Positions 1 through 64,000 of a stretch of 64,000 bases of DNA are shown one piece after another (the first letter of the stretch is position 1; each line of letters begins with the position of its first letter). Location: positions 2,212,001-2,276,000 of the forward strand of contig NC_080422.1 in the NCBI RefSeq assembly GCF_029873635.1, read 5' to 3'. Position numbers and translations under genes: made by a program. This DNA is from Malania oleifera. Lineage: Eukaryota > Streptophyta > Magnoliopsida > Santalales > Ximeniaceae. The notes under the pieces are model-generated. The model saw only the letters and a program-made list of their open reading frames with translations. It was not told the DNA's origin and did not search any database.

Positions 1-1104
1 TTGACATAGCAGAGTACCCTCTTTGTTGCATTAAGATGGGACTGGTCAAGAGTCTCCATGTACCTACTGATAAGTTCAACTCCATAGAGTATATCTAATC
101 TAGTGCACATCAAATAACTTAAGCTTCCAACTAGACTCTTGAAATATGTGGGGTCAACATCTCCTTGCTCATTTTTCTCAATACCAATCCCGTTTCAATT
201 GGAGTTGTCACAAGATTGCATTTGTCTATCCCAAACCTCTTCAGTACTTCTTTTGCATAGTGGCTCTAGGAGATGAATATTCCCTTTTCGCTTTGCACGA
301 CTTCTATGCCAAGAAAATGAGCCATCTAGCCAATATCCGTCATTTTAAATTCTTTGACCATGCTCCTCTTGAAGGCGGCAAACATCTCTGGATTGTTTCC
401 GGTGAAAATTAGATCATCAACATATAGGCAAGAAATCAACATGCTTCCTCCTATCTCCATATTCATGTATAGCACACGCTCCTAGAGACACTTCTCAAAT
501 CCATTCTTTTGGAAATAGTCATCAATCCTATGTTCCACGCATGAGGTGCCTTCTTTAAGCCACAAAGTGTTTTCTTCATCTTGTAAACTTTATCTTCATT
601 GCCCTTCTTCACATATCCAGGTGGCTGATTGATATAGATATTTTCTTCCAAAAAATCATTCAGAAATGCTGATTTCATGTCCAGCTGGTAAATCTTCCAT
701 CCATTTTGTGCTGATAGTGAAATTAGTAATCTAATAATTTCAAGCTTGGTAACCAGGGCAAATATTTCTACATAATCAATCCCTTTTTTCTGCCTGTAGT
801 CCTTGGTGACAAATCTTGTTTTGTATCTCTGAGCTTCTCCTTGAACGTTTTTCTTAGTCTTGTAGACCCATTTCATACCAATAGTTTTGTAGTCCTTCGG
901 GAGATTTGTTAGCTCCCACGTATTGTTCTTCTCAATGGATTGAATCTCTGCATCCATCACTTTTCTCCATTTTTCTTCTTCGTTAGCCTCCTCAAAGCTA
1001 ATCGAGTCGTTGGTTAACAATAGACAATATAGTGTAACATAGTCTTCTATAGGTTCTGTAGTTTCATACAAATCAACTTGATTATGAGTTCTTCTAGGCC
1101 TCAT
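1..1104 (-). pseudogene. Copia A reverse transcriptase / start of RNase H
   Basis: This is the RNA-dependent DNA polymerase domain of copia A. The longest open piece (463-1104) shows the usual copia RT start (KWVYKTK, then a region with Q/K-KGIDYVEIFA), the QLDMKSAFLN motif containing the first catalytic Asp, the PPGYVKKG stretch and the CGLKKAPHAW motif. After a frameshift near 463-480 the frame continues in 1-462, where the catalytic YVDD box is readable at about 409-423, followed by KGIFISQ and the linker to RNase H. The F-S-PV motif has become IFALVTK. The copy is broken by at least one frameshift and continues past the left edge. Confidence 0.88.
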
Positions 1105-1340
1105 GTTTGAGATTTCATGCTCAATTAGTGATGGAGATTCATTCCTCTATAAATCTTCATGTGGAGGTGTTTACAGCTTGGGAACTTGTGACTCGATAGC
1201 CAGTTCTCTTGTTTGTGTGGGTTCTTCTCCTTCAAGAGTCAATTCCACATCTTTGGAAGATTCAGCCTAGTCCACTTCTAGGATTCATTTTCTTCAAAAA
1301 TGACATCCCAACTGTGAATGACTTTCTTGTTGATGGGATT

Positions 1341-2160
1341 CTAGAGTTGATATCCCATGGTATTGTCTCTGTACCTAACAAGGATATATTTCTCTCCTTT
1401 TTCCTCCAACTTTGTCCTTCTTTCCTCTAAGATCTTGGTGTAGGTTATAGAGCCAAACACTCTAAGATGACTCACACAGAACTTGTGAGTACTACAGGCT
1501 TCATGTGGGGTCTTTGTATCAAGACTCTTTATAGGACAACGGTTGAGCAGATAGACTACACATGACATTGCTTTTACCAAAAAACTCTTGGGCACATTCT
1601 TATCCTTTAACATGCTCCTAACCATGTTAAGGATCGTGTGGTTCTTCTTCTCAGCTACACCATTCAACTGAGGAGTGTATGATGGTGTGAACTGTTTTTG
1701 AATCCATTGTTGTCTAAGGAATTCCACGAAAGCTTCCTCCTTGTAGTATTCTCCTTAATCTAATCGGAGTGACTTGATGCGATAGTCACTCTATTTCTCC
1801 ACATAACCTTTGAACTCTTTGAACTTGTCGAACATCTCTGACTTCCTTTTCAAAAAGTAGACCCAAGTCTTCCAGCTATAATCATCAATGAAAGTGAGGA
1901 AGTATTTGTTTTGTCCATTTGAAAATGGTCTCAATGGACCATACACGTCTGTGTGTACTAGATGGAGTGGCATGGTAGATCTCTAGTCGGCTTGCTTTCC
2001 AAAGCTATTTCTATGTTGCTTGCTCAAAACACAGCTTTCACATATCACAATTGGGTGGTGGATGTTGGTCAAGCCTTTCACCATCTTCTTGCTTCCCAAT
2101 TGTTTTAAACTTTCAAAATTCAGATGTCCTTACCTCAAATGTCATAACTAGTATTTATCT
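1341..2160 (-). pseudogene. Copia A integrase (with GAG-preintegrase zinc finger)
   Basis: This domain would join the cDNA to the host chromosome. From right to left it shows a degenerate H2C2 zinc finger (GHLNFESL, then CESCVLSKQHR near 2010-2120), the first part of the catalytic core with HTDVYGPLRP and the YFLTFIDDYS motif (1791-1973), and the second part with YTPQLNGVAEKKN containing the catalytic Glu (1341-1727). Stops and a frameshift near 1740-1790 separate the two core pieces. It lies upstream of the RT on the same strand, as expected for copia and unlike gypsy. Confidence 0.88.
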
Positions 2161-2189
2161 TTGATGATAGAACTCAAACACCTTGGTGT

Positions 2190-2737
2190 ATCATGTTGAA
2201 TGGCGAGCAGAAACATTCGATTCTTTTCCATTTGTACTTGAGTAACGAGCTTCCCTTGAGCATCTGCTATCACCATCTACTTATCTTTAAAGCTACTTCG
2301 GTAGCCTTTCTCGACAAGTTGTCCGAGACTCAAGATGTTAGTCTTCATGTCTGGCACGTAATAGACGTTGGAGATAAAAACATAGTCTCCATCCTTCCTC
2401 TTGATTAGGACATTTCCAATTCATCGAACTGAGATTTTAGAGAGATCACCAAATGATATCTCTCCTTGAACTTTCTCATCAAGTTCTTTAAATAGGTTCT
2501 TTCTATTTTTCATGTGATTGCTGGCTCCAAAGTCAAGGTACCAAACTTTGGTCCTAGTGGGTTGAATTATATGCCATCAGCATCAACTATTCTCCTTTGG
2601 CTTTCTCCTTCTCTTTAAAGTTAGCATTTTCATTTACTTCGTGATTTTGGGGATTACCTATGCACTCATTACTATAGTGTACGTACTTGTGGCAGTTGTA
2701 GCATCGAACATTTCTCTTGTCTACGTTCGGACGGTTA
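2190..2737 (-). pseudogene. Copia A gag zinc knuckle and protease
   Basis: A complete CCHC zinc knuckle (C-x2-C-x4-H-x4-C, reading CYNCHKYVHYSNEC) lies at 2662-2703. It is the nucleic-acid-binding end of gag. Downstream on the minus strand the protease start reads WYLDFGASNHM at about 2510-2545. The family motif is D-[ST]-G, so the residue after the catalytic Asp is Phe here, which should kill the protease. The rest (about 2190-2500) resembles copia protease (SFGDLSKI, NVYYVPDMKTN, LGQLVEKGY) with several stops. Gypsy 1 begins 5 bp beyond the right end. Confidence 0.85.
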
Positions 2738-2742
2738 TTGTA

Positions 2743-4690
2743 TGTAGAGACCCAAACCCAAAAAAATAAGAAAAATTAAATAAGAAAGGAAAATTTCAAA
2801 AGTAGAACAGCAGACTTCATCGATGAGGTCCCGGTTCTCGTAGACAAAGGCCTTTATGTGGTTCGTCGCCAAAATTCAGAGTCTCGTCGATGAAGAGATC
2901 TAGAAAGGCTGAAAATATCAAGTTTAGGGTTTGTTGACAAAGCCTTTCTTTCGTCGACGAACGGCCTTCTGTAGCTCGTCTACGAAGGTGCCACTTTGTC
3001 GACGAATTTGACCAGGTCAAAAGTCTATAAATAGGATTTTTGTTTTCTTCTTTATTAAGAAAGCTAAATCTCTCTCTCTTTCTCTCTCTCTAGAACCATG
3101 AACCATACTCTCTCTCTCTCTCTCTCTCTCTCTTTAGTTTCTTCACCGTTCGTCACCCAAATAAAAAATCAAAAGTTACCACAAGGATAAGGGAGCGAAT
3201 ATCTACAATCCTAATGGAGTAGATTCTTGATCTCGGGAAAAAGTTAGGGTTTGATTTTCGAGCGTTTCAGATTCTTTTTCAGAAATAGGTAAGGGGATTA
3301 AGTTAGGTCAACTTTTTATGAAATTGAATCGTTTAAAATGTTTATGAAGTAAGCATATTTATGTTTTCAGTTGAGATTTCTAAAGTTAACCATTCAAAGG
3401 ATCCGTTTTCAAACCTAGGATATACGTTATAGTATTTTTAGTATAAATGAACGGTGGAAAGCTCGATTTTATGTTTTAAACTGTATATGCTATGTTTTCT
3501 TGGTTGCCTACAAGCTATATTCAAAGTACAGGAAATTATGTGGCAGAAAAATGATATGTAAGTACTCTTTCGTAACCGAAATGATGAATATTTGTGAAAT
3601 ACTGAGACTGCTTATCAAAATACAGATTATGTTTATGACCGCGAGGGTCAAGATTATGTTTAACGGCTGTGAGACGAATTTTATATGAAGGCTGAGTGCC
3701 AAAGGTTTTAAATGAAAGGTTTTATATGAAATGAATACGAAACATGTTTTTACTACTTAAATCGCACGATATGCTTTAGGAACCCTAAGGACCATTATGT
3801 TATGAGCACAGTACCATTGCTAGGAATTATATATGTAGCCATCCCACACTGTACTGTGAGAATGGTGTAGGTGGTTTCAGTTGATTAGCCTTGGTAGAGG
3901 GTGTACCTAACCTAAAAGCCCTAACTTTCAGGACATATATGGTTGGCAATCGGAGCATGCAAGTAATTGCGGATGCCTACGTGGATGGTGTTAGACGCGG
4001 ATGTATGTTTGAATTTGTCTGGGTTGATCATCCTAAGCTTAGTTCAGCCTTCGAGTAGCACAACCTTGACCACGGGGTTTATACATGACAGTTAGTTTCA
4101 GGAGGTGTCTTTTATGCATATCTATAAATTTATGTAAATGATGTTACATGATTAATGAACTGTTTATGCTAGGAAAATGGAATGAGTATTTTCAATTGTA
4201 TAAGTACGTATGATGTAAAGATAGTTATTTTCGGTTACATGAAGAATGGATGTTTTCTGTAAACACTAATGCATGCTGCCCACACACTGATATTAACTTG
4301 ACATCCCTTACTAAAAAGTGTCTCGTCCCAATATACAAATCATCTTTTTAGGAAATAACAGGTATCGTGCTTAGCAGCGTCAGGGGGGTGAATGTTAGAA
4401 TAGTCTTTTTGGGAAGGTTTGTATGAACTCAGGTGTATGTAAATTACGTTGTAAGTTAGTGGATATGTATTATGGTTGTTTGGATTGAACTAGTTCTCTA
4501 GTTTTGGGTCAGATAGTAATATGGATGTTTGGGAAACCTTTATGTATGAAAGAACTTAGAACTCTAGTAATGTAATTATAGAGAATGTTTCATTACTTCC
4601 ACTGTATGTTTATTGTTGTGAGATGGTATCAGGTACACAAACATCACTAAAGTAGCACATTGGGCTCACGTGGCGGGTTGAGGCGTTACA
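2743..4690 (+). repeat. Gypsy 1 5' LTR (1948 bp)
   Basis: It runs from TGTAGAGACC to GCGTTACA. In order it holds the palindrome array, a TATA box (3026-3033), a TC-rich leader (3070-3134), a GGTAAGG donor-like site (3289), an AT-rich middle, a GC-richer block with CACAACC near 4058, the conserved CTTACT...TCTC block (4308-4327) and a TTTTTAG acceptor-like site ending at 4351. By eye about 35 differences from the 3' LTR occur in the first 290 bases, mostly transitions, so the insertion is not recent. Confidence 0.95.
2816..3033 (+). promoter_or_regulatory. Palindrome array plus TATA box, gypsy 1 5' LTR
   Basis: There are eight copies of a 12-bp palindrome related to TTCGTCGACGAA between 2816 and 3006, with start-to-start spacing 21, 25, 21, 47, 20, 25, 20 bp by direct count. 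TATAAATA follows at 3026-3033. Variants are mainly C-to-T or G-to-A. Confidence 0.8.
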
Positions 4691-4692
4691 AG

Positions 4693-4705
4693 TGGTATCA
4701 AAATC
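4693..4705 (+). other. Primer binding site of gypsy 1 (decayed)
   Basis: It reads TGGTATCA followed by AAATCC, two bases after the LTR. The intact initiator-tRNA site in gypsy 2 is TGGTATCAGAGCC, so the 3' half is mutated. Confidence 0.8.
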
Positions 4706-5140
4706 CTAGGTTTGCTAGGTTCTACAGACTTTGTTAGTGAAAATTACCGGAGTATAGGTTGTGATAAGTTAAGGATAAGAATGGGTAAGAAAACTTGAGT
4801 TTTATCTTGGAAGCTTAGGGATGGTGATCTTTCGACGGTTTTCTATACTTTTCCTGGAATGACAATTACAGGAAAATCATGGTAAATCCATCGATGGTTT
4901 CGTTTCTAGGTTAAGGAATTGGAGCTCTAAAACTTAGGTTGGGAACAATAGGTTGGACAAACTATGTATGTAGTGTCAATGTCATGATTAGGGGCCGATA
5001 CCTTGGTAGTTTTGTAGTAGTAATGTATAAGTGATTTCTTTAAACTGCAAATTTGCATGTTTTAGCTATTAGTCATTCCATACTTGCATCGACCTTGATA
5101 AATGTGGAATATCTAAGTCGGTTTCTATCCTATCTTCAGG

Positions 5141-6540
5141 ATGGAACCTAAGGGAAAGGAGGTCATGTCAGGAGGGGACAATCATATGGATGCCTCCAGC
5201 GAAGATGATGTTGAGGCCTTGAATGTGCTGCGCAGTATAGCACGCCAAGCTAGGAAGGAAGTGCGGAGGGATTCTCATGAACATGCTCAGCTAGTGACTG
5301 ATAGAGGCTACACGTTCTAGAAATTTTCTCAAACTAACCCACCGACATTCTCAAGAGGACCAAACTTGATTGCGACGTAAGATTGGATTTAGGAGATGGA
5401 GGAACTGTTGGGGGTGCTAGAATGCACAGAGGAGCAGAAACTGAGGTTTGCCACCTTTAAACTAGTGGAAAAGGCAAAGAGATGGTGGAGATCGGCTAAG
5501 TTGATGGAGGAACAGCGGCCAAGGTATGCTTCTATTACCTGGAGCCGTTTCAAGGAAGTATTCTTTAGCAGATACTTACCCGTTGTCACTAGAGAGGTGA
5601 AAATAGAGCAATTCCTACAGCTGACCCAAGGGTCCTTCTCAGTGCAGCAGTATGCGGCCAGATTTGTGGAGCAATCCCAATTCGCTCCACATATGGTCTC
5701 GAATGAGCTGAAGAAGACTCAGATATTTAAGAGAGGCCTGAAGCAAACAATATGCATGCAAGTGGGGAAGTTATTGGTCCAAAACTTTACTAAGCTGGTA
5801 AATAGAGCCATAACGGCGGCGCCGATAGCTGATTGGCAAGGAATGGTGCGCCACCCCCTCCCCCCGAGAAAGAGAAACGGACTTCCCCTTATTTATTTTC
5901 TTCCCTTTTCTCCTTTCTCCCCCTTTTCTCTCCTCTTTCTTCCACCACCTTTTCCTCCTTCCTGTTCTCTTTTTCCTTCTTTGTCTTTTTTTATCTTCTT
6001 TCCTTTTTCCCTTTCCTTCCCCTTTTCCCCCCCCCCCCCCTTCTTTTTCCTTCCCCCCCCTCCTCTTTCTTCTTTTCTCCTTCTTCCCTCTCCCGCCCTT
6101 TCCTTCCCCCCCTCTTTCTTTTCTTCTCATTTTCCCCCCCCCCCCCCCCTACTCCCTTTTCCCCTCGCCCCTCCCCCTTTTCCCATCTTTTCTTTCCTTT
6201 CCTCCTTCTTTTTTTTCCTCTCCTTCCTTTTTTTCCCTCCCCCCCCCCCCCCTTCCCCTCCTCCCCTCCTCTTTCCTTTTCCTTTTCCCCTCTCTTCTCA
6301 CTCTCCTCCTCCCCTTGCCTCAGAGATATCATACCAGTTCTAGCTAGAGCTTTTGGAAGCCGCCTGGTAGTTTGTTAGGTGAGCGGAAGGTGATGGGATA
6401 TCAAGCCTCTCAAGGGAGTTCTCAGAGTGCCACTTGTTCCAGATGCCATAAGAAGCATTGGGGCGAGTGTAGGGCTGGAACGACGGTTTGCTACCGTTAC
6501 GGTGTAGTAGGACATTAGGTGTGGGACTGTCCCATAATGG
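5141..6540 (+). pseudogene. Gypsy 1 gag
   Basis: The likely start is ATG at 5141 (MEPKGKEV), about 450 bp after the primer site. Early stops are TAG and TAA in place of expected Gln or Glu codons near 5318-5390. The open core (5396-5860) shows the gypsy gag fold region: LRFATFKLVEKAKRWWRS, WSRFKEVFFSRYLP and FLQLTQGSFSVQQYAARF. At about 5860-6325 the frame enters a polypyrimidine tract that replaces part of the basic linker. The zinc-knuckle region follows at 6437-6530 (CSRCHKKHWGEC, then CYRY...GH, stop, VWDC); the second Cys of the CCHC box is Tyr and the box holds a stop. Nonfunctional. Confidence 0.88.
5903..6322 (+). repeat. Polypyrimidine tract inside gypsy 1 gag
   Basis: About 420 bases are almost purely C and T on the plus strand, with C runs of up to about 15 and no simple period. 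It produces long Pro/Ser/Phe-rich and Lys/Arg/Gly/Glu-rich open frames on both strands that are composition artefacts. Confidence 0.9.
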
Positions 6541-6559
6541 TGAATTATACACCTCAATA

Positions 6560-7183
6560 GTAGCAGTATGGGAGAGGAAACCAAGAACCCTGTGGCGGTC
6601 ACCAAGGGAACACAGCTAGGGGCACGAGTGTTATTCTCTTACAAGGGATTGACGCCGCGCACGAAGAGAGAGAGGGAGGATGTAGTTACAGGTTATTATT
6701 TATATATTTTCAAATATATTAAAGCTATTTACTTTTTGATCAGATGCAACCCACTCGTTTATATCTAGGGGGGGTGGTTTGTTAAAGTATGTGAAAATAA
6801 GAGGCTCAGCGTTAGGCGTTGAGATTTAGGAGATGCGCCATGCGACAGGGGTCGGTTATTGTATGCAGTATTAAGAGAAGGTGTGTTAGGAGATAGAGAC
6901 TATCGAGTGGAGATTCAGGGGAGAAGGCTGCTTGCTAGCCTAATTATCTTTGATATGCATGGATTTGACATTACTCTAGGGATGGATTTGCTAACCTCCA
7001 GCTACGCAAGCATAGACTGTCACAGGAAGGAGGTGGTATTCAGGCCTCTAGGGGAGCAAGAGTTTAAATTCGAAGCGTTATGTGTGTGTTCTGCACCACG
7101 GATCCTTTCGGTGATTCAGGCAAGAAGATTAATTCTGGAGGGTTGCCAGGGGTACTTAGCATATGTGAAAGAAGCACCAGAGT
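6560..7183 (+). pseudogene. Gypsy 1 protease
   Basis: This is the aspartic protease that would cut the polyprotein. The active-site region is recognisable at about 6736-6766 as a frameshifted form of the DSGATHSF motif that is intact in gypsy 2: FDQ is followed by a broken GATHS. The C-terminal half is open at 6859-7185, with VEIQGRRLLASLIIFDM, HGFDITLGMDLL and SYASIDCHRKEVVF, closely parallel to gypsy 2. The stretch 6640-6850 between the two halves is poorly conserved. Confidence 0.82.
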
Positions 7184-7188
7184 AAGGA

Positions 7189-8080
7189 TTGAAGTTGGAG
7201 GATATTTCAATGATACGGGAGTTCTCGGATGTTTTTCCTAAAGACTTACCAAGGTTACCTCTTGATCGTGAAGTGGATTTTTCCATTGAGTTGATTGATT
7301 CCAGGGGATTGATTGCCAATCCTAAGGCTAACATACGGATGGCTCCGACTGGAACTAAAGGAGGTTTAAAGGGAGCAAGCAATTCCGAAGAACTCTGTGA
7401 ATAGGTGGCTTCATAAGACTGAGCTTGTCACCCTAGGGAGCACTGGTGTTGTTCGTAAAGAAGAAAGATGGGTCAATGAGGATGTGCATTGACTACAGAG
7501 AGATTAACAAGGTAACAGTAAAGATAAAGAATAATAATGGTTTACCATGTATGAAGATCTGTTTGACCAATTGAGAAGGGTATCAGGTTTTCTCAAAGAT
7601 TCGATCTGCAATCCGAGGCATCACAAGTTGAAGGTGAGCTTGTTGAAGTCAGAGGATTGTATCGATAGGACAGCCTTTCGAACCCAGTATGGCCATTATG
7701 AATTTTTGGTTATGCCGTTTGGTTTGACGAATGCACCTGCAACATTTATGGATATGATGAATAGGGTGTTGCTTATGTACTTAGATCAGTTTGTGGTGGT
7801 ATTCATTAATGACATACTGATTTATTCGAGGAGTCATGTAGAGCATGAAGCTTATTTTAGGCTAATACTTCAGGTACTCAGAGAGAAGAGATTGTTTACT
7901 AAATTCAAGAAATGTGAATTCTGGCTAGAACATGTTGCATTTCGAGGACATGTAGTGTCTAGGTAAGGAATATCAGTAGACTCGAGCAAAGTAGAGGCAG
8001 TAGTAAACTAGGTGAGACCAAAGAACGTACATGAGATCAGAAGTTTCTTGGGTTTGGCAAGGTACTATCACCGATTCATT
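7189..8080 (+). pseudogene. Gypsy 1 reverse transcriptase
   Basis: The domain begins with FSDVFPKDLPRLP (7210-7260). A second piece near 7450-7510 contains [15 protein letters not shown] in another frame. The open part 7547-7966 carries [33 protein letters not shown] and [16 protein letters not shown]. The catalytic box expected as F-I-D-D reads F-I-N-D (AAT at 7808-7810), so an essential Asp is Asn. The SKIDLRSGYHQ motif with the first catalytic Asp is distorted by a frameshift near 7600. SLGLARYYHRFIEGF, the link to RNase H, follows near 8045-8090. Confidence 0.9.
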
Positions 8081-8089
8081 GAGGGTTTT

Positions 8090-8640
8090 TCTTGACTGTT
8101 AGGTCCTTTGACACAGGTTACAAAAAAGAACAGTAGGTTTGACTAGACTAGCGAGTGTGAGCAGAGCTTCCAAAAGTTGAAGCAGCGTCTAGTCGCAACC
8201 CCAGTATTGACCATTCCATCAGGGGATGGTGGTTACGTGATCTATAATGACGCATCCTAGAATTCTTCCCCCTTTGCTCGGTGTGCCTGTTTGATTGACA
8301 AATAGCCGGGTAGTTATATGCGTTATGATCTCTTCAACTGAAGGAGCATGAGAAGAATTACCCTATACATGACTGAGAGCTGGCAGCAGTGGTATTTGCA
8401 CTAAAGATCTGGTGGCACTACTTATACGGTGAAAAGTGTGAGATCTTTACTAATAATAAGAGTCTCAAATACTTCTTCACCCAAAAGAAGTTGAATATGA
8501 GGCAACGCAGGTGGCTTGAATTGATTAAAGACTATGACTGTACTATTAGTTAGCACCTTGGGAAAGCTAAGTAGCCGATGCTTTGAGTTAGAAGTTAGTG
8601 CCTGCATCAGTCTCAGTAATTGGGATTCAGAACGAGATCA
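8090..8640 (+). pseudogene. Gypsy 1 RNase H
   Basis: This is the RNA-strand-degrading domain after the RT. Readable pieces are [20 protein letters not shown] (8168-8228), GYVIYNDAS with the first catalytic Asp region (8234-8260), and [15 protein letters not shown] near 8510-8550. At least five in-frame stops and several frame changes separate them. The connection to integrase begins after 8600. Confidence 0.78.
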
Positions 8641-9720
8641 GAATGGACCCAGAAAGGTTGGGTGTAGAGTTAGTGGAAGGAAATCACCAGACATTCATTG
8701 TTGACCTGGTAGCACAACCAACCTTATAAGAGAGGATTACATCAGCTCAAATAAAAGATGTAGAGCTGGCAAGGATTATGAGTGGGATACAGTATGGGTT
8801 AAACATAGATTTCCATGTGTTAGATGATGGGGTGTTGAGATTTCACACTAGGATCTACGTGCCTAATGATGATGAGATTAAACGAACCATCTTGGATGAG
8901 GCACAATTCTCTTTATATATGATCATCCAAGAAGTACAAAGATGTATAGGGATCTGCGAGGTTCTTTTTGGTGGTTTAACATAAAAAGAGAGATCGCCTA
9001 CTTCGTAGAGCAGTGCTTGACGTGTTAGCAAGTGTAGGCCGAGCACCAGAGGCTAGCTGGACCATTATAGCCACTTGACATTCCAAAGTGGAAGTAGGAG
9101 CATATCTTGATGGACTTTGTGTCAGGATTGCCTTCAGTGGTGCATGGGCAAAGCGCAATCTGGGTTATAGTGGATCGACTGATGAAGACTACTCACTTCG
9201 TTCCAATTAGGGTCAATTATTCCATGGATAAGCTAGCAAGGCTTTATGTGCAAGAGATAGTACGGCTTCATGGCATCCTGGTTTCTATAGTTTTAGATCG
9301 AGATCCCTGGTTCACCTCTTATTTCTAGAAGAGTTTGCAGGACACCTTAGGATCTCAACTCACCTTTAGTACCGCATTTCACCCACAGACGGATGGACAG
9401 TCTGAGAGGACCATACAAATTTTGGAGGATATGTTGTGGGCATGTGTATTGGATTTTGGTGGTAGTTGGATTAGATATCTGCTATTAGTCGAATTTCGAT
9501 AAACCATACGTATTTTTAAGGGGGGGGCTAGTTATTGAGATTGACAAAATAGAAGTGTGTATGGTCGCCGGTGTCGATCTCCGTTATACTGGGATGAGGT
9601 AGGTGAATGGCAAGTGTTGGGACCGGAATTAGTTCGGCAGACCTTTGCAAAGGTCAAACTTATCAGGGAGAGGATAAAAGTCGCACAGAGTCGGCAGAAG
9701 AGTTAAGCAGATACTCGCTG
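8640..9720 (+). pseudogene. Gypsy 1 integrase
   Basis: The zinc-binding end is degenerate near 8930-9030 (EQCLTC preserved). The catalytic core contains MDFVSGLPSVVHGQ (first Asp, 9107-9150), VDRLMKTTHFVPI, VLDRDPWFTS (second Asp intact, about 9290-9320) and DGQSERTIQ (catalytic Glu, about 9390-9420). Stops interrupt it at 9032, 9080 and 9328. ACVLDFGGSWIRYLLLVEF follows, then a G-run insertion at 9520 breaks the frame. Confidence 0.85.
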
Positions 9721-10165
9721 ATGGATGCTAAAGTTTGAGATCGGGGATATGGTATTCTTGAGGATTGCTTCGATGAAGGGGGTGATGAGGTTTGGAAATA
9801 AAGGCAAGTTGATTCCTTATTGGGCCTTTTGAGATCCTGGAAAGGATTGGTCTAGTTGCTTATCGAGTGGTGTTACCACCAGCATTGTCTAGAATTCAAA
9901 ATGTCTTCCACGTATCAGCGCTGAAGAAGTATGTGTCAGATTCTACGCACGTAATTAGCTTTGAACCTTTAGAGATTGGGGATCTTTTGACTTACGAGGA
10001 GGTACCAGTTCAGATTCTGGATCAAAAGGTACAGAAGCTGCATACAAAAGAAATACCGTTAGTAAAGGTACTGTTGCATAATCATGTGGTCGAGGAGGCT
10101 TCTTGGGAGCTAGAGACAGAAATACGCCAGAAGTACCCACAACTTTTTAGTGATGATCAATGTTA
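9721..10165 (+). pseudogene. Gypsy 1 integrase C-terminal (chromodomain-like) tail
   Basis: A first frame has FEIGDMVFLRIASMKGVMRFG (9733-9795). After a frameshift the open segment 9867-10166 reads ALSRIQNVFHVSALKKYV, then PVQILDQKVQKLHTKEIPLV and EEASWELETEIRQKYPQLF. In chromoviruses this end carries a chromodomain that targets insertion to chromatin; here the family is inferred from position and similarity between the copies in this window. It ends at TAG 10164-10166. Confidence 0.78.
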
Positions 10166-10166
10166 G

Positions 10167-10475
10167 ATAGACAGGTATGGTTGAACAGGTATGTATTATT
10201 TTAATATGTAGGTCAGGTAAGGTAGGTATGTTTAGTTTGTTAGTTGTTATGAGTTTATGTATGGATGGTCTCTGGGAGAATTATGTATGGTATTGTGAAT
10301 TCCTGAGATATTTATGTGTAACCATATTATTCCTCTGCCATAAGTTACGGTAGGTAATAAATTTGGGACGGGGCGGCTGTGTGGGTGGCCGCCGACTCTT
10401 TCTAGAGTTGGAGTAGTAACAGGTAAGATGATGTGATAGAAAATAGTTAGAAAATTTCAAGGACAAAACTTTTAT
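10167..10475 (+). other. Gypsy 1 3' untranslated spacer
   Basis: About 310 bp separate the pol end from the polypurine tract. No open frame of note is present. A CCATAAGT stretch near 10338 matches the equivalent spacer of gypsy 2 (near 23150). Confidence 0.7.
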
Positions 10476-10488
10476 AAGGAGAGGAGAT
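10476..10488 (+). other. Polypurine tract of gypsy 1
   Basis: AAGGAGAGGAGA directly precedes the 3' LTR and would prime plus-strand synthesis. Confidence 0.82.
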
Positions 10489-12404
10489 TGTAGAGACCTA
10501 AACCTAGAAAAATAAGGAAAATTAAATAAGAAAGGAAAATTTCAAAACTAAAATAGCAAGTTTCGTCGATGAGGTTCAGGTTCTCGTTAACGAAGGCCTT
10601 TATGTGGTTTATCACTGAAATTCAGAGTCTCGTTGATGAAGAGATCCAAAATGGCTAAAAATATTAGGTTTAGGGTTTGTTGACGAAGCCTTTCTTTCAT
10701 CAACAAATGGCCTTCTGTATCTCGTTGATGAAGGTGCCACTTCGTCGATGAATTTGACTGGGTCAAGAGTCTATGAATAGGATTTTTGTTTGCTTCTTCA
10801 TTAAGAAAGCTAAATCTCTCTCTTTCTCTCTCTCTCTCTCTCTAGAACCATGAACCATACTCTATCTCTCTTCTATTTTTTTGCCGTTTGTCACCCGAAT
10901 TGACGATCAGAAGTTGCCACGAGGATCAGGGAGTGAATATCTATAATCCTAGCGGAGTAGATTCTTGATCTTAGGAAAAAGTTAGGGTTCGATTTTTGAG
11001 TGTTTAGAATTTTTTTTCAGAAATAAGTAAGGGGATTAAGTTAAGTTAGCTTTTTATGAAATTAAACCTTTTGAAATGTTTATAAAGTAAGAATATTTAT
11101 GTTTTCAGTTGAAATTTCTAAAACCGATCGTTCAAAGGATCCATTTTCAAACCTAGGATATACGTTACGGTATTTTCAGTATAAATGAATGATGGGAAGC
11201 TCGATTTTATGTTTTAAACTGTTTATGCTATGTTTTCTTGGTTGTCTATGGGCTATATTCAAAGTACAGGAAATTGGGTGGCAGGAAAATGATATGTATG
11301 TACTCTTTTGCAACCGAAATGATGAGTGTTTGTGAAATACTAGAACTGCTTATGAAAATAAAGGATTATGTTTAACAGCTGTGAGCCAAGTTTTATATAA
11401 TGACCGAGGGTCGGAGGTTTTAAATGACAATTTTAATATGAAATGAATACGAAATATGTTCTTACTACTTAAATTGCACTGTACGCTTTAGGAACCCTGA
11501 GGACCATTATGTTATAAGCATGGTACCGTTGTTAGGAATTATATATGTGGCCATGTGCGCTCACACTGTACTGCGAGAGTGGTGTGGGTGGTTTCAGCCG
11601 ATTAGCCTTGGTAGAGGGTGTACATGACCTGGAAGCCCGAACTTTCAGGACATGGTAGGACAATCGAAGCACGCAAGCAATTGTGGATGCCTGCATGGAC
11701 AATGTTAGACGCAGATGTATGTTTGAATTTATCTGGGTTGATCATCCCAAGCTTAGTCTAGGCTTCGAGAAGCACAACCCTAACCACAAGGGTTTATACA
11801 TGGTGGTTAGTCCCAAGAGGTGTCTTTTATGAATATCTATAAATTTATGTAAATGATGTTATGTGATTAATGAACTGTTTATGTCAAGAAAATGGAACGA
11901 GTATTTTCAACTGTATAAGTACGTATGATGTAAAGATAGTTATTTTCAGTTACATGAAGAATGGATGTTTTCTGTAAACACTAATGCATGCTGGCCACAC
12001 ACTGATATTAACTTGATCTCCCTTACTAAGAGTGTCTCACCCTAATATACAAATCATCTTTTTAGAAATTAATTGGTATCGTGCTTAGCAGCGTCAGGGG
12101 GGTGAATGTTAGAATAGTCTTTTTGGGAAGGTCTATATGATCTCAGGTGTATGTAAATTACGTTGCAAGTTAATGGATATGTATTATGGTTGTTTGGACC
12201 AAACTAGTTCTTCAGTTTTAGGTCTGATTGTAATATGGATGTTTGGGAAACCTTTATGTATGAAAGAACTTAGAACTCTAGTAATGTGATTATGGAGAAT
12301 GTTTCATTACTTATGCTGCATGTTTATTATTATGAGATGGTATCAAGTACACAAACGTCACTAAAGTAGCACCCCAGGCCCACGTGGCGGGTCAGGGCAT
12401 TACA
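10489..12404 (+). repeat. Gypsy 1 3' LTR (1916 bp)
   Basis: It aligns along its length with the 5' LTR and ends GGGCATTACA before the TTGTA duplication. The conserved CCTTACTAAG...TCTCACCC block is at 12020-12042. The TATA box is changed to TATGAATA (10772-10779), unlike the intact box of the 5' copy. Confidence 0.95.
10562..10779 (+). promoter_or_regulatory. Palindrome array, gypsy 1 3' LTR
   Basis: It has the same layout as the 5' LTR array, from TTCGTCGATGAG at 10562 to TTCGTCGATGAA ending 10752, but with more decayed units (for example CATCAACAAA). The following TATA box is mutated. Confidence 0.75.
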
Positions 12405-12409
12405 TTGTA

Positions 12410-13260
12410 TCCCCCTCTTCTTCCTTGTTCTCTGTCTTGTGGGATATAGTTTTGTTGATTGCGTCCTTCTCTAGTGGAACCTTTTTCGCCTCTGCCGCCT
12501 TCTATGGATTCAAAATTTCCCGAACTTCTTCCATGAGATCCTCAACTTTGTTTTCTTCCTCGTTGTGATGTCCCCCCTTTGTCGTATTTATCTGTAGTGA
12601 GGGACAACTTTGTTTGGAGGGCTTGCTCCAGTGCTTTATCTTCACTCCTTCTATTGAATTTTTGCTTATGTGCTTAGAGTGAGCCCACAAGTTCTTCTAT
12701 GGACATGGTTTCTAGATCTTTTGTTTCTTCCATGGTCATAACTATATAATCATATTTTGGATCCAAAGATCGCAAAATTTTCTTGCAAATTCTCTCGTCG
12801 TTGAGAGTCTCTCCATTTCTTCTCAATTGATTTGATACTACCATAACTCGTGTATAATAGTCAACAATAGATTCAGTAGATTTCATTCTTAAGGATTCGA
12901 AATCACCTCGCAATGTTTTAAGACAAATCTTCTTCACTTTGTCTACACCTTTGTGTGGCCTTGGTAGATTATGGAATTTGAACATGGTTTCATCAAGGCC
13001 TTGGTAGATTATGGATTTCGCCTTGCAATCCTTCTTTCGGTCAGCTTACAAGGTCATTCTTTGAGCATCGGACATAGATGCTTTGTCTTCTTTTGATGGG
13101 GCTTCTCTGTACCCATCTTCAACAATGTCCATGACATCCTGAGCACCTGTAAGGGCTCTCATTTGAATAGACTAGTTGTCATGGTTCTCCCGTGTCAACT
13201 TTGGAATGACCGCTTGGGTAGCACCATTCGCTATTGAATTTAATATATAAAAATTAGAGT
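12410..13260 (-). pseudogene. Copia A gag (capsid part)
   Basis: This is the N-terminal and central gag of copia A, separated from its zinc knuckle by gypsy 1. The N-terminus reads QAVIPKLTRENHDN near 13172-13230. The core at 12674-12985 contains FHNLPRPHKGVDKV, IVDYYTRVMVVSNQLR and ILRSLDPKYDYIV, typical of the UBN2-type gag of copia elements. A basic, acidic-tailed C-terminal part follows at 12502-12690. There are frameshifts near 12990 and 12680. No start codon is certain. Confidence 0.87.
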
Positions 13261-13282
13261 GATGTGGATTGATTTTGGCAAA

Positions 13283-13292
13283 TCTGATACCA
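13283..13292 (-). other. Primer binding site of copia A
   Basis: The minus strand reads TGGTATCAGA, matching the 3' end of initiator methionine tRNA. It lies four bases inside the LTR edge. Confidence 0.8.
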
Positions 13293-13296
13293 CCAA

Positions 13297-14052
13297 TGTG
13301 TTCAAAAGGTTGAAAAATCTTACGAACCGATTTTGGGTTGCAAAGAACCGGCCAAAATGACACTGAACCAGCTAAAAGAAGTTTTGGACTAATTTTTTTA
13401 AAATGATTTGACTTAATGAAGTTTAACGGTGTTAGTGATTACTGTTAGGGCCATGTCGCGGCTTTTGGGCGTGCCGCGTGTCAGCGACAGGACGTGGGTC
13501 GGTTAGTCGAGTCGGGTCGTACTTGCGGGTCTAGATCTGGGCTACTGGGCCGGGTCGCGGATCGGGTGTCCAAGTTAGATCACACCAGCTGAGCAAAGAA
13601 GATGCGTGCGGGCGCGTGAGGGCATGGCATCGGTGGTCAATATCCTCGCCGGCGCGTGTGGAGGACGTTATTTCTCTTGTTGTGTGAGCGCGTGTAGTGG
13701 CTCCCAGACTCCATTTGAGATGCGGTTTTCACCGTTAGACTCAATTCGACATGAATTCAAAAGGTATACTCAATTTTGGATTTCAAGTAACTTTGAATCT
13801 GATAAAAAATTTTGAATTTCCTTTGTTCCCCTTTGTTTGGCGAATTTCTGCGAACCTAGGCGCTTTGATAGCACTAATGGGTGGAGGGAACTCACTCAAT
13901 CACTGATTGTGATTGAAACTCAGTAAGGAATTACACTCAATTGATTTCAATCTGAAAATGCAGATAACTTTCAATAATGAAAAATTATAGACAACTCAAA
14001 ATACAATTTCTCTTACTCACTGGTTATTCATCCTCTCTACACGACATGTTAC

Positions 14053-14089
<37 letters not shown>

Positions 14090-14263
14090 CTATTTATAGC
14101 AAAGGATGAATGGTAGGTGAATATTAATTTCAATGAAATTGGCTGGTAGGTGGAGTAAGTTGCCTGCAGTTCAGAAAATTCAACAATATTGGGTTAGGTT
14201 GGTGGAGCAGTTGCCGACCAAGTTTTGTTGCCAACGTCCCACTGTTAAATTTAATCTTCAACA
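13297..14263 (-). repeat. Copia A 5' LTR
   Basis: On the minus strand this begins TGTTGAAGATT (plus position 14263) and ends GAACACA next to the primer site, giving about 967 bp with TG...CA ends. A minus-strand TATA box (TATAAATAG) lies near 14088-14097, directly followed on that strand by a (TG)n tract (14057-14088). A GC-rich block at 13440-13600 lies downstream of the promoter. The partner LTR is off the left edge, so ends and duplication cannot be confirmed; the right boundary is inferred from the TGTTGAAG start. Confidence 0.7.
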
Positions 14264-14514
14264 TTATTGTGTTTTATGAAAAAAAATAAAAAAGTTGAGT
14301 CTGTAGATCATCTACTTCTCAAACGAATTTAGCAACTCTGATTGGGGTTCAATGATACATCTCAGCAAATCCTAAATCTCAATTGGACCACTCCATATTC
14401 CTTTAAAGATCATTTGAATCTTCGTCTCAGCTTCCTAGGTTAACCCTATAAGTCTTAACTTTGTAACTCTTGGCTCTCAAACTTTCGGCTTGAAGCCATG
14501 CTTCTTTGATATTA

Positions 14515-14545
<31 letters not shown>

Positions 14546-15346
14546 AATTGTTTTCATATATTGAGTAGTCCTTCGAATGAAAAATTATTGTATTATACAG
14601 TCTAATCAAGTTAGATCTTAAATGATCAATTGGATCATGAGTGATTTTAAAATAATAATCATTTATTACTCGTAATCAAAAGCATGAATTTATTACTCGT
14701 AATCAAGTTCCGTGTTCAATACAATAGAAAATAATCTATAATTTACAGCACCCATCCAATTATCGCTTAAAGCATGAAATTCCAAAAAGTGATACAGTCA
14801 TTTGCACTTACTTTGTGGGTCTTAATTAATTAATTTAATTTGTCAAAAAATGCTGCCCTTGTTCTTACTTTATGGTAATTGGTAATTAATTAATTAATTA
14901 ATTAGTTAACATTAATAGTTGCTAATGACCATGAAAAAAATATTAAATACTACAAATCAATCATGCTTACGTGTCCATTAATCATTCAACTGAAGCCAAC
15001 GGTGGGACGCAAGACTCCAAGGGCAAGCAATGACAAGGGCGTGTATATATTCTTTGAATCGTCGCTAATGTTTCATTAGCTGATGCATTTAATTTGGCGT
15101 CTTCTAGCATTCCATCCATTGGTTTACTTTTGGGTCCGGTGCTTTGCCTGCAGTTTATATATATTAAAAAATAATAATAACAAGTGATGTCGTTTCACAT
15201 GGTTTGTCAACAATTTTTTTAATGAAAAAAATTAATTAGTTAATTGAAAATTAGACTACATGCCCCTTATAATTATTTCTCTATTATTTAAACTTTAAAA
15301 TATCATATTGAGTTCAAAGTCATAAGATATAAAAAAAATAATATAT
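14264..15346. other. AT-rich intergenic DNA
   Basis: No gene or clear element is seen. It contains an (AT)n tract at 14513-14545, TTAATTAA repeats at 14826-14906, and generally A/T-rich sequence. Confidence 0.6.
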
Positions 15347-15526
15347 TGACTTGGGTAACTCCAAGATCATGGATTCGATTCCCTCTTGAGGCATTACGCC
15401 GGTGAATTAGCAGAGGTGCGTCAATGGGCAGACAGCTTTCACCCTAACAGATTTTGTGCCACATCATAGTGTCCAAACTGACCCGATGGTGACTGGAGTC
15501 TCCGGATTATCAAAAAAAAAAAAAAA
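15347..15526 (+). mobile_element. SINE copy 1 (5' truncated)
   Basis: It shares its body with the copies at 30321 and 42856: a B-box-like GGATTCGATTCC, ACGCCGGTGAATTA, GTGCGTCAATGGGCAG, then GACTGGAGTCTCCGGATTAT and a poly(A) tail of 15. The tRNA-like 5' end (A box) is missing or diverged. There is no coding capacity. Pol III transcription and LINE-driven mobility are inferred from the SINE class. Confidence 0.8.
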
Positions 15527-15835
15527 GATGAGAATATACATATATATATGAATGTAATAATTTTTTTAAAAAAATTACTTATACAAAAGTTTATATCATA
15601 TATTACGTCAAACATAGAGTGAGATAAAAACAGATATTTTTTGTCATAGTTAAATTTTGGAATAACATTCCATATTTATTCTATTTTATGAATTAATAGA
15701 AAATCTTGCATTGTCATTTTTTTTGTAACAACAATACAAAAATATTAGCATTGTAGAGACCCGAAAAAATTTATAGAAATTAAATAATAAAGAAAGGAGG
15801 AAGAAAAGGAAATTTTAAAAGGGGACGTACAGGGT

Positions 15836-16053
15836 CTCGTCGACGAATGCAATGTTCTCGTTGACGAGCATTCTTATTGGACTCATCTACGTGGACATGC
15901 GTCTTGTCTACGAGAACTTACCGAGAGGTCTATATCTAGGGTCTGAAACTCGTCGACAATGATTAAGTGCTTGTCGACGAATCTCCTTTATGGACTCGTT
16001 GATGAAGTATCGTGGCTCGTCGACGAGGCCACATGGACAACACTCTATATATA
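15836..16053 (+). promoter_or_regulatory. Palindrome array plus TATA box, gypsy 2 5' LTR
   Basis: Eight 12-bp units run from 15836 to 16027, with start-to-start spacing 21, 25, 21, 46, 21, 25, 21 bp, which is the cleanest example in the window. TATATATA is at 16046-16053. First and last units are CTCGTCGACGAA and CTCGTCGACGAG. Confidence 0.85.
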
Positions 16054-16097
16054 GCCCCAAAACGGATTTTCAGCGAGGAATTTCATTTTTTTTTTAT

Positions 16098-16100
<3 letters not shown>

Positions 16101-16170
<70 letters not shown>

Positions 16171-16194
16171 CTCTCTCTCTCTCCCTCTCTCTCT
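16101..16194 (+). repeat. (TC)n microsatellite in LTR leader
   Basis: A nearly pure TC repeat lies just after the TATA box, where the transcript leader would begin. The 3' LTR has only a short TC stretch at this place (23600-23635), so the tract has expanded or contracted since insertion. Confidence 0.95.
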
Positions 16195-16924
16195 ACACGG
16201 TTTCTCTCACTTCTCTCTAGGTTTCCAGCTCTGTCTCTCCCGGTTCGACGATTAGGAGCTACCACGGTGATCTTGAGGAGATTCTCTACAACATAGTTAA
16301 AGCAAAATGTTGATTTGATAAGTTTGGAAACCATCCCAAAATCATAGTAAGTAGATTATTTGGGTATTGTTAGTATTATGAAATTTATTTGAGCCTAGAT
16401 TTTATATTATATGAGAATATACTGAAGTTTTGTGAAGTAAAATCAAGGTCTTATATTTTTAGGAATAGGGTGGGTTGAGGACCCCAGTGGGTGATATTTC
16501 AGGAACTCAGGTAAAATGATAAATGATTTATAGTATAGAAATTTTGCGTATGTGGATTTGAGGAGAATATGTATGTGATAATTATCTAAGTGAATTCAGT
16601 TGTTTGATTGTAAAATTATACGGGTGTTATCTCAGGATGTTGAAATTATGAACGCTGCATACATGAGATTGTAAATAACATTTAGTGCTCAGATAGTCAG
16701 GTAAGGGAAATATGTTATGCCAGTTAAATTAGTAATAGTAAAAGTAGGTTTATGTGTTTCAGGAAAGTATAGATTTTAGTACAGAGGCTCTTTATTTAGT
16801 TATGTGGCATGAGTTAATATCATATCATTATAGTATCTCTATAGCTTTCTGATATCATGATTTACAGTATATCAGAAAATATTATTATATTGAATTTATA
16901 TGAATTTCAGAATATCATGATGTA

Positions 16925-16965
<41 letters not shown>

Positions 16966-17538
16966 CGTAAAAATATCTACAAACAGATAGATATTCTCAG
17001 ATTTTGCAGAATCACATTTTATGGAATATATTCAGAAAAATAATTAATACATCATTTTCGGTATACCATGATTTTCAGATTTCAGAACCATAACACTTCA
17101 GATATTTAGTGTTCAGATATACAGTTATTCAGATTACACAGCATATTCAAATCAGTTATTTCATGTTATGGTCATTTCAGTTATATCAGAATCATGGTAA
17201 AACAGTAATATAAAAATATCAGTTACATATATATAGTATCAGACCTTGATGAACCAGATCAGTTTCAGAACCTGGTACCATAGTTATTTTCAGTTCAGAG
17301 TGCAACCACATAACTCAGATAGTATGTGGATTTTCAGTAGTCGATTGTGCCTATGTTGTGGACAGGCTCCCCGTCAGTTAGGGTTGAGGAGGCTGATCTG
17401 ACTTTCGGAGTTCAGTTGACTTATCCAGGTCGGTCAGCCAGTGATAAGTCCTGCCTACGGGCCGCATAACCCTGTCATGAGGGTTTAAATCATGACTTTC
17501 AGTTATCCATTTAGGGAAATTTTCTTAGTTATTATATA

Positions 17539-17584
<46 letters not shown>

Positions 17585-18195
17585 TTTACAAAAACCGTGG
17601 ACATACCTATGAATATGAGAAGTATTGTGAATAGAATGTTTAGAAAAACAGTTTATATTAAGTAACATAGGTATGAGCTATATTGTGTATTAATTATACG
17701 TGTTTTCTTAGACTCGGTTATTTGTAATACTTCTAAATCACATTTTACAATTATGTAAACTCATCTGCCACACACTAGCAATAGTATATTTCGTCTTACT
17801 AAGCGTTGTCTCATCCTAGTATTTTATTATTTTTCAGGTGAATCAGATAGACAAGTAGATCATACTCACAGGTAGAGGGGACTACAATACTGCCCTGTTT
17901 GGAGGGTAAGTAATTTGGGAAGTCACTTTTTGAGTAGTCCCTAGATCCAAGTGAGGGAAATTTTGGAATGGTTAAGTATGTATATTTTAGAGAGATACTG
18001 ACTCTCTGGTATTGCATATATTTTATGTGGATATGTGCTTTCTACTTTCCGCTGCATAGGTAGTTTATGGTTATACAGGTTCCACGGTCCTTACCTAGTC
18101 AGTGATGATGTTATGGTTTATATTAGAAGTGGTGAAATTTTACAGTTTATATATGTGGAAAAAAAAAAGAGCATGAAAATTAGGTCGTTACAATT

Positions 18196-18208
18196 TGGTA
18201 TCAGAGCC
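18196..18208 (+). other. Primer binding site of gypsy 2
   Basis: TGGTATCAGAGCC is a perfect match to the plant initiator methionine tRNA 3' end, three bases after the LTR. Confidence 0.92.
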
Positions 18209-18516
18209 TAGGTTGCTAGGTTCTGTAGACTTTAGAGTGCAACGGAAGTAATACCAGAGTATAGGAAAGGATTTGAGGTTTTTTTTTTTGTGGTCTAGGT
18301 ATAGGATTTTCGTGATGGTTTTTATGTCTTTTCTAGGGTGACGATTTCAGGAAAGTCATAGTAAACTATTGTCGGGTTGTGTGTCCAGGTTGCAGGATTG
18401 AATTTTGAATTAAGATCAAGGAAGATAGTTAACCGTGAATATAAGAATTCAATTAGATGAAATAAATTAGATTTGCTTGAGAGATAGGGTCCTTAAATTT
18501 TGTTCTTTGTCTTTTC

Positions 18517-19480
18517 ATGATGAACCTAAGGAGCAATGGTACGAATGTTGGGGGTGATGGAGTAGGACCTTCCAGTATGGGAGGTAGAGATACTAATGCA
18601 ATATTATGCAGCGTCACTTAGCAGGTGATGGCTGAGATGGCCAGGATTTCAGAGGAGCGTGGCTGAATGATTCGAGCAGTTTACGCAGATGAGACCTCCG
18701 TCATTTTCTGGAGGAGCAGACTTTTTAGCAGCTGAGAACTGGGTCCAAGACATTGAGGATATGTTACCAGTGCTTAAATGTACAAATGAACAAAAGGTAG
18801 TATTTGTGATGTTCAAATTGAGAGGAGAGGCCAGATGCTGGTGGAGATCAGCGAGGTTGATTAAGGAGCAGATATTGGATCTTGTGCCAGTGATGTGGAG
18901 TCGATTCAAGGAATTATTCTTTGAGCGATATTTTCCTACTATCATTTGGAGTGCAAAGGCAGCAGAATTCATGCACTTATCTCAGGGGCAGATAACAGTA
19001 TCACAGTACGTAGCTCGATTTATTGAGTTGTCTCAATTTGTCCCACATATGGCACTAGGTGAGGAGAAAAAGGTGAGGAAGTTTGAAGAAGGTATGAGGA
19101 AGAACCTATTTGAGCAAGTTATTGGTTTTTGGGCTCAGACATTTGCGGATGTTGTGGATAGAGCTACGGTTATTGAGAGTGGCATGCAAAAAGGCACTAC
19201 AGCTCAGAGTCAAAGAAATAGGCCTATGCCTCAGGGTTTTCAGGCGGGTTTCAGCAGGGGCCCATGGAGAGGAGATTGTTACAGTGGAGGTCAGAGACAG
19301 ATGATGGGACCTTGTGGGAATTTGGGCGTGCTGACTTACCCTATGTGTCAAACGTGTGGGAGGAAGCATCTGAGAGAGTGCTAGGAAGGGAGAGACTTCT
19401 ACTATCATTATGGGAGACCCAACCATATGGCACGAGCATGACCAGGATCGCAGATCCAGGTCTTAGCTCCCAGATCCTAC
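18517..19480 (+). pseudogene. Gypsy 2 gag
   Basis: The start is ATG at 18517 or 18520 (MNLRSNGTN); a stop (TAG) and a frameshift occur before 18689. The long open part 18689-19384 reads MRPPSFSGGADFLAAENWV, then RGEARCWWRSARL, WSRFKELFFERYFPT, FMHLSQGQITVSQYVARF and a basic glycine-rich linker. The cysteine region has CQTCGRKHLREC, then a stop. The following CCHC box reads YYHYGRPNHMARA: both leading Cys residues are Tyr and the last is lost at a TGA. Nucleic-acid binding would therefore fail. Confidence 0.9.
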
Positions 19481-19546
19481 CAAGGAGGTTATTAGGTATG
19501 CCGTGGAGGCCAGCAGAGGAATGTAGCCCCAGCAAGGGTTTATGCT

Positions 19547-19987
19547 TTGACATCAAGAGACGCTAAGACCGCAGGTGACATCGTGACAGGTACCTTTACT
19601 ATTTTATCATATCAAGTTATTGTCTTATTTGATTCAGGTGCCACCCATTCTTTTGTGTCTTTGGCCTATGTTAAATTGTTTGGAAACGAGACCCAGTTAT
19701 TAGATGTGGAATTTTCAGTAGCTACACCATTAGGGTTAGTGATGAAGTGTCGTAAAGTGCTCAGGGGTTATCCAGTAGAAATTCAGGGGAGGGTGTTACC
19801 AGCTGACCTGATTGTGCTAGATATGCATGAATTTGATGTAATACTGGGTATGAACTGGTTGGCAACTAACTATGTTAGTATCAATTGTCATATGAAAGAA
19901 GTGATATTTAGACTACTAGACACGCAAGAATTTAAATTTTTGAGATCGCAGGTATGTTCCCTGCCTCAGTTAGAGTCAGCCATGTAG
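19547..19987 (+). CDS. Gypsy 2 aspartic protease domain (motif intact)
   Basis: This open segment of 146 codons contains the retropepsin active site LFDSGATHSFVS (about 19628-19663). It continues with VEIQGRVLPADLIVLDM, HEFDVILGMNWLATNYVSINC and EVIFRLLDTQEFKF. In the family it dimerises and cuts the Gag-Pol polyprotein. It follows gag with a frame change and stops at TAG 19985 before the RT. The domain looks complete, but it lies in a broken polyprotein, so function is unlikely. Confidence 0.85.
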   Translation: MTSRDAKTAGDIVTGTFTILSYQVIVLFDSGATHSFVSLAYVKLFGNETQLLDVEFSVATPLGLVMKCRKVLRGYPVEIQGRVLPADLIVLDMHEFDVILGMNWLATNYVSINCHMKEVIFRLLDTQEFKFLRSQVCSLPQLESAM

Positions 19988-20023
19988 ATGAGAAGACTGT
20001 TCCTGGATGGATGTTAGGAGTTT

Positions 20024-20880
20024 ATGGCCTTTGTAAAGAAGATGTCAAAAAATGAATCGATGCTTGACAGTGCACCAATGGTGGAGGAATTTTCAGATAT
20101 TTTTCCAGAAGAGCTACTTGGGTTGCCTCCCAATTGTGAGGTAAATTTTGCTATAGATTTACTTCCAGGAATGACGCCGATTTCCAAGGCTCCATACCGA
20201 ATGAATCCTACAGAATTGAGAGAATTAAAGGACCAGTTATAGGATTTATTGAGTAAACGGTTTATCATACCTAGCGTACCACCCTGGGGAGCACCAGTAT
20301 TATTCGTAAAGAAAAAAGACAGGTCTCTGAGGATGTGCATAGATTACAGGGAGATAAAGAAGGTAACCATTAAAAATAGATATCATCTACCCCGTATAGA
20401 TGACTTATTTGATCAACTTCAGGGTACACGGGTCTATTCTAAGATTGACCTCAGGTTGGGCTATCACCAAGTGAAGGTTAAAGTAGATTACATCTCTAAG
20501 ACAGCTTTTAGGACCAGGTATGGGCATTATGAATTTTTAGTTATGCCACTTGATTTGACGAATGCTCCAACGGTATTCATGGACTTGATGAATAGAATTT
20601 TTCATTAGTATTTAGACCAGTTCGTTGTGATTTTCATTGATGATATACTGGTTTAATTGAGGAGTTTGGAGGAGCATAAGGCATATTTACGGCTGGTACT
20701 TTAGATGCTCAGGGAAAAGAAATTGTATGCCAAGTTTAGCAAATGTCAATTATAGCTAAAAAAAATTTATGTTTCTGGGGCATGTTATATCAGGGGATGG
20801 AATTTCAGTGGATCCCAGTAAGAAAAAGATAGTGGTAAATTGGTAAAGGCCAATCAATGTTCTAGAGATTAGGAGTTTCT
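20024..20880 (+). pseudogene. Gypsy 2 reverse transcriptase
   Basis: It opens with FSDIFPEELLGLPPNCEV, APYRMNPTELRELKDQL, a TAG stop at 20240, then [19 protein letters not shown] and [16 protein letters not shown] with the first catalytic Asp. [16 protein letters not shown] follows. The catalytic F-I-D-D box is intact at 20633-20644, just after a TAG stop at 20606 in place of an expected Gln. More stops follow at 20655, 20703 and 20754. Catalytic residues are better kept than in gypsy 1, but the frame is broken many times. Confidence 0.9.
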
Positions 20881-21420
20881 TGGGATTGGCTGGATATTAC
20901 TGTCGATTTGTAGAGGGATTCTCAGGACTATAAGGGCCTTTGATGTGACTGAGCAAGAAGATTTCCAGATTTGCATGGGATGATGCATGCGAGCAGAGCT
21001 GCCAGGAATTAAAATAGCGGCTTGTCACTACACCAGTACTGACAATTCCATCTGGAGGTGATGGCTATGTAGTTTACAGTGACACGTCTTTGAAATTTCT
21101 TGGCTGTGTATTGATACAGCATACTAGGGTCATAGCTTATGCCTCCCGACAGTTGAAAGAGTATGAAAAGAATAACCCTACCCACGATCTAGAATTGGTT
21201 GCAGTGGTACACGCGATAAAAGATTTGGAGGCATTACTTGTATGGTGAGAGATGCGATACATTCTCTGATCACAAAAGTTTGAAGTACTTTTTCACTCAA
21301 AAGGAGTTGATTATGAGATAGAGGAGGTGGTTGGAACTTATTAAATATTATGACTGCACTATCAGTTACCACCCAGGGAAAGCAAACGTGGTAGTAGATG
21401 CTCTAAGCAGGAAATCAGTG
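20881..21420 (+). pseudogene. Gypsy 2 RNase H
   Basis: The linker SFLGLAGYYCRFVEGFSG starts near 20875. RNase H pieces include [17 protein letters not shown] (first Asp kept, about 21064-21115), [12 protein letters not shown] (21140-21175) and YDCTISYHPGKANVVVDALS (21349-21408). Stops at 20930 and 21320 and frameshifts near 21220 break it. Confidence 0.83.
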
Positions 21421-22500
21421 GGACCTGCACTGGCAGCTATGGAGGTTCGGCATCCGATCCTGACAGATCTGGAGAGACTCGATGTAGAGTTGGTAGGGAG
21501 TGATCGTAAGAAATTTATTGCCAACTTAGTGGTGCAGCCTACATTACAAGAAATAATTAAAGCTACTCAAAAAGAGGACCCAGAATTAGTAGAGGTAATA
21601 GCCAGAATACAGGGTGGTCAAAGAGAGGAGTTCAGTATTTCAGATGACGGAGCTCTGAGGTTTCATACCAAATTATATGTGCCTGCAGATGATGATATTA
21701 GGAGAACGATTTTAGAGGAGGCTCGCAGATATCTATACACAGTTCATCCCAATAGTACTAAAATTATAAGGATCTGCGAGAGTATTTCTGGTGGAGTGGC
21801 ATGAAGAGGGAGATTGTCGAATTTGTGCAGCAGTGCTTGACATGCTAGCAGGTTAAGATTAAGCACCAGAGGCCAGTAGGGTAGTTGCAACCACTTTACA
21901 TCCCTGTGTGGAAGTGGGACCACATATCCATGGATTTCGTCACTAGGCTACCGCCAGCACCGCATGGATAGAATGTCGTCTGGGTAGTTATTGATTGGCT
22001 AACGAAAACAACCCACTTTCTACCTTTTAAAGTTAGCTACCCTATGAACTAATTGACAGAGATCTACATTCAAGAGATTGTTCGACCCCATGGAGTGCCA
22101 GTATCTATAGTCTCGAATCGTGACCCATGCTTTACATCACGATTTTGGAAGAGCTTATAAGAGACTTTGGGGTCTTAGTTAGCATTCAATACTGCTTTTC
22201 ATCGTCAGATAGATGGTCAGACAGAGAGGACAATCCAAGTACTTGAGGATATGCTGCGAGCGTGTGTATTGGATTTTGGGGGTAGTTGGACCCAGTATTT
22301 GCTGCTGGTTGAATTTGCTTATAATAACAGTTATCAGGCTAGCATTGGCATAACACCTTACAAGGCGCTTTATGGTAGGAGGTGTCGTTCTCCTCTTTAC
22401 TGGAATGAGTTAGGTGAAAAGCAAGTTTTGAGACCAGAAATAGTGCAATAGGCGTACAATAAATTTTGACTTATTCGAGAAAGAATCAGAGCAGCTCAGA
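21421..22500 (+). pseudogene. Gypsy 2 integrase
   Basis: The N-terminal part is open to 21804 (SVGPALAAMEVRHP ... RRYLYTVHPNSTK), leading into a zinc region with CLTC before a stop. The core has WDHISMDFVTRLPPAPHG (first Asp), [16 protein letters not shown], where the second catalytic Asp is Asn (AAT 22116-22118), and DGQTERTIQVLEDML (catalytic Glu). A final open piece 22251-22451 reads LLLVEFAYNNSYQASIG, TPYKALYGRRCRSPLYW. At least seven stops are present, several of them TAG or TAA where Gln is expected. Confidence 0.88.
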
Positions 22501-22978
22501 GTCGGTAGTAAAGCTATGCAGATAATCGCCATTAGAAATTGGAATTTGAAGTAGGTGACCATGTGTTTTTGAAAATAGAGCCACTGAAGGGAGTCATGAG
22601 GTTTGGGAGGAAGGGTAAGTTGAGTCCTAGGTTTATTGGCTCGTTTGAGATACTTGAGAAGGTTGGGTCAGTTGCCTATCGACTAGCTTTGCCACTAGCT
22701 TTGTTCAGAATACATAATGTATTTCACATTTCTATGTTAAGCAAATACGTCTCAGATCTCTCTCATGTCATCAATTATGTAGAATTTGAACTCAGTGATG
22801 CTCTAGCTTATGAGGAAATTCTAGTATAGATCTTAGATAGGAAGGAACAGGAAATGCGTAGTAAGAAAATTCAGTTTGTAAAAGTGCTATGAAGAAATCA
22901 TGCCATGGAAGAAGCTTTATGGGAGCTTGAGGAAGAAATTAGATAGAAATACCCACACCTATTTAGTGGGGCACAGTA
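22501..22978 (+). pseudogene. Gypsy 2 integrase C-terminal (chromodomain-like) tail
   Basis: The open segment 22539-22829 contains FEVGDHVFLKIEPLKGVMRFG, LSPRFIGSFEILEKVG and RIHNVFHISMLSKYVSD. After a TAG at 22827 it continues ILDRKEQEMRSKKIQFVKVL, then NHAMEEALWELEEEIR and KYPHLFSGAQ with a stop at 22978. The same region exists in gypsy 1 and gypsy 3. The chromodomain assignment is inferred from family and position. Confidence 0.8.
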
Positions 22979-23241
22979 GTGATCTGTATAGTTCAAATAA
23001 TGACAGTTTTATTTTATTCAGTACACAGTGACAAATGTATAATTGTAATTTAGAATATAGGATAGGTAGTATTTTTGGTTTTGGTAGAATTTTTTTTATG
23101 AGTATGTTTGTAATCTCCTCGAACTGTTTATGTAACCACGTTATTCCTCCTCCATAAGTGAGGGTTAGTAATAAAATAAATAGCCATTTTTGTTAAGGAT
23201 GATGTTCAATACTGATAGCAAATTTCGAGAACGAAATTTTA
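22979..23241 (+). other. Gypsy 2 3' untranslated spacer
   Basis: A short non-coding spacer with TCCATAAGTGAGGGT near 23150, also seen (reverse complement) in gypsy 3 near 61500. A conserved TTTCGAGAACGAAATTTTAT lies just before the polypurine tract. Confidence 0.7.
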
Positions 23242-23255
23242 TAAGGAGGGGAGAA
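23242..23255 (+). other. Polypurine tract of gypsy 2
   Basis: AAGGAGGGGAGAA immediately precedes the TGTAGAGACC start of the 3' LTR. Confidence 0.88.
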
Positions 23256-23339
23256 TGTAGAGACCCGAAAAAATTTATAGAAAGTAAATAATAAAGAAAG
23301 GAGGAAGAAAAGGAAATTTTAAAAGGGGACTTACAAAGT

Positions 23340-23555
23340 CTTGTCAACGAATGCAGGGTTTTCATTGACGAGCATCCTTCCTGGGCTTGTCGACATGGAG
23401 ATGCATCTCGTCGACGAGAACTTACCAAGAGGTGTTTCCAGGGTCTGAAACTCATCGACGAGAATTAAGTGCTCGTTGACAAACCTCCTTCATGGACTTG
23501 TAGACGAGGTATCGTGGCTCGTCAACGAGGCCACATGGACAACACTCTATATATA
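23340..23555 (+). promoter_or_regulatory. Palindrome array plus TATA box, gypsy 2 3' LTR
   Basis: Units run from CTTGTCAACGAA (23340) to CTCGTCAACGAG (ending 23529), then TATATATA at 23548. It is the same architecture as the 5' LTR with more decayed units. Confidence 0.8.
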
Positions 23556-24876
23556 GCCTCAAAACGGATTTTCAGCAAGGAATTTAATTTTTTTATTACT
23601 CTTTCTCTCTAAATGGTTTCTCTTACTTCTCTCTAGGTTTTCAGCTCCATTTCTCCCCAGTTCGGCTATCAAAAGCTACCATGGTGATCTTAAGGAGATT
23701 CTCTACGACATAGCCAAAGCAAAATGTTGATTTGAGAAGTTTGGAACCATCCCAAAATCAAGGTATGTAGATTATGGGTATTGTTAGTATCACTAAGTTT
23801 ATTTGAGCATAGATTTTGTATTGTATGAGAATATACTAGAGTTTTGTGAAGTAAAATTAAGGTATTATATTTTCAAGAATAGGGTGGGTTGAGGACCCGA
23901 GTGAGTATATTTCAGAAACTCAAGTAAAATGATAAATGATTTATAGTATAGAAATTGTGCGTATGTGGATTTGGGGAGAATATGTATGTGATAATTATCT
24001 AGGTGAATTCAGTTGTTTGGTTGGGAAATTATACGTGTGTTATCTCAGGATGTTGAAATTATGAACGTCACGTGCGTGAGATTGTAAATAGCATTTAGTA
24101 CTCAGATAGTCAGGTAAGGGAAATATTTTATGTCAGTTAAATTAGTAATATTATCAGTAGGTTTATGTGCTTCGGGAAAGTATAGATTTCAGTACAGAAG
24201 CTCTTTATTTAGTTGTGTGGCATGAGTTAGTATCAGATCAGTATAGTATTTTTATAGCTTTCAAATATCAAGATTTACAGTATATTATCAGAAAATATTA
24301 GTATATCAAATTTATACGAATTTCAGAATATCATGATGTGTGATATATATACGTAAAAATATCTATGAACAGATAGATATTCTCAGATTTTGTAGAATCA
24401 CATTTTATGGAATATATTCAGAAAAAATAAATAATACAGCATTTTTAGTATACCATGATTTTCAGATTTCAGAACCATAACACTTCAGATATTCAGTATT
24501 CAGATTACACAGCATATTCATATCAGTTATTTCATGTTATGGTTATTTCATTTATATCAGAATTATGGTAAAACAGTAATATAGAAATATCAGTTACATA
24601 TATATAGTATCAGACCTTGATGGACTAGATCAATTTTAGAGCACAGTACCGTAGCTATTTTCAGTTCAGAGTGCAACCACATAACTCAAATAGTATATGG
24701 ATTTTCAGTAGTCGATTGTGCCTATGTTGTGGACAGACTCCTCGTCAGTTAGGGTTGAGGAGGCTAATCTGACTTTTGGAGTTCAGTTGACTTATCCTAA
24801 TCGGCCAGCCAGTGATAGGTTCCGCCTGTGGACTGCACAACCCTGTCATAAGTGGTTAAAGGGAAATTTTCTCAGT

Positions 24877-24924
<48 letters not shown>

Positions 24925-25958
24925 AGATTTACAGAAACCGTAGACACACGTATGAATATTAGAAGTATTATGAATAGAATATTCAGAAAAAAAAAAAAAT
25001 TTATGTTAAGCAACATAAGTATGAGCTATATTGTGTATTAATTATTCGTGTTTTCTCAGACTCAATTATTTACAGTACTTTTAAATCAGGTTTTACAATT
25101 ATGTAAATTCATCTACCACACACTAGCAATAGCATATTTTGTCTTACTGAGAGTTGTCTCATCCCAATATTCTATTATTTTTTAGGTGAACTAGATAGGC
25201 GAGCAGATTTGGCTCGCAAATAGAGGGGACTGCAGTACTGTAACACCCCGGTCCTTTATACAAACCTAGAATGCTACTACACATACGTTATACCTGTATA
25301 AGATAAGCATACATAAACAACTAGCCTTAAATAGGGACAAACGGGTGTATTTCATACATATATGTATTCAAGTACAGCAAAAAACATAAACATTGTTACG
25401 GGGTTCTATTAGACATATACTAGAGTTCTATCTATATTTTTCAATACATAATATCCATGCTTAAAACATAAATTGTATTACATCCCCTTACATTCAACTA
25501 GGCTAACAACCCAGTACAGATACAAAAACTTACGTCTACTAACAAGACTCTACGTGCCAAAGTCCCTCTAGAAGAACTAGGACTGACGTCCTATAGGACC
25601 TGAAACAAAGGTTGTAAGATTAATTAGGGTGAGACATTTCTTAGTAAGGTGGAAGATATTACATCAACACATGACTACATGAGTTTATTCCAATTAGAAA
25701 CAGTTGCACAATACCACAGTCAGCGTATAGTACTATAAGAGATATATAAACTCAATACAACATCATTACAAGCGAAAGTTCCTGAGGTTAGGGTAGGGTA
25801 TAGGCCCATACACTATACGATCCCTCCTCATGGTCTCAACCCTGTGACTTTGTGTAACAACTCGAATAATAATGGAATTTAAATAACAAGAGGAGGGGAA
25901 ATGGAAATGGTAACATCACATTTTGGAAGGAAAAAAAACTAAAGAGAGTCTTTAGGGA

Positions 25959-26140
25959 TTCATCGACGAATACAGGGGATTCGTCGGTGAAGGCTTAAGA
26001 GAATTCGATGACGAAGACTGAATTTCGTCAATGAAGAAATACCAAGAGGCGTTTTGAGCTGACTGAATTTCATCGACGAAATTAATGAAGGATTCGTTGA
26101 TGAATGACGTGGCTCATCGACGAATCCAGTTCTATAAATA
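25959..26140 (+). promoter_or_regulatory. Palindrome array plus TATA box, plus solo LTR
   Basis: Seven units are seen, 25959-26124, with spacing 21, 24, 20, 45, 24, 20; one unit of the second quartet is missing. TATAAATA is at 26133, only 8 bp after the last unit. The first two units and their spacer nearly match the copia-type LTR at 31953. Confidence 0.8.
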
Positions 26141-26880
26141 GAAAAATCCTGATTTTTAACTTCATAACTAAGTAAACTCTCTTCTCTCTATTTCCCCTTC
26201 GGCCCTCTTTATCTCTCTCATCGATTTTGGGCCAAATTTATGCCGGATCAACAATCCGAAGTCACCACGACGCTTCTAGGGAAGTTCTCTCCAAATCTGC
26301 TAGAGCGGATTGTTAATGAAAGCAAGTTGGAAATCATCCCTAGGTTGAGGTAAGACTTTTAAGTCAAATTTGGTCTTATGACAGTTATAGGAAGTGATGT
26401 ACATGTAGAAATACTGAAGTTTAATACTGGAAGTTTTCAGTTTCAAGGTATTGATCAAGAAACCCTACGAGTGTGAGATTAGAGTTTATAGGGACTTTTC
26501 TCAGTAGCCAGGTAAGGGAATAAACTAAAGCAATTACTTTCTTGCAAATTATTGTTATTTATGAGAAAAGTTATGTTCAGGAAAAGCATATATTTTATCT
26601 GTATATTACGAAGGAAATGTACGTTTGAGAAAAATAGTGTTATTATGTTGAAATGTATATATATGTATGAGATGCCAAAAACTATGATTTTAGAATACAA
26701 TGCATGGGTTTTATACAGAAAATGTGTGGCATGAATATTATTTTACATGGAAAAATATTATGATATGATAATGATACGAATGTAGTCTGAATTGAGAAGT
26801 TATGAAAGTATACAGTACATTATGATTTTGACAAATATACGATTAAATGATTATTTTCAGAATGATGTATATATGTATGA

Positions 26881-27003
26881 TACCGACGCAAAGCCATATG
26901 TATGTATGATTTGAGAGCGAGGCCATATCGGCGCAAGGCCGTATTTATGTATGATTTCGGCGCAAGACCATATTTATGAAATGTTCGGCACAATGCCATG
27001 ATT
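26881..27003 (+). repeat. Minisatellite in solo LTR
   Basis: About four degenerate copies of a 30-40 bp unit with a CGGCGCAAGGCC-ATATTTATG core lie in tandem in the AT-rich middle of the LTR. Confidence 0.7.
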
Positions 27004-29224
27004 ATGAAAGATGATATATTATCATGTACTATATGTTATCAGAACTCGGATGTTAATTTAGTTCAGTTTTAGGAGCTCGGTACCGTAACTAGTTATAGAT
27101 CAGATATCTATATTCAGACTTGTGCTAACCACCCCATGAGGGGGTGGGAGATGGATAGTCGGTATGGCTTTCAGTGTAGAGTTGTAGACGTCCACCTGGC
27201 AGTCCGGACCAGAGTGCGGCGGGCCCATCATACTTACAGACATATTTGACTTAGCAGTGGTCTGCCAGCCATTGTCGGGTCCTACTTTCGAGCTACACAA
27301 CCCATCATGGGAGGTAATACACGACATTAGCTAGCTATTCATCTTGGGTATATTTTCAATATTACAGTTATAGCAGATATTTTATGTATGTTATGAGTTA
27401 TTAGCAAATATGAAAACGTGTGATTATTCAGTATGATATGATGAATGTTTTTCGATTTATGAAATGTACTGTCTATGTATAAATGCATTAAATGTTCATG
27501 TTGTCACACAATTGTATTTAGTTTATTATCCCTTACTGAGAAGTATCTCACCCTCGAACTAAATGTATTTTTCAGGAGACCTTGAGTGACCGGCGGATCG
27601 TGGCTGCTGTTAAGTTAGGGATATTACCCCGTTAGGAGGGTAAGATTTTTGTACTAGGGTCAGAATTATTTTGTGTTTGACTCTAGAGTTATTTTTATGT
27701 TTATGGGGATGTATAAAAATACAGTTTTATGATGTGTAGTAAACTCTGGTATTATGTTTGATGAATGGATGGTTTCAATTTTATGATTGCTGCTGTTTAG
27801 GTTTCCGCCGAGATTAACAGGTGTCCCCGTTACCCACGGGTTTGGGTTGACCATTTTATCTATTATGTGACATATTATATTTAGAAATTGAAGTTGCTAC
27901 ACTTTGCCCATTTTAGTTTTTAAATCATGTATATGAAAATTTAGGATGATGACCAGTTTTGGAACTTTCAGAAATATGCCTATTTACCCTGTGGCACGGG
28001 TTGTGCACTGATAAACTCTGATAGATCCATGTTCGTGCAGGCACTGTCAAGCATCACAGATATAGTCTGGCTACTCCACCAGGTCCATTATTTCACTAAT
28101 GGCCCCATACACTCCTGCAAGCCGACTATCTCGATACCCACACTAATTCACATGTGTGGTTGCACTGTACCTTTGTTAGCAACGGAGCCGCACCTCAAGC
28201 TATTTAAAGTTTTAGATAACCTGGAGTATCTTTCAACTCCTTTGGAGTGTCTTTCAACTCCTTTAGTAACAAGATGTGGTCCCAATCAATCATATATATA
28301 ATTTACAATAAAACATAACAACTTGTGTAGTTCTAGTAATTTCATAATTGTACTCACCCAATCTTTCATGCATTCTTTGTTTCTGTCAGACAATGGTGTT
28401 AACCGGCACAAACGCTTTCGATTCAACCCTTTTTTACATATAAAGCTCGATGATTAACCGACACCTGTTTTCCATATTTTCAGATAACAAGATGGAACTT
28501 CAGTTTTCATAGTTCATTTACAAGTATACAGTTCAGTATGTTCCATTTCATATCATATGTAACGCTTGTTTTGTCAAAATCCGCTATAAACAGTATATAA
28601 TTTGAAAAATACCATTTGGACCGCAAACATGGGTATCAAGCAGCTCCTACTTTAGGTTTAATATAAATAAAGTAGTTTTGGAAAGTTTAGAGTTCATATA
28701 CCTAAACCCTTATTTTTGCCAAAAATCGTAAAATCGTAAGAAACAATATTTATACCCGGTAAAATTTGCAGATAAGCAGTCAAAATGTGCATAAGGACAT
28801 AAGCTATCTTTCTAATGGTTTAGTTTTCTAAAAACACTAATATAAACAAATCCCCTCACCTTAATCCCGAAGCTGAAACACGAACAAATCGCCCCAAAAC
28901 ATTGACACAAGATCCTCGAAATCTAAAAACTGAAGAACAATACTTGACTATAATCTTAACTACTACATAATTACCAAATGAAAAATGAAATTGGATCCTT
29001 ACCTCGATTTAGGGAAAAACCCAAAAAACCTCAGATCGAAAATCGGATCCGTTATAACTATAGAGATTCTCCTCCTAATCCATGTAGTGATGCTGGATTG
29101 TTGATTTTGGAAAAAAAAAAATGGCACAAAATCCTAGAGAGAGAGGGTCGGTTTGAGTTCTAGAGAGAGAGAGAGAGAGAGAGAGAGAAAATGGGATAAA
29201 TTAGCAAGGAAGAAAAGGATATTC

Positions 29225-29447
29225 TATTTATAACTAGTTTGACTCGGCCAGCCTCATCGACGAGTCGGAGTTCTTGTCAACGAGTCCAAGAAGGTCACTC
29301 ATGGCCAAGAAGGTGATCTCATCAACGAGTTTGAGATTTCAGAATCCCTAAATATCCCTCGGTATCTCCTCATTGACGAGCCTTGGCGTCTTATCGCCGA
29401 GCCACAAAAGAGACTTCGTTGATGAGAAATGGAGCCTCGTCGACAAG
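29225..29447 (-). promoter_or_regulatory. Palindrome array plus TATA box, minus solo LTR
   Basis: The eight units span 29253-29447 (including the weak unit CTCATGGCCAAG). Plus-strand spacing is 20, 25, 20, 51, 21, 25, 21. The minus-strand TATA box is at 29225-29232, about 20 bp from the nearest unit. Confidence 0.8.
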
Positions 29448-29831
29448 CTCTGTTGTTTTGTCCTTTTTAATTTTCCTTCTATTTTCTTTATTTATTTTCC
29501 GGATTCGGGTCCCTACAAGTACTACCCTGTTTGGAGGGTAAGTATTTTGGAAAGTCACTTTTTGAGTAGTCCCTAGATCCAGGTGAGGGCAATTTGGGAA
29601 TGGTTAAGTATGTATATTTTGGAGAGATAGGTACTCTATGGTATTGCATATATTTTATGTGGATATTTGCTTTCCGCTTCCCGCTACATAGGTAGTTTAT
29701 GGTTATACAGGTTCCGCGGTCCTTACTTAGTCCATGATGATGTTATGGTTTATATTATAAGGTATCAAAACATTGAAATTTTATAGTTTATATATGTGGA
29801 AAACAAAGGGCATGAAAATTAGGTCGTTACA

Positions 29832-30320
29832 AGAATTTTATATTATAAGATATTTTATTTTATTTTATTTAAAAAAATAGACATTTGGCTAACTAAAAAA
29901 CTTCAAATGTGTTAAACCCTTAATTACCTCGACATTGTCAAGGCATGTGATTGGTTTTATCAACTCACGTGCCAAGACAATGGGGTCTCTCATAAGTTAT
30001 CTTATGAGATTCGGTGGATATATATTCTATTTTTCTAAGGAGGCAACACATAAAAGTTCATAATATACTTAAGACATGGCTAGATATGGATATGGTTGGG
30101 ATCACGGTCTTTGATTGATCAAGTCACTATTGTATGATTGATTTGTTGGTGTTGTTAGATTTAGTTAACTCATATACATGTTACGTGCCTCAATGTCATG
30201 TGGTGCTTCATGAGCATATGAGGGATATGTTATAGTCAAAGGGAAATTGTGCATGCATAACACATAGTTGACTTGTAGGCTATTTACAGTATTAGTGACA
30301 AAGGCTGCAATTAATGTTGA
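29832..30320. other. Unassigned intergenic DNA
   Basis: It is the right flank of gypsy 2. A TTTTATTTTATTT run is at 29850; nothing else is recognised. Confidence 0.5.
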
Positions 30321-30527
30321 GTTCAGCTGGGTTGGGTCAAGTGATAAAGGTAACTTGTGACTTTGGTGACCCCAATGTCATAGGTTCAATTTCCCATTAA
30401 GAGTTTACCCTAGTGAATTACCAAAGGTGCGTCAATGGACATGCGGCTTTGACCGTCCTGGGTTTGGTACCACACCATAGTTTTCAAAGTGGCGCGATGG
30501 TGGTTGGAGTCCCCGGATTATAAAAAA
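30321..30527 (+). mobile_element. SINE copy 2
   Basis: A tRNA-like head (GGGTCAAGTGATAAAGG as A box, GGTTCAATTTCCC as B box about 40 bp later) is followed by the shared body GTGCGTCAATGGACATG, GGTTTGGTACCACACCATAG, GGTTGGAGTCCCCGGATTAT and a short A-rich tail. It matches copies at 15347 and 42856. Confidence 0.82.
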
Positions 30528-30805
30528 CAAATGTTGAGATGTTGATCAAACAACCCGATTACTAACTAGTAGTTTTTCTTTCTTTCTTTCTTCTTTTCTT
30601 TTTTTTTTCAAAATGGGGATTGACATGGATTCTTATATGAAGGATATTTGCGGTCTGACATATGACAATGTTTCTAACCACGATATATAGATTCTACTAG
30701 TTATAACGTCTTGTTGGAAAACGTTAGTTGTGTCCATTACTACTTAAGCAATTCAAGTACTAGATGTCAACTATATAATTATATGACATGTAGAATGACA
30801 TAAGA
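30528..30805. other. Unassigned intergenic DNA
   Basis: A (TTTC)n/T-rich patch is at 30577-30610; no gene or element is recognised. Confidence 0.5.
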
Positions 30806-31397
30806 TGTGACAACCTGAAATTTCATACCATTTTTTTTTACTACAAAATAATAAACTCTGATACTCCGGATAATATCTGCTTTAACATCTAGGCCCAAGT
30901 GAGCACTGAGGAAACCTGTTTATATTACATACCTATGCAGCGGAAAAACATAAAACTATCCATCCATATAAACAATACTAGAATTTTAGTACTCTTCCCA
31001 ACCATGCACACATATATAAACATCACTCTAGTATCATCTACTCAAAAATGCTCTCTCCTGTATACATTTACCTAACAAATAGGGCAGTGTACTCGCCTCC
31101 TTTATCTGCGAGCATGATCCGCTCGCCTAACTGGATCACATAAAAATTACTAAATCCCTGGGATGAGACAACGCTCAATAAGAGGAAATATACTATTACT
31201 AGTATGTGGCAACAGGGTTTCATAATTACTATAGTAACAAAATCTGAAACTGTATAAACTGAAAGAATGATATACATTATAACTTGACTCTGTCATAGTT
31301 TAAAGTATAACTATATTATCTGAGTTTTCTACTTTTCATACTTCTAATAACATACTATATCTGCAGATACTTTATAAATATGTATACATATATATTA
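30806..31397 (-). repeat. Gypsy LTR fragment (minus, 3' part only)
   Basis: The plus strand begins TGTGACAACCTG and shares its layout with the left end of the gypsy 3 LTR: TATGCAGCGGAAA, a GCTCGCCTAA stretch, and GGATGAGACAACGCTCAATAAG at 31160-31181 (the conserved hairpin block in reverse). It breaks off at about 31397; the array and TATA are absent. Confidence 0.75.
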
Positions 31398-31952
31398 GAT
31401 CTAGTGGTTAAGGGCTTTCATTCTAACCTTATTTTAATGACAACAACCCATTAGTAGTTCTTTAAGGATACTGACAGTTTTCCTCTAGTCCAGTCCAAAT
31501 ACACAGAACAGTTCCAAAGCAAGCATAAGAGGTTAACAACTCTCAAACCAGCAAAGAATAGATGACCATCAACAAAGTCCAACATAAGAGATATTTGGAA
31601 CTTAGCCACTCAACCAAAGCATTTATGGATCCTATATAGTAAGCATAAGCTCTGGCTTATGTGTGTGAGTTGATATTGTAATCCCTTGTGTATGGTGTTG
31701 TTCAAAAGTAACTAGCAAGAGATGGGAAAATTGCATATGCATTTAGATCAAGATAGGCTAAAACATAGACACTAGTCTCACACATACATATCAAGCCAAG
31801 TAAAATGCATAAGATGTCTATAACTTTCAAACACATTTTATTAAACCCAAGACATCTTAAAAATAGGTTAAAAATAACTTCTAAAATAATATGAAACCCT
31901 TACTTTAACATTAACCAAAGTTTGAATAGTTTTTAAAATGACAAGTAAAGGG

Positions 31953-32371
31953 TTCATCGACGAATACAGGGGATTCATCGATGAACTCAACATGGTACCT
32001 CGTCGACGTACACAGGGTACTCATCGACGAGAATATACCGAGACCACCTAAAAAGTTCAGAGCATCTTTGTCTACGAATACAAGGGATTCAGCAACAAAG
32101 TTAATGTAGTGGTTCGTCAACATACACAGGGTACTCGTCGACGAAAAGATACCGAGATTGCCTAAAAGTTCAGAGCATCTTCATTGACGAATACAGGGGA
32201 TTCGGCGACGAAGGCAATGCAGTGGTTCGTTAACGTACACAGGGTACTCGTCAATGAAAAGAAACCGTGACCCATTCAAATTTAGAACCAATGGTTCGTC
32301 GATGAACATAGGGCTTCGTTGATGAAGGCACTCATGGGACTCATTGACGAAGTCGTGACCTCGTCGACGAA
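31953..32371 (+). promoter_or_regulatory. Double-length palindrome array in a copia-type LTR
   Basis: Sixteen units form four quartets, each spaced 21, 25, 21 (last 20, 25, 20), with 46-48 bp between quartets. Linkers repeat ATACCGAGA and AAAAGTTCAGAGCATC. This is the gypsy architecture doubled by tandem duplication of a quartet-plus-linker unit of about 113 bp. No clear TATA box follows at once. Confidence 0.8.
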
Positions 32372-32951
32372 TGTCAGGCTACAGATTGCATTAAATGCGC
32401 CAAAATGGCTAGTTTTCAATCTATCTTATGTCAATTAATGCCCAACTGCTCACTAGCGCTCAACTCGTCCCTTTGGCCTCTAAAATGGGTCATATGCATT
32501 TATTTCAAACAAGTTAAGCATATTGGTTGTTGAGAACAATTATTGTGCATTCACAACTAGGGTTTCACTTTGTGCCATCTTGCCCTCTTGCTCTTTACTC
32601 TTGTTCACACACCAATTACAAAGAGGGAATAGTGTGAGGTTTTTATTGGGATTTTCAGCTCAAAGAGGAGCATTCTACATTATATTTACTTGCTTCAAAT
32701 TCTTTGTATTGGAAGGCTCTTGGTGAGCTTCTATAAGGTGACTCTAGGTGAGCACCATTGTTAAAGCTCATTATGAGTAGCTGGGTTGTTAAGGTTTCTC
32801 CGCCGGGAAGGAGGGTTACATAGTGGATTTGGGGAATCCTTGAGTTGGTCTCAAGGCGTGGACGTAGGTTCAGTGCAGAACCATGTTAACATCGCTGCGT
32901 TAAGCTTCTCTTATCCCTTCTCTCTTGTGTTGCTCACTTATTGCTATTTGT

Positions 32952-33001
<50 letters not shown>

Positions 33002-33009
33002 AACTTAAT

Positions 33010-33036
33010 ATTCTTGAAGCTTTAAGCTTCAAGAAT
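33010..33036. repeat. Perfect 13-bp inverted repeat
   Basis: ATTCTTGAAGCTT, one T, then its exact reverse complement. It lies next to TA/CA dinucleotide runs (32957-33000) and before a TC tract, at the end of the truncated LTR. Confidence 0.9.
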
Positions 33037-33070
33037 GTTCAGATTTCAATTTCAAGTCATGGCTAACACA

Positions 33071-33140
<70 letters not shown>

Positions 33141-33172
33141 CTCCTCTCTCTCTCTCTCTCCTTCTCTCTCCA
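33071..33172. repeat. (TC)n microsatellite
   Basis: A CT repeat with a few interruptions forms the junction between the truncated copia-type LTR and the Athila-like element. Confidence 0.95.
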
Positions 33173-33174
33173 TT

Positions 33175-33612
33175 TACCTATTGAAATTCAGCATCGTGCT
33201 TTATGGGCTATAGAACAGATTAACTTTTCACTTGATGATGCCAAGGGTTTAAGAAAATTACAGGTATGTGAGCTTGAAGAGTCTAGGAGGGAAGCTTACG
33301 ACAATGCTCACTTAGCCAAGGAGCAAATGAAGTTGTTACATGACAGGAAAATCAAGGACAAACAACTTTTCCCTTCTCAGTAAGTGCTTCTCTATGACTC
33401 CAGATTGCATATGTTTCTTGGGAAACTGAAGTCCCAATGGGGTGGCCCGTACATCGTTAAAAAAGTTCATTCTCATGGCGCGGTAGAGATTGTAGATCCA
33501 AAGAGTGGCAACCACTTCATAGTCAATGGACAGCGTCTAAAGCTCTTCATGACTCCATTCGATCCCAATAAAGAGGTCTTGCTTCTGCAAAACCCTAGGG
33601 GAGTCCTCTGAC
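33175..33612 (+). pseudogene. Athila-like integrase C-terminal fragment
   Basis: The first frame (about 33175-33380) reads LPIEIQHRALWAIEQINFSL, then LQVCELEESRREAYDNAHLA and ...MKLLHDRKIKDKQLFPSQ, followed by a TAA. The open frame 33384-33611 continues MLLYDSRLHMFLGKLKSQW, GGPYIVKKVHSHGAVEI and FIVNGQRLKLFM. The VLLYxSRLxxFxGKLxSxW signature is typical of Athila/Tat integrase ends and differs clearly from gypsy 1-3. It ends at TGA 33609. Everything upstream of the fragment is gone. Confidence 0.83.
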
Positions 33613-35261
33613 CTTTCTATTTTACTGTTTTTCTTTTTCATTTTTTTTCATCTTATTTGTTTTTATTTGCATCTTTCTTTTCTTTTTCTAGTCACATTAG
33701 TTGGAGGTGATGTTCTATTAGTTTGTACACCCGTGCACATTTTTTTCATTTACCCTATGCTTTCACATTGAGGACAATGTTCCACTTTAGTTTGGGGGGG
33801 TGAGCATTTGCATGTGACACTGTGCACATCTATTTGCGGGGTTTTATATTAAAAAAAAAAAAAAAAGCATTGAGGAATTACACAACTATACTATGATTAA
33901 CACTGACTTATACCCTTCACATACTTGCATATAACCTAAGAATTACACACTTGAGTCATTTATGTGTAGTTTCTCTTTATATGACTTTGTAACTCTATGA
34001 AGAATTGATTGGTAGTACACTCGTGTTAATTTGACTATATAAACTCTTGTATTTATATGGCATCTCACGAAGATGAATAGACACATTCATGTGATTCATT
34101 ACACTTAGGGTTCCTTGTGAGCACTAAGAGAATACCCGTGGTGACTATGACACCTTGTGAGATATTCTTGAGCTATTTATTGTCCTTTTGAGTGTTGACA
34201 TCACATCAGAATTCACGAAACTCAATTCTTTTTTCTTCTAGACGATTCTTTATACACCAGTCTCTATTTTTTATTTGCTAGCCTAGAGGTGGCATCTAAT
34301 GGGGAGATAGAAAACTAGGTCTTGTAGCCCACTCAAGATGTGAAGGCTAAACCACCCCTAGATATAGACTTAGTTCATGGACCACTGTTCGAGCTTAATT
34401 TCCATTGATGGTATGAAGACAACAAAAGAAGTGTAATGATTGTCCTAATTGACTAAGAAAAGACAAAAATTGGAGAATAAGCAGAAGAAAGAAAAGGAAA
34501 AAAATAGAAATGCATATGAAATGAAATGTTAATGCCTACTTCGCACAAATACCCCAAAAAACCAGGGACACGACACATGTTTTTCACGTATGAAGATTCT
34601 TCAATAGTTTAATACCTCAGATGTATTCAAGCCAAGTTTGTGAATAAATAGATTGAGGGTGGTCTCGGTTCAACATGGCAAGTAGGTGAGAAGATGCTAG
34701 GGTGAAGGACCCGACACCTCATAGATAGGTTAGATCCTTTTCAGACTAATCCACTCCATACATTTAGCGTTTGTTCCTTGCAATATGTGGATGTTTGATC
34801 GTGACACTTCTCCTCACATATGATGAGTGAACCCATTCCTTTTGAGTGTTTTTGAGGGTATACCAGTTTGGCCGAGTCAAAATGACCATTATGTAAGTAT
34901 CCACTGGTATCCTAGGTGTAATGAGTCACACATATCACACACTCCTCGAGATTTCACCTGTTTATACTCGAACTTATATGACTGCATTAACTCTAAATTT
35001 TACCACTGATTAACTTCATGTGAGTATACTATTCTTAAATGTTATATAATGATGAAACTTGCATAAGTGACGTGTTTCAGAGTTGTGTGCACTGAATATG
35101 AACGAGCTTGTGTGAAATTTAGTTATATTCTTGTATGTGAAACGGTAAGATTGTGTTGCATGGGCATTAATTTCATGTTTGCTGGAGTTAGTAATTGTGG
35201 ATAATGCCCTTGAAATCATTCACATTATTTGCTAGAGACTAGCAAAACATTAGTTGGGGGG
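33613..35261 (+). other. Athila-like 3' spacer and polypurine tract
   Basis: Non-coding DNA with a first G-run (TTTGGGGGGG, 33791-33800) and the likely true polypurine tract TTGGGGGG at 35254-35261 directly before the LTR. An env-like gene, found in some Athila elements, is not readable. Confidence 0.65.
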
Positions 35262-36256
35262 TGTGATTACGCACTTAAACTACATAATTAGGCGTTTTAA
35301 TTCGTGCATTGGGGCTTATATTTTTAATTAAATACCTAATTACTCTTAGTATTTTGACATGGTTTCTTATTTATAACATTTGGGTTTTATTGAACAATTA
35401 ATGAATTTTTGGCATTTTTTTTATTGCAGGAAAATTATGAGAAGTTAAAATCGAAACCAGTTCGTAATTCGTGCATAATTTTTCTATCCGAGCTCCGATC
35501 GAGATGATTCAAAATTCTAGAGAAATATGAGAAGATTATCTACAATTTTAGTGTTTTGAGTTTTGAGAGAAACGAGCTCCAGGAGGGTCAAATCACCCTT
35601 GTTTGCTAGGAAACAAAAAGAAGGAAAAGAAAAAAAAAATGAAAATCCTACCTTGATGTGACCCAGCCATGCAGCCATGTCGGGTCTCTTTTTTTCGGGT
35701 ATCCTTGTGCATAGGGCTTCCCCCCCCCCCCCTTTTCCTATAAATTCCTTTTTTTCTTAAATCAAAGGCAACCCCGCACCCTCTCTCTAACTCTTCCTTC
35801 TCTTTGGCCTCTCCTCTCTAACTTTTTGCCCCTCCTCTACTTCCTTTCCCTTCTCTTCCTTTCATCCTTCCCTTCCTGCTATCAATCGAAGCATCACCCT
35901 CTCAACTCTCTTCTCCTTCTCTATATCTCCTCTCCCTCTCCTTTTTCTTTTCTCCCTGTTACCTGCGTTGCTGCCCCTACCCAAGAACCCCACTACTACC
36001 ATAGCTGGACCTACTGCTTCTCTTTCCTCTCCTTCTTCCTTCCTCCCCAGCTGCTGCCCCTGTGTTGTTGCTATGCTATGAAGCTTCCTAGACCCGAGAG
36101 GGTCCCCCTGCCCCTACTTGCTACTGCCACTGCTGAAGACCCGAAGCTCCACTCTCCTATTGTGGCTGCTGAGGACCCAAGGCTCCCTGCAATGAAGAGG
36201 CTATGCTACTACTATGAAGAGGTCGTACTATTCCTCCTTCTAAATCCCATGGCCAG

Positions 36257-36320
<64 letters not shown>

Positions 36321-37160
36321 TTTCTTCCTTCTTTCTTCTCTTTTCTTCTAGTTTTAATTGTTCTTGTTTTTTTTTTCATTGATCGAATAATTGTATTTTT
36401 TGGGTGGAATTTTATTTAAAGTTTTAATTTTTGGAGCTTGCTTAGGTGTTTTTTTTATTTAATGTTTTAATTTCTAAAGTTTGTTTGGGTGCTATTATTT
36501 AAATTAGTTATTTTCTTCTTCTTATAAATTAATATTAGCATTATATTTAAATTTTTATTTTTGTGTTAATTTTAATCAATTAGAGTTTGGTTTAGTTTAT
36601 TGAAAAAAAAAAGAGAAAAATAAAAAAAAGAAAAAAAATTCTTCTTAGGATTTAAATTTTGCTTGAGTTCGATTTAGTTTAATATTATTAAAGTCCAATT
36701 TTTTCCTTGTTCAATTTATTGTTTAGTTCTTGAAGTCTTGGATTTCTGTTTAAGTTCTTGATAGCACTTAAATTAGTAGTTATTTAAATTTGTGATTGGT
36801 TGTGTTCTTAGAATTGCGTGTTTTAATTACGTACGAAAATTAGTGTCTTTGGTTTTTATTTTGAAGTTTAACGTGTGTTTCAATTCTTACCTGAATAAAC
36901 GTAGGTTTCCCCCTTTCTCATTGTTAAATTTAGTACATGTTAGGATTTAGAATTTAATTTGCGTGTTCTTTTAATTCATAAAAAGAAATCTCAAACAATT
37001 CATAAAACCTGAATCTGAACTGCGTTTAGTGCCTTTTTGTTTCTTATTTTTCGATTGAAATTACATAAAATTTGATATTAAACCGCATTCCTTCAGGAGA
37101 CAATATGGCCTTTGGGTTGAATATTACATGACAAAACTCCTATACTTGGGATACCTTCCG
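35262..37160 (+). repeat. Athila-like 3' LTR, end uncertain
   Basis: It starts TGTGATTACGCACTTAAAC and continues TTAGGCGTTTTAATTCGTGC, as in Athila LTRs. It contains a TATAAATT box near 35740, a TC-rich leader (35780-36340) including (TC)n at 36259-36317, and near its end ATATTAAACCGCATTCCTTC. No palindrome array is present. The boundary with the next LTR fragment is not visible. Confidence 0.7.
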
Positions 37161-37581
37161 AGCTGCTCATTTTTCTAGTGAGTCAGTTATTTTTGAAAAC
37201 TGTTGGTTGAGTAAATCTGTGAAAATGAGGTTATGATATATTCACTGTGATAATTATAATATGAATATCAGGTGAAAAATTGTGTGGCATAAGGAAATTT
37301 GAAATAATAAATTTATGCTGGGAAAGTGTTAGAAATAAAAAAATGTGTTTTGTACTGAGAAATGATACTATGTTATAGTATGAAAATGTTTTGCTTAGAT
37401 GTGAAAATATAAGAAACATAGTATTGTTATATATATACATGTGTATTTTACTGAGAAATGATGAAAGTGATATACTGATGAGTATTTTCTGAGCAATGAA
37501 GAATTGTGAAACAGAGGTGTATTTTACTAGTTAAAAATAAATGTGTTATACAAATATGTTTTCATTGAGAAACGATAAAAT

Positions 37582-37627
<46 letters not shown>

Positions 37628-39110
37628 TAAATGAAATAATGAGAGATGTGTTATACAAATATAAGAAATGAAATATACTAATATGAGATGAGAATTGTGT
37701 AAAAATGATGAAAATTATACAGGAGTGATAGAATGATACAGAAATGATGTGAACTATACTGACATGTCGAGATATATTGATATAATGGATTGTGAATGCT
37801 AAAATGTGGAAATGAGAACCCTGATGGACTAGAGTAATTCTGAGAGCATGGTATTGTTGCTAGCATTGTGTTAGTGCAACCACACGGCTTGTATAGCATG
37901 TGGCGTGGCAGTTGATTGGGCCAGTGTGAAGGGTTGTGTTGTCCCCTAGAGTCCAAACCACGTGTGGGCAGGCCAATCGTACTATAGCTACATTCACTGT
38001 TTTGATCTAACCGGATAGGCCAACCACAGTTAGATCCAGCCTTCAAGCCTCACATCTCGGTCATATGAGGTGAATACATAACGATGTTAATATCCTCAGG
38101 GTAGCCATGAGTTACAGACATGACGTGTAAAATATATTGATGGATGCTCATGAGCTAGGGAATGTTATGAAAGTTAAAAGTGGAATGAATAGCCATAAGT
38201 TACAGACATGACGTGTTATATGCTGGTGGACACCCATGGGCTAGAAAATGTGAATATGAATATGACAAATGAAAGAATGTGAATTGATATGAGAAATATA
38301 CAACCATGGGTTACAAACATGACATGCTATATGCTAGTGGTCACCCATAGGTTAGGAAATGTGAAAATGAATATGGGAAATGAAAGAACATAAATATGTA
38401 TATGATTATGAGGAATGAGAAAGTACGTAAATAGTATGAGAATGAATACATACGTATATGATATGAGAAAGAAAGAGTTTGTATATGATATGAGATGTGA
38501 AAGTATACGAATAAGAAATGAGAAATGAAGGTATATGAATATGGTTATGAAAATGATATGAAAGCTTATGAATATATGCTTTATATATGTATATGATTAT
38601 GAGTACATATTTGTATATATTTTCCCAGCAAGTATATTAATTAAAATGGAATGTAATATGATGTAATTGAACTCATGTGTCACACATTGTAAATAATTTA
38701 TTTCGATTTACTAAGAGGTGCCTCACCCAAATATCTAAACTTTTCAGGGAATTGTCACATACCAGTAGATAGAGCTCCGGGATAAAAGGGGAGTTGGTAC
38801 CCAGATAGACAAGGTAAGTGTTTGAGTTGGGAAATGAGTTTTGTGAAATCTACTGGGATATTTTGTGGAGTTGTAGATATGTATATGTGTATGATAGATA
38901 TATAATACTCTGGTATTTTTATTCGGAATGGTATGTTAATATTGACTTCTGTTGTTAGGTATGGTTGTATGAAATAAGCTGAAAACCCGGTACCCCATTT
39001 CGGGTTGGGTTATGTTAATATGGTATTAGAGTTTGTGATGTGCCAGATTCTTGTTTAATATTATTTATTGTGAAAAAAAATTGTATGGAAAAAAAAATTA
39101 GGGCGTCACA
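37161..39110 (+). repeat. Gypsy LTR fragment (5' truncated)
   Basis: It ends ATTAGGGCGTCACA and has the family landmarks GTGCAACCACACGG (37887), TTTACTAAGAGGTGCCTCACCC (38706-38727) and a TTTTCAG acceptor-like site ending at 38748. The palindrome array and TATA are missing, so about 300 bp of the start is lost. An (AT)n tract is at 37586-37623. Confidence 0.75.
38100..38375 (+). repeat. Tandem repeat of about 105 bp in gypsy LTR fragment
   Basis: Three degenerate copies of a unit with AGCCAT-AGTTACAGACATGACGTG and GGxCACCCATGGGCTAGxAAATGT. Confidence 0.75.
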
Positions 39111-39599
39111 GATTTGATATATTTTTTATTTTCTTTTTCAGTTTCCTTGATAACTAAACAAGAGCAAGTGAAATCCTTCTTATTTTCCTTTCTTTTCTTC
39201 AATATTTTTCAAGTTTCAAATGGGGGTAAAGATTAGAAGGTATTACTCTTTGAAACTTTGTCAACTTTTATTACATTTAATACTCTTCGATTGCATAACT
39301 ATGCATGTGATGCACTTAGTGTCCTAATTTTTTTCTCACACAACGAGTCTCAAGCTCGGGTTAAGGAGGAGGGTTACGTTAGGTAGCTGACAGCCAGCAT
39401 AAAATTTTTCAGATCGCTATGATATGAATCCTTATCAAATATTTGATGGGGCGTCCCCTACGAGCGACGCAATGCACTTGAACCACCCGGGTGTAGCGAA
39501 AAGTGGGCGAGGGTGGGCTAGGTCATCACCCCGAAGCAACGTACTGTGTCGACGCTCGGGTATGGTGTCAAATATGCGAGGATTACTGTATCATTCTGG

Positions 39600-40420
39600 A
39601 CGTAGGCAGGTAAAGAGGTTAGTTCAGGAAACTAGGATTTGATTAGCAACTTGGAATATAAGGACACTTACAGGTAAAAGCATGGAAATTGTGGATACAA
39701 TGATTAGAAGAAGAATTAATATAATTTTCCTTAAAGAAATTAAGTGAGTGGGGGAGAAAGCTATAGAAATCGATAAATTAGGATTTAAACTTTGGTACAC
39801 TAGAAAAGAAAAACATAAGAATGGAGTGGGCATTATTATAGACAAAAACGTAAAAGATAGCGTTGTGGATGTAACTAGAGTAAGGGATAGAATTATAAAA
39901 ATCAGGATGAAATTAGGACAAAAGATAATAAATATCATTAGTGCTTGTGCTCCTCAAGTTGGCTTACTAGAAAATCTTAAGAGACAATTTTGGGAAGATA
40001 TGGATAGTATTATACAAGGCATACTGGGACTGAGAAAATATTTATAGGAGGAGATCTAAATGGACGCGTTGGAAGAGATAATAAAAATTATGAGAGGATA
40101 CATAGAGAATATGGATATGGAAACAAAAATGAGTTTGGAGGGATGATCTTGGACTTTGATATGTCATATGATTTTAGTATAATGAATACTTGCTTTAAGA
40201 AGAGAGAAGAACACTCAATAACCTTTAAAAGTGGACAAAAATAGAAGTCAAATAGATTTTTTTTTTTTTTTAAGTAGGAGAGTAGATCGTTTATCATGCA
40301 AGGATTGTAAAGTTATTTCGGGTGAAAGCCTAATAACACAACATAGAGTCTTAGTGTTAGATATATGTATTAAAAAATGGAAGAAAAAGGATAAAATAAA
40401 CTAGTGTAGGAGAACTAGAT
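39600..40420 (+). pseudogene. LINE apurinic-type endonuclease domain
   Basis: This domain would nick the target DNA. Readable pieces are LATWNIRTLTGKSMEIV (39644-39695; the WN motif is kept), INIIFLKEIK with a TGA where Trp is expected (39745), VGEKAIEIDKLGFKLWYTRK, NGVGIIIDKNVKD, ISACAPQVGLLENLKRQFW, and after a frameshift near 40035 FIGGDLNGRVG (40045) and GGMILDFDMSYDFSI. A poly(T) run at 40257-40271 breaks it again. The Gly-Asp-Leu-Asn motif of this endonuclease family is present. Confidence 0.87.
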
Positions 40421-40424
40421 GGTG

Positions 40425-42360
40425 GAACTTCAAAGGAGAAAATATAATAAAATTTAAAGATAAAATGATCAAAATGGGGATTGGACCTTAGAGGATGGGA
40501 TAAATACAAATACTATTTGGAATAGATTAGCTAGCTCTATTAAAATGATGGCAAAAGAGATTTTAGGTGAATCAAGGGGAAGATTCTCGAATAGCAAAGA
40601 AAGTTGGTGGTGCGATAAAGATGTACAAAAAATCATAAAAACAAAAAGAATTTGGTATAAAACGTGTCAAAAATGTAGAAATAGAGATAACTTTGAAAAA
40701 TATAAGGAGGTAAGAAAAGATGCAAAAATGGCTGTTAGTTAAGCTAAGTGTAGATCATTTAATAGTTTGTATGATAAATTAGGTACAAAAGAAGGGGAAA
40801 GAGATATATTTAAACTTGCTAAAACTAGAGAAAGGAAGAGTAAGGACTTCGGAAATATAAAATATATATAAAGTGAGGATGATATTGTCTTGGTTAAGGA
40901 CGAAGATATTAAAGAAAGATGGCGAAGTTACTTTAGTAAGTTGTTTAACGAAAACCAAATAGAAAACTTAAAGTTAAAATTGTCAAATGAGGAAAAGACT
41001 AAAAATATAAGATTTATTCGCAAAATTAGAGTTAACAAAATTAAGTTTGCACTAAAAAAGACAAAAAATGGGAAAACTATGGGACCAGATAACATCCCAA
41101 TTAAAGTCAGATGAATTATATGGTTAACTAATTTATTTAATACAATTGTAAAAACTAAGAAAATGTCAGATGAATGGGGGAAAAACACTTTAATACTTAT
41201 ATACAAAAGTAAAGGAGATATTCAAAATTGTAATAATTATCGTGGAATTAAACTTATGAGTCATACAATGAAACTATGGGAAAGAGTAGTTGAACAAAGA
41301 TTAAGGTTAGAAACGAAGATCTCAGAAAATCAATTTAGTTTTATGCGTGAGAGATCTACCACAGAAGTTATTTATCTTTTAAGAAGATTAATGAAAAAGT
41401 TTAGGGAAAAGAAGAGGGACTTGCATATGATATTTATTGACCTTGAGAAAGCATATGATAAGATACCTAAAGAAGTTCTATAGTGGGTTTTAGAAGAAAA
41501 AAAAAAGGGTGTATGATGTAGGTATACTAATGTCATTAAGGATATGTACGATGGAGTAATGAATAGTGTAAGGACTATAGATGGATAAACTAGAGAATTT
41601 TCAATTACCATAGGTGTACATCAAGGATCTGCTTTGAATCTTTATCTTTTTGCTTTAGTGATAGACCAATTGACTAAGAGTATTCAAAAGGAGGTTCCAT
41701 GGTGTATATTGTTTGCAGATAATATTGTATTAATTGATTAAACTAGGGACGGAGTAGAGGCTAAGTTAGAATTATGGAGAGAAGTTTTGGAATCTAGAGG
41801 CTTTAGGATAAGTAGAAATAAAACAGAATATATGAAATGTAATTTTAGTAATGATAGGAGGAATATTAGAAACAAAGTTAAACTTGATGATGAAGAAATA
41901 AATAGCACTTGTAAATTTCGATATCTTGGATCTATTATGCAAGCTAAAGGAGAAATTGATGATGATGTAATGCATAGAGTTAAAGCAGGTTGGGTAAAAT
42001 GGAGAAGTGCTTCAAGTGTATTATGTGATCGTATACCCTTAAAATTAAAAGAGAAGTTTTATAGGACAACTATAAGACTAGCTATGTTATATGGATCAGA
42101 ATGTTGGACAACGAAGAAACATAATATCCAAAAAGTAAAAGTTGCCGAGATGAGAATGCTTAGATGGATGAGTGGTATAACATTGAAAGATAAATTAAGA
42201 AATGAACATATTCGTGGTAAGTTAGGTGTAACTCTTATAGAAGATAAGATAAGGAAGGGACGACTCAGATAGTATGGACACTTGTAACGTAGACCTTATA
42301 GTGCACCTGTGAAGAAGAGTGGTTTAGTTACTGTGGGGGGGAAGTAGAAGGGGTAAGGGA
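40425..42360 (+). pseudogene. LINE reverse transcriptase
   Basis: The linker (ESWWCDKDVQKIIKTKR, 40598-40650) leads to the RT: KTKNGKTMGPDNIPIKV (41058-41108), [20 protein letters not shown] (41190-41248), [34 protein letters not shown] with the first catalytic Asp (41426-41470), GVHQGSALN (41607-41635), and the catalytic box, which reads F-A-D-N instead of F-A-D-D (Asn codon AAT at 41721-41723). The C-terminal part is open at 41787-42272, with CKFRYLGSIMQAKGEID, LYGSECWTTKKHN and EMRMLRWMSGITLKDK. Stops at 41112, 41481, 41586 and 41739 confirm a dead copy. Confidence 0.92.
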
Positions 42361-42522
42361 TAGACCTAAAATAACTTGGGAGTAAGGATTTAATATCCTT
42401 GAATATATCAAAAGAAACGGTCCATGATCGCATAAATTGGCGAAAAATGATTCATATATCCGACCCCACTTAGTGGAACTAAGACTTGGTTTTGTTGTTG
42501 TTTAATGCTCTTTGATTGCATA

Positions 42523-42855
42523 CTTGTAGACTTAATTAATAAATTTAATTGTGCATATTATTGATTCAACTTAACCAAGTGAAACTTCATGCCATGAGAG
42601 TGTCAACGGGAAGTGTGGAAACCTAGGCAGTGTGACGCTATGCATGATGATAAGCCAATGGAAATTCCAAATCCCCATATACGTGATCCAAGTCATTTCA
42701 CTTTAGAATTGATCTACCAGCTATGCTATTTCTAGAAGGCTGGAAGAAGGGAAGACTCTTAAATTTGATATCATTCAAAGACTGGATCATGCTCATTACT
42801 TATTCTCCTAGAACTTGAAAAATATTAAAAAGAGAATAAAAATATATATTAAAGG
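42523..42855. other. Unassigned intergenic DNA
   Basis: Right flank of the LINE; nothing recognised. Confidence 0.5.
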
Positions 42856-43060
42856 TTAAGTCAGGCCAGCTCAAGTAATAAGGGTGATTTATGATTTGGT
42901 GACCCCAAGATCACAGGTTCGATTCTCCTTTAAGACATTACGCTGGTGAATTATTAGGGATGCGTCAATGGGCAGGCGGCTTTCACCTCCCTTGGGATTT
43001 GGTACCGCACCGTAGTGTCTAACATGACGCGATGGTGGTTGGAGTCTCCGGGTTATCAAA
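42856..43060 (+). mobile_element. SINE copy 3 (most complete)
   Basis: The head reads CCAGCTCAAGTAATAAGGG (A box) and, about 45 bp on, GGTTCGATTCTCC (B box). The body has ACGCTGGTGAATTA, GCGTCAATGGGCAGGCGG, GGTACCGCACCGTAGTGTC and GGTTGGAGTCTCCGGGTTAT, followed by an A/T-rich tail. No coding capacity. No clear target duplication is seen in the AT-rich flanks. Confidence 0.83.
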
Positions 43061-43850
43061 TATAAATATATAAGAATTCAATTTCTCAATTCAATAAATA
43101 CAAATTTGGTTTTATACACCATTCACGTTTGATTCTCGTTATATTTTAATTTTTAATAGTATTTGATATAAAGAGAAAAATACAATAGAACATAAGGTTC
43201 ATTTTCATTTTCCTTTCCTATCCCTACAAGTATTCTTGAGCCAAACGGACCACAAAGAAGGAAGATTCAATTGTTTTTAAGCCTAATTAATATTTTATTT
43301 TTCTTAATTTTTAATTATATAAAATAATTTTTCATTGAGTCTCAAAAGAAATTTAAATAATATTATTATTAATAAAGGTTTGGTTTTTCTTTTTCACAAT
43401 TTTATAAACTTATATTTCGAATTGGGTGTTCTTTTTTATTATACATAAATCATCACCCAAGCTTAATGTGTGATATTCAAAAAAGTAATTAAAAAAAAAT
43501 ATCAAGTTTAATTCAGAATTTTGAATAATGATTTGTGTTAGATTCAACAAAATAAATTAATTTTATTATATTTTATTAATTTCATAAACGTAACCTAATA
43601 GAAATCTTAAGTTTGAAAGTGAATCCTATTTGCATTTGCATAGTTTTTGTACATATTGTACTATAAAAATACAATGTGAATAGTGAATAATTTTGTCACA
43701 TGATGTATGGCTAGTCTATGAGGCTTAAGAGGAGCAAGAACCCCCCCCCCCCCCCCCCCCCCGAGTTATGAGTCATGACAAATCTTGGCAAGACTTAATT
43801 ACAACTTAATGAAAAGAGTTGACTACAATTGCACTTTAAAGAAAGTTGAT
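43061..43850. other. AT-rich intergenic DNA with a poly(C) run
   Basis: It holds a run of 22 C at 43741-43762 and no gene or element I can recognise. Confidence 0.55.
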
Positions 43851-43855
43851 GTTAT

Positions 43856-43971
43856 TGTTAAATAGTCAGCTGCCAACTGTGAATATAGTTAGAGAATTAG
43901 TTAGTCTTCAAAGAATATTATTGTAACTTAATTTCATTTAGTTTGTTAGTACTTGTGTAGTTCGGCTTTAG

Positions 43972-44009
<38 letters not shown>

Positions 44010-44077
44010 TGATGTAATAATTTTAATAATCAATGAGATTCAGAATTTCTCTCTCTCTGTCTAACATTTTCTTCACA
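43856..44077 (+). repeat. Copia B 5' LTR
   Basis: 222 bp, TGTTAAATAG to TTCTTCACA. It contains an (AT)n run at 43973-44005 and a TC stretch near the end. No palindrome array. Confidence 0.93.
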
Positions 44078-44089
44078 TGGTATCAGATC
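44078..44089 (+). other. Primer binding site of copia B
   Basis: TGGTATCAGATC directly follows the LTR, initiator-tRNA type. Confidence 0.9.
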
Positions 44090-44109
44090 AATTAAAGAAA
44101 TTCTTCTCT

Positions 44110-45114
44110 CTTAGCTTCCTCTGCAACCTCTAAAGATACTTCTTGTTCTCCTATCAATTCCAATGTTAATCCGAGCTCAAGTCCTTATTACTTCCAAAGC
44201 AGTGATGGTCCAAACCTACACCTGGTAATAAGGTTCTTACTCAAGACAACTTTCAAACGTGGAGCATGTGTGTAACAATGGCATAGAGTGCCGAGAACAA
44301 GCTAGGGGTTCATTGATGGAACTTTGGAAGCTCCTCTCCTTACTGATGCGAATTATGCCACCTAGAAACGAGGCAATGACATTGTGAAGTCATGGATTCT
44401 CAATTTGCTATCTGATGATGTTTATTCTAGTGTGATGTTCATCAAATCAGCAAGGGATATTTGGATTGAACTTGAAGATTGATTCTCCTTGACAAATGGA
44501 CCTAGGATCTTCCAGTTGCAACAATCCATTTCTACTTTGGCACAAGATCAGATGAATATTGTTGATTACTTCACACAATGGAAGTCTTTATGGGATGAAC
44601 TGATGAGTTATAGGCCAATTCTCGAGACATCTCCTGCTTCTTTGAAAATCTTGGCTGATTATCAGAATCAATATTATGTAATGAAGTTCTTGATGGGCCC
44701 GAATGAGTTATACGATCACATTAAAAGCCAAATCCTTCTCAGCAATCCCTTACCGCCTATAAACAAGGTTTTTGCATTGCTTGTGCAAGAAGAGAGGCAA
44801 AGGGAGATCAGTTCAATGATCATTACTGAACCAATTGCTATGTTGGGAAGAGCTACAGGAAATCAAGGAAACAAACAAAGTCATGGCAAGAAAGAGAGAC
44901 CTGTGTGCTCCCACTATGGACTTCTAGGACACAGCTGAAAAATGTTACGAGCTACATGGGCATCCTCCAGACTACAAGCCAAGATACAAGCATAATGCTC
45001 CAGGTAGCCTTGGCAACCAATGCTGAGCAATCTAGTGAAGTGCAGCAGCTTCCATTCACTCAGGAACAACATAGGCAGATCATGGCAATCATGCATCCCT
45101 CACCTGAAATATAG
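44110..45114 (+). pseudogene. Copia B gag
   Basis: The N-terminal part near 44170-44280 reads SPYYFQSSDGPNLHLV, then in another frame VLTQDNFQTWSMCVTMA, and GFIDGTLEAPLLTDANYAT follows at about 44310. Stops here stand where Trp, Arg or similar codons are expected (TAG, TGA). The long open part 44489-44938 carries QLQQSISTLAQDQMNIVDYF, WKSLWDELMSYRP and YVMKFLMGPNELYDHIKSQI, a UBN2-type gag. The zinc knuckle reads CSHYGLLGHS, stop, KCYELHGHPP: the second Cys is Tyr and a stop falls inside. Confidence 0.9.
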
Positions 45115-45135
45115 CCACAACCTTCAGTTGCTCAA

Positions 45136-45546
45136 GTGACTGGGCCTTTCACCCACAATGTAGGATCTTTTTCTGCAGTTCATCTCTTCTCCACAATTAT
45201 AGGTATTTCTTCTTACTCGTCTGCTATTTGCACTCAAGGCAAAAAGAAAATTGGCCTCACATGGATTATTGACACCGGAGCCACTGATCATATGGTAAAT
45301 TCTGTCCATTCTCTCACTACTATAACAACTTCCATTAATACATCTGTGAAATTGCCTACTAGTGCTCTTGTTTCGATCACACACATTGGAACAATTTGCA
45401 TAACACCTAACTTGTTGCTAATTGATGTTCTTGTTGTTCCTTCTTTTTCCTACAACCTAATCTTAGTCAGCAAACTTTTTAAATCCATTTCATACGGCAT
45501 TATTTTTCATGGTAAATATTGCTTTATACAAGACCTACAGACATAG
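45136..45546 (+). CDS. Copia B protease domain (motif intact)
   Basis: This open segment contains GLTWIIDTGATDHMVNSV, the copia retropepsin active site, with the catalytic Asp at 45271-45273. It continues with VKLPTSALVSITHIGTICI, LIDVLVVPSFSYNLILVSKL and IIFHGKYCFIQD, as in family members. It stops at a TAG (45544) where a Trp or Lys codon is normal just before the GAG-preintegrase region. The domain is complete but the polyprotein is broken on both sides. Confidence 0.87.
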   Translation: MTGPFTHNVGSFSAVHLFSTIIGISSYSSAICTQGKKKIGLTWIIDTGATDHMVNSVHSLTTITTSINTSVKLPTSALVSITHIGTICITPNLLLIDVLVVPSFSYNLILVSKLFKSISYGIIFHGKYCFIQDLQT

Positions 45547-46560
45547 AGGATGGTTGGATTGGGTGAAGAGATGGTAGGTCTCTATCATCTCCTCAATAAG
45601 CATTCGGCTATGTCAGTCTCCAATATAGCTTTCAATAAGAGTAGCCTACTCACTATACCTACTTCATTGTCTGTCAATGCTTCTAATTTTGATGTTTGGC
45701 ATTATAGATTAGGACATCCATCCAAGCCTAGACCAGATTCGCTACATAAATTTGTCCCTGAAATAAAAGAATCAAATTTTGGTCATTGTAATATCTGTCC
45801 TCTTGCTAAACAGCAGAGGTTGTCATTCCTAAATAGCAATAATAAATGTTCAATAGCTTTTCAACTTGTGCATTGTGATATTTGGGGACCTTTCTCTACT
45901 AAATCAATTGATGGTACAAGCTATTATCTAACCATTGTAGATTATCATACCCGATGCACTTGGCTATATCTAATGCAGTCTAAGGCACCAGTCAGTTATT
46001 ACTTGCAATCTTTTGTCTCTTTTGTTAAACTCAATTTCATATTGTTATACAAGTCATACATATTGATAATGGTGTAGAATTCCACATGCTTGATTTTTTT
46101 ATTTCCAAAGGCATTGTTCATCAAAAATCTTGTGTCCATACACCACAGTAGAATGGTGTTGTTGAATGAAAGCATCAACACATCCTTGTCGTGGCTAGAT
46201 CTCTTCAACTTCAGTCCAACTTACCTCTTCATTTCTGGGGTGAGTGTGTTTTAACTGCGGTATACCTTATTAACAGATTACCTACTCCAATTCTTTATGG
46301 CAAATCTCCTTTTGAGATGTTGTTCCATAAAATTCCTAGTTACTCTCATCTTAAAGTTTTCGATTGCCTTTGTTTTGCATCTACTATTTCACCTAGTAGG
46401 GCCGAATTCGATCCTAGAGAAAAGTCCTGCATATTTGTAGGTTATCCTCATTCTGTAAAGGGCTATAAACTATATGATCTGCACAATCAAAAAATATTCA
46501 TATCTCGAGATGTTGTGTTCCATGAGCATGTCTTTTCATTTCAGAAATTTTCATATAATC
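45547..46560 (+). pseudogene. Copia B integrase
   Basis: The zinc finger (H2C2) reads WHYRLGHPSKPRPDSLHKF then CNICPLAKQQR (45697-45830). The core has VHCDIWGPFSTKSIDGTSYY (first Asp, about 45868-45925) and FLTIVDY-like LTIVDYHTRCTWLYL. Near 46062-46160 the frame breaks: a TAG follows DNGV, and PQ-stop-NGVVE-stop replaces the expected PQQNGVVER, leaving the Glu visible. The C-terminal part is open from 46191 (LPLHFWGECVLTAVYLINRL, GKSPFEMLFHKIPSY, CIFVGYPHSVKGYKLYDL). Premature stops are CAG-to-TAG and CGA-to-TGA type. Confidence 0.9.
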
Positions 46561-47935
46561 ATTCCTTTAGTATTCCTCATCCCATTCTACCGAGCTTTGT
46601 GACTTTTCCATCCTCTTCAACTCCCATTATCAGTTCAAATCCATCCACTTCTGACCTAACTTCCCACAATCCAAATATTACACCGAATCCAATTGAAGCT
46701 TCTATTGATTCTCCAAGTGACTCCAATACTTCCATTCACTCTATTCCTTTGAGAAGGACTTCAAGACAAATTTCATCTCCTTCTTACCTCCATGATTATC
46801 ACAATTCTCTGCCTTCTTTGACAAATCAGTCCAACTCTGCCACTATTGCAGGTCCAGGTTGTCTTCATGACATTTCTCCCTACATATCCACTTCCAATCT
46901 TTCTCTTGCTCATCAAGCTTTTGTGCCCTCGGTTACCAACCTCATTGAACCTCAATCTTATAAGGAGGTGGCTCTTCATCCTGAATGGAGAAAAGCTATA
47001 GCTTCTGAAATCAAGGCCTTAGAAGACAATCACACATGGACCTTGACTGAATTGCCTCATGGGAAAGTTGTCATTGATAATAAATGGGTTTACAAGATTA
47101 AGTTCAATTCTGATGGAACTTTTGAAAGGCCCAAAGCTCAGCTTGTGGCCAAAGGTTTCACACAGCAAGCAGGCTTGGAATACACCGAGACTTTTAGTCC
47201 TGTTCCTAAGCTAGTTAGTGTTCGCTGCATCTTCTCCATTGCTGCTATCAAAGGTTGGCACCTCCATCAGTTAGATGTCAATAATGCCTTCCTTTATGGA
47301 GACCTTCATGAGGAAGTTTATATGCGTGTGCCTCCAGGATTTACTAGAAAGGGGGAGAATATTGTGTGCAAGCTAAACAAGTCTCTTTATGGACTCAAGC
47401 AAGCATCACAACAATGGTACTCAAAATTATCCACTTCTTTGATAGATTTTGGTTACAAAAAGTCATTTGCAGACTATTCCCTCTTCACTAAGGATAATGG
47501 TGAGTCATACACTGCTCTCTTAGTATATGTAGATGATGTGATTTTGGCAAGGAATGATTTACATTAGTTTAAGGATCTGACACACTTCCTACATGAGAAG
47601 TTTAAAATTAAAGATCTAGGAGAATTGAAATACTTCTTGGGGATAGAGGTAGCAAGGTCTAAAAGAGGCATTTCCATCTGTCAAAGGAAATATGCCTTGG
47701 ACATTCTTAAAGATTCAGGTTATATAGGCTCTAAGACAGCCAAATTTTCTATGAAGCAAAACTTGAAGTTGACTACAGAAGAAAGGGGCTTACTTGAAGA
47801 TCCCACTTCCTATAGAAGATTAATTGGGAGAATGTTGTACCGAACTATTATAAGGTCATATCTATCCTATGCAGTTCCAGTTCTAAGTCAATTCATGGAC
47901 AAGCCAAAGGGTACCTCACCTGACTGCAGCATATC
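46561..47935 (+). pseudogene. Copia B reverse transcriptase
   Basis: After a Ser/Pro/Asn-rich linker the RT begins at about 46940 with EVALHPEWRKAIASEIKAL, DNKWVYKIKFNSDG, QLVAKGFTQQAGLEYTETFS, HLHQLDVNNAFLYGDLHEEV (first catalytic Asp) and YGLKQASQQWYSKL. The catalytic Y-V-D-D box is intact at 47526-47537. A TAG at 47566 interrupts, and the frame continues 47625-47960 with [19 protein letters not shown] and [13 protein letters not shown] before a frameshift near 47925. All RT catalytic residues I can check are present. Confidence 0.93.
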
Positions 47936-48486
47936 GGGTGCTGAGGTATATCAAGGCTAGTCCTGGTCAAGGTTTGTTCTTCTCAGCTTCTTCAGACATG
48001 CATTTGAAGGCATTTTGTGACTCAGATTGGGCAGGTTGCCACTAGGAGATTAGTCACGGGTTACTGTGTTTTCCTAGGAAATTCTTTAGTTTCATGGAAA
48101 TCCAAGAAACAAAAGGCAGTCTCTAGATCATATGTAGAATCAGAATATAGATCCATGACCACTACTATCTACGAAGTAACTTGACTGATTTCATTACTTA
48201 AGGATTTAAAGATTGAGCATACAAGGCTAGCCTTGATTTTTTGTGACAATCAAGTAGCCCTACATATAGTTGCTAATCCCGTATTCCATGAGAGAACAAA
48301 ACATATAAAGATAGACTGTCATATAGTTCGAGAGAAATTACAAGCTAGTGTTATCAAGACCCTACAAGTCACTTTATAGAATCAGTTAGTAGACATCTTC
48401 ACAAAACCTCTCGGATTTCCTTCTTTTGCTTCATTGCTTTCCAAGATGGGTGTTATTAATGTTCATACTCAATCACATCCATCTTG
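47936..48486 (+). pseudogene. Copia B RNase H
   Basis: It reads [27 protein letters not shown] (first catalytic Asp), a small deletion, RRLVTGYCVFLGNSLVSWKS, KKQKAVSRSYVESEYRSM (Glu kept), a TGA where Trp is expected (48181), [34 protein letters not shown] and DIFTKPLGFPSF. The order and motifs are typical copia RNase H. It ends at TGA 48484 just before the polypurine tract. Confidence 0.88.
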
Positions 48487-48494
48487 AGGGGGAG
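48485..48494 (+). other. Polypurine tract of copia B
   Basis: GAGGGGGAG directly precedes the TGTTAAACAG start of the 3' LTR. Confidence 0.88.
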
Positions 48495-48716
48495 TGTTAA
48501 ACAGTCAGCTGCTAGCTGTGAATATAGTTATAGAATTAGTTAGTCTTCAAAGAATATTATTGTAACTTAATTTTATTTAGTTTGTCATTTTGTTATCTAT
48601 TCAGTTTGTTAGTTCTTGTGTAGTTCAACTTCAGCTATATATACTTATTAATGTAATAATTTTAATAATCAATGAGATTCTGAATTTCTCTCTTTACATC
48701 TAGTTGTTTCTTCATA
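48495..48716 (+). repeat. Copia B 3' LTR
   Basis: Also 222 bp. It lacks the (AT)n expansion of the 5' copy but has about 27 extra bases near 48583-48612 (CATTTTGTTATCTATTCAG). Its terminal CA is TA (48715-48716), next to the GTTAT duplication. Confidence 0.9.
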
Positions 48717-48721
48717 GTTAT

Positions 48722-48976
48722 AACTAGGTAATTTTACGTTCAAAACCTCTTCAAAATTTGTACTTAAAATTATTAATTTGTTCGACTATTTAGGGGATCA
48801 TTTGTAACTACATAACTAACTTAAGATGGGTATAGGTAGCATTATTATTAATATTTTAACAATATCTTCAATACATTATTCAAGTAAATCATTGCTCTCA
48901 CAACGTCCCGGTGAATGGTTTAGAATGGCGAGGAATAATAATGTTAGCCTTGGTGGCTACATAATCATGTTTTATA
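48722..48976. other. Unassigned spacer
   Basis: Short DNA between copia B and the next LTR; nothing recognised. Confidence 0.5.
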
Positions 48977-50699
48977 TGTTTTGATGATATTAACCTATTT
49001 GTAGTTCCTAGTGTATTCCTAGTTTGCAGATCATGTTTAATACAGGTACAAGTGACAAATACATGAAGTACTGAATCAAAAGTAAAGATCGGACCGAGTT
49101 GACGTCGAGTAGGAAAGATTAAAAGGACACTCACTCAGAAAGGATTCAAGCACATCCAAGGAAGCTTAATGTAGAAATATATGTAATAGGAGTGTTTGAG
49201 GTAGTATATTTTGTAACTCTTGCGGTCCTGTTTCATACATGATTTCTGAGCAAGAGTTGAGTAATTGCACATGCATACTAGGACACATGAATTTATAGGA
49301 TTTCATTAAGTCACAAACTCAACATACATGGTTTTCAAAGTTAAAACAAGAGTTTGTCAAAAATATCCTATACTCAAATATATTTTCATAAGAGACAAGT
49401 TTTCAACATCTTTGTATTATAAACTTTCACATACTTGGTCCGAGTCAAGTCCAAAACAAGCTTTTTGTCCTAAAGCCTCAGGAAAGTCAAGTATATCTTT
49501 ATAAAGGACATACTAGCTTATAAGATATCAAATGAGCTTTCAAATGTGTTTTTATATACAAGATATTTTATATTCAAGGGGAAACTCATTTGGACAAGTA
49601 TTAATCTTCATTTGACTTAATATCTTTAATATACTTTTGTCCAAGAATGTTCTAAGTCATAAAAAGGCTTTTTTGGTATGAAAAAATAGGACATTCATCG
49701 ACTAATGGGATGTAGTCGTCGATAATTAAACCAATAAGCCTAATTGAGTTTCTGCCCAGGTTAATCGTTGACGAATAGGGTTGAATCATCGACGAATGTA
49801 CTGGACTCATCGACAAATGGTGCTGAATCGTCAACGAATTTTTCAAGTAGCCAAAACGAGTTTTCAGCCCAGGTGACTCGTCGACGAGAAGGGGTTTTCG
49901 TTGATAACTGAGAGTGACTCGTAGACAAATTTATGGCATTCATTGATAATTCGCAGTGTGATATAAACACCAACGACGAGTTTCTTTTGGGATTCACTCC
50001 CAACGGCTACATAACGACTAGCTTGGGTTTTTGGCTATAAATACAAGTTCTTAAACTTGTTTAGGAATGGTTTTGATTATTATTGCAAGTTTATAGTGAA
50101 AAATATCTTTGAATATAAAAGTTAGGTACTTTGCATCTTAGTTCATCATTCTAAGTGCTCAATTCTCTTTTACTTTCTAATCTTGTTTGATTCATTCCTT
50201 GAGAGAATACTGTGAGGTTTGTTTTGTATTTGATATCAGTTCAATAAGGAGCATTTCATTGCAATCATCTTCAAGTTGTAAGGTCCTTCGTGAACCGTTG
50301 TTGAAGGTTCTTGGTGGACCGAATTCACAAGGCTTCTTGGTGAACCTTGTGGCTCTTAGTGAGCGGTAGGGATTTGTTCCCGAGTGAAGGCTCTTGGCGA
50401 GCATTGAGAGATTGGTTCTCTCGTTGTAAGGCTTCTCCGTCAGTGAAGGAGTTTATAGTGGGGTCCTTGAGTTGGTCTCAAGGCGTGAATGTAGGTTTGG
50501 TACCAAACCATGTAAAAATACTGGTGTTAAGCTTTCTCTTCCCTATACTCTTTATTTATGTCTTGTGCATGATTTGCGTGTCATATATTGTAATATAATT
50601 GTTTGTATCTTGTCAAGAATTTTATTTTGTAGAGAAAGTCGTAAATATGCGAAAGAGTTCATTCACCCCCCTCTGACTCTATATACACTCGGGTCAACA
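48977..50699 (+). repeat. Large copia-type LTR
   Basis: 1723 bp, TGTTTTGATGATATT to GGGTCAACA. It has the palindrome array, a TATA box (50036-50043), the block GAGTTGGTCTCAAGGCG (50469) shared with the LTR at 31430, and the end TTCACCCCCCTCTGACTC. LTR end style and primer site suggest SIRE/Tork-like copia; this is an inference because no pol follows. Confidence 0.78.
49694..50043 (+). promoter_or_regulatory. Variant palindrome array plus TATA box in copia-type LTR
   Basis: Ten units, 49694-49950, in groups of two, four and four. Within groups the spacing is 20-21 bp (no 25-bp step); groups are 49-50 bp apart, with linkers repeating GAGTTT-CTGCCCAGGT. TATAAATA lies at 50036, about 85 bp downstream, farther than in the gypsy LTRs. 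Confidence 0.75.
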
Positions 50700-50701
50700 A
50701 G

Positions 50702-50713
50702 TGGTATCCGAGC
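50702..50713 (+). other. Primer binding site after copia-type LTR
   Basis: TGGTATCCGAGC, one mismatch to the initiator-tRNA site. Its presence shows this is a truncated element and not a solo LTR; no coding region follows. Confidence 0.8.
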
Positions 50714-51594
50714 GTGCCACACTTTCAAATAATATTAAAGGTTCAAAAAATAGGATAGAATAATTTATATTATAATTTTAATACATGACCGAAATGTATA
50801 GTCCAAACACAATATTATAATTTTGGACAAGAATTTTAAGGATCTTCTCTAAGATTTCCAAAATTTTAAGAATCTCTCCTGAGATTTCAAGAATTTTAAG
50901 GATCTCCCTTAAAATTTATCAAAACAAGGAAAAAAATAAATTTATTACAAAAATTTACTTTTAATCTAAAAAATAATTGTACAAAAAATATGTATAAGCA
51001 CTTAATTACAGAGAAATTTAATTGAATTAGGAGAGCAATTATATGGTGCGACTAACGGGTTTTTTGGAAAGTTAAAAAATCAAACTAATACACTTTCTAG
51101 TATTAGAAATCATTTCGAACAACATATTGGAAAAATATTTTTTGAAAAACAAAGTACTTATTTGAAAAATAAAAAATTGATAATAGCGAATCATTTGAAA
51201 TCACTTACAAAATGTACTTTTTAAAAAAAATTAAAAAAGGGCAGTTATTTGAAAAAAAAAATATTTATTTAAAAGTAGTTTGAAGTTACTTATTATAAAT
51301 ACTTTTTTAGATAAATATTTATTTTTTCAGGAAAAAAATTTTCAAAAAATATTTATTTTCCTAAAAATAAATTTTAATATAAGTATTTATTTAAATGTAA
51401 ATAAAACATTATTTACTAACACAAGTTTTTTTTAAAATACTTATTTTTTAAGATATTCCAAACAAGTCCTAAATTGAGAAAGTATATTAAAAGTCATAAA
51501 TACTATTTTGTTGTTTCTAAAAGTTAATACACTATTCACTAAAAGCAGCTCTTGAAAGTAGCCAAGAGAAAAGAACAATAAAGCTCCCACGGAC
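50714..51594. other. AT-rich DNA with a short tandem repeat
   Basis: Possible remnant of the element's internal region, with no readable domain. About three copies of AAGAATTTTAAGGATCTYYCYT lie at 50828-50920. Confidence 0.55.
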
Positions 51595-51996
51595 ATGGCG
51601 TGGTGGAAAGACATCAGTACTTAAGAAGAATCGGGGGGTTCAATTCTAGGTAAATACACTCACGAAACCAACGGTACTTGTGGATGGTGAGAATTTACTC
51701 TATGAGCTTGCAAGGACCGTGGATAGTGAGAGTTCAATTTGTGAGCTAACGAGGATCATGGATGATGAAAGTTCTCTGTGAGCCAGCGAGGACCGTGGAT
51801 GGTAATGGAGATATGTCCCGACGGTCGGGTTGGCTGAACGTCTAACTGATGCACGGAAGTTGTGTCCACATTCCAAACTTTACCTAATCAGCAAGACCTA
51901 GGAGGAGAACGCTGATCCGTAGGTTTGGTGCCGCATTAGGGAGTTTGAAGGACTTGTTAGTAGTTAGAGTTCCAATGTAATAAAAAAAAAAAAAAA
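51595..51996 (+). mobile_element. Second SINE type with internal tandem repeat
   Basis: The tRNA-like head has ACATGGCGTGGTGGAAAG (A box) and GGGGTTCAATTCTAGG (B box). The body contains 3.5 copies of a 37-40 bp unit (51678-51802), then a 3' part (GTAGGTTTGGTGCCGCATTAG ... GTTAGAGTTCC) resembling the tail of SINE copies 1-3, and a poly(A) of about 15. No coding capacity. Confidence 0.75.
51678..51802 (+). repeat. Tandem repeat inside second SINE type
   Basis: Unit core GTGAGCxAGCGAGGACCGTGG with ATGGTGAGAGTTC, about 39 bp, 3.5 degenerate copies. Confidence 0.8.
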
Positions 51997-52280
51997 GAAC
52001 AATAAAAAAAATCAATATATATAAAATATGAAGCTGAATGAATGTATTTTTCTGATTAAACAAACAAATCTTCATGTAGGACCAAAGGAGAATATAGTCA
52101 TATAAAAATGATAAATAATCCTACTTGGATTAATTAACTAAATGTATTAAAAAATTTTGATTAAAGAATCTTATTAGCTGAACCAAATTGAAATTTCATA
52201 TTAATCGAACTCAAAACTGGTTTAATCGAATTTTGGTTAAATCGGTAAAAATCAATCGATTTAATATTTTAATATCTATA

Positions 52281-52318
<38 letters not shown>

Positions 52319-53340
52319 TTTAGTATATAATATATATAATTTTAGCATATATAATTATAATTATTAATTATTAATTTATATTATTTGGTTAATTTAGTTA
52401 ATCGAATATATTAGACTCAAAAAATTGAACCAAAAACTAAAAATCAAAATTCAATGACAATGAAAACTGAACCAACCCTAGTATGGGTTTTAGTTCTATA
52501 TTATGTTTGGCATGCCAGAGTGAATAAAACCAGGTCAAAAGCAGCTGAATTGCTTCTGGGTGAGATATAAATTCTAAGAAAAGTAATAATTTTTTTTTCT
52601 AATCAACACATATTTGTGACAAATGTATAGTTATTTTTATTTGTCGCATCCAAAAGGCAATCAACTAGTTCAAATATTACTTGAAAAAATATAGAATATA
52701 GTTTTGAAGTTTGTGGTTTTGACTAAAGTCAATAACTAATGAAATTCTAAATACAGGGATTAGAAGAAAATTTTCTAGCACAAAAACAATATTTTAAATT
52801 CAAGAATTAAGTTGAATTTCATTTTTTTTTTTTAAATATAAAATATCAGTGTGTCATGTGTCATCGTCATCGACAGACACATGATGACCTTCTTCCCCAT
52901 CTTGGTCAACCCAGTCTAACCTAGGTCAACTTGAGTTGACCGGTTTACCTAATTCTAACCGTTGGTTTGTTTTTTTAATTTATTTTTAATTTTAAAAAAT
53001 GGGAAAAAATGGTAAAAAAAAATAGAATAAATAAATAAATAAATAAATATTATTTGAGTCATTTTTACTAAGATAAAAAAAATGGAAATTTAAAATTTTA
53101 AAAATAAAAAAATAAGAATGTGGAGAAAAAGTCTTTAAAAATCTCAGAAATTTGTATAAAAATGTTGCCAAATTTTTAGAAATTCATTAAAAAATTTTGA
53201 AACCTGGGAATGTTCTAAAAACTCTTTTTGCTCAAATTGGATACATTTGTTTGACTATTATATGTGTATATCATATTTTTTTGTGTGGGCATCCCAATGA
53301 TTAAATAAAGGGTAAGAAGGTGTTTCAGACCCCCCCCCCC

Positions 53341-53378
<38 letters not shown>

Positions 53379-53559
53379 TATATATATACATTAGTTCTAA
53401 AGGGGGTTTATCTAATAAGATCCCCTCTTTTGAAGGTCTTATTAGACAAACAGGAGATCTTATTAGACATTCCTAAATCACACCTTATTTTATATTTTAT
53501 TTTAAAATTTTTAATATTTTTCAATATATTAAGGAGCTAATTAAAAAATCATTAGATTA
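51997..53559. other. AT-rich intergenic DNA
   Basis: It contains (AT)n at 52277-52315, a C14 run plus (CA)n and (TA)n at 53329-53387, and a small inverted repeat TCTAATAAGATC (53411-53422) / GATCTTATTAGA (53456-53467). No gene is seen. Confidence 0.55.
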
Positions 53560-54459
53560 TGTTAGCTTTAGTGCAATCCCAAAAGGGAGGTGAATTTGAT
53601 ATTTAAAAATTCTTTCTTAGGTCAACCAATCTAACAACAGTATTACGCAACCTAAGATTTGTCTATGCAATTATAAATCCAATCATTCACAATAAAACAT
53701 ACATGTGCGGTAAATAAATTGTAAAAATGTAAATTGCACATACGATATGTTATCGACGTTCAACCAAAATGTCTACGTCCCCGCCTTGGCTCACCAGTAC
53801 AAGGATTCCACTATAAGGACTTCACGGGTGGAGCGGCACCTAATACAACCAGATCAATTAATAGGGCTGACCTCAACCTACAACCGCACCTTACTAGGAT
53901 GGTGCACCTAACTTTCTTAACCAGGTTTAAGCCAATCCGGGACTATTCAATAGGGCTAGTTTCCATCTTCAGGCCTACGCCTGGAACACAACGAATAATA
54001 AAATTTGCGTACACGGAAATATGCTTCTACACAAATAGATTTGTACCAATATTAACCAATGCACATCAATGATATAAGACCTATAAGCTCAATGATGTAA
54101 TTATGTGCAAACAACACTCAATATAATGTATAATCTCAAATATGCACAAGAGTGTTCGAACAAGTTTTTCTTTGAAAACCAAGTATATCAAATCTCAATG
54201 TTGGATTAGGGTTTCAAAGATGCTAGCAATAATATTCAAACAAACTCAAAAGTATTTTCTCAATGTAGCAAGCACAAAAGTTGTTTAAAATCAAGCTTGT
54301 AAAATATTTTGCACAAAAAAAAAAAAAATATTGCTTAAGGAATCTTACAATATCAATGCAAAGACCCCAAAGCCAATCAGTTTTCCCACACACGATTTTT
54401 TTGTTCAAATTAGTGGGAAAAACTCTAGCCTAACTTTCAAGATAAAAATTAACCAACAC
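53560..54459 (-). repeat. Copia-type LTR, interrupted by gypsy LTR
   Basis: The plus strand starts TGTTAGCTTTAG and has GGGAGGTGAATT, the reverse of the TTCACCC... LTR end style. It shares the arrangement CAAGGATTCCACTATA...ACTTCAC-GGGxGGAGC with the LTR at 63513. It is cut at 54460; the rest is not in the window. Confidence 0.6.
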
Positions 54460-54529
54460 TGTAAGAACCTGACCCGTGAGATATGGAATAAATAAATAAG
54501 AAAGGGGTAAAACAGTAAATTGAGCAGGC

Positions 54530-54751
54530 TTCGTCGATGAAGCCAAAGTTTCGTCGACGAAGGCACTTCCATTGTTCAGCGACGAAATTCAGAGGTTTGT
54601 CGACAAGGACAAGCCAAGAGGTTTTGGAAAATCTGAAAATCTCAGACTCGTCAACGAGACCACCTCTACGTCAACAAACTTCCTTCGCTAGCTCGTCGAC
54701 GAAGACGCCGCCTCATCAACGAAGTTGGTCGAGTTAAAGGTGCTATAAATA
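54530..54751 (+). promoter_or_regulatory. Palindrome array plus TATA box, gypsy LTR at 54460
   Basis: Eight units from 54530 to 54723, spacing 20, 25, 21, 51, 20, 25, 20, with perfect TTCGTCGACGAA as the second unit. TATAAATA is at 54744. Confidence 0.82.
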
Positions 54752-54784
54752 TCATTTTGGGTTGCTTAGAGGCTAAGATATCAA

Positions 54785-54839
<55 letters not shown>

Positions 54840-54950
54840 AAATTCGGAGCATCTCTTCTTCTGTAACAACCCAGAAAATTTTAAATAATTTGAAATAATA
54901 AGGAAGATAGAAGGGAAGGAAGAATAAATTTGAAAAGTTGGCAGTAAACA

Positions 54951-55153
54951 TTCGTCGACGAATAGATTGGTCTCATCGAAGAATGTTCTTCTTAGCTCGT
55001 CGATGAGGGTACGTGTCTCATCAACGAGGAATTACTGAGAGGGGTTCTTTGCATGACTGAAATTCTTCAATGAGTTGGTTGTCTCGTCGACGAACTGTGT
55101 ACTAGGACTCGTCGACAAATAAACGTGTCTCATCGACGAACTGTGTATAAATA
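54951..55153 (+). promoter_or_regulatory. Palindrome array plus TATA box, solo LTR at 54862
   Basis: Eight units, 54951-55140, spacing 21, 24, 21, 46, 20, 25, 21. TATAAATA is at 55146, 5 bp after the last unit. Confidence 0.85.
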
Positions 55154-55859
55154 GTGGATTCTTCTCATTTTAGCACGAATTTATTGCATGTTCTCCTTCT
55201 CTCTCTAAAAATTTCGGTCATACCACCTTCTCTCTTCGATTTCGGACCGCATTTAGCTCGGTTCGACGATCAGAATTTACCACAAGACTCTTGGGAAGAT
55301 TCTCTGCAATATAGGCAAAGTGGATCTTTGATTTAAGTAGTTTAGGAAACATCCCAAAACCAATGTAAGTGAATTATTTTGGAATTTCCTTAGCAAATAT
55401 TGTCATTTGTAGCCTAGGAAGTGTTATAAGGGTGTTTTGCTAAGATTTGAGGAATTTGGAATTTCTGAATAACAAGGTCTCGTTTTGTTGATTTTGGATC
55501 GAATTTCGAGGAGCAGGTAAGGGGAAATATTTTATAATGGCTTTTTAATAATTTTAAACAACTAGTTTCGAGTATAAATTTATATATATATACAGGTATA
55601 ATTTTCTAAACCTTTATGGAATTGAAATGTTGTTTTTAGATAAATAAATTATATTGGAAAAAATCATGTGGTTGAAACCATTTTTTATAATTAAATGATT
55701 GTGGATATTGAGGAATGAAGAATTATTGAGAATGCGATTATTGTTTAATTGTGAATTCTGGTTAGTTGAATATGCTGATGTGGTATATATTGTGATAGAA
55801 TTATTGATATGTTGAATGGTTGGTTGTTTATTAATTGTGGGTTGTGGTTCATGTAAATT

Positions 55860-56015
55860 ACGACATAGCGTTGGTAGTGGTATGAGGAGGTCGTTATATC
55901 GTACCTAGTATAACCATCGTATAACGTTGGTAGTGGTATGAGAAGGTCATTATATGAACGATTATATTGGGAGGTAAACGTTGGTAGTGGTATAAGAAGG
56001 TTGTTTACCTATTTA
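55860..56015 (+). repeat. Three-copy repeat in solo LTR
   Basis: ACGTTGGTAGTGGTATRAG followed by AAGGTYRTT occurs three times about 50-60 bp apart, each followed by sequence pairing with what precedes it. Confidence 0.75.
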
Positions 56016-56215
56016 TAATGAACGGAGTGTTGTTTTGATTAGTCCTGTGTGGACCAGTCATGTGTGAACATTTATGCTGTGATTTGATTACATGACATGT
56101 GGATGTAAACCCTATGTGGGTAAAAATTGGAAATGGTATGAATATTCTGTGTGGAATGATTGTGATAAGGGTAAAAGTGTGACTTTAATTAATTAAATAA
56201 TTTGGGTAAAGTAGA

Positions 56216-56450
56216 TTAGTCCACCCAAGGGCTTGCTGAGAAAGACGAGTATTCTAGTAATTAATTGTGGGTACCAGAGTAGAGGGAAGCCACTTGTATG
56301 GGCGGGTGACCTTCCCTATTCTCGGTGACTTTACTTGAATACATAACCCGAGGGCTTACTGAGAAAGGTGAGTGCCCTAGCGTTAGCACTAGAGCAGGAA
56401 ACTACTTGTATGGGCGGGTAAATTTCTTTATTCTCGGGAATTACCAATAA
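56216..56450 (+). repeat. Two-copy repeat of about 120 bp in solo LTR
   Basis: Two copies of a unit with GAGGGCTTRCTGAGAAAGRYGAGT, CCACTTGTATGGGCGGGT and TATTCTCGG. Confidence 0.75.
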
Positions 56451-56577
56451 AATATTGATGACTGTGGAATATGATTGGTTGGCAAAGCCATTGACTTTGT
56501 GTGATTATGGGCACGATATTTTGGGCTTCTTGGGAATTGTGTGTACACTTTAGATAAATATTTTAATTGTATAATAA

Positions 56578-58255
56578 TGTAATAGCCTAGAAAATTTTAC
56601 ACAGGGCCTCATCGACGAACACAAGGAGTTCGTCGTCGAGGGCATAAGGAGGCCTCGTTGACGAAGCCACGTCTCGTGGATGAGGAGATATCAAGAAAGG
56701 GTTTAAGGCTAACTGAAACTCGTCGACGAAGGAGCAGGTTCATCGACAAAATTTCTAAAGGACTCGTTGATGAGGTGACATGTCTCGTCGATGAATCTAA
56801 CCCTATAAATAGTGAAAACTCAGAATTTTCAGCATTATTTGGTGCAAAACACTCCCTTTTTCTCTCTCTATGCCCCTCTCCCCTTCTCTCTTCGATTTTG
56901 GCTCTATTTCTTGCCAGATTGAAGATCTAAGGCCACCACGACGCTCTTGGAAAAGTTCTCTGCAAGTCTGCTGGAGCTGATCATGGGAGAAGTTGATTTG
57001 AAATTCATCCCAAATCCAGGGTAAGGTATTTTATTCAGATTATGCCTTCCTTGTAGTTATAAGAAATGTTGTAGGTAAGAAAATACTTATGTTTTGTTCT
57101 GGGGGATGTTGTTTTCAGGGTATTGAGTGGAGAACCCTGCGGGTATAGGGCTAGAGTACATTAGGGACTTTTCAGAGATAAGGTAAAGAAAATATGCTAT
57201 GATAGGAATTTTTATAATATTATCAGAGATTTTACACATATGTATATACCAGCTTCTTACCTACTTTTACAGAATATGAGTTTTTAAATGCTTGTGTGGC
57301 CTGAGTAGATATTTATGTGATGAAGAACTTATATAGTTTTTACAGTGTATCATACTATACAGAATACACAAATATAGATAGTATATTACAAATATTTATT
57401 CAAAACAGTATATTATACTTTTACTCAGATCAGTATGTTATAGTTTTATACAGATTAGTATATCACAGATATTTATCTAGAATAGTATATTACAATTTTA
57501 CTCAGATCAGTATATTACAGCCTTATTCAGAACAATATATACAGGATTTACAGTATGCCATGTTTCCTATTACCATAACATTCAGAGTATATAGACAAAG
57601 TATATAGACAGAGTATAGAAACAAAAATACAGAGATAGCATCAAGATGCTACAGATACATAATACAGCGATTACAGTATTTACAGTACAAAAAGATAGCA
57701 TTATGCTAATTCTGGAAACATGATGAAAGCAGTAAAAGAGTATATATGTATATATATATAGTATCAGATCCCTAAGGAATGATTACAGATAGATACAGAT
57801 AAAGAATACAGAGCACGGTACCGTTGCTATATACAGAATAGAGTGCAACCACATATCTCAGATAATGTGTGGGTACCATCAAACTGTACTCATAGAGGAT
57901 GCAGCTTCCCAGTTCGCTGGGCTGAGGGGGTCAGTTTGACGAGGTAGTAACCAATCCCGAGCTTAGGAATGGATGCAGTTTGGCCGGGCTGTGATAGTGT
58001 AAAGTGTGATGACTTACTTGGAGGACCGACCAGGATAAGCCCCACGTACAGGCCGCACAACCCTGTCATGAGGGGTTAAATCATGACATACAAAGTCCTA
58101 GAGAAAGAGCACAGTTATGTATATGTATACAGTTTTACAGCTTTTATCGTATATAGTATGATATAGCAGTATGAATGATAGAAAGTTTAGATTATACAAA
58201 TGCTTTAAGCTACTATACATGTGTTTTACAGATTTTCTAGATCATGCAGTTATAG

Positions 58256-58293
<38 letters not shown>

Positions 58294-58600
58294 GTTATAG
58301 TTTTACGACTCGGTCGCCACACCCTATTACTTTACCATTTTTTTCAGGTGAGCCAGCTAAGTGAGCAGAGCAGGCTCACAGATAGAGTGATTACTTTGTT
58401 GCCCTAGTTGTAGGGTAAGTTTTGTACAAAGATGTATTTTTTAGGTAGATGATACTGGAGGGAAATGTTTTATGGCTATAGTCTGTATGAATTGAATTCT
58501 GGTATTGTATAGTGTATATGGATGTATGACTTATGTTTCCACTGCTTAGGTATGGTTATATAGATATTTAAAAAAATGGAGAAATTTTGAGGATGTTACA
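56578..58600 (+). mobile_element. Solo gypsy LTR, innermost of right nest
   Basis: 2023 bp, TGTAATAGCC to GATGTTACA, flanked by the perfect duplication AATAA (56573-56577 and 58601-58605). It has array, TATA, donor-like GGTAAGG at 57021, the hairpin AACCCTGTCATGAGGGGTT near 58062, and an acceptor-like TTTTTTCAG ending 58347. No internal region. Confidence 0.92.
56608..56811 (+). promoter_or_regulatory. Palindrome array plus TATA box, solo LTR at 56578
   Basis: Eight units, 56608-56795, spacing 21, 25, 19, 46, 20, 24, 21; TATAAATA at 56804, 8 bp on. The array begins only 30 bp from the LTR start. Confidence 0.85.
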
Positions 58601-59447
58601 AATAAACACTTCAGTCACACACTATTGTAAACTATTTCTTCCTTACTGAGAGGTGTCCCACACACTGTTTTAGTTTTTATATTTTATTAAATTTCTGTCA
58701 AGTTTTGTATTATAGAGAACGTGAATGTGTGAAATGAGTTTGATGATGTATAATTATAGAACTCTGGTATATTATGTTTGAGGTTGCTTTATTATTTTTC
58801 GCTGCGTTAATGGTATCAGAGACGCGTGTTGGTCTCTTAACACTCCGAGCCCCACGTGGCGGGTTTGAGGCATAACATCGTCTCTCTAGATTTCTTCGCC
58901 GTTCATCGTGGGAATTGATAAACCAACGTTACTGCGAGGATCAGGGAAGAAATCTTCACGTGTTTTGTGGAACAAATCTTCATTTTGAGATCTTCAGGTT
59001 TTGACCCAAAAATCGAGGTAAGGCTCGGTTTTCATTTTCGTTTCAATAGATCTGCAGAGCGTAAGATTGTAAGTAGTTATTGTACTGTGATTTATAGGTT
59101 TTGGGAACTCAATTCGTGGTTTAGGAGTCGTAGAGTTCGTGTTGGGATTTTCGGGCAAACGTAAGGGGATTCTGTTTATATCGTTTATTTTCGAAATCGG
59201 ATTCGGTAAAACTGTGGTTCCCGATCCTGTGTATGTTTTGATTACTTATTTGCGGAAATCTAATAGGTAAAAATTACAGGGTTTTCATGTTAAAATTTTG
59301 GGAAAAAAAGGGCATCGGGTTGCATCTCTAGTTTCGTTGGAAAACCGTGGATATATATTGTGTTATATATTGTGTTATGGAGATGGTTAGGCCTTGACAT
59401 GTTTTTAAACTGTATTTTAAAAATTATGATTTTGTGATTACCAAATA

Positions 59448-60358
59448 TGTAACAACCTTATAATTAATTTTTTTGAATATAAAATTTCTCTAATACCCCT
59501 GCTATGGAAACTCGGGCCTCAAGGGCCCTGGGGTATTACTGCATACAATATCATAACTATGCAGCGGAAACATAAATTACACAACCACATATACCATACA
59601 ATACCAGAACTCAATATTTCCATCACATAGTCATAAAATACATCTCTCCCTAGTAAAATCTATCTCAAAAATACAAAATTCTACACCATCTTACCTTGGA
59701 ACTAGGGTAACCAAGAAATCTCTATCCGCGAGCCTGATCTGCTCGCCTAAATGGCTCACCTAAAAAATGTTGGAATAATAGGGTGAGTCGACGCTCAGTA
59801 AGTGGAAATATGCTATTACTAGTATGTGGCGACTAAGTTACATATACTTTAAATAACATCTAAGCTGTAATAAAGGATAAATCTGTAAAGCATATCTTAC
59901 ATTTTTCGCAGTTTAAAACATAACTATATTATCTGAGTTTTCTACTTTTCATACTGCTAATATCATACTATATTTATCAAATACTATAAAATTGTATACA
60001 TATACATAATTGTGCTCTATCCCTGGAACTCTGTATGTCATGATTTGAACCCTCACGACACGGTTGTGTGGCCCATAGGCGGAACTTAACCTGGTCGGCC
60101 CTCCAGGTAAGTCATTATACTCTACTCTACCTCAGGCTGACCAAATTGCATCCACTCCTAGGCTTGGGACTAGCTGCTACCTCGTCAGGCTGGCCCCCTC
60201 AACCCAGCGAACTAGGGAACTGCATCCTCTTTGAGCACAGTTTGACAGTACCCATACACTATTTGAGATATGTGGTTTCACTTTATCTATATTAGCAATG
60301 GTACCGTGCTCTATATTTTGTATCTATATCTGTCTGTAATCTTTTCACATGGATTTGA

Positions 60359-60394
<36 letters not shown>

Positions 60395-61081
60395 TCTTTT
60401 ACTGTTTTCATCATGTTTCCAAAATAACCATAATACTATAACTTTGTACTGTAAATATTGTAATATCTAAATAACTGTAGCATCTTGATGTTATACTATA
60501 TAATCTGTCTATATAATCTGTCTGTATACTCTTTCTGTATAATCTGTCTCTATACTCTAAGTGTTATGGCATTTAGGAAAACATGGCATACTGTAAATAC
60601 TGTTATAAACTAATCTGTATAAAAATTGTAACGTACTGATACTGAATAAACTGTAATATACTAATCTGAATAAACTTCTGTATATGTATATTAATCTGGA
60701 TAAATATCTATAATAAACTGTTCTGAAATATACTATGATATACATCAATCTTTATCTGTAAATAGCATAATAAACTCCTAACATAGCATATTTCCCTTAC
60801 CTAGTTTTTGAAAAGTCCCTACTGTACTCTGGCCCTACACCCGCAAGGTTCTCCTCTCAACACCCTGAAAACGAAATTCCCCAGAACAAAACATCAATAT
60901 TTTATTACAAACAACATTTCTTATAACTTTAAGGAAAGCATATTATGAATAAAACACTTTATCCTGAATTTAGGATGAATTCCAAATCTAATCCACCAAC
61001 GATCAACTCCAGCAGCGTGCAGTAGAGATCGAAGAGAGAAGAAGAGAGGTGCGTTTTAGAGAGAGAGAGAGAGAGACAGAG

Positions 61082-61127
<46 letters not shown>

Positions 61128-61401
61128 GGTTTTGTTGCGCCAAAGTCTGCCAAAAATTTGAGTTTTAGCTATTTATAGAGCCTAATTCGTCAAAGAGACA
61201 CGTCACCTCGTCGACGAGTCCTGTAGAAAGTTCATTGATGAACCTGCACCCTTGTCGACAAATTTCAGACTTCCAAAAACCCTCTCTCAGTATCTTCTCG
61301 TCGATGAGACAGGTCTTCATCGATGAGATCCTAAAGAACCCTCGTCGACGAAATCCTTGCGTTTATCGACGAGGCCTGGAAGAATTTCTTGGGTTATTAC
61401 A
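59448..61401 (-). repeat. Gypsy 3 3' LTR (1954 bp)
   Basis: The plus strand starts TGTAACAACC and ends GGGTTATTACA. On the minus strand: array, TATA (plus 61170-61177), a TC-rich leader (plus 61056-61124), the hairpin block (plus 59780-59803), and a TTACA end. It belongs to the same group as the solo LTRs at 54862 and 56578. Confidence 0.92.
61170..61373 (-). promoter_or_regulatory. Palindrome array plus TATA box, gypsy 3 LTR
   Basis: Eight units at 61186-61373, plus-strand spacing 21, 24, 20, 46, 19, 25, 21. The minus-strand TATA box is 8 bp beyond the nearest unit. Confidence 0.85.
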
Positions 61402-61414
61402 TTCTCTTATCCTT
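61402..61414 (-). other. Polypurine tract of gypsy 3
   Basis: On the minus strand AAGGATAAGAGAA precedes the LTR start; ACGAAATTTTATAAGGA just upstream matches gypsy 2. Confidence 0.8.
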
Positions 61415-61639
61415 ATAAAATTTCGTTCTCGAATTTTACTATCTGTATCACAATCTATCATTCTGTAAAGGTAAATGGTCTACTTATTTTATTACTTACC
61501 CTCACTTATGGCGGAGGAATACCGTCGTTACATTTATGTTCTGGTAAATTACACATATAAAACTAAAACTACCTACTAACTAAAATTAATACATGTACCT
61601 GCAAAAGAAACATTACCTACTATTTATAGTTTACCTGAT

Positions 61640-62910
61640 TGCCATTAGACTTCTTTGAACAAAAACTAAGGTATCTCTGTCTATCGTTCTCGAGTTCTCA
61701 AGAAGCTTCCTCTATATCATGATTTTTCCACAAAACGTTTACTAACTGAATTCCTTTGGTGCGCAGTGTTTGAGTCTTGTTATCTAAGATTTGAACTAGT
61801 ACTTTTTCATAAGCTAATGATTCTTTAAGCTCTATATCTGCATAGCTTATTATGTGGTAGGGGTCTGAGACTTATTTCCTTAACATAGCAATATGAAACA
61901 CGTCATGAATCTAGCCAGGAGTTATAGAGGGCAATGACTAGCCATAGGCAACTGACCCTATTTCTCTAGTATCTCAAAAAAGGGCAATATACTAGGGCTC
62001 AAACTTGCCCTTCTTCCCAAACCTCATACTCTTTCAGAGGAGCCTCTCAAAAAATACTCAATTTGCACATCAAACACTGTAACCTCTCGCCGGTGAGTGT
62101 CTGCATAGTTTTCGGCCCAACTCTGCGCGATGTGATTATTTCTTTAAATTAGTTCGGACTTGTCACAGCCTGCCCATGTGGTACTATCATGGGGACCCAA
62201 AAAACTCGCCTTTCGCCTATTTCATCCCAAAAAAAAGGAGAATGACATCTCCTACCATACAGTGCCTCGTAAGGTGTCATGCCAATGCTAGCTTGATAGT
62301 TGTTATTGTAAGCAAACTCGACTAACAACATAAACTAAGTCCTGCTACCTCCAAAGTCAAGCACGAAGCATATCTTCTAAAGTCTGGATTGTCCTCTCAG
62401 TCTGCCCATCTGTCTAAGGGTGAAAAGCAATGTTGAATGCTAGCTATGTACAAATAGCTTCCTAAAAATTTTTTTAGAATCTTGAAGTAAACTGAGGATC
62501 TTAGTCTGAAAGTATGGATACCGGTACCCCATGAACACGAACTATCTCTTGAATATAAATCTCCACCAACCTGTCCATGGAATAACTGACTTTAATAGGG
62601 ATGAAATGAGCGGTCTTCGTTAGACGATCAATAACCACACAAAAAGCATTTCATCCCTGACGCCCAGAACTAACGGTAACCGTAACGAATCCATGAACAA
62701 TAATCCCATGTCCACTCTGGAATGAACAACGGCTGTAACTGCCTACTGGTTTTGGCAAATTACCTTAATAGCTGACAATTGTCAGCCTTGGTGTACAAAA
62801 TGGCTATATCCTAGTTATTCCAACTCCACCAAAAGTACTCCTGCAGATCCTGGATACATTTTAATTACTGGCCACCAAATGAACGTATACAGTGACCTGT
62901 AAGTTCTTCT
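61640..62910 (-). pseudogene. Gypsy 3 integrase and C-terminal tail
   Basis: On the minus strand the tail (plus 61640-61960) reads VFHIAMLRK, SLAYEKVLVQILDNKTQTL and HDIEEASWELENDRQRY. The core end is open at plus 62149-62331: LLVEFAYNNNYQASIGMTPY, EALYGRRCHSPFFWDEIGER. Farther right, GQSRL and QMGRL (plus about 62390-62420) mark the degenerate catalytic Glu region, and fragments of the KTTHFIPI region lie near 62600. Many stops and frame changes make it non-functional. It matches gypsy 1 and 2 in order and motifs. Confidence 0.85.
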
Positions 62911-63510
62911 AGAAGGCATTCTTTAATTTTGTCATATGCAGGGGCACAAACACAAACCTGGTGCGGAACTAAGAGACCATTCCTCAGAGGATTATGAAAT
63001 CTATCCTTGACCATCCGCACTTTTGCCAACTCTGCCAATTATGCGTTCATTCACCCTAGTTCTGTAATTTCTAATCATATACGTAGGATGAACCAACAAA
63101 GCTGCGATAAATGCCTAAGGGGACTATCCTTAACTAGTTCATACCGAAAGGTCTTTCCCCAAATCCATCAAAAAACTGAGGTGGAATCTCCATGGTTTCT
63201 AACAATGGCACTATTTTTCAACTTCAAGCATAGTACCAATTCGCTTTCCCTGGTAGTAACTAATGGTGCAGTCGTAATCTTAATGAGTTTATAGCCCCAC
63301 TTCTTTTGATCATATGCTAGTTTTTTCTGGTTTTGGTTAAAGAAATAATCAAACTCTTTATGATCGATAAAAATCTCGGGGGGGGCCAACCCCCACTCGT
63401 TTACCATATAAATAATGCTTCCAGATCTTAAGAGTGTATACCACAACAACTAACTGCAAGTCATGCACGGGGTAATTCTTCTCATATTCTTTAAGTTGTC
63501 TAGAAGCATA
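62911..63510 (-). pseudogene. Gypsy 3 RNase H / integrase N-terminal region
   Basis: On the minus strand, from the right: [20 protein letters not shown] (plus about 63450-63508), VVVYTLKIWKHYLYG, FYRS-like remnant of the [12 protein letters not shown] motif, and [14 protein letters not shown] (plus about 63240-63290). The domain is interrupted at 63511 by the next LTR. Stops and a G-run at 63379-63386 break the frame. Confidence 0.78.
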
Positions 63511-63512
63511 TG

Positions 63513-64000
63513 TGTTGGGAGTCCCAGCCCGAAGTATATAGTCTAGAGGGGGGTGAATAGACTCTTTTTGTGAAATACATATTTTTCTACAAAATAAAAA
63601 CTCTTGGCAAGATACAAGAAATTATATCATAATATAAATATAAATCTTACACAAGATATAAAATAAAGAGTGTGAGGGAGAGAAAGAACAACACGGTAAT
63701 TTTTCCGTGGTTCGCACCAAGCTTATGTCAACGCATTATCACAAGCCAAGGATTCCACAATCCACTAAAGATACTCCCTTCACCGGCGGGAGCAGCCTAC
63801 AACTCAGAATTAAATCCCTACCTGGGAAAAACCCTGACCGCGCTCACCAAGAGCCTTCGCTTCAGTCACACGACCTTAAACAATGGTCACAAAAGACACC
63901 TACAAGAGATTGAAAAATACAATTTAATGCTCCTTAAATGAGCAATTGAAACATAACTAAACATCGCTCTATTCTCTCAAGGAATGAATCTTACCAAGAT
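63513..64000 (-). repeat. Copia-type LTR, partial, cuts gypsy 3
   Basis: The plus strand starts TGTTGGGAGTCCC, then TAGAGGGGGGTGAATAGAC, the reverse of the TTCACCCCCC LTR-end style seen at 50665. It shares AAGGATTCCACAATCCAC with the LTR at 53560. It continues past the edge. Confidence 0.65.

Follow-up and report, generated by a model that had tools for sequence, protein, structure and literature searches.

Repeated palindromes upstream of the TATA box are a described feature of one group of plant retrotransposons. As set out in the available sections of one study, the long terminal repeats (LTRs) of Sireviruses carry palindromic repeated motifs (RMs) that number 8 to 32 per element and mark CpG islands; of the copies within LTRs, most precede the TATA box in the upper half (PMC2829016; Bousios et al., 2010). 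The same sections give a CGG-CCG core for 12 of 13 listed RMs (Tnd-1 is without it), call the motifs Sirevirus-specific and absent from classic copia elements, and leave their function untested, with no common binding factor identified (PMC2829016). Excerpts of a second paper describe 5' CpG islands of variable length and sequence near the promoter in LTRs of Del chromoviruses of grasses and report the eudicot group to be without them (PMC4029996); the words 'palindrom' and 'tandem' are absent from its main text, as they are from the main text of a study of U3 diversity in Tnt1 (PMC1838419). In VANDAL DNA transposons, dense clusters of one short, one-orientation, non-coding motif recruit VANC, a sequence-specific, element-encoded protein, in a process involving DNA methylation (excerpts of PMC5735166, whose main text does not use the word 'spacing'). 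The ONSEN LTR promoter has heat-responsive sites (nTTCnnGAAn) by which it makes use of a transcription factor of the host, and active ONSEN LTRs have no CG sites (excerpts of PMC3907296).

The arrays of a 12-bp palindrome that we describe here, in LTRs of Malania oleifera, share features with each of these systems. Like the Sirevirus RMs, they are palindromic, CpG-rich and kept while their flanks diverge, with seven to eight or more units per LTR, and one grape RM, CGGTCGACCG, in the available part of the RM listing has the GTCGAC centre in common with the Malania unit. They differ from the RMs in sequence, as the 205 units compared have the core TCGTCGACGA and no CGG-CCG core, and in that they occur in Ty3/gypsy as well as copia elements, in a 21/25/21/46 register with a centre motif. 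A CpG-rich 5' LTR stretch in Ty3/gypsy elements recalls the Del islands, but Malania is a eudicot and its spacing is strict. The dense clustering of one short non-coding motif is shared with the VANC targets, although these belong to a DNA transposon. In the Drosophila gypsy element, the host zinc-finger protein Su(Hw) has an array of roughly twelve sites, which forms an insulator in the 5' untranslated region; both are arrays of sites in a retroelement, the Malania sites being palindromes placed before the TATA box. An ONSEN-type heat element was considered and ranked lower; the Malania unit, TTC-N6-GAA with three CG, does not match the ONSEN site.

The original prediction, made from the sequence of this locus, knew of no named plant element with such a layout, a statement that does not stand as worded: in the sections available, Sirevirus LTRs are described with repeated boxes that are palindromic and rich in CpG and precede the TATA box (PMC2829016). 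The kind of array is thus already known. As far as the open-licence literature searched extends, the array sequence, the register, the centre motif and the sharing between copia and gypsy elements have no match and appear new; in one of the papers there that contain the core TCGTCGACGA, it lies within a pineapple marker sequence.

The array of the element gypsy 2 illustrates the layout. It lies in the window, by which we mean the whole 64,000-nucleotide stretch analysed (C6:2212001-2276000). The features of gypsy 2 are as follows.

15752..17892, plus strand: 5' LTR, extent from pairing with the 3' LTR, starting with TGTAGAGACCC
15836..16027, plus strand: eight-unit palindrome array of the 5' LTR, units at 15836, 15857, 15882, 15903, 15949, 15970, 15995 and 16016, steps 21, 25, 21, 46, 21, 25, 21
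15918..15927, plus strand: centre motif TTACCGAGAG, one mismatch from ATACCGAGAG, 3 bp past unit 4
16046..16053, plus strand: TATA box of the 5' LTR, followed by a CT-rich leader
18671..19384, plus strand: gag open frame (Retrotrans_gag, Ty3_capsid)
19496..22826, plus strand: pol pieces broken by stops (RVP_2, RVT_1, RT_RNaseH, SH3_Tf2-1 integrase end)
23340..23529, plus strand: array of the 3' LTR

The two LTRs align as direct repeats at 15752-16107/23256-23610 (86.3%) and 16185-17892/23601-25240 (84.8%). The predicted steps of the 5' array are exact, and TATA starts 18 bp past the last unit, also as predicted. The unit consensus is TTC-N6-GAA with three CG per site and the core TCGTCGACGA (frequencies from 205 units). 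None of the eight units in this array is the exact 12-mer, and unit 3 (15882, CTCATCTACGTG) is weak, scoring 7.2 of 12.

The window is rich in such units, with 50 matches at up to two mismatches compared with 0.98 expected, a count reached in 0 of 100 shuffles. Nine further positions named in the original prediction proved real: 2816, 10562, 23340, 54530, 54951, 56608 and 61186 hold eight units each, and 25959 and 29253 hold seven. Two arrays had been missed, at 31953-32371 (16 units) and 49764-49950 (eight units, with steps of 20-21 bp inside each tetrad). Besides those of gypsy 2, the arrays of the window are listed below.

2816..3006, plus strand: array of the gypsy 1 5' LTR (LTRs 2743-4690 and 10489-12404, 85.1%)
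10562..10752, plus strand: array of the gypsy 1 3' LTR
25959..26124, plus strand: seven-unit array, TATA 8 bp downstream
29253..29447, minus strand: seven-unit array of a minus-strand LTR
31953..32371, plus strand: sixteen-unit array, four tetrads with a period of about 113 bp
49764..49950 (start also given as 49694), plus strand: eight-unit array of a second layout, steps 21, 21, 21, 50, 20, 21, 21; its LTR family includes the copia-type L169
54530..54723, plus strand: eight-unit array
54951..55140, plus strand: eight-unit array, TATA 5 bp downstream
56608..56795, plus strand: eight-unit array inside an LTR
61186..61373, minus strand: eight-unit array of a related LTR of opposite orientation

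The sixteen-unit array is a doubled module, apparently produced by tandem duplication; downstream of it, 32785-32926 resembles 50423-50552 in the copia-type LTR at 74%. The stretches 56576-58554 and 59552-61403 are related, LTR-bearing (about 74-75%) and of opposite orientation, forming a large inverted pair.

Arrays with the same spacing are found throughout the genome. The assembly searched comprises 1,494,336,490 bases (1.494 Gb); according to the available part of its publication, transposable elements make up 1,123.1 Mb (75.1%), with 28.9% Copia and 30.0% Gypsy (PMC10199050). The exact 12-mer TTCGTCGACGAA occurs 37,861 times genome-wide compared with 67 occurrences of a reversed control. 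Pairs of exact sites number 1,705 for the two distances of 20-21 bp and 1,488 for the five of 44-48 bp; the 18 distances of 26-43 bp together give 224, many of which, among the matches listed, are at the upper edge of 43 bp. Controls give 0 for all three ranges. Twenty stretches (200 kb) were taken out of 100 random places drawn over the twelve largest contigs, whose lengths were inferred and partly misassigned. These stretches contain 127 sites, compared with 18, 20 and 16 in simulated sequence; 118 of the sites are grouped in 17 clusters with at least three sites each, and 11 of the 20 stretches have such clusters. Steps in the 17 arrays are 20-21, 24-25 and 44-48 bp. Distances between neighbours up to 120 bp apart are 18 (1), 19-21 (47), 22 (1), 24-25 (21), 42-51 (26), 53-55 (3) and 67-68 bp (2), with none from 26 to 41 bp in these 200 kb. 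Scaling the 17 arrays by hand gives about 127,000 arrays genome-wide, with Poisson bounds of about 74,000 to 203,000. On C1, each of 18 loci around exact sites, and chosen for them, has an array with at least six units; as L149 is a repeat of L128, these are 17 distinct places. The original prediction staked itself on genome-wide distance peaks and on arrays beyond the window, and both were found.

Units and their spacing are better conserved than the spacer sequences. Seven representative window arrays were picked from ten, alike arrays being counted once and those at 31953 and 49764 left out. Their units are 0.731 identical, compared with 0.395 for spacers and 0.293 for shuffled spacers, and units exceed spacers in 21 of 21 pairs. 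A larger set comprised 29 arrays of four or more units, 17 from the random stretches and 12 from the window; the 49694 array was dropped for its layout and 28 were put in register. Units scoring below 8.5 (19 of 224) were omitted from unit comparisons, which raises unit identity a little. Across the 239 pairs selected to have spacers less than 0.45 identical (mean 0.363, kept low by this selection), units are 0.732 identical, and in 91% of 1,021 comparisons short spacers have the same length or differ by 1 bp. By contrast, arrays begin 28 to 134 bp past the LTR start, as measured in the 16 of 29 for which that start was called; at the longest distance an outer unit may have been missed.

Comparison with closely related arrays indicates when the units diverged. 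In nine near pairs, chosen for spacer identity of at least 0.70 and including the LTR pairs of gypsy 1, gypsy 2 and L129 (all three taken as the two LTRs of one element), units are 0.78-0.84 identical. Their CpG columns are 0.62-0.77 identical compared with 0.656 in distant pairs, while non-CpG core columns reach 0.95-1.00 compared with 0.949; in eight of the nine pairs, identity is lower in the CpG columns of units than in the spacers. Near pairs thus differ in CpG columns about as much as distant pairs do, which argues for selection on the source copies: active lineages kept the sites, and decay came after insertion. Most of the difference between units would so be damage after insertion, the copy-making lineages having probably retained their sites.

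The decay is of the CpG type. CpG transitions account for 242 of 285 core substitutions, a count favoured by a site score that tolerates CpG transitions more and obtained from units placed by register with 19 of 224 below the cut-off; the predicted C-to-T decay with spacing kept is thereby borne out. Both changes within one CpG are rarer than chance (5 compared with 22.5 expected; 1, 2 and 2 compared with 7.6, 6.1 and 8.8 for the three CpGs). The 28 arrays have a GC content of 0.466 and a CpG observed/expected ratio of 1.52, compared with 0.57 in the window. Decay of this kind is expected for methylated CpG, and we infer methylation of the sites from it.

A centre motif and the TATA box give the arrays a direction. 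A motif near ATACCGAGAG lies 2-4 bp past unit 4 in 18 of 28 arrays at up to two mismatches, compared with 0.14% of shuffled centres; as it was read off the same data, this proportion is a description and not an independent test. The other 10 arrays are without the motif at two mismatches; both the gypsy 1 LTRs and the second copia layout have it weakly or not at all. As in Sireviruses, the Malania arrays cluster in the upper LTR half, upstream of TATA. A TATA box was called for 20 of 29 arrays; measured from the outermost unit found, it starts 5-8 bp downstream in 11 of them and 18-20 bp downstream in nine. The remaining nine arrays have no call. When eight units are forced into register, TATA was called for 21 of 28, one of them at 11 bp. 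Among ten C1 loci, three of 11 arrays have a called TATA box, at 10, 19 and 19 bp. The two main classes stand about one helical turn apart, which suggests a rotational constraint; they may also be just two lineages. Centre motif and TATA point in the same direction in 18 of the 20 arrays with a call, both exceptions having four mismatches, and in 13 of 13 with a call and at most two mismatches. In the copia element of L129, a TATA-like box was found by eye about 90 bp past the array, so that the tight TATA distance applies to gypsy-type LTRs only.

Arrays occur in LTRs of both Ty3/gypsy and Ty1/copia elements. Gypsy 1 and gypsy 2 encode protease, reverse transcriptase and integrase-end families of Ty3/gypsy type, gypsy 2 also gag and RNase H; a chromodomain-like tail of gypsy 1 at 10080-10163 was seen by eye only. 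A long, mostly pyrimidine tract (5889-6375) continues from the gag frame of gypsy 1, with all three forward frames open. L129 carries two arrays in 85%-identical LTRs (4371-4935 and 9105-9690) that begin with TGTTATTT, followed by a TGGTATCA primer-binding site, and between them lie copia-type gag, Pol_BBD, an SH3 family of retroviral polymerases and RVT_2. The stretch L129:4371-10000 runs from a copia LTR through gag and pol to the second LTR, after which a primer-binding site and gag-like sequence appear again, in a tandem or recombinant arrangement. L142 has a minus-strand array after a polypurine tract and TGTTGACTC, a copia LTR by eye; its plus-strand copia pieces may belong to another element. 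The second layout recurs in its copia-type LTR family: among ten loci of that family, including that of the window, seven show at least five units, and their steps are mainly 20-22 and 49-52 bp. In L169, two LTRs of this layout (85.5%) flank a copia-type gag, the first with steps 21, 21, 21, 50, 21, 21, 21. The tetrad period in the second layout (window 49694-49950; L160-L165, L169) is again about 113 bp.

The presence of the module in two superfamilies may reflect exchange of U3 regions between elements or convergence on one host factor. Compared with 17 gypsy-type arrays, those beyond gypsy 1 and 2 being typed by LTR/TATA likeness or by exclusion and not by coding pieces, L129 has unit identity of 0.742, short-spacer identity of 0.382 (null 0.291) and centre identity of 0.395 (null 0.305). 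For L142, units are 0.643 identical, spacers are at chance (0.290 compared with 0.278) and the centre is at 0.411 compared with 0.306. Spacers at the same position are barely more alike than those at different positions (0.348 compared with 0.316). The centre shared between copia and gypsy arrays leans towards exchange over convergence.

These features are consistent with a DNA platform upstream of the promoter. A self-symmetric 12-mer that recurs in a nearly fixed register beside TATA, and that active lineages have retained, suggests a protein that binds DNA as a dimer. We consider it somewhat more probable than not that in many LTR retrotransposon families the arrays serve the U3 promoter as its upstream enhancer, a platform for a dimeric host protein that is shared between superfamilies. 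Each palindrome would be the site of a homodimeric host protein; sites would be paired two helical turns apart, two pairs making a tetrad, and two tetrads would flank a putative binding site of another factor, near ATACCGAGAG. Where a TATA box was called in gypsy-type LTRs, it starts 5-11 or 18-20 bp past the array; the platform could attract the transcription machinery or stabilise it there, or could maintain an open promoter in cells in which the elements are active. Silenced copies would be methylated at their CpGs and then lose sites by deamination. The original prediction had proposed a cooperative transcription-factor platform or a chromatin or silencing target, and what stands of it is a spacing-constrained DNA platform just upstream of TATA, to which spacing and the constraint on units both point. 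Its placing of dimers on one DNA face applies to the 21-bp steps (2.0 turns at 10.5 bp) and not to those of 25 (2.4) and 46 bp (4.4), which turn the next pair by about 0.4 turn, so that only partners 21 bp apart share a face. By the same arithmetic (10.5 bp per turn), all four sites of a tetrad share one face in the second layout.

The dyad is a property of the site itself and is not visible as co-variation. The halves of units do not match in their changes: self-pairing is 0.716 compared with 0.725 when dealt anew, and mirror pairs changed together 5, 12 and 2 times compared with 5.2, 17.3 and 7.4 expected. No binding protein for the motif appears among the literature matches listed in the motif searches, and a stop-free translation across the array at L130:8139-8555 yielded no protein (33 candidates, none at E 10).

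More speculatively, and with doubt outweighing confidence, one host dimer may control a large part of the retrotransposon load through a portable module of about 190 bp, eight palindromes and a centre, that crosses between copia and gypsy elements, leaving about 100,000 like platforms switchable together. If true, unrelated superfamilies would depend on the same host factor and geometry, and one protein would link tens of thousands of elements. With many families, diverged spacers and a register that is kept, the arrays offer a natural test of the spacing rules of plant enhancers, and their sequence could serve as bait for the factor behind palindromic LTR boxes. If the enhancer reading is right, the palindrome theme of Sireviruses extends to Ty3/gypsy elements.

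Other explanations give the host protein a different role. The arrays could be an anti-silencing platform, targeted by a protein that strips or blocks methylation, as VANC does for VANDAL, so that the element gains escape from silencing. One short motif densely repeated in non-coding sequence of the elements fits the VANC pattern in the available text (PMC5735166), and the CpG richness of the sites, with their decay through CpG transitions, also speaks for it. The VANC motifs described there, however, have one orientation and form tandem repeats that gain and lose copies, whereas the Malania unit is a palindrome in a nearly fixed register, and no extra protein family was found in the 20 stop-free window pieces scanned (at least 70 aa, from decayed copies). 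We regard this explanation as unlikely, though the likeliest of the alternatives. The opposite role, in which a palindrome-recognising host protein brings methylation to the LTRs, would agree with the methylation of sites that CpG-type decay implies; an element profits from losing a silencing target, yet in several families the source lineages seem to have retained the array, which makes such a role very improbable.

Two further explanations dispense with a DNA-binding protein. U3 palindromes ahead of the RNA 3' end could act as hairpins or as mere small-RNA templates, as proposed for maize Sireviruses, whose palindromes are small-RNA hot spots according to the available parts of two studies (PMC5311732, PMC10760457). 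The RNA of the gypsy 2 array folds with a z of -4.7, 0 of 200 shuffles being as good, and z lies below -2 in 21 of 28 arrays, but any repeated palindrome folds. RNA pairing of partners 21 bp apart is 0.746 compared with 0.725 dealt anew, a value reached in 7 of 500 shuffles; this gain is small and not specific to partners (nested 0.742 compared with 0.728, 30 of 500; 25-bp 0.723 compared with 0.706, 42 of 500), and relatedness of the arrays alone can yield it. Hairpins need partners that complement each other, whereas the array repeats a single self-symmetric site eight times, and we give an RNA-level role little credence. The array might instead have been born once by tandem duplication and be shared by descent only, without function. 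Residual spacer similarity above that of shuffled spacers (0.395 compared with 0.293 in the window; 0.382 compared with 0.291 for L129 and 17 gypsy-type arrays) and the existence of arrays with extra tetrads or pairs speak for such passive inheritance. Units nevertheless stay at 0.73 at any spacer divergence, their CpG columns in eight of nine near pairs are less alike than the spacers, and the variation in steps is about 1 bp, in contrast to the 28 to 134 bp given above for the stretch between LTR start and array; passive inheritance is accordingly the explanation to which we attach the smallest probability.

Similar spacing was also sought in other sequence collections. A stricter three-unit pattern had no match in the genome-contig or viral-contig collections, which are uninformative on other plants. 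A pattern scan of viral contigs returned at least 120 stretches, three of them with four or more units in 230 bp (L006, L115 and L120). The phage-like contigs L006 and L120 (steps 21, 29, 21) are related to each other, consist of tandem boxes and were rejected as kin of the plant arrays. In both (L006:1810-1892 and L120:6329-6411), four tandem boxes link a TATAAT-like word to GTCGACGAA-like words, perhaps representing a phage promoter array.
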